DNA of 64,000 nucleotides from Mycolicibacterium baixiangningiae (GTDB lineage Bacteria; Actinomycetota; Actinomycetes; Mycobacteriales; Mycobacteriaceae): assembly GCF_016313185.1 (NCBI RefSeq), contig NZ_CP066218.1, positions 5,952,001-6,016,000 on the forward strand, given 5' to 3'. The notes beneath the pieces are model-generated. The model worked only from the letters and a program-made list of their open reading frames with translations, searched no databases and was not told the origin of the DNA. The position numbers and the translations under genes are program-made. Positions 1-64,000 of this stretch are shown piece after piece; position 1 is the first letter of the stretch, and each line of letters opens with the position of its first letter.

Positions 1-291
1 GGCGAACTCCACACCGCCGGCCCGCTTGCCTTCCAGAGTCACCTTGGTCACGAGAGCCTCGGTGAGCACCGTGAGGTTCGCTCGGTCCATGTAGGGGTAG
101 GTGTACGAGCGGAACACCGATTCGCGAATGCCCGCTCGAGCGCGAATGTCGGCGATCGAGACGCCGCCTTCACCTTCCATCATGACGCCGTTATGACTGT
201 CGAACGTTGGAATGCCGGCCGTCCCTGCGGCATCCAGCAGATTGTGCGCGACCTGATGGGGGTCCGGTGCAGGTTGCACGTACACGAGTTG
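1..291 (-). pseudogene. GMC oxidoreductase remnant, 5'-truncated, runs off left edge
   Basis: The minus-strand frame encodes a stretch typical of the middle of GMC flavoprotein oxidoreductases (choline or alcohol dehydrogenase type). It includes YVQPAPDP, an AAGTAGIPTFDS segment, FRSYTYPYMDR and NLTVLTEALVTKV. An in-frame TAA at 292-294 sits where the HGxxGPVYV motif of the family would be, and no FAD-binding N-terminal half can be read beyond it. This is therefore either the surviving part of a decayed gene or an intact C-terminal piece whose start was lost. The rest lies outside the window. The family call is fairly sure; functionality is unlikely. Confidence 0.6.
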
Positions 292-456
292 TTACCCATG
301 AGAGGTTCGGGGCCGCGACCAGCTGCCGTCGAACCTACGGGGGGTGCCGACTTTCACGACCGGCACTCCGCGGCCTCCCCTGCGTTGCTCAGTTTTTTGC
401 TCAGCAATGTCAACGGGCGACGGGTGATCACTGCAACGGTGCGCGGGAGATGTTAG

Positions 457-1107
457 ATGAGCTGTGACCTCGCCGAGGGCGTCGACGATTCGGCTGAATG
501 GCTACGACAGTTGCTGGACGAGCGGTGCCCAGGCCACCGCTCCGCCGTGACCAGGATGCACGACTTCTTGGTCAGGGTCGCCCGCCGCGAGCTCTATCGC
601 GGACGCGCGCCGTTCACCGGCAAGGAGGTCGACGACATCGCGAATCAGGTGGCCGCGGATTCGTTGTTGGCGGTATTGGGCAAGCTCTCCAGCTTTCGCG
701 GTGACAGCAAACTCACCACGTGGGCATACCGGTTCGTCGTCTTCGAGCTGTCGAGCAGGCTCAAGTGCCTTCGCCGCCATTCGTGGACGCCCCACCTCCA
801 GATGGACCACGGTGATTGGGACGCGTTCGCCGACCGGCTCCACCACAATCCGAGCCGCCACGCCGAGGCCCGGGAGATGATGACGGCGGTCGGGAGAGCG
901 GTCATGACAGTGCCCACCGACCAGCAGCGACAGGTGTTCATCGAAGCGGTCGTCGAAGGCGCTCCGCCGAACGCAGTGGCCGACAAGTACGGGGTTTCGC
1001 GAAATGCGTTGTACAAGAGCATTTTCGACTCGCGCCGTAAGATCCGAAGTTATCTGACTGCTAACGGTTTCGAAGTCGAAGGTTCCCCACTGACCGACCC
1101 ACTGTGA
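457..1107 (+). CDS. ECF-type sigma-70 family RNA polymerase sigma factor
   Basis: A 216-residue protein with the two-domain ECF layout. A sigma-2-like region lies at about residues 35-105 (with FRGDSKLTTWAYRFVVFELSSR around 80-101, the -10 recognition helix). A sigma-4 helix-turn-helix lies at about 140-200 (AVADKYGVSRNALYKSIFDSRRKI). It should direct RNA polymerase to a small stress or envelope regulon. No anti-sigma gene with a recognisable ZAS or RskA domain follows. A perfect hairpin terminator sits five bases after the stop, so it appears monocistronic. The ATG at 457 is preceded by gggagatgtt, an acceptable ribosome site. Confidence 0.85.
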   Translation: MSCDLAEGVDDSAEWLRQLLDERCPGHRSAVTRMHDFLVRVARRELYRGRAPFTGKEVDDIANQVAADSLLAVLGKLSSFRGDSKLTTWAYRFVVFELSSRLKCLRRHSWTPHLQMDHGDWDAFADRLHHNPSRHAEAREMMTAVGRAVMTVPTDQQRQVFIEAVVEGAPPNAVADKYGVSRNALYKSIFDSRRKIRSYLTANGFEVEGSPLTDPL

Positions 1108-1111
1108 TCTC

Positions 1112-1132
1112 GTTCGGCCACACCGGCCGAAC
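1112..1132 (+). terminator. Hairpin terminator after the first sigma gene
   Basis: GTTCGGCC and GGCCGAAC form a perfect 8-bp stem around the 5-nt loop ACACC, starting 5 nt after the TGA at 1107. There is no T-run, as is common for mycobacterial intrinsic terminators. Confidence 0.6.
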
Positions 1133-1290
1133 CGTGTCGTGGGTAGTGGCTCCGCCCATCGGAGAGTGACCGCTTCGGCTTCACGGGTCAAGCGAACTGC
1201 TTACCCGATCGGATGTGCTGCGCACCGACGCTCAGTGAATGGACAGAGGTCGGTCGTTCGCCAAATCTCACCAAGAAGCAGGGTAATTCG

Positions 1291-1932
1291 ATGAGAACCG
1301 TCAATCAGAGCGCTGGCACGACGAGGGAGGCGGAGCAGGCCGCCGCCGCTGCAGAGGCGCGCTTCACCACTGAAGTCATACCCATTCGTGCGGATCTCCT
1401 GCATGCCGCGTACCGCTACACCCGGAACAAGCACGACGCCGAAGACCTCATCCAGGAGACCTACGCCAGGGCTTGGAAGAAGTTCGGAACGTTCGAACAG
1501 GGCACGAACGTCCGCGCGTGGATGTCGCGCATCATGGTCAACATCTGGATCGATACGCATCGGCGGACGACGCGGCGGGTGCAGGAAACGCTTGCCGGAT
1601 CCTTCTGGGAGGAGGAGCATGCCGGCGAGGCGCTGACCGCCACACCATCCGCGGAAGACGTGGCGTTGCAGGATCACACCGACGATGTCCTCAAGCAATG
1701 CGTCGGAACACTCCCGATGGGCTTCCAGTCAGTCATCTTCTACGCAGACGTCTGCCAGTACTCCATGAGGGACGTCGCCGCGATCGAGCGTATTCCCCTC
1801 GGAACAGCGATGTCTCGGCGCCACCGGGCGCATCATCGACTGCGCGCACAACTCATCTCGAGCGGTCACGAGGGTCGCGGAGAATCGGGTGGCCCGACGG
1901 GGGACGGACGCGTCGTCCCGCAAACGCATTGA
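1291..1932 (+). CDS. SigH/SigR-like ECF sigma factor
   Basis: A 213-residue sigma factor from the ATG at 1291; an in-frame upstream extension to 1213 exists but has no homologous look. Region 2 spans about residues 36-95 with YTRNKHDAEDLIQETYARAW and the GTNVRAWMSRIMVN -10 helix, which is close to actinobacterial SigH/SigR oxidative and heat stress sigmas. Region 4 (about 135-190) holds FYADVCQYSMRDVAAIE and the recognition helix LGTAMSRRHRAHHRL. SigH-type factors usually have a zinc anti-sigma (RshA/RsrA) directly downstream. None is seen; instead a tiny membrane-peptide frame overlaps the 3' end. The last 20 residues (GHEGRGESGG onward) look like a non-conserved tail. Confidence 0.85.
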   Translation: MRTVNQSAGTTREAEQAAAAAEARFTTEVIPIRADLLHAAYRYTRNKHDAEDLIQETYARAWKKFGTFEQGTNVRAWMSRIMVNIWIDTHRRTTRRVQETLAGSFWEEEHAGEALTATPSAEDVALQDHTDDVLKQCVGTLPMGFQSVIFYADVCQYSMRDVAAIERIPLGTAMSRRHRAHHRLRAQLISSGHEGRGESGGPTGDGRVVPQTH

Positions 1933-2017
1933 CCCGGGGTTGCGATCCGTCCGGGCATGCGTCTTCACTGTCGGGCTCGTGGCGATGCTGGTCGCACTTG
2001 TCGTGGTGTCGTACTGA
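1889..2017 (+). CDS. Possible small membrane peptide overlapping the sigma gene
   Basis: A GTG-started frame of 42 codons, read in a different frame from the sigma gene and overlapping its last 44 nt. It is preceded by GGAG six bases upstream of the GTG. The peptide has a basic N-terminus (ARRGTDASSRKR) followed by one strongly hydrophobic helix (VFTVGLVAMLVALVVVSY). That is the shape of a single-span inner-membrane microprotein. Its position where an anti-sigma factor is normally found is suggestive, but there is no zinc or sigma-binding motif. It could be a chance frame. Confidence 0.4.
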   Translation: MARRGTDASSRKRIDPGLRSVRACVFTVGLVAMLVALVVVSY

Positions 2018-2128
2018 CCCCTTTCTGCCGATGCGGTGACCAGCGCCGGTGACGGCGTTCATCGATCACCCGACCCCTCCCAGAATGCCCGAACTGAGTG
2101 CGGTCCCCTCGGTGATGGTTCCCGTCTC

Positions 2129-2170
2129 GGTAAAGTCCGGTTTGCGAGACGCCCGGGCGGCCGGTTTACC
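2129..2170. other. Imperfect inverted repeat upstream of quinone-reductase remnant
   Basis: GGTAAAGTCCGG (2129-2140) and CCGGTTTACC (2161-2170) are complementary apart from a two-base bulge, enclosing a short GCCCGGGC palindrome. It could be an operator or hairpin from the lost gene's promoter. Function is unknown. Confidence 0.3.
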
Positions 2171-2197
2171 GGCGAACACCAAGGGTATGCGCCACGG

Positions 2198-2446
2198 ATG
2201 GTCAGAGCATTCGGATACAGCAGCAACGGCGGCCCGGACGTGCAGGAGTTTCTCGATCGGGAGATGCCGACGCCACTTGGTGGTGAGTTGCTGGTGGAGG
2301 TTCGTGCCGCCGGGGTGAATGCGGTGGCCTGGAAGGCCCGCGCCGCGGAAGCCCCTGCGGCAGTGGCCATTGTGGACACCAGCGGCAACGTTCGTGATCG
2401 AGGTCAGTTCCTCGTCACCTGTCGATGCACTCGGCGAATCTCATAG
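2198..2446 (+). pseudogene. Quinone oxidoreductase (zinc-type ADH family) N-terminal remnant
   Basis: From the ATG at 2198 the translation MVRAFGYSSNGGPDVQEF and then ELLVEVRAAGVNAVAWKAR is the classical start of an NADPH:quinone reductase / medium-chain dehydrogenase. After about 50 residues the homology stops and a short unrelated tail follows to a TAG. The Rossmann domain and the rest of about 250 residues are missing. The last bases before the ligase gene, read in another frame (VDALGESHSG), could be the leftover C-terminus, which would imply an internal deletion; that part is inference. It lies 18 nt upstream of the acyl-CoA ligase gene. Confidence 0.6.
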
Positions 2447-2464
2447 TGGACAGGCGGAGTTGAG

Positions 2465-4063
2465 ATGCCGGAAGAGGACAGCGCGTCGCCCGCGCAAACC
2501 GTCGTCGATGCGTGGCGCACCCGCGTCGAGCGTTATCCCGACCATCCCGCCGTCGCGTATTTCGACACAGTTCTCACTGCGGGCGAGGTCGACGATGCAT
2601 CCGACGCACTCGCCACGGCGTTGTCCGACAAGGGGGTCTCTCATGGTGACCGGGTGGGAATCTATCTGCAGAACATCCCCCAGTACGCGATCACGTTCCT
2701 CGCACTCTGGAAGATCGGTGCGGCCGCGTTGCTCCTCAACCCGATGTACCGCGGACGCGAACTCCGTGCCATCGTCGACGACGCGCAACCGGTAGGAATC
2801 TTCTGCGACGAACACGACCTCGATGCCACCACGGAAGCACTGCGCGGAAGCACCATCCGGTTCGCCATCAGCACCAGTGGCCTCGATTTCCAAACGCGTA
2901 ACGACCCGCGTGTGTTCCGGTCGACGACGCGGCTCACGTCGCCCGTCTACGATCTGGTGGGCCTGATTGGACGGAACCGCGGTCGCAGGCCCGCCGATAC
3001 TCCACTCGTCGGTGAAGATCTGGCGGTTCTTGCATACACCTCGGGTACCACGGGTCCACCGAAGGGCGCGATGATCTCGCATGCGAATGCCCTGGCCACG
3101 GCAGTCGACTTCGGCGATCACGTCCGCCTCGCGGACGGCGATGTGGTCTTCGCCGTCGCTCCGCTGTTCCACATCACCGGTGCCATGCTCAACGCCGCAG
3201 TGTCCCTCATCCGCGATTGTCTGCTGGTGTTCGCGAACAGGTTCGATGCTGCAGTTTCCCTCGACGCCTTCGTCGAGCATCGGGTGACGTACACAATCGG
3301 ATCCATCACGGTGTTCAATGCGATTTCGGCGCTCCCGAGTGCAAGCGCCGCGCACTTCGAGTCGGTGAAGACGTTGTACTCCGGTGGCGCGCCCATCCCT
3401 CCCGCCACCATCAAGGCGTTCGCGGCTCGGTTCGGCCACTACATCCACAACGCCTACGGCATGACCGAGACCACCGCCGGCGTGATCGCCGTACCCCCGG
3501 GCACGGAGGCCCCGGTTGATGAGACAAGTGGGTCACTGTCGGTGGGACTACCTCTACCCCGGGTGCGGCTTCGGACCATCGACCCGGCGGGGTCCCCGAC
3601 CGCGCCGGGAGTCGCAGGCGAGCTCGAAATATCCGGGCCACAGGTAGTTTCAGGCTACTGGCGCAATCCGGAGGCATCCATGTCGACAATGCCCGGTGGT
3701 CGGCTTCGCACTGGTGACGTCGCGATCATCGACGAGCACGGATGGGTCTACATCGTCGACCGGCTCAAGGACCAGATCAACGTGTCGGGCTACAAGGTGT
3801 GGCCTCGCGAAGTCGAGGACGCCCTCTACGAGCATCCCGCCGTGTTCGAAGTCGCAGTCGTCAGCCGCCCGGATGACTACCAGGGCGAAGCCGTGGTCGC
3901 CTTCGTCGCGCTGCGCCCCGGCGCGACCGTCACCGAAGAAGAATTGATCGACTTCACCCGTGATCGACTTGCTGCCTACAAGCGGCCGCGCAGCGTGCAC
4001 ATCATCGGTGAACTCCCCAAGACCCCCACCGGAAAGATCAAGAGAGCCGAGCTGCGGCAATGA
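2465..4063 (+). CDS. Acyl-CoA synthetase / AMP-dependent ligase
   Basis: A 532-residue ANL-superfamily enzyme that should activate a carboxylic acid through an acyl-adenylate to its CoA thioester. The AMP/phosphate loop YTSGTTGPPKG is near residue 190, the YGMTE adenylate motif follows, and the hinge and C-terminal domain contain GDVAIIDEHGW, RLKDQINVSGYKV and the catalytic lysine in PTGKIKRAEL near residue 522. Length is normal. The ATG at 2465 has an AGGCGGAG ribosome site. It is followed after 43 nt by an MHS transporter, suggesting uptake plus activation of the same acid (aromatic, cyclic or fatty). The substrate cannot be read from sequence. Confidence 0.9.
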   Translation: MPEEDSASPAQTVVDAWRTRVERYPDHPAVAYFDTVLTAGEVDDASDALATALSDKGVSHGDRVGIYLQNIPQYAITFLALWKIGAAALLLNPMYRGRELRAIVDDAQPVGIFCDEHDLDATTEALRGSTIRFAISTSGLDFQTRNDPRVFRSTTRLTSPVYDLVGLIGRNRGRRPADTPLVGEDLAVLAYTSGTTGPPKGAMISHANALATAVDFGDHVRLADGDVVFAVAPLFHITGAMLNAAVSLIRDCLLVFANRFDAAVSLDAFVEHRVTYTIGSITVFNAISALPSASAAHFESVKTLYSGGAPIPPATIKAFAARFGHYIHNAYGMTETTAGVIAVPPGTEAPVDETSGSLSVGLPLPRVRLRTIDPAGSPTAPGVAGELEISGPQVVSGYWRNPEASMSTMPGGRLRTGDVAIIDEHGWVYIVDRLKDQINVSGYKVWPREVEDALYEHPAVFEVAVVSRPDDYQGEAVVAFVALRPGATVTEEELIDFTRDRLAAYKRPRSVHIIGELPKTPTGKIKRAELRQ

Positions 4064-4106
4064 CGACCACACTGCCACTGCATCGTTCTCGGGAAAGTGA
4101 CCCATC

Positions 4107-5399
4107 ATGAGTGCCAGGACCGCCGGCGAGACGCAGGACGCGCCAACCATCTCCTCCCGTAAGAAGTCCCTCGTCGCGAGTTCCGTGGGCAACGTCCTGG
4201 AATGGTACGAGTGGAGCGCCTACGCGGTATTCGCACCGTTCATCGCGGCGGCGATGTTCAGCCAGGCTGATCCGGTCTCAGCGCTGCTGTCGACGCTCGC
4301 TGTGTTCGCCGTCGGTTTTCTGATGCGGCCGCTGGGCGGCATAGTGTTCGGACGGATAGCGGACAAACGCGGCCGAAAGTTCGTACTCATCACGACCATG
4401 CTCATGATGGCCACCGGCAGCTTGCTGATCGGAATCATGCCCACCTACGCTGCGATCGGCGCTTGGGCGTCGGCATTACTGTTGCTGGCCCGGATGATGC
4501 AGGGCTTCGCTCACGGCGGCGAGTCGGCGACCGCGTACTCCTACGTCGGCGAAATCGCTCCCCCGAATCGTCGCGGCATGTGGGGAAGCGTGGCCTTCAT
4601 CGCCATCTTCGGCGGCTCGGTCCTGGCCTACACCGTAGGCGGAGTCATCACGACCACACTGACCGAATCGGCTGTGGGTCAATGGGGTTGGCGTATCCCG
4701 TTCCTTCTGGGCTCACTTCTCGCTCTGTTCGCACTGTACCTACGGCGCAGCATGGACGAGAGTGACGTCTTCGACGCCGGCCAGCAGCAGGACGATCGAC
4801 CTTCCGTTCCGCGCAGGACGGTGGTTCGAGCAATCCTGCTGATGATCGGTATGACCTCGGGAATCACGGCAGCGCACTACACATGGACTTCGTATGTTTC
4901 GACGTACGCGATCACGCAGCAGGACATGGATCCGGACACCGCCTACTGGATGTTGGTGATCGCGCAGCTGGTCGCGTTGGTGTCTCTGCCGTTCCTGGGC
5001 CGCCTGTCCGATTCGATCGGCCGCCGACCCATGCTGGCCGCGTTCGCCGGGTTGATGTTCGTCCTGCAGATTCCGTTGACGATGCTCATCTCGTCGGAAG
5101 GATGGACGTTGCTGCTGGCAACAACGGTGGCGCTGTTGGTGGTCGCGATTCCCGCGTGCATCCTGTCATCGACTCTTTCCGAGAGCTTTCCCACCCACCT
5201 TCGTACGCAGTCCATCGGGTTCGCGTACTCCTTCTCAGTCGCGGTCTTCGGTGGTACTGCGCCATATCTGAACCAGTTGCTTCTCGGGTTCGACCTCGGC
5301 TGGGTCTTCGGCGTCTACATCATGGCTCTGGCGGCACTCACCGGCGTCGCGTGCTTCTTCATGGCGGAAACGAAGGGTGTCAGACTGGAGGACGTGTGA
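4107..5399 (+). CDS. MFS transporter, metabolite:H+ symporter (MHS) family
   Basis: A 430-residue twelve-helix permease. The N-terminus SSVGNVLEWYEWSAYAVFAPFIA and the loop FGRIADKRGRKFVL are MHS-family signatures (proline/betaine, alpha-ketoglutarate, shikimate carriers), as is RMMQGFAHGGESATAYSY. It probably brings in an organic acid with protons at the cytoplasmic membrane. It sits directly behind the acyl-CoA ligase on the same strand and probably shares its transcript. The gene ends in a 16-bp palindrome facing the converging qsuB gene. Confidence 0.85.
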   Translation: MSARTAGETQDAPTISSRKKSLVASSVGNVLEWYEWSAYAVFAPFIAAAMFSQADPVSALLSTLAVFAVGFLMRPLGGIVFGRIADKRGRKFVLITTMLMMATGSLLIGIMPTYAAIGAWASALLLLARMMQGFAHGGESATAYSYVGEIAPPNRRGMWGSVAFIAIFGGSVLAYTVGGVITTTLTESAVGQWGWRIPFLLGSLLALFALYLRRSMDESDVFDAGQQQDDRPSVPRRTVVRAILLMIGMTSGITAAHYTWTSYVSTYAITQQDMDPDTAYWMLVIAQLVALVSLPFLGRLSDSIGRRPMLAAFAGLMFVLQIPLTMLISSEGWTLLLATTVALLVVAIPACILSSTLSESFPTHLRTQSIGFAYSFSVAVFGGTAPYLNQLLLGFDLGWVFGVYIMALAALTGVACFFMAETKGVRLEDV

Positions 5400-5413
5400 G
5401 CGGGTACCCGCTC
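5398..5413. terminator. Palindrome between converging genes
   Basis: GAGCGGGTACCCGCTC is a perfect 16-bp palindrome overlapping the stop of the MHS transporter and lying 18 nt from the qsuB stop on the other strand. It may act as a bidirectional terminator, though the loop is short. Confidence 0.35.
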
Positions 5414-5430
5414 GTCGTGCCGGCCTGCGG

Positions 5431-7266
5431 TCAGCGCAACGTTCCCCGGCGCGCGGCAACGTGTGCGGCCATGCGGACCGGGGCATCCGCAAGTGGCCGC
5501 CCCCGATAAGTGCCCCGCCGCTCGATGATCTCGAAGTAGACCTGCGACCCGATGACCGTGGTGTAGGCGTGCAGGTACTCCCCGTCGGCGCTGCGGTCAT
5601 AGAGCATGTCGAGCTGCTGGAGTTCGTCGACGAACTCATCGCTGAGGTGCAGCCGAGCCTGCAGATCGACGTAGTAGTTGGCGGGGATCCGCAGGATCGG
5701 GGCGTCCGTCGGTAACGCATTCAGTGTGCCCACGAGGTCGTCGGTGGTGAACGCGATGTGCTGGGGAGATTGCACTCCGGGCGTCCACTTCCCCCGCCGC
5801 AGGAGCGGACCGTTCAGCGCCACACCGAAACCGAACGGGCGCGACACACGCAGGAGATGACTGCGCACCAACCCGTAGGGGCCGGGATACTCGGCCACCT
5901 CGTCAGTACACATCCCAAGCACCGAGCGGTAGAACAGCACGCTTTCGTCGTAACTGTCGAAGGGCGCCGTGACGGAGACGTGGTCGATTCCGGTGATGCC
6001 GGCGCCGACGATGGCGTCGAACCCGGACACGAGCTCGAAGTCCCGCCGCCAATCGAGGCCGCCGCGGTCGGTGGAGACGAAGAAGATGGAGAGGCCGTCG
6101 GGTGCCGCGACGGCGGGCAATTCGGCTTCCCCGGGCCGCACCACGCGCGGGAGGGCAGCCACATTCAAGCCTTCCGCCGAGGCGGCGAATGCCGTGGGAT
6201 CCTCGGCGTCGAACGCGATCGCGGCGATTGTCGACGAGTCATCCTCGGGCGCATCGGTGGTGACGGTCACCAGGATGGTGGCGTTGGCTTGCGTCCACGC
6301 AGTGACCCTCTTCGATCGGTGCGTCGCCGACCGCCCGAAACCCAACGTCGATAACGCGTGCTCGGCGATGTCGAGGTTGGTGGGGGTGACACTCAGTTCG
6401 ACGAAGGCTGCGTCGATGCACTGCGCCGGTCGGCTGCCGTCGAGGCCGGCTTCCAGAGCCCCCAGCGAACGCACCGCATCGATCGCGGTCCGGACGGGCG
6501 AGGACTGGCGGAAGACGTCGTTGAACACCTCCAGCGACAAGGGTCCTCGATACCCGGCCTCGAGTACGGCGGTGGTGAAGGCGACGAGGTCGAAGGCACC
6601 TTCGCCCGGGAACAGCCGATAGTGCCTACTCCACTGCAGTACGTCCATCTCCTTGTGCGGCGCATCGGCGAGTTGGAGGAAGAAGATCTTGTCGCCGGGG
6701 ACTTCGCCAAGCGCCTCCACCGTGGAGGATCTCGACAGGATGTGGAAGCTGTCCAGGCACAGGCCGACGGCGGGATTGTCGGCTCGGCGGACCGCGTCCC
6801 AGGACTGCTGCCACAGATCGACCGTGCGCCCCCATGCCAGCGCCTCGTAGGCGATCCGCATTCCCCGGCGCTGCGCAAGTTCCCCGGCCGAACGTAGTTG
6901 CGTGGCCAACTCGTCCATGTCGGAAACGGCATCGTCGGATGCATTGGAGCACACCAGGATCAGGTCGACGCCGAGTTCGGCCATGACGTCGAACTTGCGG
7001 TCGAGTCGGCGCAGGTTGCGCTCGAACTGCTGCGGGTCGGTGCTGTCGAGATCCCGAAACGGCTGGTACAGCACGATGTCCAACCCGAGATCGTCACACC
7101 GCTCCCGGATCTGCTTCGGGCTCGACGTCGACGCGACGAGGTCGGGCTCGAACAGCTCGATCCCGTGGAATCCCGCATGGGCGGCGGCGACGAGCTTGTC
7201 TTCGAGCGTTCCGGACAGACAGACCGTAGCGATTGTCTTCGAGTGCGGTTCCTGCGTGAGAGTCAT
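5431..7266 (-). CDS. qsuB: 3-dehydroshikimate dehydratase (QsuB-type fusion)
   Basis: A 611-residue protein with two parts. The N-terminal half (about 1-280) is a xylose-isomerase-like TIM barrel typical of actinobacterial dehydroshikimate dehydratases (GFHGIELFEPDLV, metal-site segments AYEALAWGR, LCLDSFHILSR, LSLEVFNDVFR). The C-terminal half has vicinal-oxygen-chelate modules like 4-hydroxyphenylpyruvate dioxygenase (GIDHVSVTAP, PQHIAFTTDDLV, YFEIIERRG). This matches QsuB of Corynebacterium glutamicum, which makes protocatechuate from dehydroshikimate. The ATG at 7266 has AGAAGG eight bases upstream; the longer open frame upstream is an artefact. It is the last gene of the operon, 5 nt after pcaJ. 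Confidence 0.88.
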   Translation of the reverse strand: MTLTQEPHSKTIATVCLSGTLEDKLVAAAHAGFHGIELFEPDLVASTSSPKQIRERCDDLGLDIVLYQPFRDLDSTDPQQFERNLRRLDRKFDVMAELGVDLILVCSNASDDAVSDMDELATQLRSAGELAQRRGMRIAYEALAWGRTVDLWQQSWDAVRRADNPAVGLCLDSFHILSRSSTVEALGEVPGDKIFFLQLADAPHKEMDVLQWSRHYRLFPGEGAFDLVAFTTAVLEAGYRGPLSLEVFNDVFRQSSPVRTAIDAVRSLGALEAGLDGSRPAQCIDAAFVELSVTPTNLDIAEHALSTLGFGRSATHRSKRVTAWTQANATILVTVTTDAPEDDSSTIAAIAFDAEDPTAFAASAEGLNVAALPRVVRPGEAELPAVAAPDGLSIFFVSTDRGGLDWRRDFELVSGFDAIVGAGITGIDHVSVTAPFDSYDESVLFYRSVLGMCTDEVAEYPGPYGLVRSHLLRVSRPFGFGVALNGPLLRRGKWTPGVQSPQHIAFTTDDLVGTLNALPTDAPILRIPANYYVDLQARLHLSDEFVDELQQLDMLYDRSADGEYLHAYTTVIGSQVYFEIIERRGTYRGRPLADAPVRMAAHVAARRGTLR

Positions 7267-7271
7267 TGCTT

Positions 7272-7976
7272 TCAGCCTTCTTTCGCGTGCTGGTCCTCGA
7301 CCCGTCTCAACGGCGAGCTGAGTCGGCTCTCGAGATCGGCGACGGACACGCCGTAGGTGACGATCACGCGGATACCGTCGGGCCCGACGGCGAAGGTGCC
7401 CAAATCCGTGTACACCCGGCTGACACAGGCCAGCCCAGTCAGAGGATAAGTGCACTCAGGCACCAGTTTCGGGCTCCCGTCCTTGGCGAACAACGTCATC
7501 ATCACGAAAACGTCCTTGGCACCGATGGCGAGATCCATGGCACCACCAACAGCCGGAATCGCCCCGGGCGCCCCGGTATGCCAGTTCGCGAGGTCGCCGC
7601 GCTCGGAGACCTGAAAGGCGCCCAGGACGCACACGTCGAGGTGTCCCCCGCGCATCATCGCGAACGAGTCGGCGTGGTGGAAATAGGCCGCCCCGGGCAA
7701 TTCGGTGACCGGGACCTTGCCCGCATTGGTCAGATCGGGGTCGATCTCCTCGCCGACGGCCTCGGGTCCCATGCCCAACATGCCGTTCTCGGTGTGCAGG
7801 ACGATTCCGCTGCAGGGGTCCAGGTAGTCCGAGACCTTCGTGGGCTGTCCGATACCCAGGTTGACGAACGACCCGTGCGGGATGTCGGCGGCGACGGTCT
7901 TGGCCATTTCGTCGCGGCCAAGCGGTCCGCGGTCGAGGTGCTCGACAGTTCGAGAGACGGTGAGTGCGATGGTCAC
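7272..7976 (-). CDS. pcaJ: 3-oxoadipate CoA-transferase subunit B
   Basis: A 234-residue beta subunit of a class I CoA-transferase that moves CoA from succinyl-CoA to beta-ketoadipate. The active-site glutamate motif ENGMLGMGP is present near residue 62, preceded by the nucleotide-like FVNLGIGQPT loop. The start overlaps the pcaI stop by four bases (ATGA), so the two subunits are translationally coupled. The C-terminal tail after VADLESRL is slightly extended. Confidence 0.92.
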   Translation of the reverse strand: MTIALTVSRTVEHLDRGPLGRDEMAKTVAADIPHGSFVNLGIGQPTKVSDYLDPCSGIVLHTENGMLGMGPEAVGEEIDPDLTNAGKVPVTELPGAAYFHHADSFAMMRGGHLDVCVLGAFQVSERGDLANWHTGAPGAIPAVGGAMDLAIGAKDVFVMMTLFAKDGSPKLVPECTYPLTGLACVSRVYTDLGTFAVGPDGIRVIVTYGVSVADLESRLSSPLRRVEDQHAKEG

Positions 7977-8662
7977 GACGCCTCCGCCACTGCGGCTGAG
8001 GCGCCGCTGAGATCCAGCACCCGGTCGACATAGATCGACGGTGTGACTACCACTTCCGGGTCGATGTCCCCCGTCTCGACGACGGCCGATACCTCGACGA
8101 TGGTCAGGTCGGCGGCCGTCGCCATGACCGGTCCGAAGTTCCGTGCCGTCTTACGGTAGACGAGATTGCCCATCCGGTCGCTCCGGTGGGCCCCGATCAG
8201 CGCCACGTCGCCATGGATCGGGTACTCCAGGACGTAGTCGCGACCGTCGATCGTCCGCGTTTCCCGGCCCGCTGCCAGATCGGTGCCGAACCCGGTCGGG
8301 CAGAAGAACGCCCCGATTCCCGCACCCGCGGCTCGCATTCGCTCGGCGAGATTGCCCTGGGGAACCACTTCGAGGTCGATCTTGCCCGCGCGGTACAGCC
8401 CGTCGAACACATAGGAGTCGCTCTGCCGCGGGAACGAGCAGATGATCCGGCTGACCCGCCCGGCGGCCAGGAGCGCGGCCAGCCCGGTGTCGCCGTTACC
8501 GGCGTTGTTGCTGACGATGGTCAAGTCCGTCGCGCCCTGGGCTATCAACGCGTCGATGAGTACCGTCGGCATGCCGGCCATACCGAACCCTCCGACCAGA
8601 ACCGTTGCGCCGTCACTGATTCCGGCGACCGCCTGCTGCGCGTCGGCCGTGATCATGGTCAT
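7973..8662 (-). CDS. pcaI: 3-oxoadipate CoA-transferase subunit A
   Basis: A 229-residue alpha subunit partner of PcaJ. It shows the family CoA-binding loop GGFGMAGMPT near residue 24, the NNAGNGDTGL segment and PTGFGTDLAAGRET. With PcaJ it forms beta-ketoadipyl-CoA, the substrate of the thiolase PcaF. Both ends overlap neighbours by four bases (pcaL upstream, pcaJ downstream). Confidence 0.92.
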   Translation of the reverse strand: MTMITADAQQAVAGISDGATVLVGGFGMAGMPTVLIDALIAQGATDLTIVSNNAGNGDTGLAALLAAGRVSRIICSFPRQSDSYVFDGLYRAGKIDLEVVPQGNLAERMRAAGAGIGAFFCPTGFGTDLAAGRETRTIDGRDYVLEYPIHGDVALIGAHRSDRMGNLVYRKTARNFGPVMATAADLTIVEVSAVVETGDIDPEVVVTPSIYVDRVLDLSGASAAVAEAS

Positions 8663-9840
8663 CGTCTACCGCCCTCCGGGTCGGCGTCGGCCAGCACCTC
8701 TGAGGCGATCCGGAATGCGGTGTTGGCGTCGGGGACGCCGCAGTAGATGGCGGTCTGCATGATCAACTCCTTGATCTCGTCGTCGCTCACGTTGTTGCGG
8801 CGCGCAGCGCGCAGGTGCATGGCGAATTCTTCATGGTGCCCGCGCGCGATCAGTGCGGTCAGCGTGATCATCGAGCGACTGCGGCGGTCCAGCCCGGGGC
8901 GGGTCCAGATGCCGCCCCACGCGTACTCGGTGATCATGCGTTGGAAGTCGGCGGTGAGGTCGGTGGTGGCGGCCACGGCCCGGTCGACGTGGGCATCGCC
9001 GAGCACCTCGCGCCGCACCGCCATGCCCGCGCGATACCGGTCATCCACGGTCCCGCTGGCGGGTCGATGCTGAAATCCGGCGTGCTTTGCGACCAGAGCC
9101 GCGACCCGGTCGGGCGCCTCCGCCGGTGCGAGGTGGCCGACTCCGTCCAACACGACGCACTCGCCGTCCCGGACGCCGGATGCAATGCGGTGCAGCGACT
9201 CCGGGGGGGTGGGCACGTCGTCGCGGCCGGCGACGGCGAGCACGGGCGTGGTGATCTCGGGCAATCGCTCGACGACATCGAATACGGCCAGCGCCTCACA
9301 TGTGAGCGCATAGGACTCCGGATCCGTGTGGTAAAGACTGTCCACCAGCATTGCAGCGACGCCCGGGTGACGCTCGGTGAAGCCAGGCGCAAACCAGCGT
9401 TGGGGCGCCACCGCAACCATCGGGGCGATGCCGTCGGCGCGCACGGTGGCGGCACGCTCGCACCATCCGTCCGGAGACCCGATCACCGCGCCGGTGCACA
9501 GCAGCGTAGCTGTGGCCAGCCGATGCGGAACGTCGAGGGCCAGCTGCAAACCCACGCAGCCGCCGACGGAATCACCCGCGTAGTGGAACTTCTCGGCGCC
9601 GAGTTGGTCGGCCAGTGCCAGCACCGCGGCGGCGAGGTCGCCGATGGTGAACGGTTCGGCAGGAACGCTTCGTCCGTGTCCGGGAAGATCCCACCCGACG
9701 ACGTGGGCATGCGCGGTCAACGCCTGTGCGACGCCGCCCCACAGGGTGGCCGCCGAGGTACCCAGCGACGGACCGAGCAGAATCAGGGGCCCTGTGTCAG
9801 GTCCACCGAAGTCGACGGATGCGAGGGTGGGAACGGTCAC
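8659..9840 (-). CDS. pcaL: 3-oxoadipate enol-lactonase / 4-carboxymuconolactone decarboxylase fusion
   Basis: A 393-residue bifunctional protein from the GTG at 9840, which overlaps the pcaB stop as GTGA. Residues 1 to about 255 are an alpha/beta hydrolase with nucleophile Ser91 in GDSVGG, a distal Asp in VAGRDDVPTP and His in GVGHLAPAE; this is PcaD. From about 265 it is a carboxymuconolactone decarboxylase (PcaC) with TRPGLDRRSRSMITL and a C-terminal GVPDANTAFRIA. PcaL fusions of this order are known in actinobacteria. It performs the two steps from carboxymuconolactone to beta-ketoadipate. An upstream open extension in the same frame has no homology and is not used. Confidence 0.92.
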   Translation of the reverse strand: MTVPTLASVDFGGPDTGPLILLGPSLGTSAATLWGGVAQALTAHAHVVGWDLPGHGRSVPAEPFTIGDLAAAVLALADQLGAEKFHYAGDSVGGCVGLQLALDVPHRLATATLLCTGAVIGSPDGWCERAATVRADGIAPMVAVAPQRWFAPGFTERHPGVAAMLVDSLYHTDPESYALTCEALAVFDVVERLPEITTPVLAVAGRDDVPTPPESLHRIASGVRDGECVVLDGVGHLAPAEAPDRVAALVAKHAGFQHRPASGTVDDRYRAGMAVRREVLGDAHVDRAVAATTDLTADFQRMITEYAWGGIWTRPGLDRRSRSMITLTALIARGHHEEFAMHLRAARRNNVSDDEIKELIMQTAIYCGVPDANTAFRIASEVLADADPEGGRR

Positions 9841-11042
9841 GATAGCTCCTTGGTGAAGCTTCGGGCCCGACTCAGCGTCGAGTCGACCAACCGGTTCGCG
9901 GCGCCCGTGTATTCGGAACGCATTGGCTGACCGGTCAACTCGGTCATGGCGCGCTGTTCGGAGAGCAGTCCTTCGGCGGCGGCCAGGTTGGCGGCGGCGC
10001 GGCTCTCGTCGACGAGCAGCCCCGAGACGAGTTCGGAGGTGTGTACAGCGGCGACGGCTGTGTGGCGCGCCAGCGTCCGCAGGGTTGCCCACTCCGCGTG
10101 CCAGGCGCCGTCGGAGCGCTCGTCGACGCTCCCGGCCGACGCGGCGTGCAGGGTGGCGCTGAGCGGTCCCGCGGTGAGGGCGGCCCGTCGGATCAAGACC
10201 GAGCGGACCGGATTGTGCTTGTGCGGCATGGTCGACGAGCCACCGCCACGTCCCTCGGCGAATTCGCCGACTTCAGGGCGACTGCCGGTCGCCACGTCCG
10301 CGGCGATGTGCCCCCAGGCGTCGCAACAGGTCACCAGCGCGTCTCCGATCCGGGTGATGTCCGAACGCGTGGTGTGCCAGGGCAGCGAGGGGGCCAGGCG
10401 CAGTACGTCGGCGAGCGAATCGCTCAGGGCGATGGCGCCGTCTACCGACCCCGCCAGTTCGGTGGAAGCGGCAAGCGTCCCCGCTGCGCCGCCGACCTGC
10501 ACGGGCAGCGAGGACAGCAACCCGGCCAGCGGTTCGGCGGCGTCCAGCACGCCGTTGAGCCAGCGGGCGACCTTGACGCCAAGGGTGCTGGGCAGCGCCG
10601 CCTGGGTCAGCGTCCGCGCGAGCGCCGGTGTGGCCCGGAATTTTTCGGCTAGTCCGGCCAGTGCACGGACCTGAACAGCGCACTCGTCGGTGATCCTGAT
10701 CAACACGTCTCGAATGCAGATGATCAGTGCTGTGTCGAGGACGTCCTGACTCGTCAAGCCACGGTGCAGCCAGCGGGCCGTCGTCGCGTCCGACCGCTCC
10801 CGCAGTAGCGCGACGAGGGCGCTGGCGGGGTTGCCGTCGACGTCTGCGCGGCGGGCGATCGTGACGGTGTCGTTCTCGGCGAGGAGACTCGTGAGATCGA
10901 CTCGGGCCTCATTCGGGGCTATGCCCGAGTCCACCAGCCCGTCGAGCCATGCCTGCTCCACTGCCACCATGGCGATGAGGAAGGCGTGATCGCTCATCAG
11001 GTCACCCGCGAGGTGGTCTCCGGGCCAGAACAGGTCGGTCAT
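9837..11042 (-). CDS. pcaB: 3-carboxy-cis,cis-muconate cycloisomerase
   Basis: A 401-residue member of the fumarase/aspartase superfamily. It carries the signature loop GGGSSTMPHKHNP around residue 270, TSQDVLDTA near residue 90 and a helical C-terminal domain. It lactonises carboxymuconate from protocatechuate 3,4-dioxygenase. The ATG at 11042 overlaps the pcaG stop (ATGA), and its own stop overlaps pcaL, so the operon reads through in lock-step. Confidence 0.92.
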   Translation of the reverse strand: MTDLFWPGDHLAGDLMSDHAFLIAMVAVEQAWLDGLVDSGIAPNEARVDLTSLLAENDTVTIARRADVDGNPASALVALLRERSDATTARWLHRGLTSQDVLDTALIICIRDVLIRITDECAVQVRALAGLAEKFRATPALARTLTQAALPSTLGVKVARWLNGVLDAAEPLAGLLSSLPVQVGGAAGTLAASTELAGSVDGAIALSDSLADVLRLAPSLPWHTTRSDITRIGDALVTCCDAWGHIAADVATGSRPEVGEFAEGRGGGSSTMPHKHNPVRSVLIRRAALTAGPLSATLHAASAGSVDERSDGAWHAEWATLRTLARHTAVAAVHTSELVSGLLVDESRAAANLAAAEGLLSEQRAMTELTGQPMRSEYTGAANRLVDSTLSRARSFTKELS

Positions 11043-11605
11043 CGTTGGTGCCCCGGGTAGCGCAGGAAGACGGTCTCGGGTTTGCCTGGCGCGTCTTGCA
11101 ATTGGATGTCGAAGCGCAGCCCACCGGCGTCTCGGGCCGCAATCAGGGTGTCGCGCCGTTCGGGGGGAAGCGACGCCAGCAGCGGGTCGTCGGAGAGCCG
11201 GTCGCCCGGTACGTAGGCGCGGGTGAACACCCGGTTGAGCAATCCTCGCGCGAACACCGCGACCGCGATGAACGGCGCGGCCCCGGGCTGACACGGGCCG
11301 GGGATCACGGTGGAAAAGCTGTACCGCCCGTCGTCACCGGTGCTGGCCCGGCCCCATCCGGTGAAGGTGAAGCCGTCCCGGCGAAGAGAGCCCGGGGACG
11401 TAGGGACCGTGCCATCGGCGTCGGCCTGCCAGATCTCGATCAGTGCGTCGGGGACGGGCCGGCCGTCACCGTCGGCGACGATGCCCGACAGCTGGACGGC
11501 GTTCGGCGAGCCGGGCGGGACCAGTGCACTGCACCCGTCGAACGGCAGCGCGTAACCGAAGAACGGCCCGATGGTCTGGCCCGGCGTCGCGGTCAGGAGC
11601 GTCAT
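11039..11605 (-). CDS. pcaG: Protocatechuate 3,4-dioxygenase alpha subunit
   Basis: A 188-residue intradiol dioxygenase subunit beginning TPGQTIGPFFGYALPF, with ALIEIWQADADG and GRASTGDDGRYSF typical of the alpha chain. The alpha chain lacks the full iron ligand set and supports the beta chain. The ATG at 11605 overlaps the pcaH stop by four bases. Confidence 0.92.
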   Translation of the reverse strand: MTLLTATPGQTIGPFFGYALPFDGCSALVPPGSPNAVQLSGIVADGDGRPVPDALIEIWQADADGTVPTSPGSLRRDGFTFTGWGRASTGDDGRYSFSTVIPGPCQPGAAPFIAVAVFARGLLNRVFTRAYVPGDRLSDDPLLASLPPERRDTLIAARDAGGLRFDIQLQDAPGKPETVFLRYPGHQR

Positions 11606-12411
11606 CGGTGGTCGCCTCCGTCGTCGGGGTTCTCGATCGGAGTGCGCGTGGCACCGGTGAGCACGATGTCCCACCGGTATCCGGTGGCCCACTCATGGGT
11701 GGTGACGTCGTGGTCGTAAGTGGCCACCAGCCGGTCGCGAGCCTTCTGGTCGGTGATCGCCTGGAAGATCGGATCGAGGGCGAACAGCGGATCGCCCGGG
11801 AAGTACATCTGGGTGATCATCCGTTGCGTGAACTCCGTTCCGAACAGCGAGAAGTGGATGTGCGCAGGCCGCCAGGCGTTGCGGTGGTTCTTCCACGGAT
11901 AGGGCCCCGGCTTGATCGTGGTGAACCGGTAGATGCCGTCGTCGTCGGTGAGGCAGCGGCCGACTCCCGTGAAGTTCGGGTCGATTGCGGATGGGTGCTG
12001 ATCGCGCTTGTGGATGTAGCGCCCGCCGGCGTTGGCCTGCCAGATCTCGACGAGTTGGCGCCGCACGGGCCGTCCTTCGCCGTCCACCACCCGACCTGTC
12101 ACCACCATCCGCTCGCCGATGGGTTCACCGCCGTGCTGGATCGTGAGGTCGGCTTCGAGCGGGTTGACGTCGCGGTCGGAGAAGCACGGCGCCCACAGTT
12201 CGACACCCTCCGGGTCGGCGTGGTGCAGGTCCTTGGTCGGGTGGCGCAGCAGGCTGCTGCGGTAGGGCGCGTAGTCGAGCCGTGGCTGCGTCTCCTCGAC
12301 CCCCGACCGCTCATAGGTAGACGTGATCGCCGCGATCTCCGCGTTGATCGCCTGCTGGCTCGCGATGGCGCTGTCGGGATTGGCGTCGATCGTCGCCGTG
12401 AGGTTCTGCAC
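11602..12411 (-). CDS. pcaH: Protocatechuate 3,4-dioxygenase beta subunit
   Basis: A 269-residue catalytic subunit that cleaves protocatechuate between the two hydroxyls using non-heme Fe(III). Ligand regions are visible: the Tyr of GPYPWKNHRNAWRPAH and the HxH pair in AHIHFSLFG, after VEIWQANAGGRYIHK. The GTG at 12411 (a GGAG lies eight bases upstream) gives a normal-length protein. It follows the transporter gene by 20 nt. Confidence 0.92.
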   Translation of the reverse strand: MQNLTATIDANPDSAIASQQAINAEIAAITSTYERSGVEETQPRLDYAPYRSSLLRHPTKDLHHADPEGVELWAPCFSDRDVNPLEADLTIQHGGEPIGERMVVTGRVVDGEGRPVRRQLVEIWQANAGGRYIHKRDQHPSAIDPNFTGVGRCLTDDDGIYRFTTIKPGPYPWKNHRNAWRPAHIHFSLFGTEFTQRMITQMYFPGDPLFALDPIFQAITDQKARDRLVATYDHDVTTHEWATGYRWDIVLTGATRTPIENPDDGGDHR

Positions 12412-12431
12412 GTTGATGACTCCAGGTGTTT

Positions 12432-13790
12432 TCAGTGGTCGACGAGTTCCCGAGCGGAGCCGGGAGTCTTGCCGCCCAGCAGCGCGGTCGGCACGTCCTT
12501 GGTCTCCTTCGCCGTCAGCGCGGCACCCGTGGCGATCAGGCAGACGACCCCGGTGAAGATGCTGATGACCACCCAGCCGCCTTCCTCCACCCCACCGAGG
12601 GCAGTGACGATCGCCGGAGCGAAACCGGCTAACAGGAAGCCTAATTGGGTGCCGATGGCGAGTCCGGAGAATCGCACCTGGGTGGAGAACATCTCGCCGT
12701 AGAACGACGGCCACACGGCGTTGGCGGCGGCGTACCCGAACGAGAAGGTGGCGATCGCCAGCGCGAACATCAGCACGACGTTGTCGCCGCTCATCGACAG
12801 CAGGTAGAACGGCATGAGCACTGCCGAGGACAGTGCCCCGTAGATGAACACGGGCTTGCGGCCGATGCGGTCGGCGAGCTTGCCGAACACCGGTTGCGTG
12901 CCCAGTGCCACGATGTTCGCGATCACGACCAGCCACAGTGTCACGTCGGAATCCAGGCCCATCTTCTTGCCGTAGGCGATGGCCAGGTTGGCGAACACCG
13001 TCGACACGGCGGCGATGAAGGCGCAGAAGATCACGCGGATGACGTCGCGCCAGTGGTTGCGCATCAGGGGCATCAACGGCATGCGGGCGATGGTGCCCGC
13101 GGACTTGGCCTCCTCGAACTCCGGAGTCTCGTGCAGCCGACGACGGATGAAGTACGCGACCACGACGACGAAGGCGCTGAGCCAGAACGGAACCCGCCAG
13201 CCCCACGAGTACAGGTCCTCGTCGGGCAGCGCCACGATCGGGATGACGACCAGCGATGCCAGGATCAGGCCGCCCTGGGTTCCGGTCAGCGTCCAGGAGG
13301 TGAAGAAGGCCCGCTGGTGGTCGGGAGAGTGCTCCAACGTGAGCGAACTCGCGCCGGCCTGCTCGCCCGCAGCGGAGAAGCCCTGCAGCAGCCGACAGGT
13401 CACCAGCAGTATCGGAGCGAGCACCCCGACCGACTCGTACGTCGGCAGGCAACCGATCGCGAACGTCGATACGCCCATGAGGATCAGGGTGAACATCAAC
13501 ACGTTCCGGCGCCCTATCCGATCGCCGAAGTGCCCGATCACGAAGGCGCCGATAGGCCGGGCGATGTAGGCGACTCCGAGGGTTGCGAATGACTGGGCGA
13601 GCGCGACTGTCTCGTCACCCTCGGGAAAGAAGACCTTCGGAAAGACGAGGGCGGCAACGAAACCGAATACGAAGAAGTCGTAGTATTCGACGGCGCTGCC
13701 CATGAAGCTGGCCAGGGCGGCTTTCTTCGGCGTCCGTTCCGGTGCGCCCGAAGGTGCACCGTCGGACGGGTTGCCATTGCTGACACTCAT
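12432..13790 (-). CDS. MFS transporter (MHS family), probable quinate/shikimate or protocatechuate carrier
   Basis: A 452-residue permease with the MHS start ASFMGSAVEYYDFFVFGFVAAL and the loop GHFGDRIGRRNVLMF, followed by RLLQGFSAAGEQAGASSL. It has about twelve hydrophobic helices. Its place between the quinate/shikimate dehydrogenase and the dioxygenase genes of one operon makes a pathway substrate the likely cargo; which one is inference. AGGAGA lies 7 nt before the ATG at 13790. Confidence 0.88.
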   Translation of the reverse strand: MSVSNGNPSDGAPSGAPERTPKKAALASFMGSAVEYYDFFVFGFVAALVFPKVFFPEGDETVALAQSFATLGVAYIARPIGAFVIGHFGDRIGRRNVLMFTLILMGVSTFAIGCLPTYESVGVLAPILLVTCRLLQGFSAAGEQAGASSLTLEHSPDHQRAFFTSWTLTGTQGGLILASLVVIPIVALPDEDLYSWGWRVPFWLSAFVVVVAYFIRRRLHETPEFEEAKSAGTIARMPLMPLMRNHWRDVIRVIFCAFIAAVSTVFANLAIAYGKKMGLDSDVTLWLVVIANIVALGTQPVFGKLADRIGRKPVFIYGALSSAVLMPFYLLSMSGDNVVLMFALAIATFSFGYAAANAVWPSFYGEMFSTQVRFSGLAIGTQLGFLLAGFAPAIVTALGGVEEGGWVVISIFTGVVCLIATGAALTAKETKDVPTALLGGKTPGSARELVDH

Positions 13791-13837
13791 GGGGTTTCTC
13801 CTACATTCCTCGTTGAAGTGGGATGGGCGTTGGTGAA

Positions 13838-14731
13838 TCAACCTGCGAGACTGCGGAAATGTCGTGACATGCGGTCGGCGTCCGGAGTGATGTCGGTGAT
13901 GAGTTCGAAGGCGGTGGTCGCCTGGTGCACCGCCATGTAACCGCCGTCGAGTGTTCGACATCCGGCCGCGCGTGCGGCGGTGAGCAGCGCGGTGTTCAAC
14001 GGCCGGTAGACGATGTCGGCCACCCATAGCCGCGGGTGCAGAAGCGCTGCGTCGAACGGCATACCCGGGTGGTCGGCCATGCCGGTGGGGGTGCAGTGCA
14101 CGACACCGTCGCTGTGCGGCAACAGGATCGACAGCTTGTCGAAGGCTGACGCGTCGACGTGCGCGTCGCGATGCCGGCCGGCGAGCTCCCCGGCAAGGAT
14201 CGTGGCACGCTCGACGTCAAGGTCGACGATGGTGAGGTGCTCGGTGCCCAGCTCGAGTAGCGCATGCCCTACCGCGGCACCCGCGCCCCCGGCTCCCAGC
14301 AGCACCACATTCGAGGTGGCGGCGCCGGGCAGACCTTCGGCGAACCCCCTGCGGAAGCCGGGTGCGTCGGTGTTGTAGCCCACCGTGCGGTGGTCTGGTC
14401 CATTCCCCGGTCGCTCCGCTCCCGCCCGCCGTTCGAAGACCACGGTGTTCACCGCGCCGAGCGCGGCCGCGTCCCCGTCGAGTACATCCAGGTGCGGAAT
14501 GACCAACCGTTTGCACGGATGGGTGACGTTGAGTGCGTCGAAGCCGAGGGCGCGCGCCCAGGTCAGAACCTCCCCGATCCGATCAGCGGTGAGGCCGACC
14601 GCGTTGAGATCGATGGTCCGGTAGACGTAGTCGAGGCCATGGGCCCGACCCTCGGCCATGTGCAGCGCCGGTGTCAGGGACGGACCGACGCCCTGACCGA
14701 CAAGACCGACCAGATAGGGGTGGGGAGGCAT
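13838..14731 (-). CDS. qsuD: Quinate/shikimate dehydrogenase (AroE family)
   Basis: A 297-residue AroE-fold enzyme. It keeps the substrate loop GVGPSLTPALH near residue 15, NVTHPCK with the catalytic lysine near residue 75, GAVNTVVF, GYNTDAPGF and the Rossmann loop GAGGAGAAVG near residue 140. After the second Rossmann strand comes VDLDVERA; an acidic residue there favours NAD over NADP, as in catabolic QsuD-type enzymes. It oxidises quinate or shikimate to dehydroquinate or dehydroshikimate, feeding QsuB. First gene of the operon, with an 18-bp operator-like palindrome 21 bp upstream of its ATG. Confidence 0.85.
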   Translation of the reverse strand: MPPHPYLVGLVGQGVGPSLTPALHMAEGRAHGLDYVYRTIDLNAVGLTADRIGEVLTWARALGFDALNVTHPCKRLVIPHLDVLDGDAAALGAVNTVVFERRAGAERPGNGPDHRTVGYNTDAPGFRRGFAEGLPGAATSNVVLLGAGGAGAAVGHALLELGTEHLTIVDLDVERATILAGELAGRHRDAHVDASAFDKLSILLPHSDGVVHCTPTGMADHPGMPFDAALLHPRLWVADIVYRPLNTALLTAARAAGCRTLDGGYMAVHQATTAFELITDITPDADRMSRHFRSLAG

Positions 14732-14751
14732 ACTTCACCGTCCTGCCTAAT

Positions 14752-14769
14752 GTACGAACTAGTACGTTC
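14752..14769. promoter_or_regulatory. Operator-like palindrome upstream of the qsu-pca operon
   Basis: GTACGAACTAGTACGTTC is an imperfect 18-bp palindrome (14 of 18 positions symmetric) centred on ACTAGT, 21 bp upstream of the qsuD ATG. It resembles a TetR-family operator, and the TetR gene immediately upstream is the obvious candidate ligand. Confidence 0.55.
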
Positions 14770-14829
14770 AACCAGTAGAACAGTGTGGGCTATGTCTCGT
14801 CAAGAGTGCGATGTGAGCTGGGTCGCCCG

Positions 14830-15471
14830 TCAGGTGGCCGTGAGCCACCCGACGACGACGTCACCGATCATGCGGCGCAGATGCGCCCGCTGAGACGCCT
14901 CGGTGAGGTCCACGTCGAACAGGAACCCGAAGGTGTACTTATTCGCCACCTGGAAGACGCAGTAGGAACTGATGACGAGGTGCACGTCGAGCGCTTCCAC
15001 GTCGGCGCGGAAGACGCCCTGGTCACGTCCCCGGGCCAGGATCTCGTCCAACAGTGTGGTCGCGGGTTGTGCCAGGCTGCGGAGGGTGTCGAGGCGGCGG
15101 ATGTGCTCACCCCGATGAATGTTCTCGATCGCCACCAGGCGAATGAAGGCCTGGTGGTCGAGGTGGTGATCGAAGGTCAGTTCGGCCACCCTGCGCATGG
15201 CGACAACCGGATCGACGTGGTCCACCTGCAGGCGCTGTTCGGCTTCGCGGATTCCCCGGTAGGCGTGCTCGAGCACGGCCATGTACAGACCCTCTTTGCC
15301 GCCGAAGTAGTAATAGATCATCCGCTTGGTGGTGCGGGTGCGTTCGGCGATCTCGTCGACCCGCGCGCCCGAGTAACCCGACTCCGCGAACACTTCAGTG
15401 GCAACGGCGAGGAGGTCGGCCCGGGTTCGCTCGGCATCGCGAGGCAGTTCGGGACGGGGCTCGACGGTCAC
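14830..15471 (-). CDS. TetR-family regulator, candidate controller of the qsu-pca operon
   Basis: A 213-residue TetR protein. The helix-turn-helix spans about residues 14-60 (AERTRADLLAVATEVFAESG, then VDEIAERTRTTKRMIYYYFGGKEGLY). The C-terminal domain is long and helical, with an effector pocket rich in aromatic and His residues. It uses a GTG start at 15471. It lies just upstream of qsuD on the same strand with a palindrome in between, so control of the quinate/protocatechuate operon is likely but not proven. Confidence 0.85.
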   Translation of the reverse strand: MTVEPRPELPRDAERTRADLLAVATEVFAESGYSGARVDEIAERTRTTKRMIYYYFGGKEGLYMAVLEHAYRGIREAEQRLQVDHVDPVVAMRRVAELTFDHHLDHQAFIRLVAIENIHRGEHIRRLDTLRSLAQPATTLLDEILARGRDQGVFRADVEALDVHLVISSYCVFQVANKYTFGFLFDVDLTEASQRAHLRRMIGDVVVGWLTAT

Positions 15472-15530
15472 GCCGCGAGCTTACGGGCGAATGCGGTGAC
15501 TCAGCGACGAGACGTTTTGACCCCCGCGGG

Positions 15531-17909
15531 TCAGCCGGATGCGAGTCGGGTGATCAGCCCTCGGTCGCCGTCCACCCTGACGCGATCGCCAGTCTTGAGC
15601 ACCTGGGTGGCCACCAGTGTGTTGACGACGCATGGAAGTCCGTACTCCCGCGCGACCACCGCGCCGTGCGATACCGAGCTCCCGATGTCGGTGACCAGTG
15701 CGGCGATCACGGTGAAGTACGGCGTCCAGCCCACATCAGTGACAGGTGCGACGAGAATCTCCCCACGCTCCACGTCCCGCGCATCCTGGATCGACTTCGC
15801 CACGCGCACAGTGCCCTCCGCGATACCACGGCTTGCCGGTCGTCCCGAGATCTGGTCGTCGGTTACGCTGCCCGACGGCCGAGCCAGGATGGGTGCGGGC
15901 CGGCCGACCGAGACGTCCTCGAACTCCAGTGATTGTTGGAACGCCAACGCATTGCGGCGCTGCAGGGCACGCTGCACGAGGTCCGAGATATCAGCGTCGC
16001 CGACCACCCGGGGCAATTCTGTGCGATCGAAGAAGTAGACCAGGTCAGCATCGGGAAGGCGTCCGGAGTCGGCCAGCACCTCGCCCAGATGGCGGTATCC
16101 GAGCTTGAGGCGGTGTGCCATGAGCGCCATCTTGGACTTGGTCTCCTCGCGTCCGCGGGCGCCGCCCTGCGCCAGGCGCGCAAGCAGCCTGACCGTCCGC
16201 GACCCGGATGTTTCGACGCGTTTGCGCGTTGGAGTCTCGCCGGCGGAATCGCGGGCCGCCTGCACCATGACCTGCATCATCGACCCGAGCCCCTCGGCGT
16301 CCTCGGCCCACGCGGGGTCACGCATGCACAGTTCTCGGTAACCGCGGTGCCCGTGTCGAGTCAGGAACTGCCGCAACGCCGCAGCGCCGGCGCTGTCCGA
16401 GTTCCGTAGACGGATCAGTGCCTCGGGTGGCGCCTCGGCGAGGAACCGTTCGGCCGCAGTGTCGTCGGCGGCGATCTCCCGCACCACCGCATGCAGTTCG
16501 TCGACCATCACGGCGCTCTCGACGTCGGCAGCGCCCGCCATGAGCCGGGCGGCCTCAGCCTGGCCCTCGTTCTCATCGCGCCCGTTCTTCACGGCATTGC
16601 GCACCATATAGCTCTCGAGGACATTCGCGCCCACCGCAGCGCGTGACGAGGACCGGACGTGGACCAGCGTGACGTGGCAGTACAGCTCGACGCCTGCCTC
16701 CAGCTGCTGCAGAACACGTTTGGCGTCGTGGCTGGTGGGGATGGGGAACGCGGAGATCTGATCGCCGAGCCGCCGGATCGCCGGCCCGGCGAACAGCGAA
16801 TAGGACGTGAGCCGAACCGTGTTGATGAGTTTGGGGACAAACGGTTTTGGCGGTTTGGCCTCGAGTTCGTCGATCACGCGACCACAGATCGACATGGAAA
16901 ACTGCTCCAACGAGTTCCCGAGGATGCCTGAGCTCAGTGCCGTTCCCTCGGTCATGTTCAAGAACATGTGTCCGTAGAAGTAGCCCACTTGAAGCCACGG
17001 CTTGTCATAGCGTTCCTGCGCCCGCGCTATCACCTGGGTCATCTGCATCGCGTAGTCGATCGCATATCCCGACACCGATGCGGTCAGGGGGCAGAAGGCC
17101 CCCGGCATCATCTCGCCGATGTTGCATCGCGTGTAGACGTGCCTCGGGCCGGCCACCGGGGTGTCCATCTCGTTGAGGTCTCCGGGCAGCGTGGTGATCG
17201 GCCGGGCCTGAAGCCACCACAGCCGCCCGGCTTCGTCGATCGCCCATTCCAGATCCATTGGCCTGCCCCAGTGTTCAGAGGCGCGCAACGCGCCGGCGCG
17301 AATCTGGGTGACATCGACGTCAGACAGGACGGGGACGTCACCGACCTCGCGCACCGCCTGGGTGCCGTCTGGCGTCAGCACGAGATGGTCGGAGATGGCA
17401 GATCCGTCGACGAGCGCTTCGCCCAGCCCGGCGATGGCATCGATCACCATGAGATCCCGGCGGCCGGTGGCCGGGTCTGCCGTGAAGACCACCCCGGCAG
17501 CGCGCGCATCGACCATCTGTTGGACGACCACGTGCATGGTGGCCGCCCCTGTGCCGGCATCCTGGCCGGCGTAGGAGGAGGCTCGTTCGGACCCGACGGA
17601 GTCGACGCACCGGCGGACCGCCACGGCGAAGCCATCAGTGGAATCGACACCGAGCACGGTGTCGTATTGTCCGGCGAACGACTGCTCCGCTCCGTCTTCT
17701 CCGGTGGCCGAGGACCTGACGGCTACCGGCCCCTGAATCTGGGTGAAGCGGTCTGTCACCGCGTCCGGAAGGGGGCGCCGGGTGGCCTGCGCGATGACGA
17801 AACCCGTTGGAACGGAGAGTCCGAGGCGCGTCAGTTCGGCCAACCCCAGAGCCTTTCCGCCGAACCGGTCGTCGACGATCTCGGCGAACTCGATCGTTGT
17901 GGTGTCCAT
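15531..17909 (-). CDS. PEP-utilising phosphotransferase, rifampin phosphotransferase-like
   Basis: A 792-residue protein with the order ATP-grasp, middle domain, swivelling phosphohistidine domain. The N-terminal PPDK nucleotide domain shows VAVRSSATGEDG near residue 63 and FAGQYDTVLGV. The middle starts with CNIGEMMPGAFCPLTAS, like the substrate domain of rifampin phosphotransferases. The C-terminus has VSHGAVVAREYGLP with His748 as the expected phospho-carrier. It lacks the PEP-binding TIM barrel of true PEP synthase, which fits Rph-type enzymes that phosphorylate a small molecule. Rph itself is about 865 residues. It follows the LLM gene by 3 nt. The substrate is unknown. Confidence 0.78.
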   Translation of the reverse strand: MDTTTIEFAEIVDDRFGGKALGLAELTRLGLSVPTGFVIAQATRRPLPDAVTDRFTQIQGPVAVRSSATGEDGAEQSFAGQYDTVLGVDSTDGFAVAVRRCVDSVGSERASSYAGQDAGTGAATMHVVVQQMVDARAAGVVFTADPATGRRDLMVIDAIAGLGEALVDGSAISDHLVLTPDGTQAVREVGDVPVLSDVDVTQIRAGALRASEHWGRPMDLEWAIDEAGRLWWLQARPITTLPGDLNEMDTPVAGPRHVYTRCNIGEMMPGAFCPLTASVSGYAIDYAMQMTQVIARAQERYDKPWLQVGYFYGHMFLNMTEGTALSSGILGNSLEQFSMSICGRVIDELEAKPPKPFVPKLINTVRLTSYSLFAGPAIRRLGDQISAFPIPTSHDAKRVLQQLEAGVELYCHVTLVHVRSSSRAAVGANVLESYMVRNAVKNGRDENEGQAEAARLMAGAADVESAVMVDELHAVVREIAADDTAAERFLAEAPPEALIRLRNSDSAGAAALRQFLTRHGHRGYRELCMRDPAWAEDAEGLGSMMQVMVQAARDSAGETPTRKRVETSGSRTVRLLARLAQGGARGREETKSKMALMAHRLKLGYRHLGEVLADSGRLPDADLVYFFDRTELPRVVGDADISDLVQRALQRRNALAFQQSLEFEDVSVGRPAPILARPSGSVTDDQISGRPASRGIAEGTVRVAKSIQDARDVERGEILVAPVTDVGWTPYFTVIAALVTDIGSSVSHGAVVAREYGLPCVVNTLVATQVLKTGDRVRVDGDRGLITRLASG

Positions 17910-17912
17910 TCG

Positions 17913-18890
17913 TCATCCCAATGCGTCGATGATCTCGGCCAGCGCTTCCACAGCGATAGGCCCGGGTTGATAGAGACAGATTCGATCCGAAACGGCGCCC
18001 ACGCGGTCTCGGATGTGGGCGGCTACCTCGGCAGGAGTGCCGCAGGCGGCGATCGTGTGCAGTACCTCGTCATCGATCAGCGTGGCCATCTCCCGCCATC
18101 GCCCCTGCTTGGACATGGCGTTCAGTTCCGGTTGCAGGTCGCCCCACCCGTGGGCATCCAGCACCGGCCGGTAGGCGGGCGTGGAGCCGTAGAACGCGAG
18201 GAGCATCCGCGTCGAGGTGTGATCCTCACCAACCGACACGATGATCTCGGGTACCACCGCGAACTCGTCGGCGTCTCGTCCGGCGGCCGCCAATCCCTCG
18301 AGAACGGCCGGCATGGTCTTCTCGTGCAGGAACCGCTTCGTCCCGAACGGCATCACCAGCAGGCCGTCGGCCACTTCGGCTGTCGCCCGGGTCATTCGCG
18401 GGCCCAGCGCGCCGAGATAGATCGGCGGTGGCCCGAACGGGTTCGGCCCGGGATTGAACGTCGGTGTCATCAGTGTGTGCCGGAAGAATTCACCGCGGAA
18501 GTCGAGTCGTTCGCCGTCGTTCCAGGCGGCGAAGATCGCCCGTAGCGCGCCGACCATCTCCTGGATTCGCGCAACGGGACGGTCGAATTCGGCGCCGTAG
18601 CGCTTCTCGATCTGCGCGCGCACCTGGGTGCCGAGGCCGAGGATGAAACGTCCCTCGGAGATCTCCTGGAGGTCGTTTGCCTGGTGGGCCAGATGTATCG
18701 GGTTGCGGGGCAACGCAATGGCCACGTTGGTCATCACGTCCAGGCCCTTGACCGTCGACGCTAGGACCAGGGGGGTGAAGACCTCCCGCGGACCCTCGAA
18801 GGTGAACACCCCCGAGGCTCCGGCTTCACGCAGAAGCGCCGCGCGTTCGACCGCATCCGTCGGGCCGAACAAGGCTGTCATGACCTTCAC
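17913..18890 (-). CDS. LLM-class F420-dependent oxidoreductase
   Basis: A 325-residue luciferase-like monooxygenase-fold protein of the mycobacterial F420 type. It has TNVAIALPRNPIHLAHQANDLQ, SEGRFILGLGTQ and PPIYLGALGPRMTRATAEVADG, the classical segments. It probably transfers hydride to or from a small organic substrate using coenzyme F420. Its start overlaps the upstream gene by four bases and the phosphotransferase follows at once, so all three proteins should be made together. Confidence 0.85.
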   Translation of the reverse strand: MKVMTALFGPTDAVERAALLREAGASGVFTFEGPREVFTPLVLASTVKGLDVMTNVAIALPRNPIHLAHQANDLQEISEGRFILGLGTQVRAQIEKRYGAEFDRPVARIQEMVGALRAIFAAWNDGERLDFRGEFFRHTLMTPTFNPGPNPFGPPPIYLGALGPRMTRATAEVADGLLVMPFGTKRFLHEKTMPAVLEGLAAAGRDADEFAVVPEIIVSVGEDHTSTRMLLAFYGSTPAYRPVLDAHGWGDLQPELNAMSKQGRWREMATLIDDEVLHTIAACGTPAEVAAHIRDRVGAVSDRICLYQPGPIAVEALAEIIDALG

Positions 18891-20014
18891 GGCGTCGCCT
18901 CTGCCAGGACGTCGGTCCAGTCGGTGAACCCCGACGGGTGGTGCGGGCCGATGACGGCATGCTCAAACAGTCCCGCGCCCTCCTGCGTGCTGCCGTCGGA
19001 CTCGGTGCAGACGGCCCGACCGACATGGTCGATCAAACTGAAGGGGGCTCGCGCGAGGACCTCGGGGTCTGTCATGTCGTAGGAGACGCGTTCCACGAAT
19101 GGCCCGCCCTTCCAGGTGCCATGCGCCCAGGAGGAGTCCCCGCCGTAACCGGAGCCAAAGGCGATGGGCGCGAAGAGCTTCGACTCGACGTCGAGCTGCA
19201 GTCGGCTTCCAGAGCGCGTGAGCATCTCGATGTGCGCACCGTGGGGGATCCGGGTGCCGGGCGTGTAATGAATCGTTGCGCGCACGCCGTCGAGCTGTTC
19301 GACCCTGCCGTCTGGCCAACGTCGGGTGCAGTCGTAGAGGCTGCGATGGCCATCCGGGTCCTCCTGGATGATCAGGAAGATCTGGTAGTCGTCGAATGCC
19401 AGCGGTAGATACAGCCACCACATTCCGCCGAAAGCGGTGTCCGGTCGACCGACGGGCTCCGGCTCCCCGATGGGCCGAATGCCCCAGGACCTGTCGCGGC
19501 TGGCCACCGAGGTGGTCGGGTCGACGTTCAGGCGGTCGCCGTCGATGTCGATCCAGCCCTCCCACGTGCCGAGCTGGGCAAAACGGCATGCCTGCAACGT
19601 CACTCGTCGCTCGGAGTGCATCTGATGCGGATGTTCCAGGGCGGCCGGGAACAAGCCGCGCCACCGGAGATCGACCGCGATGCCCTCGGTTTCGGAGACG
19701 GTGAGATGCAGTTCCTGCAAGGGCTCGACGACGTCGAGCCGGTACCCGTTGACGTGCTGCTGGAGACGGTCGCCGTCGATCGCGTCACTGAACCGGACGG
19801 CCGTCTGAGTGTCTCCACGCCGGATGACGACGTAGGCGTCCTTGACCCCGAGCCGGGGGTAGTAACCGATTCCGGTCAGCGCCATGAAACGGCCCTCGCG
19901 GTCGAGGACATTGAAGTACGAACGGTCGTAGAAATTGCGGTCCGAGGTGGCGGGGGCGCTGATGGGCACGGGCGCCTGGTGGATCGGGTACTCGTCGAGC
20001 GGGCTCAGGAACAC
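18887..20014 (-). CDS. Conserved uncharacterised protein, possibly CrtC/AttH-like beta fold
   Basis: A 375-residue protein without transmembrane helices or signal peptide. It is rich in beta-prone aromatic segments (FGGMWWLYLPLAFDDYQIF, SSWAHGTWKGGPFVERVSYDMTDP). The DRSWGIRP motif and the overall pattern resemble the two-domain lipocalin-like CrtC/AttH hydratases and DUF7064/7065 proteins that are frequent in mycobacteria; this assignment is from memory and tentative. It is the first gene of the LLM/phosphotransferase operon and is divergent from a TetR gene across a 40-bp gap. Confidence 0.6.
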   Translation of the reverse strand: MFLSPLDEYPIHQAPVPISAPATSDRNFYDRSYFNVLDREGRFMALTGIGYYPRLGVKDAYVVIRRGDTQTAVRFSDAIDGDRLQQHVNGYRLDVVEPLQELHLTVSETEGIAVDLRWRGLFPAALEHPHQMHSERRVTLQACRFAQLGTWEGWIDIDGDRLNVDPTTSVASRDRSWGIRPIGEPEPVGRPDTAFGGMWWLYLPLAFDDYQIFLIIQEDPDGHRSLYDCTRRWPDGRVEQLDGVRATIHYTPGTRIPHGAHIEMLTRSGSRLQLDVESKLFAPIAFGSGYGGDSSWAHGTWKGGPFVERVSYDMTDPEVLARAPFSLIDHVGRAVCTESDGSTQEGAGLFEHAVIGPHHPSGFTDWTDVLAEATP

Positions 20015-20020
20015 GACTCT

Positions 20021-20050
20021 CCAATAACGATACGATGCGGGTTATATTGG
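20021..20050. promoter_or_regulatory. Spaced inverted repeat in the TetR/operon divergent promoter
   Basis: CCAATAAC at 20021 and GTTATATTGG ending at 20050 form an imperfect inverted repeat filling nearly the whole 40-bp gap between the two divergent genes. This is the expected place for a TetR operator controlling both. Confidence 0.5.
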
Positions 20051-20054
20051 AATC

Positions 20055-20696
20055 ATGAGAACAGATCGACCCGAAGATGACAAGGGATCGACCCGGTCGT
20101 CTGCGGGACGGCCGCGCGACAGCAAGATCGATGCCGCGATCATCGACGCGACCCGGGATCTATTGCTCGAGACGGGCTATCCCGCGCTGTCGCTGTCTGC
20201 GATCGCGGCTCGCGCCGGAACCACGACCGCCGCCATCTACCGGCGCTGGTCGGGCAAGGCGCAACTCGTGCACGAAGCGATACTGCCGGCCGAAGTCATG
20301 GCCATGCCGAGTGCTTCTGGAGACGTGGAGGGCGACATCCGGGCGCTGGTCGAGGCGACGCGCACCATGTTCGACCGCCCGGAGGTCCGGGTCGCGCTAC
20401 CGGCGTTGATCGCCGATACCGTCGCCGATCCGGATGTACACAGCAGAATGACCTCTCGCTTCGCCGAAAGTCTCGCTACCTTCCGGACCAGAATCGACCA
20501 GCAGCCCGACCTATCCGGCGACCCGCCCTCTAGCGAAGGCGACCTGCCCCTGCTTGCCGAAGTCGTTGTCGGCAGCGCGATCTTCCGCATCATCGTGCGA
20601 CACGACGCCCCCCTGGACGCAGCGTGGGTGGACGACCTGACCACGCTGATCAGCTCCGGCTGGAAGTCGATGTCGCGTGGTTCGGCGTCCCGGTAG
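20055..20696 (+). CDS. TetR-family regulator
   Basis: A 213-residue TetR protein with HTH at about residues 25-70 (LLLETGYPALSLSAIAARAG, TTAAIYRRWSGKAQLVHEAI). It starts 5 nt after the inverted repeat and is divergent from the three-gene LLM/phosphotransferase operon, its likely target. The basic N-terminal arm (SAGRPRDSKID) is normal for the family. Confidence 0.85.
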   Translation: MRTDRPEDDKGSTRSSAGRPRDSKIDAAIIDATRDLLLETGYPALSLSAIAARAGTTTAAIYRRWSGKAQLVHEAILPAEVMAMPSASGDVEGDIRALVEATRTMFDRPEVRVALPALIADTVADPDVHSRMTSRFAESLATFRTRIDQQPDLSGDPPSSEGDLPLLAEVVVGSAIFRIIVRHDAPLDAAWVDDLTTLISSGWKSMSRGSASR

Positions 20697-20726
20697 AAGT
20701 CGCCCCTCGACGTCCGGGGCAGTCGA

Positions 20727-21317
20727 TCACTCGGCCCTCGAGCGCGGCCGGGAGTTCACCCCCGCAGATGCTGCGCTCGACCAACCCGCCAACGCCAGTT
20801 CCGCGACGGCATGCAGATCTGCCCGGCTTGCGCCGCTGCGGGCTTGAATGGCGATCCCCTGGCACACGGCGGCGATCCAGCGGGCCAGCAGCAGAGTGTC
20901 GACGCCAGACAATTCGCCGTCGGCGACCGCGTCGTCGAAGCGTTCGGCGAGTCGGTGCACCGCCGCATTGCGGAACTCGGCTAGTCCCGGCGCCTCACCG
21001 ACGGTGAGGCAGCCGTTGACCTCGCCGCTGACCGTGTCGGCCGCACCATGCACCATCGCCTCGGCGACCTCGCGGGCCGTCGGCCGGGTCAGTGCATCGG
21101 TCGTGTACGCGCTGGGGCCGGCGAGGTAGCGCCGCAAGGCGCGGTCAAACAGATTCTCCTTCGACCCGAACTCGACGTAGATACTGCGACGGTTGACCCC
21201 GGTCGCGGACGTCACGTCCGAGATCGAGACCCCGTCGAAGCCGCGGTCCCAGAACAATTTCATCGCCACGTCCTCGACGTGCTCGGGGTCGAACTCGCGT
21301 GGTCTACCGACTGTCAT
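20727..21317 (-). CDS. TetR-family regulator of the adjacent SDR
   Basis: A 196-residue TetR protein from the ATG at 21317 (GAGAGGCGGG precedes it; the ATG at 21335 would use the ribosome site as coding sequence). It begins GRPREFDPEHVEDVAM and its HTH is SISDVTSATGVNRRSIYVEFGSKENLF at about residues 30-57. It is divergent from an SDR gene, the usual arrangement for a TetR repressor and its quinone- or aldehyde-detoxifying SDR. A decayed copy of the same TetR/SDR module lies at 52.4-52.7 kb. Confidence 0.85.
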   Translation of the reverse strand: MTVGRPREFDPEHVEDVAMKLFWDRGFDGVSISDVTSATGVNRRSIYVEFGSKENLFDRALRRYLAGPSAYTTDALTRPTAREVAEAMVHGAADTVSGEVNGCLTVGEAPGLAEFRNAAVHRLAERFDDAVADGELSGVDTLLLARWIAAVCQGIAIQARSGASRADLHAVAELALAGWSSAASAGVNSRPRSRAE

Positions 21318-21433
21318 CGCCGACCCGCCTCTCATGTGATGCCGGTCACACCGGGAATGCCGCCGCCGCCCGAGCGCTTGACCTCAGCGTACTAAGCAAC
21401 ACAACGGTTCGTAATTATGAGGAGGCCATCGCG

Positions 21434-22180
21434 ATGAGCACAGCACCCCTGACCGGACGGCGGGCACTGGTCACCGGAGGCTCACGCGGAATCGGCGCGG
21501 AGATCGTCCGGCGACTGACCGCGGACGGCGCCGCGGTGGCGTTCACCTATTCGGCCTCGGGAACCAATGCCGAGAAGCTGGTCGCCGAGGTGACCGCCAA
21601 CGGCGCCAAAGTCGTGGCCATCCAGGCCGACGCCGCTGATCCGTCCCAGAATGCGAGCGCGGTCGATCGGGCCGTCGCCGAACTCGGCGGCTTGGACGTG
21701 GTGGTGAACAACGCCGCTGTCGCCCACTTCGATGTGATCGGCGACTACCCGCCCGAGCAGTTCGACCGCATGGTGGCCATCAACATCGGTGGCATGTTCT
21801 GGACGACCCGCAGCGCGATCAAGCACCTCAGTGAGGGTGCGCGGATCATCAACATCGGCAGCAGCAACGCCGACCGGGTACCCGGGCCCGGGGTGTCGGT
21901 GTACGCGATGACCAAGGGTGCGGTGTCCTCGTTCACCCGTGGACTGGCCCGCGAACTCGGCCCGAGCGGCATCACTGTCAACAACGTGCAGCCGGGGCCT
22001 GTCGATACCAACATGAATCCTGACAAAGGCGACTTCGCCGAGAGCCTCAAGCAGATCACCGCGCTAGGTCGCTACGGGCACACCGGCGACGTCGCCGCCC
22101 TCGTGAGCTTCTTGGCCGGCCCGGAGTCCGGCTACATCACCGGCGCACACCTCAACGTCGACGGCGGCTTCACCGTTTGA
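21434..22180 (+). CDS. SDR-family oxidoreductase (3-oxoacyl-ACP reductase-like)
   Basis: A 248-residue classical short-chain dehydrogenase. It has TGGSRGIGAEIVRR (cofactor loop) near residue 12, NNAAVAHFD, the catalytic Ser in INIGSSNAD and YAMTK (Tyr and Lys), and ends GYITGAHLNVDGGFTV. AGGAGG lies nine bases before the ATG at 21434. Probably NADP-dependent reduction of a carbonyl compound, induced through the divergent TetR. Confidence 0.88.
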   Translation: MSTAPLTGRRALVTGGSRGIGAEIVRRLTADGAAVAFTYSASGTNAEKLVAEVTANGAKVVAIQADAADPSQNASAVDRAVAELGGLDVVVNNAAVAHFDVIGDYPPEQFDRMVAINIGGMFWTTRSAIKHLSEGARIINIGSSNADRVPGPGVSVYAMTKGAVSSFTRGLARELGPSGITVNNVQPGPVDTNMNPDKGDFAESLKQITALGRYGHTGDVAALVSFLAGPESGYITGAHLNVDGGFTV

Positions 22181-22235
22181 GGACCACCGGCGGTTCGCGT
22201 CGACACAAATCTTTCGACTGAAGGATCCTTTCCTG

Positions 22236-23315
22236 GTGAGCATTCCTCCACCAAGTACCGATGTCCGGCGCGATGACGTGCTGGAAGCCCGACGGCGAAT
22301 CGAGGGCTATGTGCGTCACACGCCGCTACTCAGGGCGGAGGCCGCCGGCATTCGCTTGTTGCTCAAGTGTGAGTTCATGCAACACGCGGGGGTGTTCAAG
22401 ACGCGTGGCGCATTCAACCGTCAACTCGCCGCCCGGGAGCGCGGTGAACTCGATCCGGAGACGGGCATCGTGGTCGCCTCGGGAGGGAACGCCGGATTGG
22501 CACATGCTTATGTGGCCCAACGACTGGGCGTCAAGGCGACGGTCTTCGTTCCGGTGACTGCGCCGCAGGTGAAAGTCGACCGCTTGACTGAATACGGCGC
22601 TGAAGTACGGCAGATCGGTTCGGAATACGCCGAGGCGTACGACGCTGCCCGCGACTACGAGGCAACGTCCGGCGCCCTGTTCTGCCACGCCTACGACCAG
22701 GTAGAGATCTGCGCCGGAGCGGGGACCATTGCCGAGGAGATCTTCGAGGCCGCTCCCGACGTGACGACCATCGTGGTCGCCGTCGGCGGAGGCGGCCTGT
22801 TCAGCGGGTTGTCCGCTGCAGCTGACGGGCGAGCAGAACTTGTTGCCGTTGAGCCGCAGGCCATCCCGACGATGCACGCCGCTCTGGCGGCGGGTGCACC
22901 GGTGGACGTCGAGGTGTCGGGGGTCGCCGCGGACTCCCTCGGCGCACGACGAGTTGGCGATATCGCTTTCACACGAGCCGCTTCCGCTCCCCCACGGTCG
23001 GTGCTGGTGTCGGATGAGGCAATCGTTGATGCGCGAAACGAACTGTGGCAGTCGTTCAGGATCCCGGCCGAGTACGGCGCAGCGGCGGCTTATGCCGCCC
23101 TCACCTCCGGGGCTTACCAACCCGCCCAGGACGGGTGCGTAGCCGTGATCATCTGCGGCGCGAACACCGACCTCAGCACGATCGCCAACCCGGCGTTGAA
23201 CCCCGCGCCTCGGAACTCAGGTAAACCGCCGAGATACGACACTGCGGCCCGCGGGGAACACCGCGAGGACGGCGGCAGTAGTAGTAGTAGAGGTGGTCGG
23301 AATGGTTCGTGGTGA
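22236..23315 (+). CDS. PLP-dependent serine/threonine dehydratase family protein
   Basis: A 359-residue fold-type II PLP enzyme. The Schiff-base lysine is in FKTRGAFN near residue 55, ASGGNAGLAHAYVA binds substrate carboxylate, and VAVGGGGLFSG binds the PLP phosphate. It should deaminate a hydroxy amino acid (threonine, serine or hydroxyaspartate). GTG start at 22236. The last about 38 residues after NTDLSTIANPAL are low-complexity (GGSSSSRGGRNGSW), derived from an AGT repeat, and overlap the next gene's start; they look like a read-through tail rather than a domain. Confidence 0.82.
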   Translation: MSIPPPSTDVRRDDVLEARRRIEGYVRHTPLLRAEAAGIRLLLKCEFMQHAGVFKTRGAFNRQLAARERGELDPETGIVVASGGNAGLAHAYVAQRLGVKATVFVPVTAPQVKVDRLTEYGAEVRQIGSEYAEAYDAARDYEATSGALFCHAYDQVEICAGAGTIAEEIFEAAPDVTTIVVAVGGGGLFSGLSAAADGRAELVAVEPQAIPTMHAALAAGAPVDVEVSGVAADSLGARRVGDIAFTRAASAPPRSVLVSDEAIVDARNELWQSFRIPAEYGAAAAYAALTSGAYQPAQDGCVAVIICGANTDLSTIANPALNPAPRNSGKPPRYDTAARGEHREDGGSSSSRGGRNGSW

Positions 23316-23811
23316 GAGGTGGCCGCGAGGGCTGCTGACGGCTGTCGCGGTGGGCATCCTGGGCGTCGCGCTGGCCGCCTGTGGGACCGTGGCGCCCATC
23401 TCGTCCCCACCGCCACCGGAAACCACGGAAGAAACCGAGATGCCTGCCCATACCGCTTCCGACCCACTCGTTCTCGACCGTCTTCGCGAGGCGATCAATT
23501 CTGGTGACCCAACGCGGGTGGCGGACTGCTTCACCGCCGACTTCCGGGCCGAATTGCCCCATCATCCCGAGCGGAGCTTCATCGGTGCCGAGCGAGTCCA
23601 TGCCAATTGGACGGCGATATTCACCACCGCGCCGCATCTGACCGCCGAAATACTGCGCACCGCCGTGAACGGGGCTGAGATCTGGTCGGAATGGCAGATC
23701 ACCGGCGTCAACACGGCCGGTACTCCGGTAACGTTCGCGGGCCCCGTGATCGTCACAACCCGTAACGGCCAAATCAGCTGGGCCCGATTCTATCTCGACC
23801 CCGTCGGGTAA
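23302..23811 (+). CDS. Lipoprotein with SnoaL-like (NTF2 fold) domain
   Basis: A 169-residue exported protein. The ATG at 23302 gives a signal peptide with hydrophobic core and lipobox (VALAAC), predicting a lipid-anchored cell-envelope protein. After a Pro/Thr/Glu-rich linker, residues about 55-169 form an NTF2/SnoaL-like domain (AINSGDPTRVADCFTADF, FIGAERVHANWTAIF, SEWQITGVNTAGTPVTF). Its role is unknown; such domains bind or isomerise small hydrophobics. It overlaps the dehydratase tail by 14 nt. Confidence 0.72.
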   Translation: MVRGERWPRGLLTAVAVGILGVALAACGTVAPISSPPPPETTEETEMPAHTASDPLVLDRLREAINSGDPTRVADCFTADFRAELPHHPERSFIGAERVHANWTAIFTTAPHLTAEILRTAVNGAEIWSEWQITGVNTAGTPVTFAGPVIVTTRNGQISWARFYLDPVG

Positions 23812-23887
23812 TAGCAGGCTGAGCGCCTGCTGCGGCGCTCGGCCAATGGCGGGCGCACATCACGTCTCTCACAGGAAGGACTGTTAC

Positions 23888-24670
23888 ATGAGTCAAGTCG
23901 TGACGTCGGACAGTTCTGTGCCGCATGGTTCTTGGGCCATGGTCACCGGTTCCACAAGCGGAATCGGACGGGAGACCGCCCTGCGGTTGTCCGACGATGG
24001 CTACTCGATCGTGGTCTGTGGCCGAGATAGGGACCGGGCCGCTGAGACTCGGAAGCTGATCGAGTCGGCCGGCGGGCGCGCGGTGGACCTCGTTGCCGAC
24101 CTCAACGACCCTGCGGCGGCACACGATTTGGTTGCCGAGACGCGCAAGGCGATCAACGGCGGCACCTTGGACGTGCTGGTCAACAACGCCGGCGGCGGCG
24201 GGTTCGCGCGAACCGAGGACACGACCGATGAAATGTTCGACACGGTGTTCAACCTCAACGTCAAAGCGCCGTACGTCCTGACCGGAGCATTCGCGCCCGC
24301 CATGGCCGAGCGCGGACGAGGAGCCATCGTCAACGTCGGCAGTCTCAGCACCACCATGGCCGCCGCCGGGACGAGTGCCTTCCAGGCTGCGAAGGCGGCC
24401 CTCAGCATGTTGACGAAGTCGTGGACCGCGGAATATGGGCCCCGGGGTGTGCGGGTCAACTCGGTCGATCCTGGCTACATCCTCACTCCGATCAACGAGC
24501 ACATGCGCGACATGTACCAGGGATACCTCGCGAGCGTGCCTGCGGGCCGCGGGGGCCGCCCCGAGGAGGTGGCCGAGGCCATCCGATTCCTCGTCTCGCC
24601 AGGTGCTTCCTACATCCAGGGCGCCGTCCTCACCGTTGACGGCGGCAAGAACGCTGTCGTTGCAATGTGA
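23888..24670 (+). CDS. SDR-family protein with catalytic Tyr replaced by Phe
   Basis: A 260-residue short-chain dehydrogenase. The cofactor loop TGSTSGIGRETALRL, NNAGGGGF and the catalytic-position Ser in NVGSLST are present. The YxxxK signature, however, reads SAFQAAK, with Phe165 in place of Tyr and Lys169 kept. The C-terminal SYIQGAVLTVDGG is normal. Loss of the tyrosine hydroxyl should greatly weaken classical oxidoreductase chemistry, so it may be inactive, use another mechanism or act as a binding protein. AGGAAGGA precedes the ATG at 23888. Confidence 0.82.
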   Translation: MSQVVTSDSSVPHGSWAMVTGSTSGIGRETALRLSDDGYSIVVCGRDRDRAAETRKLIESAGGRAVDLVADLNDPAAAHDLVAETRKAINGGTLDVLVNNAGGGGFARTEDTTDEMFDTVFNLNVKAPYVLTGAFAPAMAERGRGAIVNVGSLSTTMAAAGTSAFQAAKAALSMLTKSWTAEYGPRGVRVNSVDPGYILTPINEHMRDMYQGYLASVPAGRGGRPEEVAEAIRFLVSPGASYIQGAVLTVDGGKNAVVAM

Positions 24671-24692
24671 GCCGCCGCCGTTCCGTATGGGC

Positions 24693-24710
24693 CAGGGGTC
24701 TTTCCCCCTG
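24693..24710 (+). terminator. Hairpin after the SDR gene
   Basis: CAGGGG and CCCCTG pair around a TCTTTC loop, 22 nt after the SDR stop and before the converging cbtA gene. The rest of the 24671-24823 gap shows nothing recognisable. Confidence 0.4.
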
Positions 24711-24823
24711 CCGGCGCCGCACCACTGCCCGCTGACGATCTGGCGCGTGACCTGACCGTCGTTGATGACTAGCACGCCGCCGGGGGCTGGCTCGCCTTGG
24801 CTGGCGACACCTACAGCATGTGG

Positions 24824-25618
24824 CTAGACGACGATCGTCTGCTTTCGTCGCTGCCCCAGCAATCTGGAGACCGACGCGGCGAACACCAGGCCGATGGTCA
24901 CCCACATGACCAACTGGGTGCCCAGTGAGAACAGCCGGAACTCGTAGAGATCGTCGGCCGGGAAGCCGCCGAAGACAATGGAGCCGTCAGCGCCGAGGAT
25001 CGGACCGGGAGTCTCGTCGATCGAGGGCAGGACGAGCATGACCACTGCCATCGCGGCGACATAGCTCGCCCCGGCTGCCAGAGCCGCGTTCCAGGTGCCC
25101 AGCTTCGACGAGAGCCGACGTCCGACCTGTGTAGCCGCGGTCAGTGCCACCACTGACAGCGCGACCATCAACAGGTACAACAACGTGCGCTGTTGAAGGG
25201 TGCCGTCCAGGCTGACCGCCGGTGGGTTGGGCGGATACTTCAGCGCCGGAACAACCCACAGCGACAACAACAACGCCCCCGCCAACGACACCGACAGTGT
25301 GCGCGCCGAGATGTCGCCGACCCTGCCGTAGGCCATGCAGAAGACAACGGCCAGCAGTGCGCCCATCGCGACGGAGAACCCCAGCACCCCGAAGCCCATC
25401 CCGACATTGGCCTGCGCGGCGCGGGTGAACAGTTCCACACCCTCCCCATGGGAATGACCGCCATGCGCCGACTCGTGCGCCGCGCTGACTCCTTCCTCGT
25501 ATGCGATCGCTCGTTCGATGACCGGCTCGAGGCGGAATCGTGCAAATACGAACGCTGGTACCGCGCCGGCGACGCCGGCCAACAGACCGCGTCCGATGAT
25601 GTGCTTCTCCATGTTCAA
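24824..25618 (-). CDS. cbtA: Cobalt transporter CbtA
   Basis: A 264-residue inner-membrane protein with five to six hydrophobic helices and the CbtA family layout. The N-terminal GRGLLAGVAGAVPAFVFARF is followed by a His-rich loop (HESAHGGHSHGEG, around residue 46) suited to cobalt capture, then VGMGFGVLGFSVAMGALLA and a PALKYPPNPP motif. It should import Co2+ together with CbtB. CbtAB is often linked to B12 in other bacteria; here the neighbour is a cobalt-type nitrile hydratase, which is the more likely customer. Confidence 0.88.
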   Translation of the reverse strand: MNMEKHIIGRGLLAGVAGAVPAFVFARFRLEPVIERAIAYEEGVSAAHESAHGGHSHGEGVELFTRAAQANVGMGFGVLGFSVAMGALLAVVFCMAYGRVGDISARTLSVSLAGALLLSLWVVPALKYPPNPPAVSLDGTLQQRTLLYLLMVALSVVALTAATQVGRRLSSKLGTWNAALAAGASYVAAMAVVMLVLPSIDETPGPILGADGSIVFGGFPADDLYEFRLFSLGTQLVMWVTIGLVFAASVSRLLGQRRKQTIVV

Positions 25619-25634
25619 CTGATTCGTCGGTGGC

Positions 25635-25844
25635 TCAGTGGCACGGAAAGCCGAGCAGATGGCGTGCGTCGTGGACGAATTCGTGCACGTAGGTGTTGCT
25701 GCCGAACACCGACGTGGCTCCCTGGTCCATGCCGACGAAGTAGAGCGCCAGCAGCGCGAAGAATACGGTGAGTGACAACCAGGCCACCGCCTTGACCGCG
25801 CTGAGGTCCAGTGCGGTGGCGCCGCGTGCCTTCGTGTTTTCCAT
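25635..25844 (-). CDS. cbtB: Cobalt transporter subunit CbtB
   Basis: A 69-residue single-span protein ending in the CbtB metal-binding cluster HEFVHDARHLLGFPCH. One transmembrane helix lies at residues 19-38. GGAAAGG precedes the ATG at 25844. It lies 16 nt upstream of cbtA in the same operon. Confidence 0.9.
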   Translation of the reverse strand: MENTKARGATALDLSAVKAVAWLSLTVFFALLALYFVGMDQGATSVFGSNTYVHEFVHDARHLLGFPCH

Positions 25845-26013
25845 GGTGTTTACCTTTCCGAGGTGTGATACGGGGAAGCCGTTGCAGTGCTGAAGAATCC
25901 GATCATGCTGGAGCGTTACCGGCCATTTCCGAAGGTGACGAGGCCGTCCGGCTCAGTGCGCCGGCCAGCTGTTCGGCGACTGTCTAGGAACGTTATTGGG
26001 CGCGACGGATCCG

Positions 26014-26034
26014 GGCCGGTAGTCATCACCGGCC
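26014..26034 (-). terminator. Hairpin between nitrile hydratase genes and cbtB
   Basis: GGCCGGT and ACCGGCC form a perfect 7-bp stem with a 7-nt loop, 34 nt downstream of the accessory-protein stop. It may separate or attenuate transcription between the hydratase genes and cbtBA. The rest of the 25845-26068 gap shows no B12-riboswitch core that I can recognise. Confidence 0.45.
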
Positions 26035-26068
26035 GGGACCCACCGTGGGTGTGTCAGGTGATTGGCGC

Positions 26069-26539
26069 TCAGGCCGACGCGGCGGAACGTCCGCCGTACA
26101 CCGCGATGGGCTTGATCCGGTCTCGGATCTCCGCCAGCGGGGTCATCGGATGATCATGGTCGTGATCATGTGCCGGTGTGGGGCAGTTGGGTTGCACCCG
26201 AATGTGGTTGGTCAATTCGATGGGCTGGCCGTGCGGGGTGCCCAGATAAGCCAGACGCCACTGTTCATGCCGTTCGTCGACCATGTCCCCGGACAGCCCC
26301 ACATGGCGGTCGATCATCCGGCTGACTGTGGTCAGCCACTGCCGGTAGTAGGACTCGGTGACTGTCTCGTCGTTGCGCCGCGGCGCACCGTTGATCTCGG
26401 CGGAGAACTCGTCGACCCATTCGGTCCAGGTGAACAGCTGCTGGCGGGTCAAGGCCACCACGATCGCGAACGCCTCGACCTGCCAGGGCTCTTCGAAGGC
26501 GACCTCAGGGTCCTCGTCGATCGCCAGAAGCGCGTTCAC
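26069..26539 (-). CDS. Nitrile hydratase accessory / activator protein
   Basis: A 156-residue protein of the nitrile hydratase accessory family (related to the beta-subunit N-domain and to P14K/NhlE activators). It shows EEPWQVEAFAIVVALTRQQLFTWTEWVDEFSAEI, the conserved helical core. The C-terminus has a Cys/His cluster (CPTPAHDHDHDH, near residue 125) that could bind cobalt. Such proteins deliver the metal to, or drive oxidation of, the alpha-subunit cysteines. The GTG at 26539 overlaps the upstream stop (GTGA), so it is translationally coupled to the hydratase. Confidence 0.82.
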   Translation of the reverse strand: MNALLAIDEDPEVAFEEPWQVEAFAIVVALTRQQLFTWTEWVDEFSAEINGAPRRNDETVTESYYRQWLTTVSRMIDRHVGLSGDMVDERHEQWRLAYLGTPHGQPIELTNHIRVQPNCPTPAHDHDHDHPMTPLAEIRDRIKPIAVYGGRSAASA

Positions 26540-26895
26540 GACGCCTGCGCCGGGTCGAGGTAGCTGTCCCACAGGTCGATGTAGATCCACGAGTTGGGGG
26601 TGCCGCGGTCACCGAACAGTTCGCTGCTGCTGAACTTGATGGAGTAAAGGTGTTCCGGGTTTTCGCCGAGGCCATGCGCCATGGTGTCGGGATAGATGAA
26701 GAACCCTTGATGGCGGTCGACGATGCCGACGTGCCCCTTGGCGTAGCCGGGCAGGCGGGTGTGCCCGATCGGATTGTGGTTGCGGACCACCACCGTGTCA
26801 CCCGCGGAGAAGCGGGGTGCGACGGTGACGGGCCGGGTGAAGTCGCCGGGGGTTCGAATTGCACCGAACACCTCGGTAGGCGCTAGTTTTTGCAT
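26536..26895 (-). CDS. Nitrile hydratase beta subunit, C-terminal half as separate gene
   Basis: A 119-residue protein equal to the SH3-like C-terminal domain of nitrile hydratase beta: FSAGDTVVVRNHNPIGHTRLPGYAKGHVGIV, FIYPDTMAHGLGENPEHLYSIKF and NSWIYIDLWDSYLDPA. It starts with its own ATG at 26895, separated from the N-terminal-half gene by one base after a TGA, with AAGGA upstream. This clean junction argues for a genuine split, as in thiocyanate hydrolase and toyocamycin nitrile hydratase, rather than a sequencing error. Confidence 0.88.
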   Translation of the reverse strand: MQKLAPTEVFGAIRTPGDFTRPVTVAPRFSAGDTVVVRNHNPIGHTRLPGYAKGHVGIVDRHQGFFIYPDTMAHGLGENPEHLYSIKFSSSELFGDRGTPNSWIYIDLWDSYLDPAQAS

Positions 26896-26896
26896 G

Positions 26897-27211
26897 TCAG
26901 GCGATTTCCTTTGCTTCGATCTCGGCGATCCGCTCAGCCAGCTCTTCTTCGGTGAACAACCCGTTGGCGAAGCCGAGGTTCTCCGCAGCTCGTAGCCAGT
27001 GCACGTAGTAGGGGGTGCCGAGGTACTCGGCGGGGTCCATGATCTCGATGGAGTGCCGGAACTCATCCAGCGGGCACAGCCCGGAGGCGAAGTACATTCC
27101 GATGACCGAGAAGATGTCCTTCTCCCAGTCGCCGTGGAACACGACTTCCTCGTCCTCGGTCTTGACGGTGCCCATGCCGTCTTTGCCGCCGACGTCGTGA
27201 ATTCCGTTCAT
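26897..27211 (-). CDS. Nitrile hydratase beta subunit, N-terminal half as separate gene
   Basis: A 104-residue helical protein matching the N-terminal domain of nitrile hydratase beta. It begins [14 protein letters not shown], contains [20 protein letters not shown] and the catalytic-arginine segment [16 protein letters not shown], and ends [14 protein letters not shown] plus a short acidic helix. The ATG at 27211 overlaps the alpha stop by four bases. With the next gene it would form a three-polypeptide hydratase with alpha. Confidence 0.9.
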
Positions 27212-27834
27212 GCCGCGACTCCTTCGGGGGTCGAGGCCAGTTTGGTGCCGATCATCGCGTCTCGGCTCACCAGCTCGGCGAGTTGTTCGATGGTGAATTC
27301 CTCTGTCCCGGAGGGTCGTTGTGGGATGACGATGTAGCGAATCTCGGCGGTGCTATCCCACACCCGGATCTCGATGTTGTCTGGCAGTGTCGTTCCGAAC
27401 TCGCCCAGCACCACCCGTGGCTCGAAGACCACCCGGGACCGGTATTGAGGCGCTTTGTACCAAGCCGGCGGCAGTCCCAGCACGGCCCAGGGATAACACG
27501 AGCACAGCGTGCACACCACCACGTTGTGCACTTCGTCGGTGTTCTCGACGAAGATGACGTGCGCTCCCTCGAAGCCTGTCATGCCGAGTTCGGCAAGAGT
27601 GGAGGTGCCGTCACTCAGCAGCTTTGCCTTGAATTCCGGTTCCACCCACGCCCGGGCGATCACCGCGGCGCCGTCCTTGGGACCGATGCGGTTCTCGTAG
27701 ATGTCGACCACTTCGTTGAAGGAGTCGGGGTCGATGATGCCCTTTTCCACCAGTAGTGACTGCACCGCTTTGATCCGTAACTGGGCATAGGGCGGCGGCG
27801 CGGTGTAGCCGTCACTGCGTGTGATTTCTTCCAT
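27208..27834 (-). CDS. nthA: Nitrile hydratase alpha subunit, cobalt type
   Basis: A 208-residue metal-bearing subunit. The metal claw is VCTLCSC at residues 107-113; Thr in second place (CTLCSC) is typical of Co(III) enzymes, whereas Fe enzymes have CSLCSC. Flanking [31 protein letters not shown] and [18 protein letters not shown] are classic. The two outer claw cysteines are normally oxidised to sulfinate and sulfenate. Reaction: nitrile (or thiocyanate) hydration to amide. Cobalt use fits the cbtAB genes downstream. Confidence 0.93.
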
Positions 27835-27862
27835 CGTGTGGTGGATCCTTTCCTCGGTTCGG

Positions 27863-29647
27863 TCAGCGGATGCTGGCCAGAGCGGCGTCGGTTGCGGCGT
27901 CGGCGGTTGTGGGCCGGTCCGGCGCGGATAGGGCGCGGTAATGATGCGGCAAACGCATGCTCACCAAGTCCTTGCGGCGGACGACATTCGCCGGGTACGG
28001 ACCGGGGCCGTCGCTGGTGTCGATGGGTGCCAGCAGCACCTCGGCGGCGGGCCCCGCCACTCGCTCACGACGCGGGAACTCAAAGGTGTCGGGCCCGAAG
28101 ACCCCACTGCGGCCACCGAACTCAGGCGGATTGGCATACGCCAGATACACGTTGTTCTCCCCCGCCCGCACCCGCATGTGATGCCAGTGCAGGTGGCTGG
28201 CGGCGCGGGGAATCGGATAGTTGAGCGGTACCGTCGTGCCGGGGTGACCGTGGTGCAAGGTTGCGGCGATACGCGCGGGCACCGCGATCACGTCGCAACC
28301 CCGAAGGGCCGCCACCCGACCCGACTCGGGGCGCAGAACATCGTCGCCGTGCAGCAACGCCACCCGACCCACCCGGATGTCGGCGTGGGTCCAGGAATCG
28401 CCGGCAGCGAAGTACATGTCGTCGTCGTCACTGAGGTGGATCTTGCGGTGGACCGCGACGATCCCTTCCGGCCCGATGAGCACCGCGCTGTTGTAGGGAG
28501 ACATCCCGGCTGCACCGCGCTCAGCCATTCCGACCACCAGGTAGCCGTTGCAACCGGCCGCGGCATCCAGTAGAGGCTGCAGAATGCCCTCGGTATCAAT
28601 GCTTTCCGCGTAGTCGGCCGAGGCGCTGGGCGGACCCGAGACACTGAGCTCGGGAAATACAACCAGGTCCGCGCCGTCACCGACCGCCTCGACGAAGGTC
28701 GCGCGGATCTGCGCGATGTTCGCCGTTGCGTCGGAGGTGCTGTCGTGCTGGGCCACTGCGAGCACCGAGGCCCGGCCGGGCGGCATCGGGGCATTGCCGT
28801 AGAGGGTGAAGAAATCCCGGGGATTCCACAGGTAGCTGTTGATGTGCAGATCGCGGTACAACTGAGGCCGGCGTCCCGAAAGTCCGGACGCCCCCGTCGC
28901 CCTGGCGGCTTGCACCGCTGCGAGGTTGATCTCTGCGGTGACCACACCGTCACCGCTGTCGCAGGAGGCCAAGACCCCTGAATCCGGTGCGATGATGCAT
29001 GATCCGCCGCTGAACTGCACACCGCGTTCCAAGCCCCACCGGTTGCTTTCGATCAGGTAGCAGGAGTTCTCGAAGGCCCGGCTGATCCAGTACGGCGCAG
29101 GGGTGCGCTCGGCCAGCCAGTTGCTGATGTGGCAGATCACGTCGGCACCGCCGAGCGCCACCACTCTGGCGGTCTCGACGAAGTGGATGTCCATGCAGAT
29201 CAGCAGCGCGATCCGGCCCAGCGGTGTGTCGAAGACCTGGTGTCCGAGGTCGCCGGGGGCCGCCCATTTGGGTTCGGCGATGTAGCCGTGCGTCTTTCGG
29301 TGGGTGCCGATGATCCCCTGCGGCCCGATGAGGACTGCCGAGTTGTACAGCAGACCGGTCTCCAGATCGCGTTCCGGCATGCCGATCACGATGTGGCAGT
29401 CGTGGATTGCGGCGAGCTCGGCGAAGATCTCGGTGCTGGGCCCTGGCACCGGCTCGGCCATGGTCTCGGCCTCGGCGGTACCGAAGAAGCAGTAGCCGGA
29501 GATACCCATCTCCGGTGTGGTGATGAGCTTCGCCCCTCCGACCGCGGCCTCTTCGACCAGTTCGACGAGCCGGGTGATGTTGCGCTGCTTGTCGAACAAC
29601 ACTGGCTCGAACTGGACCGCCGCCGCCACATAGGTCGTCTCCGACAC
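27863..29647 (-). CDS. Tandem nitrilase-superfamily hydrolase, second domain degenerate
   Basis: A 594-residue protein with two CN-hydrolase domains. Domain 1 (about 1-285) has the full triad: Glu46 in PEMGISGY, Lys118 in HRKTHG and Cys151 in LICMDIHF. Domain 2 (about 293-594) keeps Glu333 (FPELSVSG) and Lys402 (HRKIHL), but the cysteine position reads LLHGDD, with His433 instead of Cys. Domain 2 is therefore probably structural. As the first gene of the hydratase operon, it may hydrolyse the amide product or a nitrile to the acid, replacing the amidase usually found there. Confidence 0.85.
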
Positions 29648-29734
29648 GGGTTTCCTTCCGTCGTCATCGCTACCACCACCGCGAAAAGCGGCTTTGGTGA
29701 CGGCGTGAACGTTAGGAATCTCGTGTGTCTACTG

Positions 29735-29756
29735 CGTACGAATCAGGTTACGTACG
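29735..29756. promoter_or_regulatory. Paired CGTACG palindromes upstream of the nitrilase gene
   Basis: CGTACG occurs at 29735-29740 and 29751-29756, 16 bp apart and therefore inverted with respect to each other, about 90-110 bp upstream of the hydratase operon. A possible operator for the MarR or AmiC-like regulators. Confidence 0.4.
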
Positions 29757-29774
29757 TGTTGAAGAAACCACATT

Positions 29775-29833
29775 ATGTTTCGGTCATGTTGCCTACAGTG
29801 CCTTGAACTGGCATTTTCATTTGGCCGAAACAT
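29775..29833. promoter_or_regulatory. Long-spaced perfect 9-bp inverted repeat upstream of the hydratase operon
   Basis: ATGTTTCGG (29775-29783) and CCGAAACAT (29825-29833) are exact reverse complements 41 bp apart. Between them is a smaller TGCC...GGCA repeat. No coding frame covers 29648-29966, so the repeat probably belongs to the promoter of the nitrilase/hydratase operon. It is a likely operator pair or mRNA hairpin. Confidence 0.45.
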
Positions 29834-29966
29834 TTTTCGCGGCGAACCTATGGGCCTGAATTGGGCAGCGACCTGCGTCTGAAGCGATGCCACGGGCACT
29901 GGGAACCGATGGGCCGATGACGTCGCACGGCGGTCCAGGGGCCTCCAGCCCGTTATCGGCGGGCCG

Positions 29967-30407
29967 CTACACCGAAGCGTCGGTGGCGACCGCGGCAGAG
30001 CCGTCGAACAGTTCGGCCACCAATTCGCACAGTTCGGCCAGGCGCTGTAGTTGGCTGACGCCATAGAGGGTGTCGCATCGATCCAGCGCTTCCGCCAGCA
30101 TGCGGTGTGAACTAGTCCCCCGGGGCGTCAGGCGGACGTTGATCCGGCGCCGGTCGACCGTGTCGATTCGGCGGTATACGAGGTTGTTGGCGACCATTCG
30201 GTCGACCATTTTGGTCAACGCCGGCGGCAGAATCGATGTCGCGTCGCTGATCGAGGACATCACCCGAGGTTGTCCGTCTCTCAACAGGTCCAAGATGCGC
30301 CACTCATCGAGCGAACAACCCTCGGCCGACAGGACCTCGCGGACGCGCTCCAGCAACACGTTCTCCGCGGCGCTGAGAGCGAACGCCGCCCGGCTCACCG
30401 TTCCCAA
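29967..30407 (-). CDS. MarR-family regulator (NhhD/NhlD-like)
   Basis: A 146-residue winged-helix protein. The wHTH runs about residues 32-95 (LDEWRILDLLRDGQPRVMSSISD, KMVDRMVANNLVYRRIDTVDRRRINVRLTPRG), typical MarR. The TTG at 30407 is preceded by GGAGG nine bases upstream, which supports it as start. It is divergent from an AmiC-like gene and lies upstream of the hydratase operon. In Rhodococcus rhodochrous J1 an equivalent MarR-like/AmiC-like pair controls nitrile hydratase expression, so an amide-responsive role here is a reasonable inference. Confidence 0.82.
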   Translation of the reverse strand: MGTVSRAAFALSAAENVLLERVREVLSAEGCSLDEWRILDLLRDGQPRVMSSISDATSILPPALTKMVDRMVANNLVYRRIDTVDRRRINVRLTPRGTSSHRMLAEALDRCDTLYGVSQLQRLAELCELVAELFDGSAAVATDASV

Positions 30408-30481
30408 TTGTCGTCACCTCCGGTTTCGTTTACCGTAGCGGTTTGTCGGGCACGTTGCGCCAGGGAGTCCGAGTGGACGGG

Positions 30482-31582
30482 ATGGCTCGAGTCATGAAAA
30501 GTTCTTCCACCAAGAGCGATGCCATCGTGGTCGGTGTCGTGAATCCGATGCAGGGACCGCTCGGGATAATCGGGCCTGCGGCGCAGATGTGTGCGGAGTT
30601 GGCGGCCGAAGAGATCAACGTCGCGGGTGGGATCCTTGGCCGCGAGCTCGAGCTCATGCATCTCGACGGTGGTGCTCCGACACCGGCGATACGCGCCGAA
30701 GTCACCGAACTCGTCATGTCCGGATCAGTGCAAGCGATCGCCGGCGTGCACACCTCTGCCGTGCGGGAATCCCTGATGACGGCGATCGGCGGAACCATCC
30801 CCTACATCTACAACTCCCTTTATGAGGGCGGCGAGCGCACGCCAGGCCTGTTCGTCACCGGCGAGACACCGGAGTATCAGCTTCTGCCGGCGTTGACCTT
30901 GTTGAGCAGGGAACGCCACATCGAGCACTGGGCGCTGGTGGGCAACGATTACGTATGGCCACGTCGCACCGCCGCAGCGGTACAGCGGCATTTGGCGGCA
31001 ACCGGCAGCGGCGTGCTGCTCGGCGAGATGTACACGCCCCTAGGGTCTCCCGACTTCGGACCGGTCCTGGATCGTCTCGGACGCTCGCAGGCCACCGGCG
31101 TCATCGTGTTACTCGTAGGGCAAGACGCCGTAGAGTTCCACCGCCAGTATGGAGCCCGAGGCCTCCATGCCAAGGCGCTGCGCGTCACACCGCTCATGGA
31201 CGAGAACATGCTGCTCGCGGCCGGCGCGCACGCCTGCCGCGATTTGTTCGTCGGCGCCGGATACTTTTCGTCGCTGCACACCACCGACAGCCTCGACTTC
31301 ATCAGCAGATTCGCACGTCGTTTCGGTGTCGAATCGCCCATCGTCGGGACCATGGCCGAGTCCTGCTACGAAGGCCTGCACCTCTTGGCCACCCTAGCGG
31401 GCGCGGCGGGCACGCTCGACGTTGCAGCGATGCAAACCCTTTCTGACACAATGGTTTACGAATGCGCACGTGGTGTGCAGCGCTTGCATGCCGGCCACGC
31501 TGCTCCCACGACATACCTAGCCGAAGTCGACGGACTGGAGTTCGACGTGCTCACCGAACTGACCCCTGTCACACTCCCCTAA
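30482..31582 (+). CDS. AmiC-like amide-sensing periplasmic-binding-fold protein (NhhC/NhlC-like)
   Basis: A 366-residue type I periplasmic-binding-fold protein without signal peptide, so cytoplasmic. It opens VVGVVNPMQGPLGIIGPAAQMCAELAAEEIN and continues GGILGRELELMHLDGG, the AmiC/branched-chain-binding layout, with YNSLYEGGERTPGLFVTGETPEYQ lining the ligand site. AmiC and NhhC relieve repression when amides bind. The start is uncertain: the ATG at 30482 is chosen, and 30494 or the TTG at 30443 are alternatives. It is divergent from the MarR gene. Confidence 0.8.
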   Translation: MARVMKSSSTKSDAIVVGVVNPMQGPLGIIGPAAQMCAELAAEEINVAGGILGRELELMHLDGGAPTPAIRAEVTELVMSGSVQAIAGVHTSAVRESLMTAIGGTIPYIYNSLYEGGERTPGLFVTGETPEYQLLPALTLLSRERHIEHWALVGNDYVWPRRTAAAVQRHLAATGSGVLLGEMYTPLGSPDFGPVLDRLGRSQATGVIVLLVGQDAVEFHRQYGARGLHAKALRVTPLMDENMLLAAGAHACRDLFVGAGYFSSLHTTDSLDFISRFARRFGVESPIVGTMAESCYEGLHLLATLAGAAGTLDVAAMQTLSDTMVYECARGVQRLHAGHAAPTTYLAEVDGLEFDVLTELTPVTLP

Positions 31583-31588
31583 CCGGTA

Positions 31589-31609
31589 CGTGGGGCAGCC
31601 ACCCCCACG
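31589..31609 (+). terminator. Hairpin terminator after the AmiC-like gene
   Basis: CGTGGGG and CCCCACG form a perfect 7-bp stem (loop CAGCCAC) 7 nt after the stop. A second 9-bp inverted repeat (CGGCGTAAC at 31608, GTTACGCCG ending 31650) overlaps its end. Confidence 0.6.
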
Positions 31610-31728
31610 GCGTAACGAACGGATCGGCGGACACAGCGATGGTTACGCCGGTTACCCCCCGCTGACGCGAAACCAGTTGACTGCCATATCTATTGGAGGG
31701 CAACAGTCCGAATACCAGTCAGATGCGG

Positions 31729-32328
31729 TCAGGCGTGCGAAACGTCGAAGACCAATTCGATTGCCTGCTCACCTGCGGTACTGATCACAGAAGTCGATGC
31801 GCCTTGGGTGCGGGTGGACTCCATGCCGCGCAGCAGCGTCAGCAGCAGGCTGGCCAGTGCCCGCGTGTCTCGGCCCGCGGATATGTCGCCGTCGGCCTGT
31901 GCCTCCGCCAAGGTGGCGGCCAGATCCCGGCGCCAGGTGTCCAGCATGCGTTTGGTGTGCTTGGCCACTTCCCGGTCGGAGGATGCCAACTCCGCGGCGC
32001 TCTTCGATACGAGGCAGCCCCGCCGGTTGTGGTCGGCCAGCGTCATCTGCACGAGCCGCCTAATGTGGCCTGTCAAGCGCTGTTTCGCAGAACCATCGGC
32101 CAGGCGCAGTTCGTGGTGATTGTGCTCGACCATGGATTCCACGTAGCCATCCAACGCCTTTACGTACAGGGAGTGCTTGTCCCCGAAAGCCCCGTACAGG
32201 CTGCCGCGACCAAGCCCGGTGGCCGCGACCAGATCATCGACGGAGGTGGCGGCGTAGCCGTGCGACCAAAAGACGTCACGCGCGCCAGATCCCGATTCTG
32301 ATCGCTGGATCCGGCGCCAAGCGCACAC
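31729..32328 (-). pseudogene. TetR-family regulator with lost N-terminus
   Basis: An open frame of 199 codons. From RDVFWSHGYAATSVDDLVAATGLGRGSLYGAFGDKHSLY onward it is a normal TetR/AcrR protein of about 185 residues, including most of the HTH. The first about 14 residues (MCAWRRIQRSESGS) are not TetR-like: they are the antisense of an LLM oxidoreductase fragment that begins at 32292 on the other strand. The first helix of the DNA-binding domain is therefore missing, and the frame is a recombination product. It may still be translated, but DNA binding is doubtful. Confidence 0.65.
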
Positions 32329-32606
32329 TGCCCGCCGTCGCAGGCCACGCCGATATCTGGCATACGTTCCTGGAGATCGACGACTTCAAGAAGGCAACCA
32401 AGATCGTCGACGAACTCGCCGAACAGGCCGGCCGATCTGGCAGCGAGATCGAACGCTCCGTCACCTGGCGCAGCGCGGACACCGTCGACGCCTACCTCGA
32501 CGCCGGGGCGACCACCTTCATGTGCGAGATCCACCCCAACCCCACCGACGGATTCGACTTCACCGTCCTCGAAGAGATGCTCACCTGGCGCGACCGCCAA
32601 CGCTGA
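32292..32606 (+). pseudogene. LLM-class oxidoreductase C-terminal fragment
   Basis: The plus-strand frame from 32292 to the TGA at 32604-32606 reads PILIAGSGAKRTLPAVAGHADIW and continues to TVLEEMLTWRDRQR. This is the C-terminal third of an F420-dependent LLM enzyme (ILIGGSG...K.L..VA.HAD signature). There is no start codon or N-terminal two-thirds; the break point is where the TetR frame on the other strand also loses homology. Confidence 0.7.
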
Positions 32607-32650
32607 CACCGGCAACACCGCCGGAGCGGCGAGATTCTTACTCGTGTCCG

Positions 32651-32706
32651 GGCCGACGGAGTCGTAGGCCATCAGCGGGGTGGCCACCGTTCTCGGAAAC
32701 AGCCGG
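32651..32706. repeat. 56-bp degenerate direct repeat, copy 1
   Basis: Matches 38164-38219 at 50 of 56 positions. On the minus strand both copies can be read as RLFPRT(M/V)ATPL(M/V)AYDSVG, so they are probably two remnants of one unidentified coding family. Confidence 0.6.
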
Positions 32707-32740
32707 AAGTCTGGGAATAAGAACGAGCGGCGCCGCGGCT

Positions 32741-33187
32741 ATGCACCACATGAATCTCGACGGGTCCGCTCGCGCGCTCATCGGCTCCGGGGCTGACGCT
32801 ACGCTGGTCACCCTGAACCCCGACGGCAGCCCGCAGGTCTCGGTGGTCTGGGTGGCGTTACGGTCGGCGCCCGAAGGCGATGAACTGGTGGCCGCTCATC
32901 TCCACGAGTACCGCAAGACGCGCAATATCCGCCGCGACGGGCGGGTCGCCGTCACCATCCTTGCCCCCAAGATTTCGGGACAGCCGACGCCGTACCTGTC
33001 GATCATCGGTACGGCACGAATCATCGAGGGCGGAGCGCCCGCACTGTCCGCCGAGTTGGCTGAGGCGATGCTCGGTTCGAGCGAGCACTTCCCTCCTCCC
33101 AACGCGGACCCTGGATTCGTTACACGCATCCAGATCGAGAAAGTCGGCGGAAGCCTCGTCGACCCGCCCATCGCCCGGAGTACATGA
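32741..33187 (+). CDS. PPOX-fold F420/FMN-dependent oxidoreductase (FDOR-like)
   Basis: A 148-residue split-barrel protein of the pyridoxamine-phosphate-oxidase superfamily. [42 protein letters not shown] and [14 protein letters not shown] are typical of mycobacterial PPOX-class F420-dependent enzymes. The ATG at 32741 is chosen because homology begins there; the longer open frame upstream covers the LLM remnant. The C-terminus lacks the usual GPW end and stops at DPPIARST. Substrate unknown. Confidence 0.75.
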
Positions 33188-33228
33188 CCCGGTGATTTCA
33201 CCGTCTGCACCATCCAGCGTGGCTGCAG

Positions 33229-33622
33229 CTATGGGGCGAGCTGACGTTCGAGTTGCTCGACATCGTGCAGGTTCGACATGTGCACGAACCGTCCGCCTTC
33301 TACTTCGTAGAGCGCGACCTCGCTGATCTCGAACGACCCACCCGGTGGGTTCCACGCCCAGCCACTCCTTCACAGGGGTGCCAGTATTGGTCAGTCGTGC
33401 AGCCAAGCGACTGCCGTGTACCAGCGATTCCTCTAATTCTCAGTGGAAGTCGGGGACTGCATCGACGATGCTCATGAGGTCCGCAATGACGTCGTCACGG
33501 GTCCCCGGCTTGCCGTGGTGAGCGGTGCGGTCGCTGATGAACTCGTCCATGCGTTCAAAGGCACGATCGTTGATCGCTTCAATGTAGCGACGGTACATCT
33601 CGCGTAGATCGATGTCGGACAC
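33229..33622 (-). pseudogene. SnoaL-like ester cyclase, disrupted by stop and frameshift
   Basis: The first 60 codons (MSDIDLREMYRRYIEAINDR to IVDAVPDFH) are the start of a SnoaL-like polyketide/ester cyclase. The next codon, expected Trp, is TGA. Homology continues in frame ([24 protein letters not shown]), then jumps one frame to [19 protein letters not shown] and ends LERQLAP at a TAG. One nonsense and one frameshift lesion inactivate an otherwise full-length gene of about 130 codons. Sequencing error in both places is possible but less likely. Confidence 0.75.
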
Positions 33623-33851
33623 GGCCTGCCTCAGCCTCCTGCGCTCGCTCGACCATCGCGGGAGAGACTTCAGCCGTCAACGGTCCATGGTTCAATCGGT
33701 GTCAGCCATCCATGTCGAATGGTCACACCACACCGACCTTCGACTGAACCGGCTGATTCCCCGAATTCGGCCCCGGAGTGCGCTGAGATGTCGGACCTGC
33801 CGTCTACGATTCCTGCGGCACCCCACCCGGCATTGATGGAGAAGACGAGCA

Positions 33852-35885
33852 GTGAGTTACACCGCCGCTGACATCACCGAGCTCGACGATGTCCAGCACA
33901 CACGCCTGCGGCCGGCGGTGAACCTCGGCCTGGATGTGCTCAACACCGCATTGCGCGAGCTGGTGGACAACGCGGTCGAAGAGGTCGCCGATCCCAGCCA
34001 CGGCGGGTCGACCGTGACGATCACCCTGCACGCCGACGGGTCGGTCAGTGTCGCCGACGACGGCCGCGGCCTGCCCGTGGACTCTGACCCGGTGAATGGG
34101 AAGAACGGCATCGTCAAGACGCTGGGTACCGCGCGGGCGGGCGGCAAGTTCTCCGTGCATGCCGACGCGGCCAGCACGGGCGCCGGTCTCAACGGAATCG
34201 GCGCCGCCGCAGCGGTGTTCATTTCCGCGCGGACCGATGTGACGGTGCGCCGGGCCGGCAAGAGCTACCTGCAGAGTTTTGGCGGCGGCTACCCTGGAGT
34301 GTTCGACGGCAAGGACTTCGACCCGAACGCCCCGTTCACCCGTGCCGATACGCAGAGGCTGCGGGGCACCGGCAACCGCAAGCCCGACGCGCACGGCACC
34401 ACGGTCCGCATCCTGTTCGATCCGGCCGTCGTGCCGGATTCCAGCGTGGACATCAACGAGGTGCTGCTGCGAGCGCACGCCGCGGCACGGATGTCGCCGG
34501 GGGTGCACCTGGTAGTTGTCGACGAAGGCTGGCCCGGCGACGAGATCCGGCCCGAGTTGGTCGAGCCGTTCAGCGGTCCCTGGGGTACCGACACATTGCT
34601 GGACCTCATGTGCGTGGCCGCCGGCACGCCTGTGCCCGACGTGCGGGCTGTGGTGGAGGGGCGCGGTGAATACACCACCGGGCGTGGCCCGACCCCGTTC
34701 CGTTGGTCATTGACCGCCGGACCTGCCGAACCGGCCACCGTGGCCGCATTCTGCAACACCGTGCGCACCCCCGGCGGTGGGTCCCACCTGACGGCCGCGG
34801 TGAAAGGGCTGTCGGAGGCGTTGGCCGACCGCGCTTCCCGCATGCGCGACCTCGGCCTGGCCAAAGGTGAAGACGGTCCGGAGGCACAGGATTTCGCCGC
34901 GGTCACAGCGCTGGCCGTCGATACCCGCGCGCCCGATGTGGCCTGGGACTCCCAAGCCAAGACCGCGGTGTCATCGCGGTCGCTGAACCTCGCGATGGCC
35001 CCGGATGTGGCGCGCGGCGTCACCATCTGGGCGGCCAACCCCGCCAACGGCGACACCGTGTCACTGTGGACCAAGCTGGCGCTGGAGGCCGCCCGAGCAC
35101 GGCGCAGCGCCGAAGGCGCCAAAGCGCGGTCCCGAGCGGCGTCGAAAGCCAAAGGTCTCGGCACGAACCTGTCCCTGCCGCCGAAGCTACTGCCCAGCAG
35201 GGAGACCGGGCGCGGGTCGGGAGCCGAGCTGTTCCTGTGCGAGGGTGACTCCGCACTCGGCACCATCAAAGCGGCACGCGACGCCACCTTCCAAGCCGCT
35301 TTCCCGCTGAAAGGCAAGCCGCCCAACGTGTACGGGTTCGCGCTGAGCAAGGCGCGGGTGAAGGACGAGTTCGACTCGATCGAGCGCATCCTGGGATGCG
35401 GGGTGCGCGACCACTGTGACCCGGAACAGTGTCGCTACGACCGGATCCTGTTCGCCTCCGACGCCGACCCCGACGGCGGCAACATCAACTCGAGTTTGAT
35501 CTCGATGTTCCTGGACTTCTACCGCCCGCTCATCGAAGCCGGAATGGTCTACGTGACGCTGCCGCCACTGTTCGTGGTCAAGGACGGCACCCAGCGGATC
35601 TACTGCCAGGACGAATCCGAGCGCGACGCCGCCGTCGCCCAGCTGCGGGCCACCTCCAAACGCAAAGTGGAAGTGCAGCGCAACAAGGGACTCGGCGAGA
35701 TGGATGCCGACGACTTCTGGAACACCGTGCTGGATCCGCAGCGGCGCACCGTGATTCGAGTGCACCTCGACGATGGTGAAGCAAAGCTGCACCACACTCT
35801 GTTCGGCGGGCCGCCGGAGGGCCGCCGCACCTGGATGGCCGATATCGCTTCCCGGGTCGACACCTCTGCTCTGGACCTCGACTAG
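33852..35885 (+). CDS. topoN: Atypical type II topoisomerase, GyrB/ParE-like subunit (TopoN-like)
   Basis: A 677-residue ATPase subunit. The GHKL domain has Glu36 in RELVDNAVEE, DDGRGLPV and a lid reading GAGLNGIGAAAAV where GyrB has GGLHGVG. The Toprim domain has LCEGDSALG near residue 463 and ASDADPDGGNI near 536 (GyrB: DADVDGxHI), then QRNKGLGEMD. It resembles the TopoN subunit of the extra type II topoisomerase of M. smegmatis rather than housekeeping GyrB. GTG start at 33852; the GyrA-like partner follows after 9 nt. Confidence 0.85.
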   Translation: MSYTAADITELDDVQHTRLRPAVNLGLDVLNTALRELVDNAVEEVADPSHGGSTVTITLHADGSVSVADDGRGLPVDSDPVNGKNGIVKTLGTARAGGKFSVHADAASTGAGLNGIGAAAAVFISARTDVTVRRAGKSYLQSFGGGYPGVFDGKDFDPNAPFTRADTQRLRGTGNRKPDAHGTTVRILFDPAVVPDSSVDINEVLLRAHAAARMSPGVHLVVVDEGWPGDEIRPELVEPFSGPWGTDTLLDLMCVAAGTPVPDVRAVVEGRGEYTTGRGPTPFRWSLTAGPAEPATVAAFCNTVRTPGGGSHLTAAVKGLSEALADRASRMRDLGLAKGEDGPEAQDFAAVTALAVDTRAPDVAWDSQAKTAVSSRSLNLAMAPDVARGVTIWAANPANGDTVSLWTKLALEAARARRSAEGAKARSRAASKAKGLGTNLSLPPKLLPSRETGRGSGAELFLCEGDSALGTIKAARDATFQAAFPLKGKPPNVYGFALSKARVKDEFDSIERILGCGVRDHCDPEQCRYDRILFASDADPDGGNINSSLISMFLDFYRPLIEAGMVYVTLPPLFVVKDGTQRIYCQDESERDAAVAQLRATSKRKVEVQRNKGLGEMDADDFWNTVLDPQRRTVIRVHLDDGEAKLHHTLFGGPPEGRRTWMADIASRVDTSALDLD

Positions 35886-35894
35886 GAGAGCGAT

Positions 35895-38024
35895 GTGACC
35901 GCCGTCATCGAGCAGAACCCCGACCTGGTGCTCGAACAGAGTGCTGACGACTACTGGAACCACTATCAGCTGACCTTCGCGCTCTACAGCGTCAGTGACC
36001 GCGCCATCCCGTCCGCGTACGACGGACTCAAACCGGGCCAGCGACGTCTGCTTTACCAGATGCACGACTCGAAACTGCTGCCCGGCAACAAGCCACAGAA
36101 GTCCTCCAAGGTCTGCTCCGCAGTCACCGGCAACCTGCACCCGCACGGTGGCGCGTCGATGTACGGGGCCGCGGCGCTGATGGCCGCCGAGTTCCAGCGC
36201 GTGAAAGTCATTGACGGGCAGGGCGCTTTCCCACGCATCCAGGGCGACATTCCTGCCGCTGACCGCTACACCGAGATGCGGTTGTCCGCACCCGGCGCGG
36301 CACTGACCGCCGAACTCGACGACCACGCCGTGCCGATGGTACCGACGTTCGACGGTGAGTGGACCGAGCCGACGGTGTTGCCGGCCCGGTGGCCGGTGCT
36401 GCTCTGCAACGGCGCGATGGGCATCGCCGAGGGCTGGGCCACCAAAGTGCCAGCCCACAATCCACGTGAGGTCATGGCCGCCTGCCGGGCGCTGCTGAAA
36501 ACGCCGAACATGACCGACGACAGGCTACTCAAGCTCATCCCCGGTCCGGACTGGGGCTGCGGCGCGACGGTGGTCGGCGAGACCGGGCTGCGGGAGTACA
36601 TCACCACCGGACGCGGCGCCTTCACCGTGCGCGGCACGGTGTCGGTCGACGGAAAGAACGTCATCGTCACCGAGCTACCGCCCGGCGTCGCGAGTAACAC
36701 TGTGCAGGAGCGGATCCGAGCCCTGGTGGAGTCCGGCGAGATGTCCGGGGTGGCGGACATGTCGGATCTGACCGACCGCCGCAACGGACTGCGCATCGTG
36801 GTCACCGCCAAACGTGGCCACAGCGTCGAGCAGATCCGGGAACAGCTGCTCGCGCTGACCCCATTGGAGTCGACGTTCGCCGCCAGCCTGGTCGCACTCG
36901 ACGAGAACCGGGTGCCGCGCTGGTGGTCGGTGCGCGAATTGATCGCCGCATTCCTGTCCCTACGCGACTCAGTGGTGCTACACCGCAGCGAGTATCGGTT
37001 GGAGAAAGTCACCGCGCGACGCCATCTGGTGTCCGGTTTGATGACGATCCACCTCGACATCGATGCCGCGGTCGCCGTCATCCGCGGCTCCGACACCGTC
37101 GACGAGGCCCGCCAGGGCCTGCAGCAACGGTTCGCGATCGACGCGGTGCAGGCCGATTACGTTCTGGCGCTACAGCTTCGACGACTGACCAAGCTCGACG
37201 TCATCGAACTGCAGGCCGAGGCCGAGAGACTGGATGCTGAGTTCGCCGAATTGACTGAGCTGGTGGGCGATGCCGACGCCCGCCGGAAGGTGATCGACCA
37301 GGAGCTCGTGGAAACCGCAAAACTGTTCAAAGGCCCCGAGTTCGACCGTCGCACCGTGCTGGACTTCGAGGCCACACCGGTGACCTCCAGTGCCAGTGAG
37401 GACGGGCAGCGCGAGCGGAAGGTCAACGCGTCCTGGCGCCTGGATGACCGCGGAGTGTTATCCGACAGCCACGGTGAGCTGCTCACTTCGGGCCTGGGTT
37501 GGGCGGTGTGGACCGATGGTCGCGTCAAGTTCACCACCGGCAGCGGCTTGCCGTTCAAGATCCGCGACATCCCGGTCGCCCCGGACATCACGGGGCTGCT
37601 GAGCTCGGGGGTGCTCCCGCTCGGTCACCATCTGGCGCTGGTGACCCGGCACGGGAAGGTGCTGCGCATCGACCCCGCCACCGTGAATCCACAGGGTGCG
37701 GCCGGCAACGGCGTGGCCGGAGTGAAGTTGACGGGTGACGGCGACGAGGTCATCGCGGCGCTGCCACTCACGTGTGAGAACGGCGAAGCTCTCCTGTCTG
37801 TCTCCCAAAAGGGTTGGAAGGTCACCGAAGTCGCCGACATCCCGGTGAAAGGCCGCGGTGGTGCCGGCGTCGGGTTCCATCCGTTCGCCAACGGCGAGGA
37901 TGGGCTGCTTTCGGTGTCCGTGTCGGCGACCGGGTTCGTGCGCGCCGGAAAGCGGGTGCGTGCCGAGGGGCGCGCGAAGGCTTCGGTCAAGAGTTCCGGG
38001 AGGGACATCGCCCCTGCCGGGTAG
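35895..38024 (+). CDS. topoM: Atypical type II topoisomerase, GyrA/ParC-like subunit (TopoM-like)
   Basis: A 709-residue breakage-reunion subunit. The catalytic tyrosine is Tyr125 in ADRYTEMRLS. The quinolone-region helix reads HPHGGASMYG: the Asp equivalent to E. coli GyrA Asp87 / M. tuberculosis Asp94 is Gly91, and the Asp before the Ala is Gly86. A coiled-coil tower and a degenerate C-terminal beta-wheel (LLSSGVLPLGHHLALVTRHGKVLRI, GWKVTEVADIPVKGRGGAGV) follow. AGGAG precedes the GTG. With the upstream gene it should form an A2B2 enzyme. Confidence 0.85.
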   Translation: MTAVIEQNPDLVLEQSADDYWNHYQLTFALYSVSDRAIPSAYDGLKPGQRRLLYQMHDSKLLPGNKPQKSSKVCSAVTGNLHPHGGASMYGAAALMAAEFQRVKVIDGQGAFPRIQGDIPAADRYTEMRLSAPGAALTAELDDHAVPMVPTFDGEWTEPTVLPARWPVLLCNGAMGIAEGWATKVPAHNPREVMAACRALLKTPNMTDDRLLKLIPGPDWGCGATVVGETGLREYITTGRGAFTVRGTVSVDGKNVIVTELPPGVASNTVQERIRALVESGEMSGVADMSDLTDRRNGLRIVVTAKRGHSVEQIREQLLALTPLESTFAASLVALDENRVPRWWSVRELIAAFLSLRDSVVLHRSEYRLEKVTARRHLVSGLMTIHLDIDAAVAVIRGSDTVDEARQGLQQRFAIDAVQADYVLALQLRRLTKLDVIELQAEAERLDAEFAELTELVGDADARRKVIDQELVETAKLFKGPEFDRRTVLDFEATPVTSSASEDGQRERKVNASWRLDDRGVLSDSHGELLTSGLGWAVWTDGRVKFTTGSGLPFKIRDIPVAPDITGLLSSGVLPLGHHLALVTRHGKVLRIDPATVNPQGAAGNGVAGVKLTGDGDEVIAALPLTCENGEALLSVSQKGWKVTEVADIPVKGRGGAGVGFHPFANGEDGLLSVSVSATGFVRAGKRVRAEGRAKASVKSSGRDIAPAG

Positions 38025-38163
38025 ACGGCACAGATCTCGTAGCCGTCCTGGATTACATGCTTCCCGCCACGTTCGCGTCGTCGCGAGCGATCGGCTGCTT
38101 AGCCCGCGATCGAGTCTCGAGCGTCTAGCATCGCCAGGTCCGCCGCCGAGCGCCCGGCGCCCA

Positions 38164-38219
38164 GGCCGACGGAATCGTAGGCCACCAGCGGAGTCGCCAT
38201 CGTTCTCGGGAACAGCCGG
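38164..38219. repeat. 56-bp degenerate direct repeat, copy 2
   Basis: Second copy of the 32651-32706 repeat. Here the minus-strand reading extends both ways (AADEAFTRLFPRTMATPL before, DSVGLGAGRSAADLAML after), giving about 45 residues of an unrecognised protein remnant. Confidence 0.6.
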
Positions 38220-38223
38220 GTGA

Positions 38224-38487
38224 ATGCCTCGTCGGCCGCGACTTTACGCCACCAGTACGGGCAGCAGCCGCCGGTCGTCGCGTTGCAGTTCGTCGGTGAC
38301 CGAGGAACTGGCGGCGGTGGCGCTGGTGCAGACCGTCGCCCAGGCCAATCGGTGCCGGACCGTCTGGATCAAAGACTTGGGTTGCGTCGTCACCGTGGGT
38401 TCAGAGACCGACCTGAACCTCGTCGATGTGCTCACAACGTCACTTCTGCTGCAGGCGAGCCGGGCGATGTTGATCGCAGCCAGGTAG
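38224..38487 (+). pseudogene. DUF2786-like protein remnant
   Basis: The frame includes EELAAVALVQTVAQANRCRTVWIKD and SETDLNLVDVLTTSLLLQASRAML. This resembles the middle of actinobacterial DUF2786-type proteins (A.AN.C.....G...DL..VELL.TSLLVQA..AM). Flanking domains are absent. Together with the repeat it fills 38025-38579, where no intact gene is seen. Confidence 0.5.
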
Positions 38488-38579
38488 GGGTGGTCGATCC
38501 AGATTCGGCGTGAACTGGCGACGGGTGCTCGGCCTCTCCGACACACTGGTCTACGAGTGTGCTCGCGGTTGCCCCTGCG

Positions 38580-39509
38580 TCATATCGGGTCCGGGGTAGT
38601 CCGGAACGGATCACCGGGAGGTAGCCAACCCGTCTCGCCATCCGATTGCGGGGTGACCACACCACGGGTGAGCGCGTCGATCACTGCGTGCACCGCCGGT
38701 CGATCGTCATCGAGCCGCCAGACCAGCGACCACGTCCACATCGGAGCGGGTTTGACGATCGGGCGTTGGACGAGATCGCGTGGCAATTGCGCGGTCTGGC
38801 CCATCGGCGAATTCAGGACCGGCCGCCGCGTGCGGCGCACGTGTTCGAAGAACGTGGGCCCGGTGATTCCACCGTCGGCAATATCGAGTGTGGATGCACC
38901 GGATTCCTCTGCGAACATTTCTCCGTAACGGTTCCACGACCACCAACTCGCCCCGTCTGCGTCGAGCAGTACCAGTACGTCTTTGGCCCGTACCGGGGAC
39001 TCGTCTACCCCGACGCTCACCGCGTACAGACGGTCCATACCGATCAGGTGCGCCCCGAGGCCTGAACTTTCCAGGTCCGCAGTCTGCACCCAACAGATAG
39101 CAAGGTCGAGGCTGCCTTCTGCGACCCGTGCAGCCTGGATATGGGACGGCATGACCCAGTTGTCGACCTGCAGATGTGCCACTGTCGCAGTGCGTTCCGC
39201 CCAATCGATGGGGCACCAGGCGACGTATCCAAGGCGAACCGGCGCCGTGGAGGTCATGCCAATCGCTTCTCTCCGCATCTCATCTGCTTGATCCACCAAT
39301 GCCCGGATATGGGGCAGAAGTGCCGCACCGCCCGGCGTGAGGGATACGCCCCGTCGATCTCGATCGAGCAAACGCACCTTGAGATCACGTTCGAGCACCT
39401 TGATCTGCTGCGAGAGCGACGGCCCTGCGATGTGCAGCCGTTCCGCGGCACGGCCGAAATTCAGCTCTTCGGCGACGGTCACGAAGTAGCGCAGGTGTCG
39501 AAGCTCCAC
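38580..39509 (-). CDS. LysR-type regulator, paralogue 1 of a flanking pair
   Basis: A 309-residue LysR protein with N-terminal wHTH (LRHLRYFVTVAEELNFGRAAERLHIAGPSLSQQIKVLERDL). Its effector domain (RLGYVAWCPIDWAER, LDLAICWVQTADLE, SWWSWNRYGEMF, DGGITGPTFFEHVRR, PVLNSPMGQ, WTWSLVWR, WLPPGDP) is shared almost motif for motif with the LysR at 41476-42393. The two flank a tautomerase/alcohol dehydrogenase pair, with this gene co-oriented downstream of it. It probably responds to a substrate or intermediate of that pair. Confidence 0.85.
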   Translation of the reverse strand: MELRHLRYFVTVAEELNFGRAAERLHIAGPSLSQQIKVLERDLKVRLLDRDRRGVSLTPGGAALLPHIRALVDQADEMRREAIGMTSTAPVRLGYVAWCPIDWAERTATVAHLQVDNWVMPSHIQAARVAEGSLDLAICWVQTADLESSGLGAHLIGMDRLYAVSVGVDESPVRAKDVLVLLDADGASWWSWNRYGEMFAEESGASTLDIADGGITGPTFFEHVRRTRRPVLNSPMGQTAQLPRDLVQRPIVKPAPMWTWSLVWRLDDDRPAVHAVIDALTRGVVTPQSDGETGWLPPGDPFRTTPDPI

Positions 39510-39670
39510 CCTCGCGATCCTAGTCCAGCTCGGAACTCATTGCGCTCAAACCGATTACATCGACGATTTGCCAATCGGGCCGGTCTACGAAGGGAGGCGC
39601 GCCGGGTTCAGCACCCGGCGCGCCTCCCCCGTTCATCGGGTCCAGCTTGGTGGCGTCGCGCCAGAAGCCG

Positions 39671-40105
39671 CTACACAGGCTTTTCGTCGTCGGGCGGATT
39701 GCGCAGGTCATCCAGCACCACCGGGACTCCGAACAGACCCCAGTCCTGAGCCGGGACGTCGCGGATCAGGACATAGGCGGGTACGCGTTCATCTGCCGGG
39801 ATGTCGGCATGTTTGCGAACGCTGTCGGTGATCGACGCGATCAGCTTCTTCTTCGCCTCGGCATCCAAGCCGCCGTCGACGATGTTGACCTCGAAGCTGA
39901 TGACCTTCGTCCCACCAGGCTTCCCACCGTGATAGACCCTTCCGGCAGGAAACTCTCTGGCGTAGACCCAGGTGGTGCTACGGACGAAGGGCGTGTTCGG
40001 CAACCCCTCGCACTCCAGTCCGGCCGTCGTGATGTCGTCGGCAAGTGCGTCGATCGCGCCGTCGGCGAACGTCCCCTCGGGGTAATTGATATAGATCAGT
40101 GGCAT
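39671..40105 (-). CDS. Tautomerase-superfamily protein
   Basis: A 144-residue protein beginning MPLIYINYPEG, so Pro-1 after Met removal is the catalytic base typical of the 4-oxalocrotonate tautomerase superfamily. The length is that of fused-trimer members such as cis-CaaD or MSAD-like enzymes. A second beta-alpha-beta unit starts near ISFEVNIVDGGLDAEAKKKLIASI. It could isomerise an enol or dehalogenate a small acid. It is encoded 29 nt after the alcohol dehydrogenase in the same operon. Confidence 0.75.
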   Translation of the reverse strand: MPLIYINYPEGTFADGAIDALADDITTAGLECEGLPNTPFVRSTTWVYAREFPAGRVYHGGKPGGTKVISFEVNIVDGGLDAEAKKKLIASITDSVRKHADIPADERVPAYVLIRDVPAQDWGLFGVPVVLDDLRNPPDDEKPV

Positions 40106-40134
40106 TGATTCACTCCCTTAATCGGTTGATACGC

Positions 40135-41202
40135 TCAGAATTTCGTGATGACGACGTAGCCGCGGGTTCCGAAGTCGGGCAGCACGTCGAAGACGCCCTG
40201 CACGTCGTCGAAACCGATTTCACGGCGGACGTGTTGGCGAGGGGCCAGTTTCCCGTGCTGGATCATGGCCAGCAGTTCGGGGTAGTCCGCGTGGGGATTG
40301 CCGAGACTGCCGGAGATCGACCATTCCTTGGCGACGATCTTGTCGATGGGGATGGTGAGATTGCCGTCCTCGCCGCGCGTGGTCAGCCCGACCGTGGCCA
40401 GTCGGCCTCCCTTCTGCAGCGACTCGAGCGCTGTCAGGGTCGCGTCGTTCATCCCGACCGCATCGATCGATACCTCCGAACCAATGCCGCCGTTGACGGC
40501 CTGAACACGCTCGCCGACTTCAACCGGAGTCAGGCCGTCGGAGTTGAAGACCTCCATCGCACCGAGTTTCGTCGCCTCAACCAGCCGATCCGGCTGCTTG
40601 TCGACAGCGACGACCTGCGCACCCAGGGCAGACGCGATCTCGACTGCGGCGAGCCCCACACCCCCGAGGCCCACAACCGTGACAGTCTCGCCCGCACGCA
40701 CCGACGCTCGTGTGCGGACTTGACGGTAAGCCGTCATGTAGCGACAACCCAGCACCGCCGCGTCGAGTTCGGTGACCTCACTTGGAAGGGGAATGCAATT
40801 CAGGTTGGCGTTCGGTACGCGGACGTACTCCGCGAAACCACCAGAGCCTTCGATCAGAAACGGCCAAGCCCAGTTGTCGCAGAGATTCTGGAGGCCCTTC
40901 CTGCAGTATCGGCAGCCACCACATGCGAGATTGAACGGCACAGTCACTCGGGTGCCGACCGGCAGCGCAATCACCTTGCTGCCGACGCTCTCGACCACGC
41001 CGCCGATCTCATGACCCAACGTCGTAGGAAGCGGAGGATGAAGCCCGATCCACGTCCAGTCGCCGTTCCATACGTGCCAGTCGGTGCGACAAACTCCGGA
41101 CGCAGTGACCCGGATGAGCGCGTCCTCATCCCCGATCTCCGGAACAGGTACATCGCGTACCGCCAAGCGTTTTCGAAAATCATCCATCTGCACAGCGCGC
41201 AT
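40135..41202 (-). CDS. Zinc-dependent alcohol dehydrogenase (MDR family)
   Basis: A 355-residue medium-chain dehydrogenase. Catalytic zinc ligands lie in SGVCRTDWH and GHEIGGVVESVG, and the structural zinc loop is CGGCRYCRKGLQNLC. The Rossmann motif is GLGGVGLAAVEIASALG with VAVDKQPDRL after it (Asp: NAD preference). The ATG at 41202 with GGAAGG upstream is preferred over the longer frame. Divergent from the second LysR across a 273-bp gap that should hold both promoters. Confidence 0.88.
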   Translation of the reverse strand: MRAVQMDDFRKRLAVRDVPVPEIGDEDALIRVTASGVCRTDWHVWNGDWTWIGLHPPLPTTLGHEIGGVVESVGSKVIALPVGTRVTVPFNLACGGCRYCRKGLQNLCDNWAWPFLIEGSGGFAEYVRVPNANLNCIPLPSEVTELDAAVLGCRYMTAYRQVRTRASVRAGETVTVVGLGGVGLAAVEIASALGAQVVAVDKQPDRLVEATKLGAMEVFNSDGLTPVEVGERVQAVNGGIGSEVSIDAVGMNDATLTALESLQKGGRLATVGLTTRGEDGNLTIPIDKIVAKEWSISGSLGNPHADYPELLAMIQHGKLAPRQHVRREIGFDDVQGVFDVLPDFGTRGYVVITKF

Positions 41203-41475
41203 GTGGCCTTCCGTCCCTTCGTACTTTTCTGCGGTTTTCGGGACCTGGCACGGCCGGACCATCGGATCAAGTTCCGGCTTCCTGTGCCGCGTAAATCGGC
41301 CCCTCGCCAATCCTCAGCGGCGCCGGCCCAGAATGAAAGGACGGCGTTCCTCTCAGCTTGGAGCTAGGACCTCACACGCGAGATTGGCGAGACCGCCTAC
41401 GTCGCCCAATAGGCTGGGCACCGACTCGACAAGTTCGCCGTCATCTGCCGCTATTCTGAGATAACGTGGCCTGCT

Positions 41476-42393
41476 ATGGAGTTCAGGCAGCTGCGGTACT
41501 TCGTCGCAGTCGCGGAAGAGCTGAACATCGGCCGCGCAGCGCAGCGCCTGCACCTTGCTGCTCCGTCGCTCTCGCAACAGATCACGGCGCTCGAGAACGA
41601 CCTCGGCGTACAGCTATTCGACCGAAGCCGCCAGGGCGTCAGTTTGACGCCAACCGGTGCTGCGCTGTTATCCAAGACCCGGGCACTGCTCGACAGCGCA
41701 GACGATCTGAGTGAGCGCGTCGCCAGCGTCAGAACAGAATCGCCGGTTCGACTTGGATACGTGGTGTGGTGCCCGTCTGATTGGGCCGAGCGTGTCGCCG
41801 GCGTCGCGCAGATGGCGATCGACGTGTGGACGTGCCCCTCGCACATGTTGGCGGTAAGAGTTGCCGAGGACACTCTCGACTTGGCCATCTGTTGGGTGCA
41901 GACCTCAGACCTGGAGACCTTGGGTCTAGAGGCGTATCTGTTGGGGGTCGAGGAAATCTCCGCGTTGAGTACGGGGCCGGGCTCCTCACGAGTCCAAGCG
42001 GCCGATGCGGTGGTGCTGACCGACAGCAGTAATGACAGCTGGTCATCGTGGAACCGTTACGCCACCTTGTTCGCGAAGGACACTGGTGCCGCCCTGGAAC
42101 ACATCCACGACGGTGGCATCACCGGCACGGCGTTCTTCAACCATGTCCGTCGACTCCACGGCCCGGTGTTGAACTCCCCAGTGGGACAGTCCATGCCATT
42201 TCCCCGCGATCTACACCGGCGCCCGATCGTCGCGCCTACGCCGCTGTGGACGTGGTCGCTTGTGGTGCGCCGAGATTGCAAGCGCGCTTCGGTACGTGCC
42301 GTCATAAAGGCTTTGACCCGGGATGTTCAGCATCCTGAGCTCGCCGATGGCCAGCACTGGTTGCCGCCTGGTGACCCACACGGCCGGCCATAG
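41476..42393 (+). CDS. LysR-type regulator, paralogue 2 of a flanking pair
   Basis: A 305-residue LysR protein, HTH LRYFVAVAEELNIGRAAQRLHLAAPSLSQQITALENDL. Effector-domain motifs (YVVWCPSDWAER, AICWVQTSDLE, SWSSWNRYATLF, DGGITGTAFFNHVRR, WTWSLVVR) match the paralogue at 38580-39509. It is divergent from the alcohol dehydrogenase, the classical position for a LysR activator. The presence of two such regulators around one operon suggests duplication with possible division into activator and second sensor. Confidence 0.85.
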   Translation: MEFRQLRYFVAVAEELNIGRAAQRLHLAAPSLSQQITALENDLGVQLFDRSRQGVSLTPTGAALLSKTRALLDSADDLSERVASVRTESPVRLGYVVWCPSDWAERVAGVAQMAIDVWTCPSHMLAVRVAEDTLDLAICWVQTSDLETLGLEAYLLGVEEISALSTGPGSSRVQAADAVVLTDSSNDSWSSWNRYATLFAKDTGAALEHIHDGGITGTAFFNHVRRLHGPVLNSPVGQSMPFPRDLHRRPIVAPTPLWTWSLVVRRDCKRASVRAVIKALTRDVQHPELADGQHWLPPGDPHGRP

Positions 42394-42416
42394 CGCTGCG
42401 CATCGATCTTGGTCGG

Positions 42417-43595
42417 CTACTCGACACCAACGAGGCTGCGCGCGTACGCCTCGGCAGTCATATACGAAGTCAGCGCGCCGTGGCGGGTTCCGACCGCGAG
42501 GTCGCGCCACATCCGCTGCAACGGATTCGACGTCGCGAAACTGCTCGACCCGTGCAGATCCAGCAGCAGCTCGACGGCTTGCCGGCACTGCTTGGCCGCT
42601 GAGATCAACTCCATCCGCAGCTCCGCCTCCTCGACCGCGCTCAGCTCACGCTGCCCGGGACTCAAGCCGTCGATCGTCGCGGCGATGTGCAAGACGCTCC
42701 GGCGGGCGCCCGCGAGGAGTAGCGTTGCTTCGGCGAACAACTGTCTGGCCGTCGGCGACTCGGTCATGTTCGCATACGCCGACATCGGCGGACGGCGCTC
42801 GGTAAGGATCGAGGCGACGTGGTCCAAGGCGGCCTGCGCAACCCCTAGCAGCGGTGCGAACGTTCCCACGGAGACGGCCACGAACCGGCCCATCGCCTGG
42901 GCATCAGCCAAGTCCGGCTGCATCACGTGCGACGCCGGGACGAACACGTCGTCGGCCACCAGGGTGTGACTGCCGGTGCCGCGCAAACCGGCCATGTCCC
43001 ATGTGCGATCGATGGCCAAACTCGACGTCGGTACCAGTACCGTTGTGGACGCCATCGGCCCCATCGGTTGGTCGCGCATCCGATCGCCATCGAAGATCGG
43101 GGCACCCAGCACCGCCCACTGCGCATCCTCACAACCAGAGGCGTAGCTCCACCGGCCCGACACCCGCAACCCGCCGCCCGGCACCTCGGTGGACCGCCCC
43201 GTCGGATGCGCTGAACCGCACAGCCGGACGTCGGGATCGGCGAAGAACTCGTCGCGGGCCGCCTCGCTCATGAACCGCTGGAACATCCACTTCGCGTCGC
43301 CCGAGACCGCCGCGACCCAGGCCGTCGACCCGCAGCCCCGGCCCAGTTCGGCCACCACCCGCACCGTCGTCGTGGTGTCGGCCTCGACGCCGCCGTAGCG
43401 ACGGGGCGTGGACAGCGCGAATGCACCGGCTTCGGCTGCGGCGGCCGCACTTTCGGGTGCCACGCGTAGGTCGCGCTCGGTCTGCTCGGCGTGTGCGGCC
43501 AGCGTCGGCACCGCAGCGCGCGCCCGGGCCACCAGTTCCTCGGTTACCGCCAGTTCCTCGGTTACCGCGTCCTGGCGTTCAACGATCTGTGTCAT
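42417..43595 (-). CDS. Acyl-CoA dehydrogenase-fold flavin monooxygenase (HsaA/DszC-like)
   Basis: A 392-residue protein with the acyl-CoA dehydrogenase fold but features of two-component flavin monooxygenases. It shows ALSTPRRYGGVEADTTTTVRVVAELGRGCGSTAWV, then SGRWSYASGCEDAQW and DMAGLRGTGSHTLVADDVFVPASHV. The catalytic base Glu of dehydrogenases is not evident. It probably hydroxylates an aromatic using reduced flavin from a reductase not seen here. The ATG at 43595 follows GGAGGACGC. An in-frame 18-bp tandem repeat gives AVTEELAVTEEL near the N-terminus. Confidence 0.78.
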   Translation of the reverse strand: MTQIVERQDAVTEELAVTEELVARARAAVPTLAAHAEQTERDLRVAPESAAAAAEAGAFALSTPRRYGGVEADTTTTVRVVAELGRGCGSTAWVAAVSGDAKWMFQRFMSEAARDEFFADPDVRLCGSAHPTGRSTEVPGGGLRVSGRWSYASGCEDAQWAVLGAPIFDGDRMRDQPMGPMASTTVLVPTSSLAIDRTWDMAGLRGTGSHTLVADDVFVPASHVMQPDLADAQAMGRFVAVSVGTFAPLLGVAQAALDHVASILTERRPPMSAYANMTESPTARQLFAEATLLLAGARRSVLHIAATIDGLSPGQRELSAVEEAELRMELISAAKQCRQAVELLLDLHGSSSFATSNPLQRMWRDLAVGTRHGALTSYMTAEAYARSLVGVE

Positions 43596-43764
43596 GCGTC
43601 CTCCGATGGGTACTGCTCGTTCTGCGTGGTCGGAAGCCCGATCCTCACGAGCCTCACCGCAAAGTAGCGCCAACCGAGCGCGTGCCGCCGAGATCGTTGC
43701 CGGTATGGCAACGCCCCTCGATGCGGCAGCGATCAGACCCGGCGCCGAGACGTGATCTCGGCTT

Positions 43765-44421
43765 TCACCGCACGACGAACCTCTCGCCAGCCGGTCCGAT
43801 GAGCATCAGGATCTCGGTCACGCCCTCCCCGGTCGATCCGGTCCAGTGCGGCTCGGTCGTGTCGATCTCCATGGCCTCACCGGACTCGAGAACAACGTCG
43901 CGGGCCCTCAGCCGCACCCGCAGCCGCCCGGAGAGCACATAGACCCACTTCCATCCACTGTGCGTGGGCAGGGGCTGCGGAGGCACCGAATCAGTCGGCG
44001 AGTAGACCACCTTGTACGGCTGCGGAGTCACCGTGCTGCGGGTCAGCCGCCACGCCACCATGTCGGTCGTGTGGATCACCCGCTCGCTAGGCACCTCGTG
44101 GCCGGCGTATCCCGGGAACCCGAGCACCTCGTCGAGGGTGATGCCATAGGTCAAGGCGATCCGCAACACGAGTTCCAGGCTTGCCCGCCGATCGCCGGTC
44201 TCGATGCGAGACAGCATGCTCGCCGAGCTGCCGACATGGGCTCCCAGAGTGCTGAGCGACATGCCGCGCTCGCGGCGCAGAGCGCCGAGCCGAGGGCCCA
44301 AGTCGGCCAGGATTCCGGAGAGACTGTCTTCGTCGCCGTTTCGAAGCCCACGAACGTGACTCGCAGACGAACTCCCGTTGCCTCGACCGCTCAGCGGTGT
44401 GCCATTGTCGCCTTCTTGCAC
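43765..44421 (-). CDS. XRE-cupin transcriptional regulator
   Basis: A 218-residue protein. A XRE helix-turn-helix lies around residues 42-100 (LGALRRERGMSLSTLGAHVGSSASMLSRIETGDRRASLELVLRIA), followed by a cupin_2 domain from about 135 (WKWVYVLSGRLRVRLRARDVVLESGEAMEIDTTEPHW). This family senses small metabolites in the cupin pocket. It lies upstream of the flavin monooxygenase on the same strand (169-nt gap) and may control it. Confidence 0.85.
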   Translation of the reverse strand: MQEGDNGTPLSGRGNGSSSASHVRGLRNGDEDSLSGILADLGPRLGALRRERGMSLSTLGAHVGSSASMLSRIETGDRRASLELVLRIALTYGITLDEVLGFPGYAGHEVPSERVIHTTDMVAWRLTRSTVTPQPYKVVYSPTDSVPPQPLPTHSGWKWVYVLSGRLRVRLRARDVVLESGEAMEIDTTEPHWTGSTGEGVTEILMLIGPAGERFVVR

Positions 44422-44685
44422 TAGTCATTCCTCGTCAACTGCTCGGTCGCTATTGCGCCAACTCACCGCGGCGCCGTTACGGAGAACAACATCAAGCACG
44501 TGGCATTACTTCCTCGAAGTCCCAGTTGGGCCGCGGGGAAGGCGCGTCGTACTGCGGGCCCCCTCCATGCGGGCATCCCGGTTGCGCGCCGGCCCGTCGA
44601 GTCATCCGAAGTCAACCTTCTGCCATCGATGCAGAGTGTCGTTGGGAGGCGGCCGGGACGTTGGAGCGCTAGCGCCCGTGTCTGA

Positions 44686-45717
44686 TCACCCGCATCGGCG
44701 GGAACTGGTGACCGCGTCGGTCCGAGTCGGCGAAACCGACCCCATGTTGGGTGCCTGGTACACCATGGCCCGCGCCATGCCAGGTGTGATGCCGAATCGG
44801 CCGCGGAATTCCCGTATGAAGTGCGAGGCAGTTGTGTACCCGACCGCGCGCGCCACATCGGTGACGCCGAGGTGGCCCTCGTCGAGCAACCGCTGAGCCC
44901 GCTCCATTCGCAGGGTCTTGACGAACTGATAGGGCGATTGGCCGGTCATGTCGCGGAACGCTCGGGAGAATGCCGACGGGCTCAGGCATGCCTGGGCGGC
45001 CAATGCGTCGACCGTCAGCGGCTCGGCCAGATGTGTGGAGATGTAGTCCACGACTGCTGACATCGGGGCCCCGACGGGTTGCCTTGACGCCAGTTGCAGC
45101 ACGTTCGAATCATGGTTTCGCTGCACCAGGCGGTACACCAATTCCTGCACATGAAGCGGTGCCAAGACGTGTCGGTCGCTGACGTTCCACAGTGATGCCA
45201 AGAAACGCAGGACCGTGTCGGCGAGCTCCGGGTCGAGTTCGGATACCGCGGCCCGCTGGTCCGAATCGCCGAACTGCCCAGCCGCCGGCGCCGCGCCGCG
45301 CATGTTGGATGCCACCGACCGGATGAGCTGCGGATTTAGGTGCAGGACAAAAGACAGAACTGGCTCTTGTGGTGAGGCTTTCACGATATGGCAGTCGAGA
45401 TGTCGTGCGCTGTCGAATACGACATAGCTGGAGTGGGCGGATAGATGCTGTCCACCGATGCGCACATGGGTTCGCGGTGCTCGGATGATGACGCCGACAG
45501 ACAGTCGTCGACTTTCGTTCCAGCGCAGTGGACTTGGACGCGATAGTCGATAGGTATGGGAGTCAGGCCATAGGCCGGCGTTGACGCCTTCGGTGTGCGC
45601 ATGGGCGCTCAGTACGTCCAACAATGACGGCCCATAATCAATCTGTCGGTCCGCGAACAACCCCCGCCTGGCCGAAGGAGCCTGGGGCGTGAGGCGAAAA
45701 TCGCTGCTGTGCGACAC
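44686..45717 (-). CDS. AraC-family regulator
   Basis: A 343-residue protein. The N-terminal ligand domain (HLDCHIVKASPQEPVLSFVLHLNPQLIRSV) is of the AraC_N type, and the C-terminal pair of HTHs (VDALAAQACLSPSAFSRAFRDMTGQSPYQFVKTLRMERAQRLL, DVARAVGYTTASHFIREFRGRFG) is at about residues 240-330. The GTG at 45717 with GGAG upstream is chosen; a longer frame to 45810 has no homology. The 264-bp gap to the XRE-cupin gene shows nothing recognisable. Targets unknown. Confidence 0.83.
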   Translation of the reverse strand: MSHSSDFRLTPQAPSARRGLFADRQIDYGPSLLDVLSAHAHTEGVNAGLWPDSHTYRLSRPSPLRWNESRRLSVGVIIRAPRTHVRIGGQHLSAHSSYVVFDSARHLDCHIVKASPQEPVLSFVLHLNPQLIRSVASNMRGAAPAAGQFGDSDQRAAVSELDPELADTVLRFLASLWNVSDRHVLAPLHVQELVYRLVQRNHDSNVLQLASRQPVGAPMSAVVDYISTHLAEPLTVDALAAQACLSPSAFSRAFRDMTGQSPYQFVKTLRMERAQRLLDEGHLGVTDVARAVGYTTASHFIREFRGRFGITPGMARAMVYQAPNMGSVSPTRTDAVTSSRRCG

Positions 45718-45865
45718 AGTAGCTCCGTCGTCGCATCCAAGACCTGGTACGGCCGGCGCGTCACTTCCGCACACTGGCCGTCCCTCCCTTTCTCTGGCTG
45801 CGCTTGGCACTAATGGATTCGAGACAGGAGCCTGATCCGAGATGCGGCTGGAGATTGCTCCCTCG

Positions 45866-46235
45866 GCGCCGACGAACCTCGGCTGCCTGGGCAGCCGCCA
45901 TGGACTTCGTCACGCCTGGCCCGTCGATACCTGTAGTCATGTCCGCGCGATCATCGGAGTCGGATCGTCCTCGGCACCGATACCACGGAGATCGGTTGCT
46001 TGTTCGGGTCTACGATGGCGGTCCCCACATCGTCGCCGCGTTGAACAGGTCCCGCACCAGGCGACAACCCACACCCCGGGTTGCACCGGTTACGAAGATC
46101 TCCATCCACGCACCTCCCAGTAGTCCTGCCTGACCGTCGAATTCGCATTCCATGATGAGCCCCCGCTCGGATTCCGGAAAGAAGGTAAATACTTCCACCA
46201 GAGAGGGGCAGACTCAGAACCGAAACCGCTGCAGG
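45866..46235 (-). pseudogene. Decayed duplicate of the NAD(P)-binding gene at 50.7 kb, with its leader
   Basis: From the ATG at 46105 the translation MEIFVTGATRGVGCRLVRDL and then, after frame changes, MTTGIDGPGVTKSMAAAQAAEVRR parallels the intact gene at 50740-51390, with about 45 codons deleted between. The non-coding leader up to 46235 is also similar to 51391-51516. So gene start plus promoter were duplicated about 5 kb apart in the same orientation, and this copy then decayed. Confidence 0.7.
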
Positions 46236-46275
46236 GTCTCATACGAGGAGTCTCGCCACCGTTGGCCCGTCGCCA

Positions 46276-46407
46276 GCTCACTTGTCGGAGCTTGGGCGCC
46301 CATCGCACTGGCCATCCTTCGCCTACTGCAGGGGCTGGGCGTAGGTGGCGAGTGGGGGCCGCCCTGCTCGTGGTCGAGCACGCAGACAACACCACCGGTC
46401 GCAACGT
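46276..46407 (+). pseudogene. MHS-family transporter fragment
   Basis: APIALAILRLLQGLGVGGEWG, then after a one-base shift AALLVVEHADNTTGR, is the helix 4-5 region of an MHS symporter (RLLQGxxxGGEWGGAxL). Only about 43 codons survive and they are frameshifted. The rest of the protein is absent. Confidence 0.6.
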
Positions 46408-46543
46408 GGCGGCACTGCAATCGAGACTGGAATGCGCTATCAAACAGTCGTTTTCGATGGTCATCGGCGCGTGACGCAACGTTAGGCTCGCAGTTGGCGT
46501 GACGATCGCCCTCAGCAGCAACCACCCAAGGAACGAAGGTCGG

Positions 46544-47356
46544 ATGAAGAACGTGATTCGTTGTGGTGCGGCCGCGCTGGCAACCCTCGCGGCCATTGCG
46601 GCCGGCACGGTTCCAACGTCGCAAGCCTCGCCCCCCGAACGACCCACCGTTGTGATGGTGCATGGCGCCTGGGCCGACACCTCGAGCTGGGATGGCGAGC
46701 TCAATGCGCTGAAGGACAAGGGATACGCAGCGCGAGCGATTGCCAATCCGCTCCGGAACCTGATCACCGACGCCCGCTCGGTGGCCTCGTTTCTTGCGAC
46801 GATCAATGGGCCCGTCGTCCTTGTCGGGCACTCCTACGGGGGCGCGGTGATCAGCGAGGCGGCGGCCAGCAGCCCAAATGTGAAGGCGCTGGTCTTCGTC
46901 GACGCGTACATCCCGGAAGTCGGCGAATCCGTCAGCACCCTGAACGGCGACGGCTCTGTCATCTACTCCCTGACAGAGCAGCAGCTCTTCGACACATTTC
47001 CCGACCGTGACTCCCCAGACGGGGCCATCGACCTGTTGCTCAAGAAAGACGTCTTTCAGCAGCACTTCGCGAGCGACTTACCGGCTGAGCACAGTGCAAG
47101 ACTGTGGGCCAGCGAACGGGTGACTTCGACTGCGGCGCTGAAAACCTCCAGCACGACGACCGCATGGAAGACAGTGCCCTCTTGGGCCTTTGTGAGCACC
47201 GGTGACCAGATCATCACAGCTGGCTCTAAACACGCGATGGCGCAGCGAGCAGGCGCCCACATCACCACCTTCGAAGGCGGCTCACACGTCACGCTGATCA
47301 GCCACCCCGACGCGGTTGCAGCGGTCATCGAATCCGCCGCCACCGGCGTTGCGTGA
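46544..47356 (+). CDS. Secreted alpha/beta hydrolase
   Basis: A 270-residue hydrolase with an N-terminal signal peptide (ALATLAAIAAGTVPTSQA, cleavage near residue 29). The fold starts VVMVHGAWADTSSW (oxyanion loop). The nucleophile is Ser in VGHSYGG, Asp is in the STGDQII region and His in GGSHVTL. This is the esterase/EstC-like salicylate-esterase type of hydrolase. The ATG at 46544 (GAAGG upstream) gives the signal peptide directly; a longer start at 46499 would bury it. Confidence 0.83.
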   Translation: MKNVIRCGAAALATLAAIAAGTVPTSQASPPERPTVVMVHGAWADTSSWDGELNALKDKGYAARAIANPLRNLITDARSVASFLATINGPVVLVGHSYGGAVISEAAASSPNVKALVFVDAYIPEVGESVSTLNGDGSVIYSLTEQQLFDTFPDRDSPDGAIDLLLKKDVFQQHFASDLPAEHSARLWASERVTSTAALKTSSTTTAWKTVPSWAFVSTGDQIITAGSKHAMAQRAGAHITTFEGGSHVTLISHPDAVAAVIESAATGVA

Positions 47357-47525
47357 CCTCCCAGAGGCCGCCAGTACGGTGCCCACTTAGCGGTCGTTCC
47401 TACTTACTGGTCTGGTGTGCGCGTTTCTGCCTCCACGCCCTGAGCCGGGAAACGTTGAGTAGCGCTTGAACGTCGTTGTCCAATAGAGAGATAAGCTCGC
47501 AGAGCCGACTTCCAGGGAGCCCACC

Positions 47526-47849
47526 ATGCCAGAAACCAAGATTACGGCCATCTACGACAACCCCCGCGATCCCGCGGCATTCGAAGCGGCCTACGAGTCA
47601 GAACAATTGGAAGCTGCCCGTCGCATTCCAGGACACATACGCTTCGAAGCATCCAAGGTCTGGCCGAAGGAGGACGGCAGCCCTACGCCTGCCTATCGCA
47701 TGATCGACCTCTATTTTACGGATTACGCCTCAGCAAGTGCTGCGGTGCAGACGCCGGAGGCGGGCGCATTCTTTGAGGCGCTGAGCCGGTTGTCCACAGG
47801 CGGTTTGCGAGTCCTGTTTTCGGAAATCGAGATCTCCACGGGCTACTAA
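47526..47849 (+). CDS. EthD-family dimeric alpha-beta barrel protein
   Basis: A 107-residue protein: TAIYDNPRDPAAFEAAYESEQLEAARRIPG is the EthD opening, and the C-terminal strand DLYFTDYASASAAVQTPEAGAFFEALSRL closes the ferredoxin-like fold. EthD was first found with the ethyl-tert-butyl ether P450 system; the function of stand-alone copies is unclear. AGGGAG precedes the ATG. The 47850-48068 gap contains a minus-strand frame with WRAKWMGWVILPPTYSIF that I could not place, perhaps another remnant. Confidence 0.75.
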   Translation: MPETKITAIYDNPRDPAAFEAAYESEQLEAARRIPGHIRFEASKVWPKEDGSPTPAYRMIDLYFTDYASASAAVQTPEAGAFFEALSRLSTGGLRVLFSEIEISTGY

Positions 47850-48068
47850 AGGACCTGGAGCGGTTCAGCTGGTCCTGCAGCCTCCGTCTACCGTCTTCAG
47901 CGTCAGGAACACATCTCCAGCGACGCCGGTTCAGGACGCCCGGATCATGGCGTAATCCCCTGGCGTAGTGGAAAATCGAGTACGTCGGTGGCAGGATCAC
48001 CCAGCCCATCCACTTCGCCCGCCACAGCACCGGCATGAGGGTCCGCAGGAACACGCTCCGCTCCCGCG

Positions 48069-48806
48069 TCAAATTGCCCCGGCGCCGCCGTCGACGTGGA
48101 GTAACTGGCCGTTGACATAGCTGGAGTCATCGGAGGCAAGAAAGAGGGCGACCGTCGCAACCTCGTCCGGCTGGCCGACCTCGCCGCGCGGAACCATGGC
48201 CTCGACCTGCTTCCGCGTCTCGGGATTCGCCGTCGCTTCTTCCATCGACGGTGTCAAGACCAGGCCCGGACTCAACACGTTCACCCGGATCCGCCTGTCC
48301 TTGAGCTCGTTGAGCCATACCCGGGCGTAGGCGTGCAGCGCAGCCTTGCTCGCCGCATACACACTCCAGCCGGGCAAACCCTTAATCGAGGAGACCGAAG
48401 ACGTCATGACGATCGAACCGCCGTCGTTGAAGAGCGGCAGAGCCTTCTGCACCGTGAACAAGGTCCCGCGCGTATTCAGCCCGAAGGTCTGATCGAAGTG
48501 CTCCTCGGTGATCTCACCCAGCTTGACTTCCTCGCCCACTCCGGCGTTCGCATAAAGCACGTCGATACTGCCCTTTTCCTGCTTGACCGTCTCGAACAGC
48601 CGGTCGAGGTCCGCCAGGTTGGCGGCGTCGCCTTGCACGCCAGTCACGTTCCGGCCGATCAGCTCCACGGCCTCGTCCAACGCGTCCTGTCGCCGGCCCG
48701 TGATGAAGACGTAGGCCCCTTCTTCCACGAACAGCTTTGCGCTGGCCAAGGCCATACCGCTTGTCGCGCCGGTGATCACCGCAACCTTGCCATCGAGCTT
48801 TCCCAT
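48069..48806 (-). CDS. SDR-family oxidoreductase
   Basis: A 245-residue classical SDR. The cofactor site reads GATSGMALASAKLF (the usual GIG is GMA), then YANAGVGE, catalytic Ser in MTSSVSS and YAASK, and C-terminal YVNGQLLHVDGGAGAI. The active-site tetrad is intact. The odd SGMA loop is seen in a subgroup of glucose-dehydrogenase-like SDRs. GGAG lies 6 nt before the ATG at 48806. A longer upstream frame is not used. Confidence 0.85.
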   Translation of the reverse strand: MGKLDGKVAVITGATSGMALASAKLFVEEGAYVFITGRRQDALDEAVELIGRNVTGVQGDAANLADLDRLFETVKQEKGSIDVLYANAGVGEEVKLGEITEEHFDQTFGLNTRGTLFTVQKALPLFNDGGSIVMTSSVSSIKGLPGWSVYAASKAALHAYARVWLNELKDRRIRVNVLSPGLVLTPSMEEATANPETRKQVEAMVPRGEVGQPDEVATVALFLASDDSSYVNGQLLHVDGGAGAI

Positions 48807-49060
48807 TTCAACTCCGTTCTCGTTCTGATCGTCGATCAACCCGACGGGTCGTCTCCGACTGTCAACCGCGGGCGCCTCGGCCTTATGCCTGGAGCCTCTG
48901 CGGCTGAGGGTGTTGTTGACGGGCGTCTTCGCATATCTCATCGCGCACGCCTGCCGCGGGCCGACTCACCGCAGGGAGTCGGTGGTGCGGCCGGGTTGTT
49001 GCGGCCGACTCGGCAACGCTCCTGTGGTCACTACCCGCTCCATCCCAACGCCGTTCGCCG

Positions 49061-49480
49061 TTACTTCTGTTCGTAGACGCCATGAATCACCGCGCGCGCG
49101 ATGGCCGATCCGTACAACTGAAAGCCGAGAAATGCCGGTGTGGACTCCGCGGTCACATCCAGCTTCTCGACACCGACAGCGTGTACGGCCACGTAGTATC
49201 GGTGGGGGCCATGACCTGGTGGCGGGGCCGCGCCGATGTATCGCCGGTAGCCCGCGTCATTCGCCAAGGTGATGGCGCCGCTGGGCAGACTCGTGGGCCC
49301 GCCGTCTCCGGCGCCAGCCTCCAGTTCGTGGACAGTGGCAGGTAAGTGAGCCACCGCCCAGTGCCAGAATCCGGACGCGGTGGGCGCGTCGGGGTCGAAC
49401 ACGCTCACGGTGAAACTACGGGTGCTGTCGGGAAGGCCAGCCCAGCTCAGCTGAGGCGAGATGTCTTCGATTCGGACTGT
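49061..49480 (-). pseudogene. YbhB/YbcL-type PEBP protein, 5'-truncated
   Basis: The frame reads [37 protein letters not shown] onward to the family end [14 protein letters not shown]...GVYEQK, a phosphatidylethanolamine-binding (Raf-kinase-inhibitor-like) protein. About 30 N-terminal residues with the start are missing. The frame begins immediately after the stop of the upstream ABM gene in the same reading frame, pointing to a deletion that joined the two. An internal GTG at 49408 could give a 115-residue product, but it would lack part of the fold. Confidence 0.65.
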
Positions 49481-49822
49481 TCAGCGTTCGGGTAAGGGTT
49501 GTGTTGGGCTGTGAGCTCCCCCCGCGTCGCGGGGTTGCAGTAGCTCTACTGTTCTATCCGTCAGTAGCGGACGGATTCGTCCGACGACCAATTCCTGGTA
49601 GTGAGACGAATTCATGTGCGCGTCGAGGGCGGTGCTGTCGCGGTAGTGCTCAACAAGCACGACGTGCGTCGGTTCTTCTGTGTCTTGAAGGATCTCGTAC
49701 CCCAAGCAGCCAGGCTCGGCTAGTGACAGCGGACGCACGGCAGCCGCATACTCGAGGACCTCGGGCAGGTCAGCCTCGGTGGTTCGCCAGTGCGCGACGA
49801 CGACGATCGTCGGTGCGGGCAT
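49481..49822 (-). CDS. Antibiotic biosynthesis monooxygenase (ABM/YgiN) domain protein
   Basis: A 113-residue dimeric alpha-beta barrel protein: IVVVAHWRTTEADLPEVLEYAAAVRPLSLAEPGCLGYEI, EPTHVVLVEHYRDSTALDAHMNSSHYQEL. The family includes quinol monooxygenases such as YgiN. Its ATG shares bases with the upstream stop (TAATG), coupling it to the PfpI gene. The tail after LLQPRD may derive from the deletion junction with the PEBP remnant. Confidence 0.78.
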   Translation of the reverse strand: MPAPTIVVVAHWRTTEADLPEVLEYAAAVRPLSLAEPGCLGYEILQDTEEPTHVVLVEHYRDSTALDAHMNSSHYQELVVGRIRPLLTDRTVELLQPRDAGGAHSPTQPLPER

Positions 49823-50493
49823 TACGAGGCCCTGAGCGCGTCAGCGAGCGCTTCGCCGATGGCGGCGCCCGATTGTGGATTCTGCCCCGTGATCAACCGA
49901 CCGTCGACTACTGCCTTGGAATGCCAGGGCTCCGCCGCTTCGAAGAGGGCGCCTTCGTCACGGAGCGCGGTTTCGAGGTCGAAAGGCACATCTTCCTTGG
50001 CGTAGCCATCCTCTTCGGCTTTGGAGAACGCGGTGAGCTTGCGGCCTCGCACAAGCGGAACTCCGTCTACGGTGACGCCAAGGAACGCCGACGGGCCGTG
50101 ACACACGGCGGACACGATCAGACCTGCTTCCCAGGCGCGGGTGACGACCGCTTGCACCTCGGGATTGCCCGTGATGTCGACCATGGGGCCCAGGCCACCG
50201 GGGAAGAGGACGGCGTCGTAATCGAGCACGTCGACCTCTGAGAGCTTGCGGCTGCGCGCAAGCCGGCGATAGGCCTTCGAGTCACGGAAAGCCCGCTGGG
50301 TGGGATCGTCACCGTCGAATCCATCCTCCGGCGGTTTCCCGCCCAGCGGCGAGGAGAACTCGACTGCTATGCCGGCTTTGTCGAGTTCTTCTACCGGGTG
50401 GGCGATCTCGGGGAAGAAGTAGCCTGTTGGTCGGTGGTTCGGGCCGATGACAGCGGCGTTGGTGGCGACGATGAGTACGTAGGGAACAGACAT
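49822..50493 (-). CDS. DJ-1/PfpI-family class I glutamine-amidotransferase-like protein
   Basis: A 223-residue protein with the nucleophile elbow AVCHGPSAFL (Cys), DYDAVLFPGGLGPMVDI, GRKLTAFSKAEEDGYAKEDVPFDLE and LITGQNPQSGAAIGEAL. This is the Hsp31/GATase1_Hsp31_like branch, often deglycase or glyoxalase III-like. GGAG precedes the ATG at 50493. It forms a two-gene operon with the ABM monooxygenase, consistent with handling reactive carbonyls or quinones. Confidence 0.85.
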   Translation of the reverse strand: MSVPYVLIVATNAAVIGPNHRPTGYFFPEIAHPVEELDKAGIAVEFSSPLGGKPPEDGFDGDDPTQRAFRDSKAYRRLARSRKLSEVDVLDYDAVLFPGGLGPMVDITGNPEVQAVVTRAWEAGLIVSAVCHGPSAFLGVTVDGVPLVRGRKLTAFSKAEEDGYAKEDVPFDLETALRDEGALFEAAEPWHSKAVVDGRLITGQNPQSGAAIGEALADALRAS

Positions 50494-50739
50494 GACGTGC
50501 TCCATTCAATTGGTGAGTTCAGGACACTCAATCGCGAGCCGCATGACCGCATCCGCAGTGTTCTGGTGATGCGGGCGCCGGTGACTTCTGCGGTGCGTGA
50601 CTGCAATGACAACACACAGGCCGGTGCATAGATACTGGTTGAGTCCGCATCACCCCAGAACCGATCATCATACGGTCGAAACACGATAGTGAGCTGCTGT
50701 ATCGCCCTGCCACCCTCCATTGGTGTGGCGGGATTCTGC

Positions 50740-51390
50740 TCAAACCTTCAGCGCCTGGATCGCTTCGGGGATCCGGTGCGGGCCGTCGGTGAGTTCGAGG
50801 ACAAGGCGAGAGACCGTTGGGTGGTGAACCAGCTCGGCCAAAGTGGCGGCCACGTTGTCGCGAGACACCGTCGTATGTATCAGCGCGCGCGATAAAGAGA
50901 CCGTGCCGCTGCCGGTGCGGTCAGTGAGTTCGGCGGGACGCAGGATCACCCAGTCGAGATCGCTGGCCGCCAATTCGACGTCGGCCTGCTTCTTGACTGC
51001 GAGGTAGTGTTCGAACCCTTCGGAGCGTGGACGCTCGCGCCAGGCTTCCGGAAACGCCGACACCAGAATGAAGCGTCGGACATCGGCTGCTTGGGCAGCC
51101 GCGATGGACTTCGACACGCCGTGCCCGTCGATACCTGTCGTCATCTCCGCGCTACCGCCACCGGCCCCAGCGGTAAAGACCAAAGCATCCGTACCGGCGA
51201 CCACCGAAGCCAGGTCGCCCTCGGTCATGGTCGCCAAGTCGGCATCGAACGGCTCGGCACCCATATCACGGAGAGCGCTTGCTTGGTCGGGTCGCCGGTG
51301 CAGGCCCCCCACATCATCGCCGCGTTGAACCAATTCCCTCACTAGGCGGCGACCCACACCCCCGGTTGCACCTATCACGAAGACTTTCAT
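50740..51390 (-). CDS. NAD(P)-binding (NmrA/SDR-a5-like) oxidoreductase
   Basis: A 216-residue Rossmann protein: VFVIGATGGVGRRLVRELVQRGDDVGGLHRRP, VAGTDALVFTAGAGGGS, then FILVSAFPEA and LDWVILRPAELTD. This is the YwnB/YesF-like group of atypical SDRs. The ATG at 51390 has GGGAGGTG seven bases upstream. A decayed duplicate with its leader is at 45.9-46.2 kb. The 50506-50739 gap holds nothing I recognise. Confidence 0.83.
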   Translation of the reverse strand: MKVFVIGATGGVGRRLVRELVQRGDDVGGLHRRPDQASALRDMGAEPFDADLATMTEGDLASVVAGTDALVFTAGAGGGSAEMTTGIDGHGVSKSIAAAQAADVRRFILVSAFPEAWRERPRSEGFEHYLAVKKQADVELAASDLDWVILRPAELTDRTGSGTVSLSRALIHTTVSRDNVAATLAELVHHPTVSRLVLELTDGPHRIPEAIQALKV

Positions 51391-51540
51391 CCTGGCACCT
51401 CCCAGTAGCCCTGCTCGCCAACCGAATTCGCACTCCATCATGAGCCCCGGATCAGACGCCGGAAAGGAGCAAAAGGCTCCCACCAGAGAGGGACAGCCTC
51501 AGAGCCGAAAACCGCTGTCGAACAAGGCTCGATTGCGGGG

Positions 51541-52323
51541 TCAGGCGCGACGGCCGATTCCGGCCACCATGAGCGGCGTGCTCAGGCGGACGTCTTGTGT
51601 GAAACGGGCAGCCGTCGCCGCGGCCTCCCCGGCCGAGATCAAGCCCTCGCCGACAAGCTTGTCACGCACACTAGCGAACGAGAGCCTGAAGAAGTCGAAT
51701 CCCGGCGAGCCGGAGTCGATGATTCGAAAGCGGCCTTCTCCTCGGACGTCCGTCAGCCCCGCGTCAGCAAGGTCACCGATGACGCGTCGACCGTAATTCC
51801 TCTCAAAACCCGCTCGGGCCATGAGCTCCATAAGAGCCTCGGCGACATGGACCAACGCCCCTCCGTCGTCATCATCATCAACCAGCCCGAAGGTAGTCCA
51901 GTCCATGTCCTCGACTACCATCCAGCCCCCGTGCCGCAGCGTTGCAGCCAACCGGCCCAGAATCTGTCGACGGTCGGGAAGGTGTTCCAATACGAGGCGG
52001 GCGTGGACCAGATCGAATTCCGCATGCGGGAGTTCCTCCTGGCCGATATCCGCACGAAGCACGGTAATCCGTTCGGACTGCATGTGATCGATGAAGCGGG
52101 TGTCGATGTCAATCGCGGTCACCGCGGCGCCGCGCTCAGCTATCCACTCGACGAGCGATCCGCCACCGGCGCCGATCTCGAGGCAACGCCAACCCTCGCC
52201 GAGTCCCAGTTCGGCCATCACCTGCTTGCTCCCCGGATCCCATAGTGCTTCCATTGCCCCCAGCCGAGAGCGTTCCTCGCTGAACTCGCTGCTGAACAAG
52301 TAGCCCTGTGTTTCATTCGCCAC
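51541..52323 (-). CDS. Class I SAM-dependent methyltransferase
   Basis: A 260-residue methyltransferase. Motif I is LEIGAGGGSLVEWIAERG (about residue 50), motif II AIDIDTRF, motif III/IV HAEFDLVHARLVLEHLPDRRQIL, then GGWMVVEDMDW. An acidic loop (DDDDDGG) follows. The GTG at 52323 (ANETQGY) is taken because homology begins there; an in-frame TTG at 52350 is the alternative. Substrate unknown; the pattern is that of small-molecule or ubiquinone/menaquinone-type methyltransferases. Confidence 0.8.
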   Translation of the reverse strand: MANETQGYLFSSEFSEERSRLGAMEALWDPGSKQVMAELGLGEGWRCLEIGAGGGSLVEWIAERGAAVTAIDIDTRFIDHMQSERITVLRADIGQEELPHAEFDLVHARLVLEHLPDRRQILGRLAATLRHGGWMVVEDMDWTTFGLVDDDDDGGALVHVAEALMELMARAGFERNYGRRVIGDLADAGLTDVRGEGRFRIIDSGSPGFDFFRLSFASVRDKLVGEGLISAGEAAATAARFTQDVRLSTPLMVAGIGRRA

Positions 52324-52447
52324 AGTCCTGTGAACGATTCTGTCGAACAATCGATTCCGATTCAGCTGGTTCTATGACTACCCGGAAACGGAGGGGCTGG
52401 TGCAAGGAGTCGCTGGTTATCTGGACTAGCCGGGGGCCACCTGGACG

Positions 52448-52520
52448 TCAGACGGTGAAGCCGCCGTCGACGTTGAGGTGCGCACCGGTGATGTAACCGA
52501 ACTCCAGCCCCGCCACGAAG
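52448..52520 (-). pseudogene. SDR 3'-end remnant
   Basis: The minus strand reads FVAGLEFGYITGAHLNVDGGFTV then TGA. The last 16 residues are identical to the C-terminus of the SDR at 21434-22180. Nothing else of the gene remains. Confidence 0.7.
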
Positions 52521-52680
52521 GGCCCGCGGGAGTTCGATCCCGACCAGGTCGAGGACGCGGCGATGAGTTGTTTTGGCAACACGGCTTCGCTGGCGTGCCC
52601 ATCTGCGACCTCACGGCCGCGACGGGCGTCAGTCGTCGGAGCATCTAGGCCGAGTTCGGCTCCAAGGTGAACCTGGCTAC
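52521..52680 (+). pseudogene. TetR 5'-end remnant
   Basis: The plus strand reads PREFDPDQVEDAAM, then after a frameshift ELFWQHGFAGVPICDLTAATGVSRRSI, a TAG stop, and AEFGSKVNL. This is the N-terminal HTH region of a TetR closely resembling the regulator at 20727-21317. It abuts the SDR remnant, so the pair is a collapsed copy of the 20.7-22.2 kb TetR/SDR module. Confidence 0.75.
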
Positions 52681-53868
52681 CTAGCCGAGGGCCACCAACT
52701 TGTCGACGGCGCTGGGGCTGAGCACCTCTTCGAGCACCATGGTCGCCGTGCCGACCACGGCCGAGTGCCCGGCGTGGGCGGCCTGTACGACCTCGAGTTC
52801 GCGAGTGGACATCGCGGTCGCGTTGCGGTACAGGGTTTCTCGGAGTCCAGCGACGAAAATCTCGTAGGCCCCCGCTAGATCGCCGGCGATGACGAGCACC
52901 TTCGGGTTGAGCAGGTTGACCGCCGCGGCGACGACTTCGCCTATGTGCCTGCCACTGTCGCGGATCATGCGGCGGACCTCCGGATCGCCGGCGTGCGCGA
53001 GTTCGACGACGTCGCGCATGTGCCGCACCGAGTACCCACGCTGCTGTAGCGCGTGCACCACCGCCCAGCCCGCCGCGATCGCCTCGAGGCAGCCCGTGTC
53101 ACCGCACCGGCACGAAAGTCCCGCTGCCGCAGGGGTCTTGTTGTGGCCGAACTCGCCCGCCGCCTGGGAGGCACCCCGCTGCAGCGCGCCGCCGGCGATG
53201 ATGCCGGCGCCCAACCCCGTCGAGAGCTTCAGGACCAGCAGGTCGTCGATGCGCTCCAGTTCGCCGCCACGCTCACCGAGGGCGATGGCGTTGGCGTCGT
53301 TGTCCAGCAGGACCGGGGCGTTGGAGAGTCCCTCGAAGTACGGCCGCAACCTGACGCCGTCCCAGCCGCGCAAGATCGGCGAGTCCCGGCTGCAACCCCG
53401 TTCACGGTCGACGGGCCCTGGCAGGCTCACGCCGATGCCGTACACCGGCACGTCCGCGTGATCGGCAAGGAGCACGTCGAGCTGCTTGACCACATCGGGC
53501 AGCAGGTCGTCGGGGCCGAGTGCGACCTCTTGGTCAATGTCCGCGGTGGCGACGATCTCACCGGCGAGGTTGCAGACCGCCATGCGTGTGCGGCTGATCC
53601 CAATCGCGACGCACAGCACGATGCCTGCGTCCGCGTCGAAACTCAGCGTGGTGGCGGGCCGTCCCCCGGTCGAGGGCGCACGCTCGGCCTCCGCGACCAG
53701 CCCGAGTTCCAGGAGCGTGGCCACGCGGGCCGTCACCGCCGTGCGCGACAGCGACGTCCTCGCCACCAGTTCCGCGCGCGTGGTGACCCGCAGTTCACGG
53801 ATCAGGGCGAACACTTCGCCGACGCTCGTCACCCCTCGATTCAACCCCACCGACGTAAGCTTCGCCAC
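52681..53868 (-). CDS. ROK-family transcriptional regulator
   Basis: A 395-residue NagC/XylR-type repressor. An N-terminal MarR-like wHTH (TTRAELVARTSLSRTAVTARVATLLELGLV, about residues 29-60) is followed by the ROK sugar-kinase-like domain with LKLSTGLGAGIIAGGAL, GEFGHNKT and the zinc motif CRCGDTGCLEA. Ligand is probably a sugar or sugar derivative. GTG start at 53868, inside an inverted repeat that may be its own operator. Divergent from an MFS exporter, its likely target. Confidence 0.87.
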   Translation of the reverse strand: MAKLTSVGLNRGVTSVGEVFALIRELRVTTRAELVARTSLSRTAVTARVATLLELGLVAEAERAPSTGGRPATTLSFDADAGIVLCVAIGISRTRMAVCNLAGEIVATADIDQEVALGPDDLLPDVVKQLDVLLADHADVPVYGIGVSLPGPVDRERGCSRDSPILRGWDGVRLRPYFEGLSNAPVLLDNDANAIALGERGGELERIDDLLVLKLSTGLGAGIIAGGALQRGASQAAGEFGHNKTPAAAGLSCRCGDTGCLEAIAAGWAVVHALQQRGYSVRHMRDVVELAHAGDPEVRRMIRDSGRHIGEVVAAAVNLLNPKVLVIAGDLAGAYEIFVAGLRETLYRNATAMSTRELEVVQAAHAGHSAVVGTATMVLEEVLSPSAVDKLVALG

Positions 53869-53891
53869 TTTCGCCCGTCAAGGACGAAAGT
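53867..53891. promoter_or_regulatory. Inverted repeat in the ROK/MFS divergent promoter
   Basis: ACTTTCG (53867-53873) and CGAAAGT (53885-53891) are perfect inverted repeats 11 bp apart, overlapping the ROK start codon. A TTGACA (-35-like) element follows toward the MFS gene. A plausible ROK operator. Confidence 0.55.
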
Positions 53892-53930
53892 TTGTTGTTG
53901 ACATGCATAAGTAGGTCTACCGTCGAGACC

Positions 53931-55172
53931 ATGACCCGAGCCCTGTCGCGCCCGTCTGGACCCATGTCCGTCGTGGCACCCGACCCGACCGTCCGGTGGC
54001 TCGCCGTGATGGCACTCGCCCTGGGCGGGTTCGGCATCGGCACCACCGAGTTCGTCGCGATGGGCCTGCTCCCCGACATCGCAGCCAGCTTGCGCATCAC
54101 CGAACCGGTCGCCGGCCACGTCATCTCCGCTTACGCCCTGGGCGTCGTCATCGGCGCGCCCCTGATTGCCGCGCTCACCGCGCGCATGCCGCGCAAGACA
54201 CTGCTGCTCGGGCTGATGGTCCTGTTCACCGTCGCCAACCTGGCCAGCATGTTCGCCCCGTCCTACGCCACGCTCATGGCGGCGCGCTTCATCGCCGGCC
54301 TGCCACACGGGGCGTTCTTCGGGATCGCAGCCCTGGTGGCCGCACACCTGATGGGCCCGCGTAACCGGGCCAAGGCCGCCGCCTACGTGCTGAGCGGACT
54401 CACCGTGGCGACCGTCCTCGGCGTGCCCGTGGCGTCGTGGCTCGGGCAACACTTCGGGTGGCGCAGCGCCTTCGCGTTGGTCGTCGCCGTCGGCGCCATC
54501 ACGCTGGCCGCGATCTGGTTTTGGCTGCCCGACATGCGCGGTATGCACGTGACAAGTCCTCTCACCGAGCTCGGCGCACTCAAGCGAATACAGGTCTGGC
54601 TCGCCCTGCTGGTGGGGATGGTCGGTTTCGGCGGCATGTTCGCGGTGTACACCTATGTGTCGACCACGCTGACCGACGTCGCCGGAGTGTCACGCGGCCT
54701 GATCCCGTTGGGCCTCATGGCGTTTGGTTTGGGCATGGTTATCGGCAACCTGGTGGGTGGCCGCATGGCCGACGTCTCGGTGGTCCGCGGCCTCTACGCG
54801 TCGCTGACGTCCCTGGGCATCGTGCTGGCGCTGTTCGTCTTCGCCGCCCACAACCCGTGGACGGCCATGCTCGGCCTGTTCTTCATCGGCGCGACCGGTT
54901 CGTCGATCGGGCCCGCCCTGCAGACCCGGTTGATGGACGTTGCGCACGACGCACAGACCTTGGCGGCCGCGCTCAACCACTCCGCGCTCAACATCGCCAA
55001 CGCGGCAGGCGCCTGGATCGGCGGCATGGTGATCTCCGCGGGTCTCGGCTACACGGCACCTGCCGCAGCGGGCGCGGCGCTCACGCTCGCAGGTCTGGTC
55101 GTGCTGACCGTGTCGGTGCTTCTGCAGCGATGGACCGACCGCCGACTCAATGCGCCGACGGATGGACGGTGA
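53931..55172 (+). CDS. DHA1-family MFS efflux permease (AraJ/YdhP-like)
   Basis: A 413-residue twelve-helix transporter. ALALGGFGIGTTEFVAMGLLPDIA is the DHA1 signature of the sugar-efflux/AraJ group, ARFIAGLPHGAFFGIAALVAA is motif-C-like, and LQTRLMDVAHDAQTLAAALNHSALNIANAAGAWIGG is the conserved helix 10-11 region. Exports a sugar, arabinoside or drug. ROK control from the divergent gene favours a sugar-like inducer. Confidence 0.87.
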   Translation: MTRALSRPSGPMSVVAPDPTVRWLAVMALALGGFGIGTTEFVAMGLLPDIAASLRITEPVAGHVISAYALGVVIGAPLIAALTARMPRKTLLLGLMVLFTVANLASMFAPSYATLMAARFIAGLPHGAFFGIAALVAAHLMGPRNRAKAAAYVLSGLTVATVLGVPVASWLGQHFGWRSAFALVVAVGAITLAAIWFWLPDMRGMHVTSPLTELGALKRIQVWLALLVGMVGFGGMFAVYTYVSTTLTDVAGVSRGLIPLGLMAFGLGMVIGNLVGGRMADVSVVRGLYASLTSLGIVLALFVFAAHNPWTAMLGLFFIGATGSSIGPALQTRLMDVAHDAQTLAAALNHSALNIANAAGAWIGGMVISAGLGYTAPAAAGAALTLAGLVVLTVSVLLQRWTDRRLNAPTDGR

Positions 55173-55193
55173 CGGATCCGGGTGTGGCGCTGA

Positions 55194-55697
55194 TCAGCAG
55201 TGCGAACCGGAGTCGTCGTCGGCAAGGCACGGGTGACTATTGGCCGGTGGCGAACACGCCGCTGTTTCTCCAACGGCACGGATCAGCAACCGGTACAACA
55301 CCGCGTGCTCGTCGTCATCGAGCGTGCTGAGCATCTGCCGCTCCACATCGAGGAGCACGCCTTCGACCTCGCCGAGACGGGCCGCCCCGGTGGCGGTCAA
55401 AGCGACAGTGTGCCGGCGGCGGTCCTGGGGCGAGCGTCGGCGCTCGATGAGTTCGGCGGCCTCGAGTTCGTTGAGCAGTCCGACCACATTCGTCGGGTCG
55501 ATCCTGAGCATCCCGGCGAGATCGGATTGCGGCCGTTCGCCGAAGTCCCGCAGCAGCGTCAGGGCGACCACGTGACGCGCGCGCAGGCCGAATTGCTCGA
55601 TCTCCGACTCCGACGCCGCCCGTAAGCGGCGGGCCAGGTGTTCCAGGAGTGGGCCGACCAGCTGCCAGTTCGGCGAGACGATGGGCAACTCGGTCAC
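55194..55697 (-). CDS. MarR-family regulator of the azoreductase
   Basis: A 167-residue MarR protein: ARHVVALTLLRDFGERPQSDLAGMLRIDPTNVVGLLNELEAAELIERRRSPQDRRRHTVALTATG is the winged helix. GTG start at 55697. It is divergent from an azoreductase with a perfect palindromic operator between the two. It may sense quinones or oxidants; the Cys residues near the C-terminus (ACS, PCL, SHC) could be redox-active. Confidence 0.86.
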   Translation of the reverse strand: MTELPIVSPNWQLVGPLLEHLARRLRAASESEIEQFGLRARHVVALTLLRDFGERPQSDLAGMLRIDPTNVVGLLNELEAAELIERRRSPQDRRRHTVALTATGAARLGEVEGVLLDVERQMLSTLDDDEHAVLYRLLIRAVGETAACSPPANSHPCLADDDSGSHC

Positions 55698-55738
55698 AGG
55701 GCCGAGTCTAGGGGAATGGATCAGCGGTCGATTTGGTA

Positions 55739-55767
55739 TAGATAGTTTGCGTACGACAAACTATCTA
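55739..55767. promoter_or_regulatory. MarR-type operator of the azoreductase gene
   Basis: TAGATAGTTTG (55739-55749) and CAAACTATCTA (55757-55767) are perfect 11-bp inverted repeats around a 7-bp spacer (CGTACGA). The site ends 14 bp before the azoR start and overlaps its ribosome-site region, so bound regulator would block azoR expression. Confidence 0.75.
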
Positions 55768-55780
55768 TGGAGGATCTGCC

Positions 55781-56425
55781 ATGTCCAACCTGTTGCACAT
55801 CGACACGTCGATCCAAGCCGAGCGATCGGTCACCCGGCAACTGACGGCCAGGGCGGCAGCCCGCTGGCGTGCCGCCAATCCGGCGGGCACCGTGACCTAC
55901 CGGGATATCGGCAGCAACCCGGTGCCGCATCTGGACACCGCCGGTGGATCGGCGGCCGCGGTCCCGCCGCAGGACCACACCCCCGCGCAGGCCGCCGCGT
56001 ACGCGCGCAGCGTCGCGATGATCGACGAGATCAAGCGGGCGGACACGGTGCTGCTGGGCCTGCCGCTCTACAACTTCGGCCCACCAAGTGTGGTCAAGGC
56101 GTGGGTCGACCGCATCGTCGTTCCCGGCGTCTCGTTCGATCCGGCAACTCACCAGGGCCTGCTCGCCGGTACTGAGTTGATCGTGCTTGCCGCCCGCGGT
56201 GGCGGGTACGGCACCGGAACCCCGCGTGAGGGTTGGGATCACGCCGAACCCTGGCTGCCGCACGGTCTTTCGCTGACGGGGCTGGTACCTCGGTTCATCA
56301 CCGCGGAGCTGACAATGGCCGCGGACAACCCCGCGATGGCCGAACTGCGCCCGCTGGCGGCCCAGAGTCTGGCCGATGCCGAGGCAGAGATCGACACACT
56401 GTGGGCGGCACGCATGAGCGCGTGA
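55781..56425 (+). CDS. azoR: FMN-dependent NADH-azoreductase
   Basis: A 214-residue flavodoxin-like quinone/azo reductase. LLHIDTSIQAERSVTRQLTARAA is the N-terminal FMN phosphate loop (SxxxSxS type), LLGLPLYNFGPPSVVKAWVDRIVVPGVSF is the isoalloxazine-binding signature, and LAARGGGYG follows. It reduces quinones and azo compounds by two electrons. GGAGG lies 8 nt before the ATG. Controlled by the divergent MarR gene through the palindrome. Confidence 0.9.
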   Translation: MSNLLHIDTSIQAERSVTRQLTARAAARWRAANPAGTVTYRDIGSNPVPHLDTAGGSAAAVPPQDHTPAQAAAYARSVAMIDEIKRADTVLLGLPLYNFGPPSVVKAWVDRIVVPGVSFDPATHQGLLAGTELIVLAARGGGYGTGTPREGWDHAEPWLPHGLSLTGLVPRFITAELTMAADNPAMAELRPLAAQSLADAEAEIDTLWAARMSA

Positions 56426-56486
56426 AACGCCGGGTGGTGTCCAAGCCCGGTCGGGCCGACGGCGTTCGGCAGGGTTGCGATTCGAA

Positions 56487-57125
56487 TCAGTCGGTCGGTT
56501 CGTCGATGTCACGAAGGCCGCGGAGCAGCAGAGTGATCATGTGTTCGTAGGTGTCACTGGGGTTGTCGGTGCGACCGATGTTGGCGTGTTCGATTGTGAT
56601 CGCGCCGTGCAGGGCATTCCAGACGATCTGTGCGGCCTCTGTGGCGTTGCGGTTTCCCCGAGAAATCGCGTGTGAGGGGTTGAGGTCCTCCACCGCATCG
56701 ACGAGATATCCGAACGCTTCATTGCCTCGGTCGGACGCCTCCTGTGATTCGGGAAGCTTGACGGGGCTGCCGATCGAGAAGATCAAGGCGTAGCGTTCGG
56801 GATGCGTGAGGGCGAACGTTCGGTAGCCGCAGCATATCTGGCGGAATCGCTGCTCCGGGGTGAGGTCGGCCGGCGCGACCAGCGACCCAGCGAGTTCGGC
56901 GAAGGCGCGGCCTGCCAACACGACGAGAAGGCCGTCGCGGCTGCCGAACCGGTTGTAGACACTCATCGGCGCGACGGCGGCCTCGCGGGCTACGGCCCGG
57001 ATGGTGACGCCGCGCTGGCCGTCCCGATCGAGGACAGTCTGTGCAGCCTGCAGCAAGGCAGGTGCCACCTGGTCGCTGGCCGTTCGGTGCCGGGTGGGCG
57101 TCTGCTGAGATTGTCGGGCGTTCAC
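56487..57125 (-). CDS. TetR-family regulator in operon with a GPH transporter
   Basis: A 212-residue TetR protein: LLQAAQTVLDRDGQRGVTIRAVAREAAVAPMSVYNRFGSRDGLLVVLAG is the HTH, and FALTHPERYALIFSIG marks a TetR_C WHG-type ligand domain. GTG start at 57125 overlaps the transporter stop (GTGA), so regulator and transporter are co-translated. Confidence 0.85.
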   Translation of the reverse strand: MNARQSQQTPTRHRTASDQVAPALLQAAQTVLDRDGQRGVTIRAVAREAAVAPMSVYNRFGSRDGLLVVLAGRAFAELAGSLVAPADLTPEQRFRQICCGYRTFALTHPERYALIFSIGSPVKLPESQEASDRGNEAFGYLVDAVEDLNPSHAISRGNRNATEAAQIVWNALHGAITIEHANIGRTDNPSDTYEHMITLLLRGLRDIDEPTD

Positions 57126-58558
57126 GACGTGGGCTCCAAGGCTTGATCGACGGCGGTTGTTGATTCTGTGGTGCCGTCGCGTCCGTCCCGGCCGTCCCGA
57201 CGCAACACCACGTTCACGGCCAGCAGTGCCAGGATGGACACGCCGCCTATCGCCGCGACGATTCCGATTTGGGCAGTCATCGTTTGAGTCCCGTCTTGAC
57301 CTGGTTGGTACGAGTGATAGCCGAACGCGGACAAGACAAGTGCATAGAGGCCGGCGCCGAGACTCCCCGATACGGTTTCGGCGGCATTCGCCGCGCCGGT
57401 GAGAAGGCCGGCCCTCCGCAGGCCTGAAGTGGCCGCCTCCCGGGCCACCGCGTCAGCCAGCATGGCCAGCGGCAGCATCGACGTGCCGGCGAAGCCCACG
57501 CCAAGGACAACGGTCGCGCACAGCGTTGCAATCAAACGGCTTTCGGGCGGAGTGAAGGGCAAGGCCAGCAAGACCGCCGCCCCGGCTGCGAAAACGATGC
57601 TCGCCCATCTCAAAGCCGTGCGCTTGGTGTGGCGATTGGCGATGCGCGACCACAACGGCATCGTCAACAGCATGGGGACGATCACGGAAATGAATACGTA
57701 TGTCGTTGCATCGGGGGAACCGACGACATGATCGGCGATGTAGGGGACCGACGCCAAAGACGTGGCGGCGGCCGCCTCGCACAGGATCACGACGATCAGT
57801 ACCGTGCGCAAGGCAGGGTTGCTGCGCACCAGACGCGCCGCGTCACGCAACGATCCCGTCTCGCTGACAGCGGTGGCGCGCTGCGCGGACCGACGTGCAC
57901 CGAGGAACACCGCCACAGTCACAGCCAGCACGATCAACGCTGCCATGAACAGCGCCATGAGCCGGTATCCCTCGGTACCGCCGCCCTGCCACTCGACAAT
58001 GGTCGGTGCCAGGCCGCCGGCGATCAGGATGCCGATCGCCTGAAAAGCGACCCGCCACGACATCATTGTGGTGCGCGCCTTGTCAGTGATCCCGATCTCG
58101 GCCGGCAGGGTTGACCATGGGACCGCAAACATCGCGAAGCACACCCCGCCGGCGGCGAAGGCACACCCCACCCATATCGCGGCGGCGTTGCCGAGCCAGG
58201 GTGACCAGAACAGCAGTACGAATGTGAGTGGCAACAACAGGCCACCCGCCACCATCCAAGGTCGTCGCGGCCCCCAGCGCGTGGTCGTCCTGTCCGAGAG
58301 TCGTCCCACCATGGGGTTACTCAGCAGGTCCAACAGGCGCGGCACCGCGACGACTAAACCCGCCAGTCCCGCGGCCACACCCAGCGTGTCGGTCAGGTAG
58401 TACAGCAGCACCAGACCCGGGACGGTGGTGAAGATCGCGCTGCTCAACCCACCCGCACCGAAAGCGGCCTGCTCAGCAGGCGACGGGGGCCGCCGAACAG
58501 CATCGGACGGCCCCGCCGCCTGGTTCTCGGCTCGCTTCGGCGTCACCTTGAACCACAT
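57122..58558 (-). CDS. GPH-family (glycoside-pentoside-hexuronide) symporter
   Basis: A 478-residue MFS protein of the GPH/MFS_2 class: AAFGAGGLSSAIFTTVPGLVLLYYLTDTLGV, then DLLSNPMVGRLSDRTTTRWGPRRPWMV, the hallmark loop. Twelve helices. It likely imports a sugar or uronide with cations; mycobacterial homologues of unknown cargo are common. Start chosen at the ATG 58558; an ATG at 58609 is possible. The short repeat GAACGCCGTTC just upstream (58581-58591) may be the TetR operator. Confidence 0.8.
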   Translation of the reverse strand: MWFKVTPKRAENQAAGPSDAVRRPPSPAEQAAFGAGGLSSAIFTTVPGLVLLYYLTDTLGVAAGLAGLVVAVPRLLDLLSNPMVGRLSDRTTTRWGPRRPWMVAGGLLLPLTFVLLFWSPWLGNAAAIWVGCAFAAGGVCFAMFAVPWSTLPAEIGITDKARTTMMSWRVAFQAIGILIAGGLAPTIVEWQGGGTEGYRLMALFMAALIVLAVTVAVFLGARRSAQRATAVSETGSLRDAARLVRSNPALRTVLIVVILCEAAAATSLASVPYIADHVVGSPDATTYVFISVIVPMLLTMPLWSRIANRHTKRTALRWASIVFAAGAAVLLALPFTPPESRLIATLCATVVLGVGFAGTSMLPLAMLADAVAREAATSGLRRAGLLTGAANAAETVSGSLGAGLYALVLSAFGYHSYQPGQDGTQTMTAQIGIVAAIGGVSILALLAVNVVLRRDGRDGRDGTTESTTAVDQALEPTS

Positions 58559-58731
58559 CCTTCGACGAAGATAACTAATGAACGCCGTTCCATAAGTGCG
58601 ATATAGCACAGTGTTACATGGAGTCCGGCGATGCGCTAGTAGTTGGTGACCGCCACGCGCTCGCCACTGGCGGCCCTCCTGTCACAGCATCGTTCAAGCT
58701 GCGCAGGGAGTGCGGGGACGGTTCGGCATCC

Positions 58732-58821
58732 ATGGATGCCCACTCCTCAGCGCACTCGATGATCCCCTTCGGCGGGGTGAACAAATCGGGCTACGGCGTG
58801 GAGTTCGGCGTCGAGGGTTTT
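58732..58821 (+). pseudogene. Aldehyde dehydrogenase C-terminal remnant
   Basis: The frame reads MDAHSSAHSMIPFGGVNKSGYGVEFGVEGF, matching the end of NAD-dependent aldehyde dehydrogenases (PFGG.K.SG.G.E.G). No catalytic Cys/Glu part is present. The remaining parts of 58610-59035 show no other recognisable gene. Confidence 0.65.
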
Positions 58822-59035
58822 GCAAGCGGTTTCAGTGCCGCGAGTCATCAACGGGTGAACAGGCACACCCGCCGGAGTCCACACTTCCAGGTCGCCGGTT
58901 CAGGTCCGGTGATTAGCTCAACCGAGGAGATCGACTGCGAGTCTCAGCACGAATCTCACGGTCTCTCTTCCGTGTTGCACCGCTAAGCATCTGTTTGCCC
59001 GCGAGTACTCGCGGTGGAGGTGTCCTGTCTGCCGG

Positions 59036-60088
59036 TCAACGCTTTCCTTTCGACGCCGTCGGATCGGTGGAGCTGCGGACCACCAGTCGCGAGCCCAGCG
59101 ACGCGCGGATGGTCTGAGTGGTGGCCTTGCCCTCGATGGCCTGCGCCAGCAGCCGTACCCCCTCGGCGGCGATGTCGGTCAGCGGTTGCGCGACGGTGGT
59201 CAGCGGCGGCGTGCTCAGCGCCGCGAACGGGATGTCGTCGAATCCGGTCACCGCCACTTCGCCCGGCACCTCGACACCCGCCTCCCGGCAGGCCTGCAGG
59301 ACACCGAGTGCGATCAGGTCGTTGCCGCACACGATCGCGCCCGGCCGACGTCGCGAGCGCAGGATCTGGGCCCCCGCCCGCTGCCCCCATTCAACGGAGT
59401 ACTCCCCCAGCAGGACCGATGCGGTGTCGATGCCGATCCCCTGTGCCTGAGCGTGTTTCAGCAGGCCGGCTTGGCGTGACTCGGTGGAGGAATCGGTGGG
59501 CGCCGCGCTGACAAACGCCGCACTGCCGACCCCCAGCTCGGCGAGGTGACCCACGATCAGCGATTCGGCGAAGTCGTCGTCGATGCCCACCCAGTCGGTG
59601 TCGGTGTCCCGGGCCCGCCGGTCGATCTGGACGACGGGCACGCGGGCCGCCGCCGCTCGCACGGCCGCACCGCTGTCGACCTCGTTCGCGGGGCTGATGA
59701 TCACCCCGTCGACACGTCGATTGATCAGCGAGGCAAGACGATCCGCCTCGATGCGCGGATCCGATTGTGCGTCGCACAACAGCATCTGCCAACCGCGTTG
59801 GGCTAGCACGCGGTCCACGTTCTTCACCAGCGACGTGAAGAACGGGTTGGCGATATCGGGGACCACCATTCCGATGGTGTCGGTGCGGCTACGCCGCAGT
59901 GAACTGGCGATGCCGTTGCTGGAATAGCCCAGCTCGGCCACCGCGTCATCGATGCGGCGCGCCAGCTCCGGCGACACCGGCCGGGTCCCGGACAGCGCAC
60001 GGGACACCGTCGCCGTCGACACTCCGGCATGCTCGGCGACCTGCCTGATTGTCGGACGCACAGCCCCCCTTGCGGTCGATCGCCCCAT
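59036..60088 (-). CDS. LacI-family repressor
   Basis: A 350-residue LacI/GalR regulator. The N-terminal HTH and hinge read TIRQVAEHAGVSTATVSRALSG...VAELGYSSNGIASSLRR. The periplasmic-binding-like core has TIGMVVPDIANPFFTSLV, GVIISPANE and AVTGFDDIPFAALSTPPLTTV. The ATG at 60088 follows AGGAGC. It is divergent from the ABC uptake operon, with two LacI-type palindromes in the gap, one of them just before that operon. Confidence 0.9.
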   Translation of the reverse strand: MGRSTARGAVRPTIRQVAEHAGVSTATVSRALSGTRPVSPELARRIDDAVAELGYSSNGIASSLRRSRTDTIGMVVPDIANPFFTSLVKNVDRVLAQRGWQMLLCDAQSDPRIEADRLASLINRRVDGVIISPANEVDSGAAVRAAAARVPVVQIDRRARDTDTDWVGIDDDFAESLIVGHLAELGVGSAAFVSAAPTDSSTESRQAGLLKHAQAQGIGIDTASVLLGEYSVEWGQRAGAQILRSRRRPGAIVCGNDLIALGVLQACREAGVEVPGEVAVTGFDDIPFAALSTPPLTTVAQPLTDIAAEGVRLLAQAIEGKATTQTIRASLGSRLVVRSSTDPTASKGKR

Positions 60089-60126
60089 GCGAATGCTCCT
60101 AGTGTGTAACACGAAGGGCGCCGCTA

Positions 60127-60140
60127 GGCAATCGTTTACA
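60127..60140. promoter_or_regulatory. Secondary LacI-type half-conserved palindrome
   Basis: GGCAATCGTTTACA matches the strong site at 60205 in 11 of 14 positions. The centres are 78 bp apart, which would permit repression by looping across the divergent promoters. Confidence 0.5.
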
Positions 60141-60204
60141 TTCCTGAAACTGCTGGCCCTTGACCCGTGATCATCGGGGGTGCTTTGGTGGTCGACACCA
60201 GCTT

Positions 60205-60218
60205 TGTAATCGATTACA
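60205..60218. promoter_or_regulatory. LacI-family operator of the ABC uptake operon
   Basis: TGTAATCGATTACA is a perfect 14-bp palindrome with the central CG typical of LacI/GalR sites, ending 15 bp before the first ATG of the operon and adjacent to its ribosome site. Confidence 0.8.
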
Positions 60219-60233
60219 CAATCGAGGAGACGC

Positions 60234-61232
60234 ATGACCCGCACCTTCCGCTCCCGCCTGGCAGCGATGTTGATGACCACAGTCGCCGCGGCGGGCCTCA
60301 CCGCCTGCGGCAGCGAGTCCGAGGAACCGGCAGCCGACGGCACCACGCCGGTCAATCTGATCATGGAATGGCCCGTCGCCGACGCCTTCTGGACACCTTT
60401 TGTAGTCGCAAAGGACAAGGGCTACTACTCCCAAGCCGGGATGGACGTGACGATAACCCCACCACCCACCGTCGCGGACACGATGAAGTTCCTCGGGACG
60501 GCCGAAGCAGACATGGCGTTCACCACCACCCTTGATGTGCTGTTCGCCAAGGACCAGGACGCACCCGTGATCGCCACCGGCGCCTACGGGGACCAGAACA
60601 ACTGGGGCTTGATCGCGCGCGAACCGTTCGAACTCGCCGATATCAAGGGCAAGACCATCGGCATCTACAACGACGCCTGGTCCAAGGCGCAGCTGACCAT
60701 GATGCTGAACTCGGTGGGCCTGGCGCTTCCCGACGTCCAGCTGGTCACCGCCGCCGACAACACGGTGCCGCTGCTGCTGGAGAACCGTGTCGACATCATC
60801 ACCGGCGTCACCAACGCCGAGTCGGCCGATGTGCGTGTCAATGGCGGTTTCGATCCGTTCTTCATGGCTGCCAGCGATCACGGCGCACCCAACGCGCCCA
60901 TCTTCGTCGTTGCCGGCAACACCGAATGGCTGGAGCAAAACACCGACACCGCAAAAGCTTTCATGTTGGCCACCAAGCGCGGCCTTGACGATGCGCTGAA
61001 CGACCCGGAGGGGGCCATGGCGATCTTCGACAAGACCTACCCGGGCTCGGACATGGGCTTCATCGTCGACTCCTGGAACGCGACTGCCGAGATCCTCAAA
61101 GCGCAGGTGCCCCCGTTCGAACAGAGCGACGAACAATGGAGCGGTCTGCTGGATGCCGCCGTGGCGCAGGACCTGGTGAAGTCCGTGGACGAGCCCAGCG
61201 CCTACTGGACCAACGACTACCTGCCCGAATAG
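60234..61232 (+). CDS. ABC transporter substrate-binding lipoprotein, NMT1/THI5-like
   Basis: A 332-residue exported lipoprotein: signal peptide and lipobox LTAC at residues 22-25. NLIMEWPVADAFWTPFVVAKDKGYY is the NMT1/THI5 opening, then FLGTAEADMAFTTTLDVLFAKDQ and GKTIGIYNDAWSKAQL. Family members bind thiamine pyrimidine precursors, riboflavin, nitrate or sulfonates. The Trp- and Asp-rich pocket suggests a pyrimidine or other heterocycle, but this is weak. GAGGAG precedes the ATG. First gene of the LacI-controlled operon. Confidence 0.85.
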   Translation: MTRTFRSRLAAMLMTTVAAAGLTACGSESEEPAADGTTPVNLIMEWPVADAFWTPFVVAKDKGYYSQAGMDVTITPPPTVADTMKFLGTAEADMAFTTTLDVLFAKDQDAPVIATGAYGDQNNWGLIAREPFELADIKGKTIGIYNDAWSKAQLTMMLNSVGLALPDVQLVTAADNTVPLLLENRVDIITGVTNAESADVRVNGGFDPFFMAASDHGAPNAPIFVVAGNTEWLEQNTDTAKAFMLATKRGLDDALNDPEGAMAIFDKTYPGSDMGFIVDSWNATAEILKAQVPPFEQSDEQWSGLLDAAVAQDLVKSVDEPSAYWTNDYLPE

Positions 61233-61243
61233 AGGCCTGCGTG

Positions 61244-61936
61244 ATGTCTTTCCCCGACGACTCGTTGGTGACCCCGGACACCGTCAGCGTGGCACCACCC
61301 GACGGGCTGGTGAAAGCCCAACTCCTGGCTCGTGACGTCGCTGAACTGGCGGCCGACGCGCTATGGGCGGGCATGACCGAACGCGAGCTGGCCAGGTGGG
61401 CAGAAGAGACGCTGCGGGCCCGCGGATCCACCGGATTGTGGACCATCGTGAACGTGGGTTTCGGCTCGGGCAGCCTCGACTGCTTCCCCACGGCGGCGCC
61501 GACGGGAAGGATGCTGTGGAACATCGACGCCGGCTTCATCGACGTCCACCCCGTGGTCGACGGTTGGTGGGGGGACTGCACCCGCACTTTCGTCATCGGC
61601 GACCAGCCCGACTACCTCGAGGCCAAGAACGAGATCCAGCGGATCCACGACACCGTACTCAGCGCGGCCTACCCGGGGATGCGGGCCAACGCACTGTGGT
61701 CGGTGTTCCATGACTGCATTGCCGGCACCGCGTGGAACCACCTGGACCGCCTCGGCAACATCGGCCACTCTATCGGCCAAAATGTCTCGTACACGCAGGG
61801 TTACATCGACCGCCACAACACGACAAAGATGTGGGGAGGCTGGGCGGTCGAACCCTACATCGGGAACCACCTCTACGGCGTGAAGGTCGAGGACGTCATC
61901 TGGTTCGGACCGGAGGGTTGCACCGTCATCCGGTGA
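61244..61936 (+). CDS. M24 (pita-bread fold) metallopeptidase-like protein
   Basis: A 230-residue single-domain protein with the methionine-aminopeptidase/creatinase fold. Metal ligands: Asp in WNIDAGFIDVHP, Asp in WWGDCTRTFVIG, His in IGHSIGQ, Glu in AVEPYIGNHLYGVKVEDV. It is shorter than prolidase or creatinase because the N-terminal domain is missing. Inside an uptake operon it may hydrolyse the imported compound (peptide-like or amidino substrate). Start ATG at 61244, 11 nt after the binding-protein stop. Confidence 0.78.
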   Translation: MSFPDDSLVTPDTVSVAPPDGLVKAQLLARDVAELAADALWAGMTERELARWAEETLRARGSTGLWTIVNVGFGSGSLDCFPTAAPTGRMLWNIDAGFIDVHPVVDGWWGDCTRTFVIGDQPDYLEAKNEIQRIHDTVLSAAYPGMRANALWSVFHDCIAGTAWNHLDRLGNIGHSIGQNVSYTQGYIDRHNTTKMWGGWAVEPYIGNHLYGVKVEDVIWFGPEGCTVIR

Positions 61937-61982
61937 CCCCGTCGCACTTCGACACCCCACCACCAACGAAAGGAGTCGGCAC

Positions 61983-62738
61983 ATGGCCCGAACGCTCATC
62001 GCCGGCGAGTCCTGGACCACGACGTCGATCCACACCAAGGGGTTCGACTCATTCACGACCGTAGCCTACGAGGAAGGGGTCAAGGATTTCGCGGCGGCGC
62101 TGGAGTCCGCCGGCCATGACGTGACGTTCATGCCCAATCACGTTGCCGCCGCGCATTTTCCCTCGGCCAGCGACGAGTTGGACGGCTACGACGTAGTCGT
62201 CTTGTCCGATATCGGCTCCAACACCCTGCTGATGCCCAACGACGTGTTTCTGCGGGGTAAGCCGCACCCCAACCGGTTGCTGGTGCTGCGGGACTGGGTG
62301 CGCGCCGGCGGGGCGTTGATGATGGTGGGCGGTTACCTCAGCTTCCAGGGTATCGAGGCCAAGGCGAACTACAGGAATTCGGCTCTGGCAGAAGCGCTTC
62401 CGGTGCTCATGGAAGACGGCGACGACCGCGAGGAGTGCCCCGAGGGCGCCGTTCCGCGGCTGTTCGGGCCGGAGCATCCCTGCACCGCAGGATTGCCCGA
62501 CACCTGGCCCGCTCTCCTGGGCTTCCAGCGACTGTCAGCGCGATCGGCGTCGCAGGTGCTGGCCCAGGTCAACGGCCATCCCCTGCTGACCGTCGGCAGG
62601 TACGGCAGGGGCCGCAGCGTGGCCTTCGCCAGTGACATCGGCCCACACTGGGCGCCAACGGAATTCACCCAGTGGGACGGCTTCGCCAGGTTGTGGTCAC
62701 AGACGGTGTCCTGGCTCGCGGCCAAGGACACCCCGTGA
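61983..62738 (+). CDS. Glutamine-amidotransferase-like protein (PF07090/STM3548 type)
   Basis: A 251-residue ThuA-like/class I GATase-fold protein: GFDSFTTVAYEEGVKDFAAALESAGHDVTFMPNH, LDGYDVVVLSDIGSNTLLMP, DWVRAGGALMMVGGYLSFQGIEAKANY, and TVGRYGRGRSVAFASDIGPHWAP. No nucleophilic Cys is seen at the elbow, so it is not a true amidotransferase; the reaction is unknown. Its place between the M24 protein and the ATPase suggests processing of the imported compound. Confidence 0.72.
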   Translation: MARTLIAGESWTTTSIHTKGFDSFTTVAYEEGVKDFAAALESAGHDVTFMPNHVAAAHFPSASDELDGYDVVVLSDIGSNTLLMPNDVFLRGKPHPNRLLVLRDWVRAGGALMMVGGYLSFQGIEAKANYRNSALAEALPVLMEDGDDREECPEGAVPRLFGPEHPCTAGLPDTWPALLGFQRLSARSASQVLAQVNGHPLLTVGRYGRGRSVAFASDIGPHWAPTEFTQWDGFARLWSQTVSWLAAKDTP

Positions 62739-63490
62739 GCCTGCGGCTGGCCGGCGTCTCACACTCGTTCGACGGTGTGGAGGCACTGGCGCCAGTGGAT
62801 CTCACCGTCGAGGCCGGAGAGTTCGTCTGCATCGTCGGGCCGTCCGGGTGTGGTAAGTCGACCATCTTCAACATCGTCTCCGGCCTCCTGACCCCCACAG
62901 CCGGCTCGGTCAGCCTCGACGGCAAGGACATCAAGGCGAAGACCGGACACGTCGGCTACATGCTGCAGAAGGATCTACTGCTGCCCTGGCGGACGGTGCT
63001 CGACAACATCGTGCTGGGCGCAGACGTGCGCGGCCGAGCGTCCCGCGACGACCTGAGCTCGGCCGCCCAGATGGCGCAGCGCTACGGCCTGGGCGGCTAT
63101 CTCGACCACTACCCGCACGCGCTGTCGGGGGGTATGCGGCAGCGCGTGGCAGTGATGCGCACCCTGGCCCTCCACCACCCGGTAATGCTGCTCGACGAAC
63201 CGTTCGGCGCCCTGGACAGCCACACTCGGATGATGATGCAGCAGTGGCTGCTCGAGGTCTGGCGCGAGCAGCGCAAGACGATCATGTTCGTCACGCACGA
63301 CGTCGACGAGGCACTGTTCCTCGGCGATCGGGTGGTGGTGATGACACCTCGGCCCGGACGGGTGGCGGCCGTCATTCCGGTGGACCTGCCGCGTCCCCGG
63401 GATATCCACCTGAGCACAGACCCGCGCTACGTCGAGCTGAAATCGACCGTTCTAGACCTGATCTACGGCCGCCCGTCGGAGGTAGCGTGA
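62735..63490 (+). CDS. ABC transporter ATP-binding protein (SsuB/TauB/ThiZ type)
   Basis: A 251-residue ATPase: Walker A GPSGCGKST near residue 34, Q-loop YMLQKDLLLPWRTVLDNI, signature LSGGMRQRV, Walker B VMLLDEPFGALD, and H-loop FVTHDVDEAL. This is the nitrate/sulfonate/pyrimidine uptake subclass. The GTG at 62735 overlaps the previous stop as GTGA. Confidence 0.92.
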   Translation: MSLRLAGVSHSFDGVEALAPVDLTVEAGEFVCIVGPSGCGKSTIFNIVSGLLTPTAGSVSLDGKDIKAKTGHVGYMLQKDLLLPWRTVLDNIVLGADVRGRASRDDLSSAAQMAQRYGLGGYLDHYPHALSGGMRQRVAVMRTLALHHPVMLLDEPFGALDSHTRMMMQQWLLEVWREQRKTIMFVTHDVDEALFLGDRVVVMTPRPGRVAAVIPVDLPRPRDIHLSTDPRYVELKSTVLDLIYGRPSEVA

Positions 63491-64000
63491 TGCCGGTGCT
63501 GAACGCGGGCCTGCCCCAGCGCCTCAAAACGCTCGCCCTGCCGGTCCTGGGACTGGCGCTCCTCGTGGTGATCTGGGATCTCGCGGTCCGGTTGTTCGAC
63601 ATCGCGCCGTACGTCCTGCCCAGCCCCCAGCGCACGTTGGAGGCACTGCGTGACGACTGGGACAAGCTGGGGCCCGGCACCATCATCACCAGCAAGGAGT
63701 TCATCCTCGGCTTCCTGATCGGTGCCGCCGCGGGCTTCCTGTTCGCCCTGGTGATGTCGTGGTCGAACACCATCCAGCGCTTCCTCTACCCCATCCTGAT
63801 CACCTCGCAGGCGGTGCCGATCATCGCCGTCGCACCCGCCCTGGTGATCTGGATGGGATTCGGCCTGGCCCCCAAGCTCACGATCGTCGCGCTCATCGTG
63901 TTCTTCCCGGTCGTCGTCAACGTGCTCGGCGGCCTGGCCTCCGTCGACAAGGACCTCATTGCCCTCGTTCGCGCCATGGGCGGAACACCGTGGCGCATCT
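63490..64000 (+). CDS. ABC transporter permease (partial, runs off right edge)
   Basis: The first 170 residues of a BPD_transp_1 permease: LKTLALPVLGLALLVVIWDLAVRLF, YVLPSPQRTLEALRDDW, then helices and QAVPIIAVAPALVIWMGFGLAPK, typical of the SsuC/ThiX group. The EAA loop (RAMGGTPW) is just reached. The ATG at 63490 overlaps the ATPase stop (TGATG). The rest is outside the window. Confidence 0.9.
   Translation, partial: MPVLNAGLPQRLKTLALPVLGLALLVVIWDLAVRLFDIAPYVLPSPQRTLEALRDDWDKLGPGTIITSKEFILGFLIGAAAGFLFALVMSWSNTIQRFLYPILITSQAVPIIAVAPALVIWMGFGLAPKLTIVALIVFFPVVVNVLGGLASVDKDLIALVRAMGGTPWRI

What the first reader, a model, noticed from the sequence alone, without database searches (positions are those of the whole stretch)
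24824..31582. Self-contained cobalt nitrile hydratase island with a three-polypeptide enzyme
One contiguous block holds an alpha subunit with the Co-type VCTLCSC claw, the beta subunit as two separate genes (N half 26897-27211, C half 26536-26895), an accessory protein with a CPTPAHDHDHDH tail, CbtAB cobalt import, a tandem nitrilase, and a MarR/AmiC-like regulator pair. Split beta subunits are known in thiocyanate hydrolase and toyocamycin nitrile hydratase, not in the usual rhodococcal enzymes. The combination with dedicated cobalt uptake and a nitrilase instead of an amidase looks new to me.
Basis: partly seen in the sequence, partly recalled or inferred. Interest (0 to 1): 0.78.

Follow-up and report, generated by a model that had tools for sequence, protein, structure and literature searches.

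The report
Split-subunit cobalt nitrile hydratase cassette
A mycobacterium carries a compact, exchangeable gene cassette that probably turns nitriles into usable nitrogen with a cobalt enzyme whose second subunit is made as two separate proteins; the enzyme type is known, but its apparent nitrogen-starvation switch and its half-dead partner enzyme are worth testing.

Summary
In detail: alpha, two half-beta genes, a P14K-type activator, CbtBA, a tandem nitrilase-superfamily enzyme and a MarR/AmiC-like pair sit where stated. The beta split is genuine: the same junction recurs in four Mycobacterium genomes, with low dN/dS. The claim of a new combination fails: alpha-betaN-betaC-activator-CbtB-CbtA lies on an Aminobacter plasmid, and on Agrobacterium plasmids with MarR and an AmiC-like gene; three-subunit cobalt nitrile hydratases are published. 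Alpha is nitrile hydratase, not thiocyanate hydrolase. The 'nitrilase' is nearest in structure to an archaeal amidase (in sequence, to an archaeal 'nitrilase'), so it probably does the amidase step; its second half lacks the catalytic Cys in 120 of 120 listed relatives. New here: the core cassette is conserved in four genomes without shared flanking genes in the stretches read, but modules change. The cobalt importer is CbtBA, CbiMNQO or none; this genome's regulator pair looks replaced. Two GlnR-like boxes 30-31 bp apart precede the operon in 4 of 4 genomes, and the strict tandem pattern occurs once in each. Verdict: new variant of a known kind.

The parts
27863..29647 (-). tandem nitrilase-superfamily enzyme: active half (E46, K118, C151) and second half with Gly434 in place of the catalytic Cys; probable amidase step
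27208..27834 (-). nitrile hydratase alpha subunit, cobalt-type claw VCTLCSC (Cys108, 111, 113)
26897..27211 (-). betaN: N-terminal half of the beta subunit as a separate protein, carries R52, E56, Y68, W72
26536..26895 (-). betaC: C-terminal half of the beta subunit as a separate protein, carries R47 (position 157 of the Pseudonocardia enzyme)
26069..26542 (-). P14K-type activator / metallochaperone, TIGR03889, with a CPTPAHDHDHDH tail; GTG start overlapping the betaC stop
25635..25844 (-). CbtB, predicted cobalt importer subunit
24824..25618 (-). CbtA, predicted cobalt importer subunit
29967..30407 (-). MarR-type regulator
30443..31582 (+). AmiC/UrtA-like amide or urea sensor protein
29777..29792 (-). 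first GlnR-like box upstream of Nit
29747..29762 (-). second, weaker GlnR-like box, 30 bp downstream of the first

Best explanation
This is a nitrogen-scavenging cassette built round a cobalt nitrile hydratase of composition alpha + betaN + betaC. Likely sequence of events: nitrogen shortage lets GlnR activate the operon through two boxes upstream of nit (inferred); an amide bound by the AmiC-like protein relieves MarR (inferred); CbtBA brings cobalt in (predicted family function); the His-rich activator loads cobalt into alpha by subunit swapping, as P14K does in Pseudomonas putida (inferred from homology); alpha then assembles with the two beta halves, and the two beta arginines that hold the oxidised claw (their role recalled) sit on two different chains, R52 on betaN and the R157 equivalent on betaC (positions shown, assembly inferred). 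The enzyme hydrates a nitrile to its amide, and the first half of the tandem nitrilase-fold protein hydrolyses the amide to acid and ammonia (inferred). The core nit-alpha-betaN-betaC-activator is kept as a unit in different surroundings, while cobalt importer and regulator pair differ (shown by comparison).
Against: No expression, activity, metal or complex data. cbtBA is 224 bp from the activator gene; G192 has a thiolase and a FadJ-type gene there and no importer in the stretch read. The best PDB match of the AmiC-like protein is a generic ligand-binding receptor (8tg1), and urea-binding proteins score above AmiC. The GlnR boxes were noticed before the pattern was written, so the test is post hoc; one single-box match in 64 kb is no more than chance (1.62 expected). 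The best sequence match of Nit in the PDB, 3ivz (2.3e-43), is titled nitrilase or beta-ureidopropionase, and 3ivz ranks third by structure, so amidase against nitrilase activity is open.
Confidence: 0.75

Rival explanations
1. The two beta genes are one gene broken by a sequencing error or a recent frameshift.
For: One base separates stop and start (TGAcATG); most beta subunits are one protein: 25 of 30 genus loci read were fused.
Against: Same junction in four genomes; stand-alone relatives beginning with Met, 104 of 106 listed ones of at most 130 aa; dN/dS 0.07-0.18.
Confidence: 0.02
2. The enzyme is a thiocyanate hydrolase rather than a nitrile hydratase.
For: Thiocyanate hydrolase is a relative with three polypeptides (recalled); alpha also hits its gamma subunit (3vyg 2.8e-43, 2dd4 2.2e-41).
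Against: Alpha is below the curated cut-off of TIGR03887 and above that of TIGR01323; another locus of the same genome passes TIGR03887 with 384.7 bits.
Confidence: 0.05
3. CbtBA is a bystander that feeds vitamin B12 synthesis, not the nitrile hydratase.
For: 224-bp gap; absent next to two of four cassettes; CbtAB and similar candidate importers were reported almost only in B12-making organisms (PMC2667541 passages).
Against: No Rfam family match, so no cobalamin riboswitch at the gathering score, in the window; another importer type, CbiMNQO, takes the same place in MBM; a second CbtA and a CbiM lie elsewhere in the genome; CbtB within 1.5 kb of alpha in 10 of 13 two-subunit loci of the genus.
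Confidence: 0.2
4. The tandem nitrilase-fold protein is a true nitrilase that acts in parallel on nitriles.
For: Best PDB sequence match 3ivz is titled nitrilase or beta-ureidopropionase, third by structure; best NCBIfam match is NF040852 nitrilase, 243 bits, below its cut-off of 500.
Against: Top structural match 6ypa is an amidase with glutaramide bound; on the one Klebsiella plasmid read, a relative sits with an acetamidase/formamidase family gene and an ANTAR regulator and no nitrile hydratase in the stretch; the place before alpha is held by an amidase in Aminobacter, Rahnella and A. rubi.
Confidence: 0.25

Closest known systems
Pseudomonas putida NRRL-18668 cobalt nitrile hydratase (alpha, beta, P14K)
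   Same: Gene order alpha-beta-activator and P14K-type activator; self-subunit swapping shown there (PMC3511329 passages); Co-type enzyme chains of the 3qxe group are the best PDB matches to both beta halves (that they are from P. putida is said in a passage of PMC8278588).
   Different: Beta is one chain there, two here; no tandem amidase or Cbt importer mentioned in the passages seen.
Aminobacter sp. MSH1 plasmid pUSP2 nitrile hydratase cluster
   Same: alpha, two SH3-like beta halves, activator, CbtB, CbtA annotated in the same order; alpha 56% identical.
   Different: A separate amidase upstream instead of the tandem enzyme; junction TGATG instead of TGAcATG; falls in another group of the tree.
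Agrobacterium vitis and A. tumefaciens plasmid clusters
   Same: Split beta, activator, CbtB, CbtA, MarR and AmiC-like genes.
   Different: Separate amidase and, in A. vitis, an aldoxime dehydratase-family gene; an added phosphatase gene.
Streptomyces canus CGMCC 13662 and Microvirga flocculans three-subunit cobalt nitrile hydratases
   Same: One alpha and two beta polypeptides, cobalt type (review passages in PMC11573777; primary papers not seen).
   Different: S. canus: no activator found; M. flocculans: alpha gene lies between the two beta genes.
Toyocamycin nitrile hydratase
   Same: Three different polypeptides, (alpha beta gamma)2 (passages of PMC8574189).
   Different: Antibiotic biosynthesis (recalled); its sequences were not compared here.
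Rhodococcus rhodochrous nitrile hydratase clusters (strain BX2 record; strain BAA-870 paper)
   Same: Activator, cobalt importer, amidase and an AmiC-like protein close by in BX2; cobalt transport genes in the cluster of BAA-870 (PMC6941271 passages).
   Different: beta before alpha, one-chain beta, HoxN-type importer in BX2.

Membership tests
Cobalt-type nitrile hydratase | alpha subunit above the curated cut-off of TIGR01323 | tested here: met
   290.4 bits against 249.85
Cobalt-type nitrile hydratase | claw motif VCTLCSC | tested here: met
   Cys108, 111, 113
Cobalt-type nitrile hydratase | both beta domains with the claw-binding arginines | tested here: met
   R52 on betaN, R47 = position 157 on betaC; role of the residues recalled
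Cobalt-type nitrile hydratase | one-chain beta subunit (TIGR03888 above 152.2 bits) | tested here: not met
   121.4 and 101.7 bits on two proteins: the chain is divided, so it is a variant of the family and not a standard two-subunit member
Cobalt-type nitrile hydratase | bound cobalt and nitrile hydration | not testable with these tools
   needs protein
Three-subunit nitrile hydratase | beta encoded by two genes, conserved | tested here: met
Three-subunit nitrile hydratase | hetero-oligomer of three chains | not testable with these tools
   needs protein
Thiocyanate hydrolase | gamma subunit above the cut-off of TIGR03887 | tested here: not met
   184 against 291.45 bits; positive control in the same genome 384.7
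P14K-type nitrile hydratase activator | TIGR03889 above cut-off | tested here: met
   72.6 against 46 bits
CbtAB cobalt importer | PF09490 and PF09489 above gathering score, adjacent genes | tested here: met
   237.4 against 30.7 and 36.6 against 27 bits; below the stricter NCBIfam cut-offs of TIGR02458 and TIGR02459
Nitrilase superfamily | Glu-Lys-Cys triad | tested here: met
   first half: Cys and Lys in 120 of 120, Glu in 118 of 120 (2 gaps); second half has Gly for Cys in 120 of 120
Amidase against nitrilase within the superfamily | hydrolysis of amides, not nitriles | tested here: inconclusive
   structure nearest to an amidase, sequence nearest to a 'nitrilase'
MarR/AmiC-type control of nitrile hydratase | amide-responsive control of the operon | not testable with these tools
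   homology only
GlnR regulon | Gn2AC-n6-GnAACA site in the promoter (PMC3662644 passages) | tested here: met
   first box, 29776-29792 with the trailing A; the second box at 29747-29762 departs from it
GlnR regulon | GlnR binding and nitrogen-dependent transcription | not testable with these tools
   needs binding and expression data

The most novel reading that the evidence does not exclude
Dividing beta makes betaN and the activator, which share a domain family (PF21006), direct competitors for alpha, so cobalt loading could run by exchange of one half-subunit (activator out, betaN in) with betaC closing the site last; the whole sits in a GlnR-controlled cassette whose core moves as a unit while importer and sensor modules are swapped, together with an amidase that depends on a conserved dead twin domain.
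Probability: 0.25. Interest if true: 0.65.

Novelty: new variant of a known kind. Interest (0 to 1): 0.45.

Why it matters
It shows that a divided beta subunit can be a stable form, kept in several actinobacterial and proteobacterial groups, and it gives a natural system for asking how the activator and betaN trade places on alpha. The exchangeable importer and sensor slots show which functions a cobalt nitrile hydratase needs nearby. A cobalt enzyme under apparent nitrogen-starvation control would link nitrile use to the GlnR network; no paper holding both 'nitrile hydratase' and 'GlnR' was found in the one library search made for it.

Tried and rejected
Sequencing-error and thiocyanate-hydrolase readings were tested and rejected. 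Riboswitch control of cbtBA: no Rfam match in the window, and in L066, L067, L087, L088 and L089 only four tRNAs in L067. The promoter and terminator scan of 25600-30500 gave about as many hits as shuffles (1 against 0.7, 3 against 2.8), and the activator-cbtB gap folds no better than shuffles (z -0.17). Base composition in 2-kb steps does not set the block apart; no tRNA gene in the window. One origin of the Mycobacterium/Prauserella-type and Agrobacterium/Aminobacter-type splits: rejected as a clade of 9 rows (p-AU 0.0016), not rejected if the fused Rahnella row is added (p-AU 0.461), so two splits, or one split and a re-fusion, remain open. dN/dS of AmiC against L066 and L067 failed (12 and 7 aligned codons) and was discarded; MarR values are unsafe (dS above 1). 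The tree used 70 of 79 loci with all three parts: eight near-copies and L030 (no claw motif in my extracted alpha; L051, with the same fault, was kept) were dropped, and seven loci lacking a part were skipped. L076 (Streptomyces NBC_01483) is counted as split by the script but its junction is irregular, and L019/L020 may be another three-subunit type. Only the 30 best of the genus matches were checked for split or fused (4 split, 25 fused, 1 undecided). The first synteny test printed only ORFs between 15000 and 45000 and had some wrong ORFs; it was repeated with the proper genes. Literature searches for the layout; none of the listings or passages I saw describes alpha-betaN-betaC-activator-CbtBA, but most subscription papers are not held. 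The second half of Nit was not folded or searched alone.
Full report
What is there. The window lies in a 6.18-Mb one-contig genome (G000). The five genes nit-alpha-betaN-betaC-activator are tightly packed: 28 bp between nit and alpha, ATGA overlap between alpha and betaN, TGAcATG between betaN and betaC, GTGA overlap between betaC and the activator. cbtB follows after 224 bp, then cbtA. marR and the AmiC-like gene diverge with 35 bp between the starts used here.

The split is real. Of 396 genomes of the genus, 242 have a match to betaC; four match at 87-100% identity (G000, G192, G080, G145) and the next best at 49%. Those four are split at the same place with the same TGAcATG junction; of the 26 next best loci 25 are fused and one could not be judged; weaker matches were not checked. 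A stand-alone betaC 75% identical is also listed for Mycobacterium sp. 21AC1. dN/dS between the window and the three Mycobacterium relatives is 0.06-0.08 for alpha, 0.12-0.18 for betaN, 0.07-0.14 for betaC and 0.10-0.15 for the activator. The junction falls in the poorly conserved linker between the two beta domains.

The active site is complete but spread over three chains. Alpha has the VCTLCSC claw with Cys at 108, 111 and 113. betaN aligns without gaps to the Pseudonocardia-type enzyme (1ugp) and keeps L48, F51, R52, E56, Y68 and W72; betaC residues 20-114 match residues 130-224 of 1ire_B, which puts its R47 at position 157. The roles of these residues and the source organism of those PDB entries are recalled. 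Thus the two claw-binding arginines are on different polypeptides.

Which enzyme it is. Alpha passes the curated model of nitrile hydratase alpha and fails that of thiocyanate hydrolase gamma; its best solved relatives are cobalt nitrile hydratases. The genome has two further loci of this superfamily: a fused-beta locus (L068, claw VCTMCSC) and one that passes the thiocyanate hydrolase gamma model with 384.7 bits (L069). That locus serves as a positive control; there both beta domains are in one frame, the reverse of the textbook picture (recalled).

How common the split is. A length-limited search with an alignment of betaC relatives found 5328 matches among 8000 scored candidates; of the 121 proteins listed over two searches, 106 are at most 130 aa and 104 of these begin with Met. 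Many come from short contigs, so some may be cut genes. Named holders include Agrobacterium vitis, Paraburkholderia, Caballeronia, Mesorhizobium and Saccharopolyspora. Clusters alpha-betaN-betaC-activator with CbtB and CbtA are on plasmids of Aminobacter sp. MSH1 (as annotated), A. vitis and A. tumefaciens, the latter two with MarR and AmiC-like genes. In a tree of 70 alpha+beta pairs, 12 of them split, the label needs five changes, at least three forced by well supported branches; the window group (5 rows) has support 100/100. The Agrobacterium-type group may or may not share its origin. Published three-subunit cobalt enzymes are reviewed in PMC11573777 (passages); toyocamycin nitrile hydratase is (alpha beta gamma)2 (PMC8574189 passages).

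The cobalt slot. CbtB lies within 1.5 kb of alpha in 10 of the 13 two-subunit loci of the genus read (L002-L010, L015-L018). Among the four split cassettes, CbtBA follows the activator in the window and in MS1601; in MBM the place is taken by a DUF1097 gene and CbiM, CbiN, CbiQ and an ABC ATPase; in G192 a thiolase and a FadJ-type gene follow. The genome of the window has a second CbtA and a CbiM elsewhere. A dedicated supply is therefore likely, though not shown.

A cassette with exchangeable modules. Twelve flanking window genes (seven left, five right) have no tblastn match, and the flanking DNA 15000-24823 and 31583-45000 no blastn match, at E up to 1e-5 in the 19-kb stretches round the other three cassettes (an earlier, coarser test agrees). 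Those stretches reach only a few kb beyond each cassette, so distant synteny is not excluded. Core proteins are 79-94% identical in the pairs compared (Nit in three genomes only, G192 left out). MarR and the AmiC-like protein of the window are only 47-51% and 58-59% identical to those of the other three, which are 77-82% and 87-89% identical to each other. Since the window's core groups with G192 (99/87), the simplest reading is that the regulator pair of the window was replaced.

Nitrogen control. Upstream of nit in 4 of 4 genomes lie two boxes of the form NNAAC-n6-GNAAC, 30-31 bp apart; the first fits the M. smegmatis GlnR site Gn2AC-n6GnAACA in all four (PMC3662644 passages). With a 16-base gap the strict tandem pattern occurs once in G000 and once in G080, and with a 17-base gap once in G192 and once in G145, each time at nit; the reversed control pattern never occurs. 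The pattern was written after seeing the sequences, and a single box in 64 kb is expected by chance, so this is a strong lead and not proof.

Verdict. A real, conserved, three-polypeptide cobalt nitrile hydratase cassette; a new variant of a known kind. The split and the CbtAB link already occur in many public records. The modular exchange, the paired GlnR-like boxes and the half-dead amidase are what is worth following.

Noticed in passing
window 27863-29647 and relatives P0011-P0130: Large family of tandem CN-hydrolases (median 579 aa among 120 listed) whose second half has Gly in place of the catalytic Cys in 120 of 120 while keeping Glu: a conserved pseudo-enzyme half.
   Followed up: partly
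L069 (own genome 5798000-5811000) and L090-L101: A nitrile hydratase/thiocyanate hydrolase-type locus in the genus with claw VCALCSC instead of VCTLCSC in 11 of 13 loci read; in L069, the only one tested by model, it passes the thiocyanate hydrolase gamma cut-off and both beta domains are in one frame.
   Followed up: partly
L065, about 10834-12617 minus strand: In G192 the Nit reading frame is interrupted and no cobalt importer follows the activator gene, so this copy of the cassette may be decaying or misassembled.
   Followed up: no
L067 6310-9372 minus strand: In MBM a DUF1097 gene and a CbiMNQO-type cobalt importer lie directly behind the activator gene, in the place of CbtBA.
   Followed up: yes
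L080 8342-17949: Tandem CN-hydrolase with a purine/cytosine-type permease, Asp/Glu racemase, MarR- and AmiC-like genes but no nitrile hydratase found in the 20 kb read: perhaps an amide-use cluster.
   Followed up: partly
window 33852-38024: A DNA gyrase/topoisomerase IV-like B and A gene pair close to the cassette.
   Followed up: no
window 15531-17909: PEP synthase-like protein related to prodigiosin ligase and rifamycin phosphotransferase models, all below cut-off.
   Followed up: no
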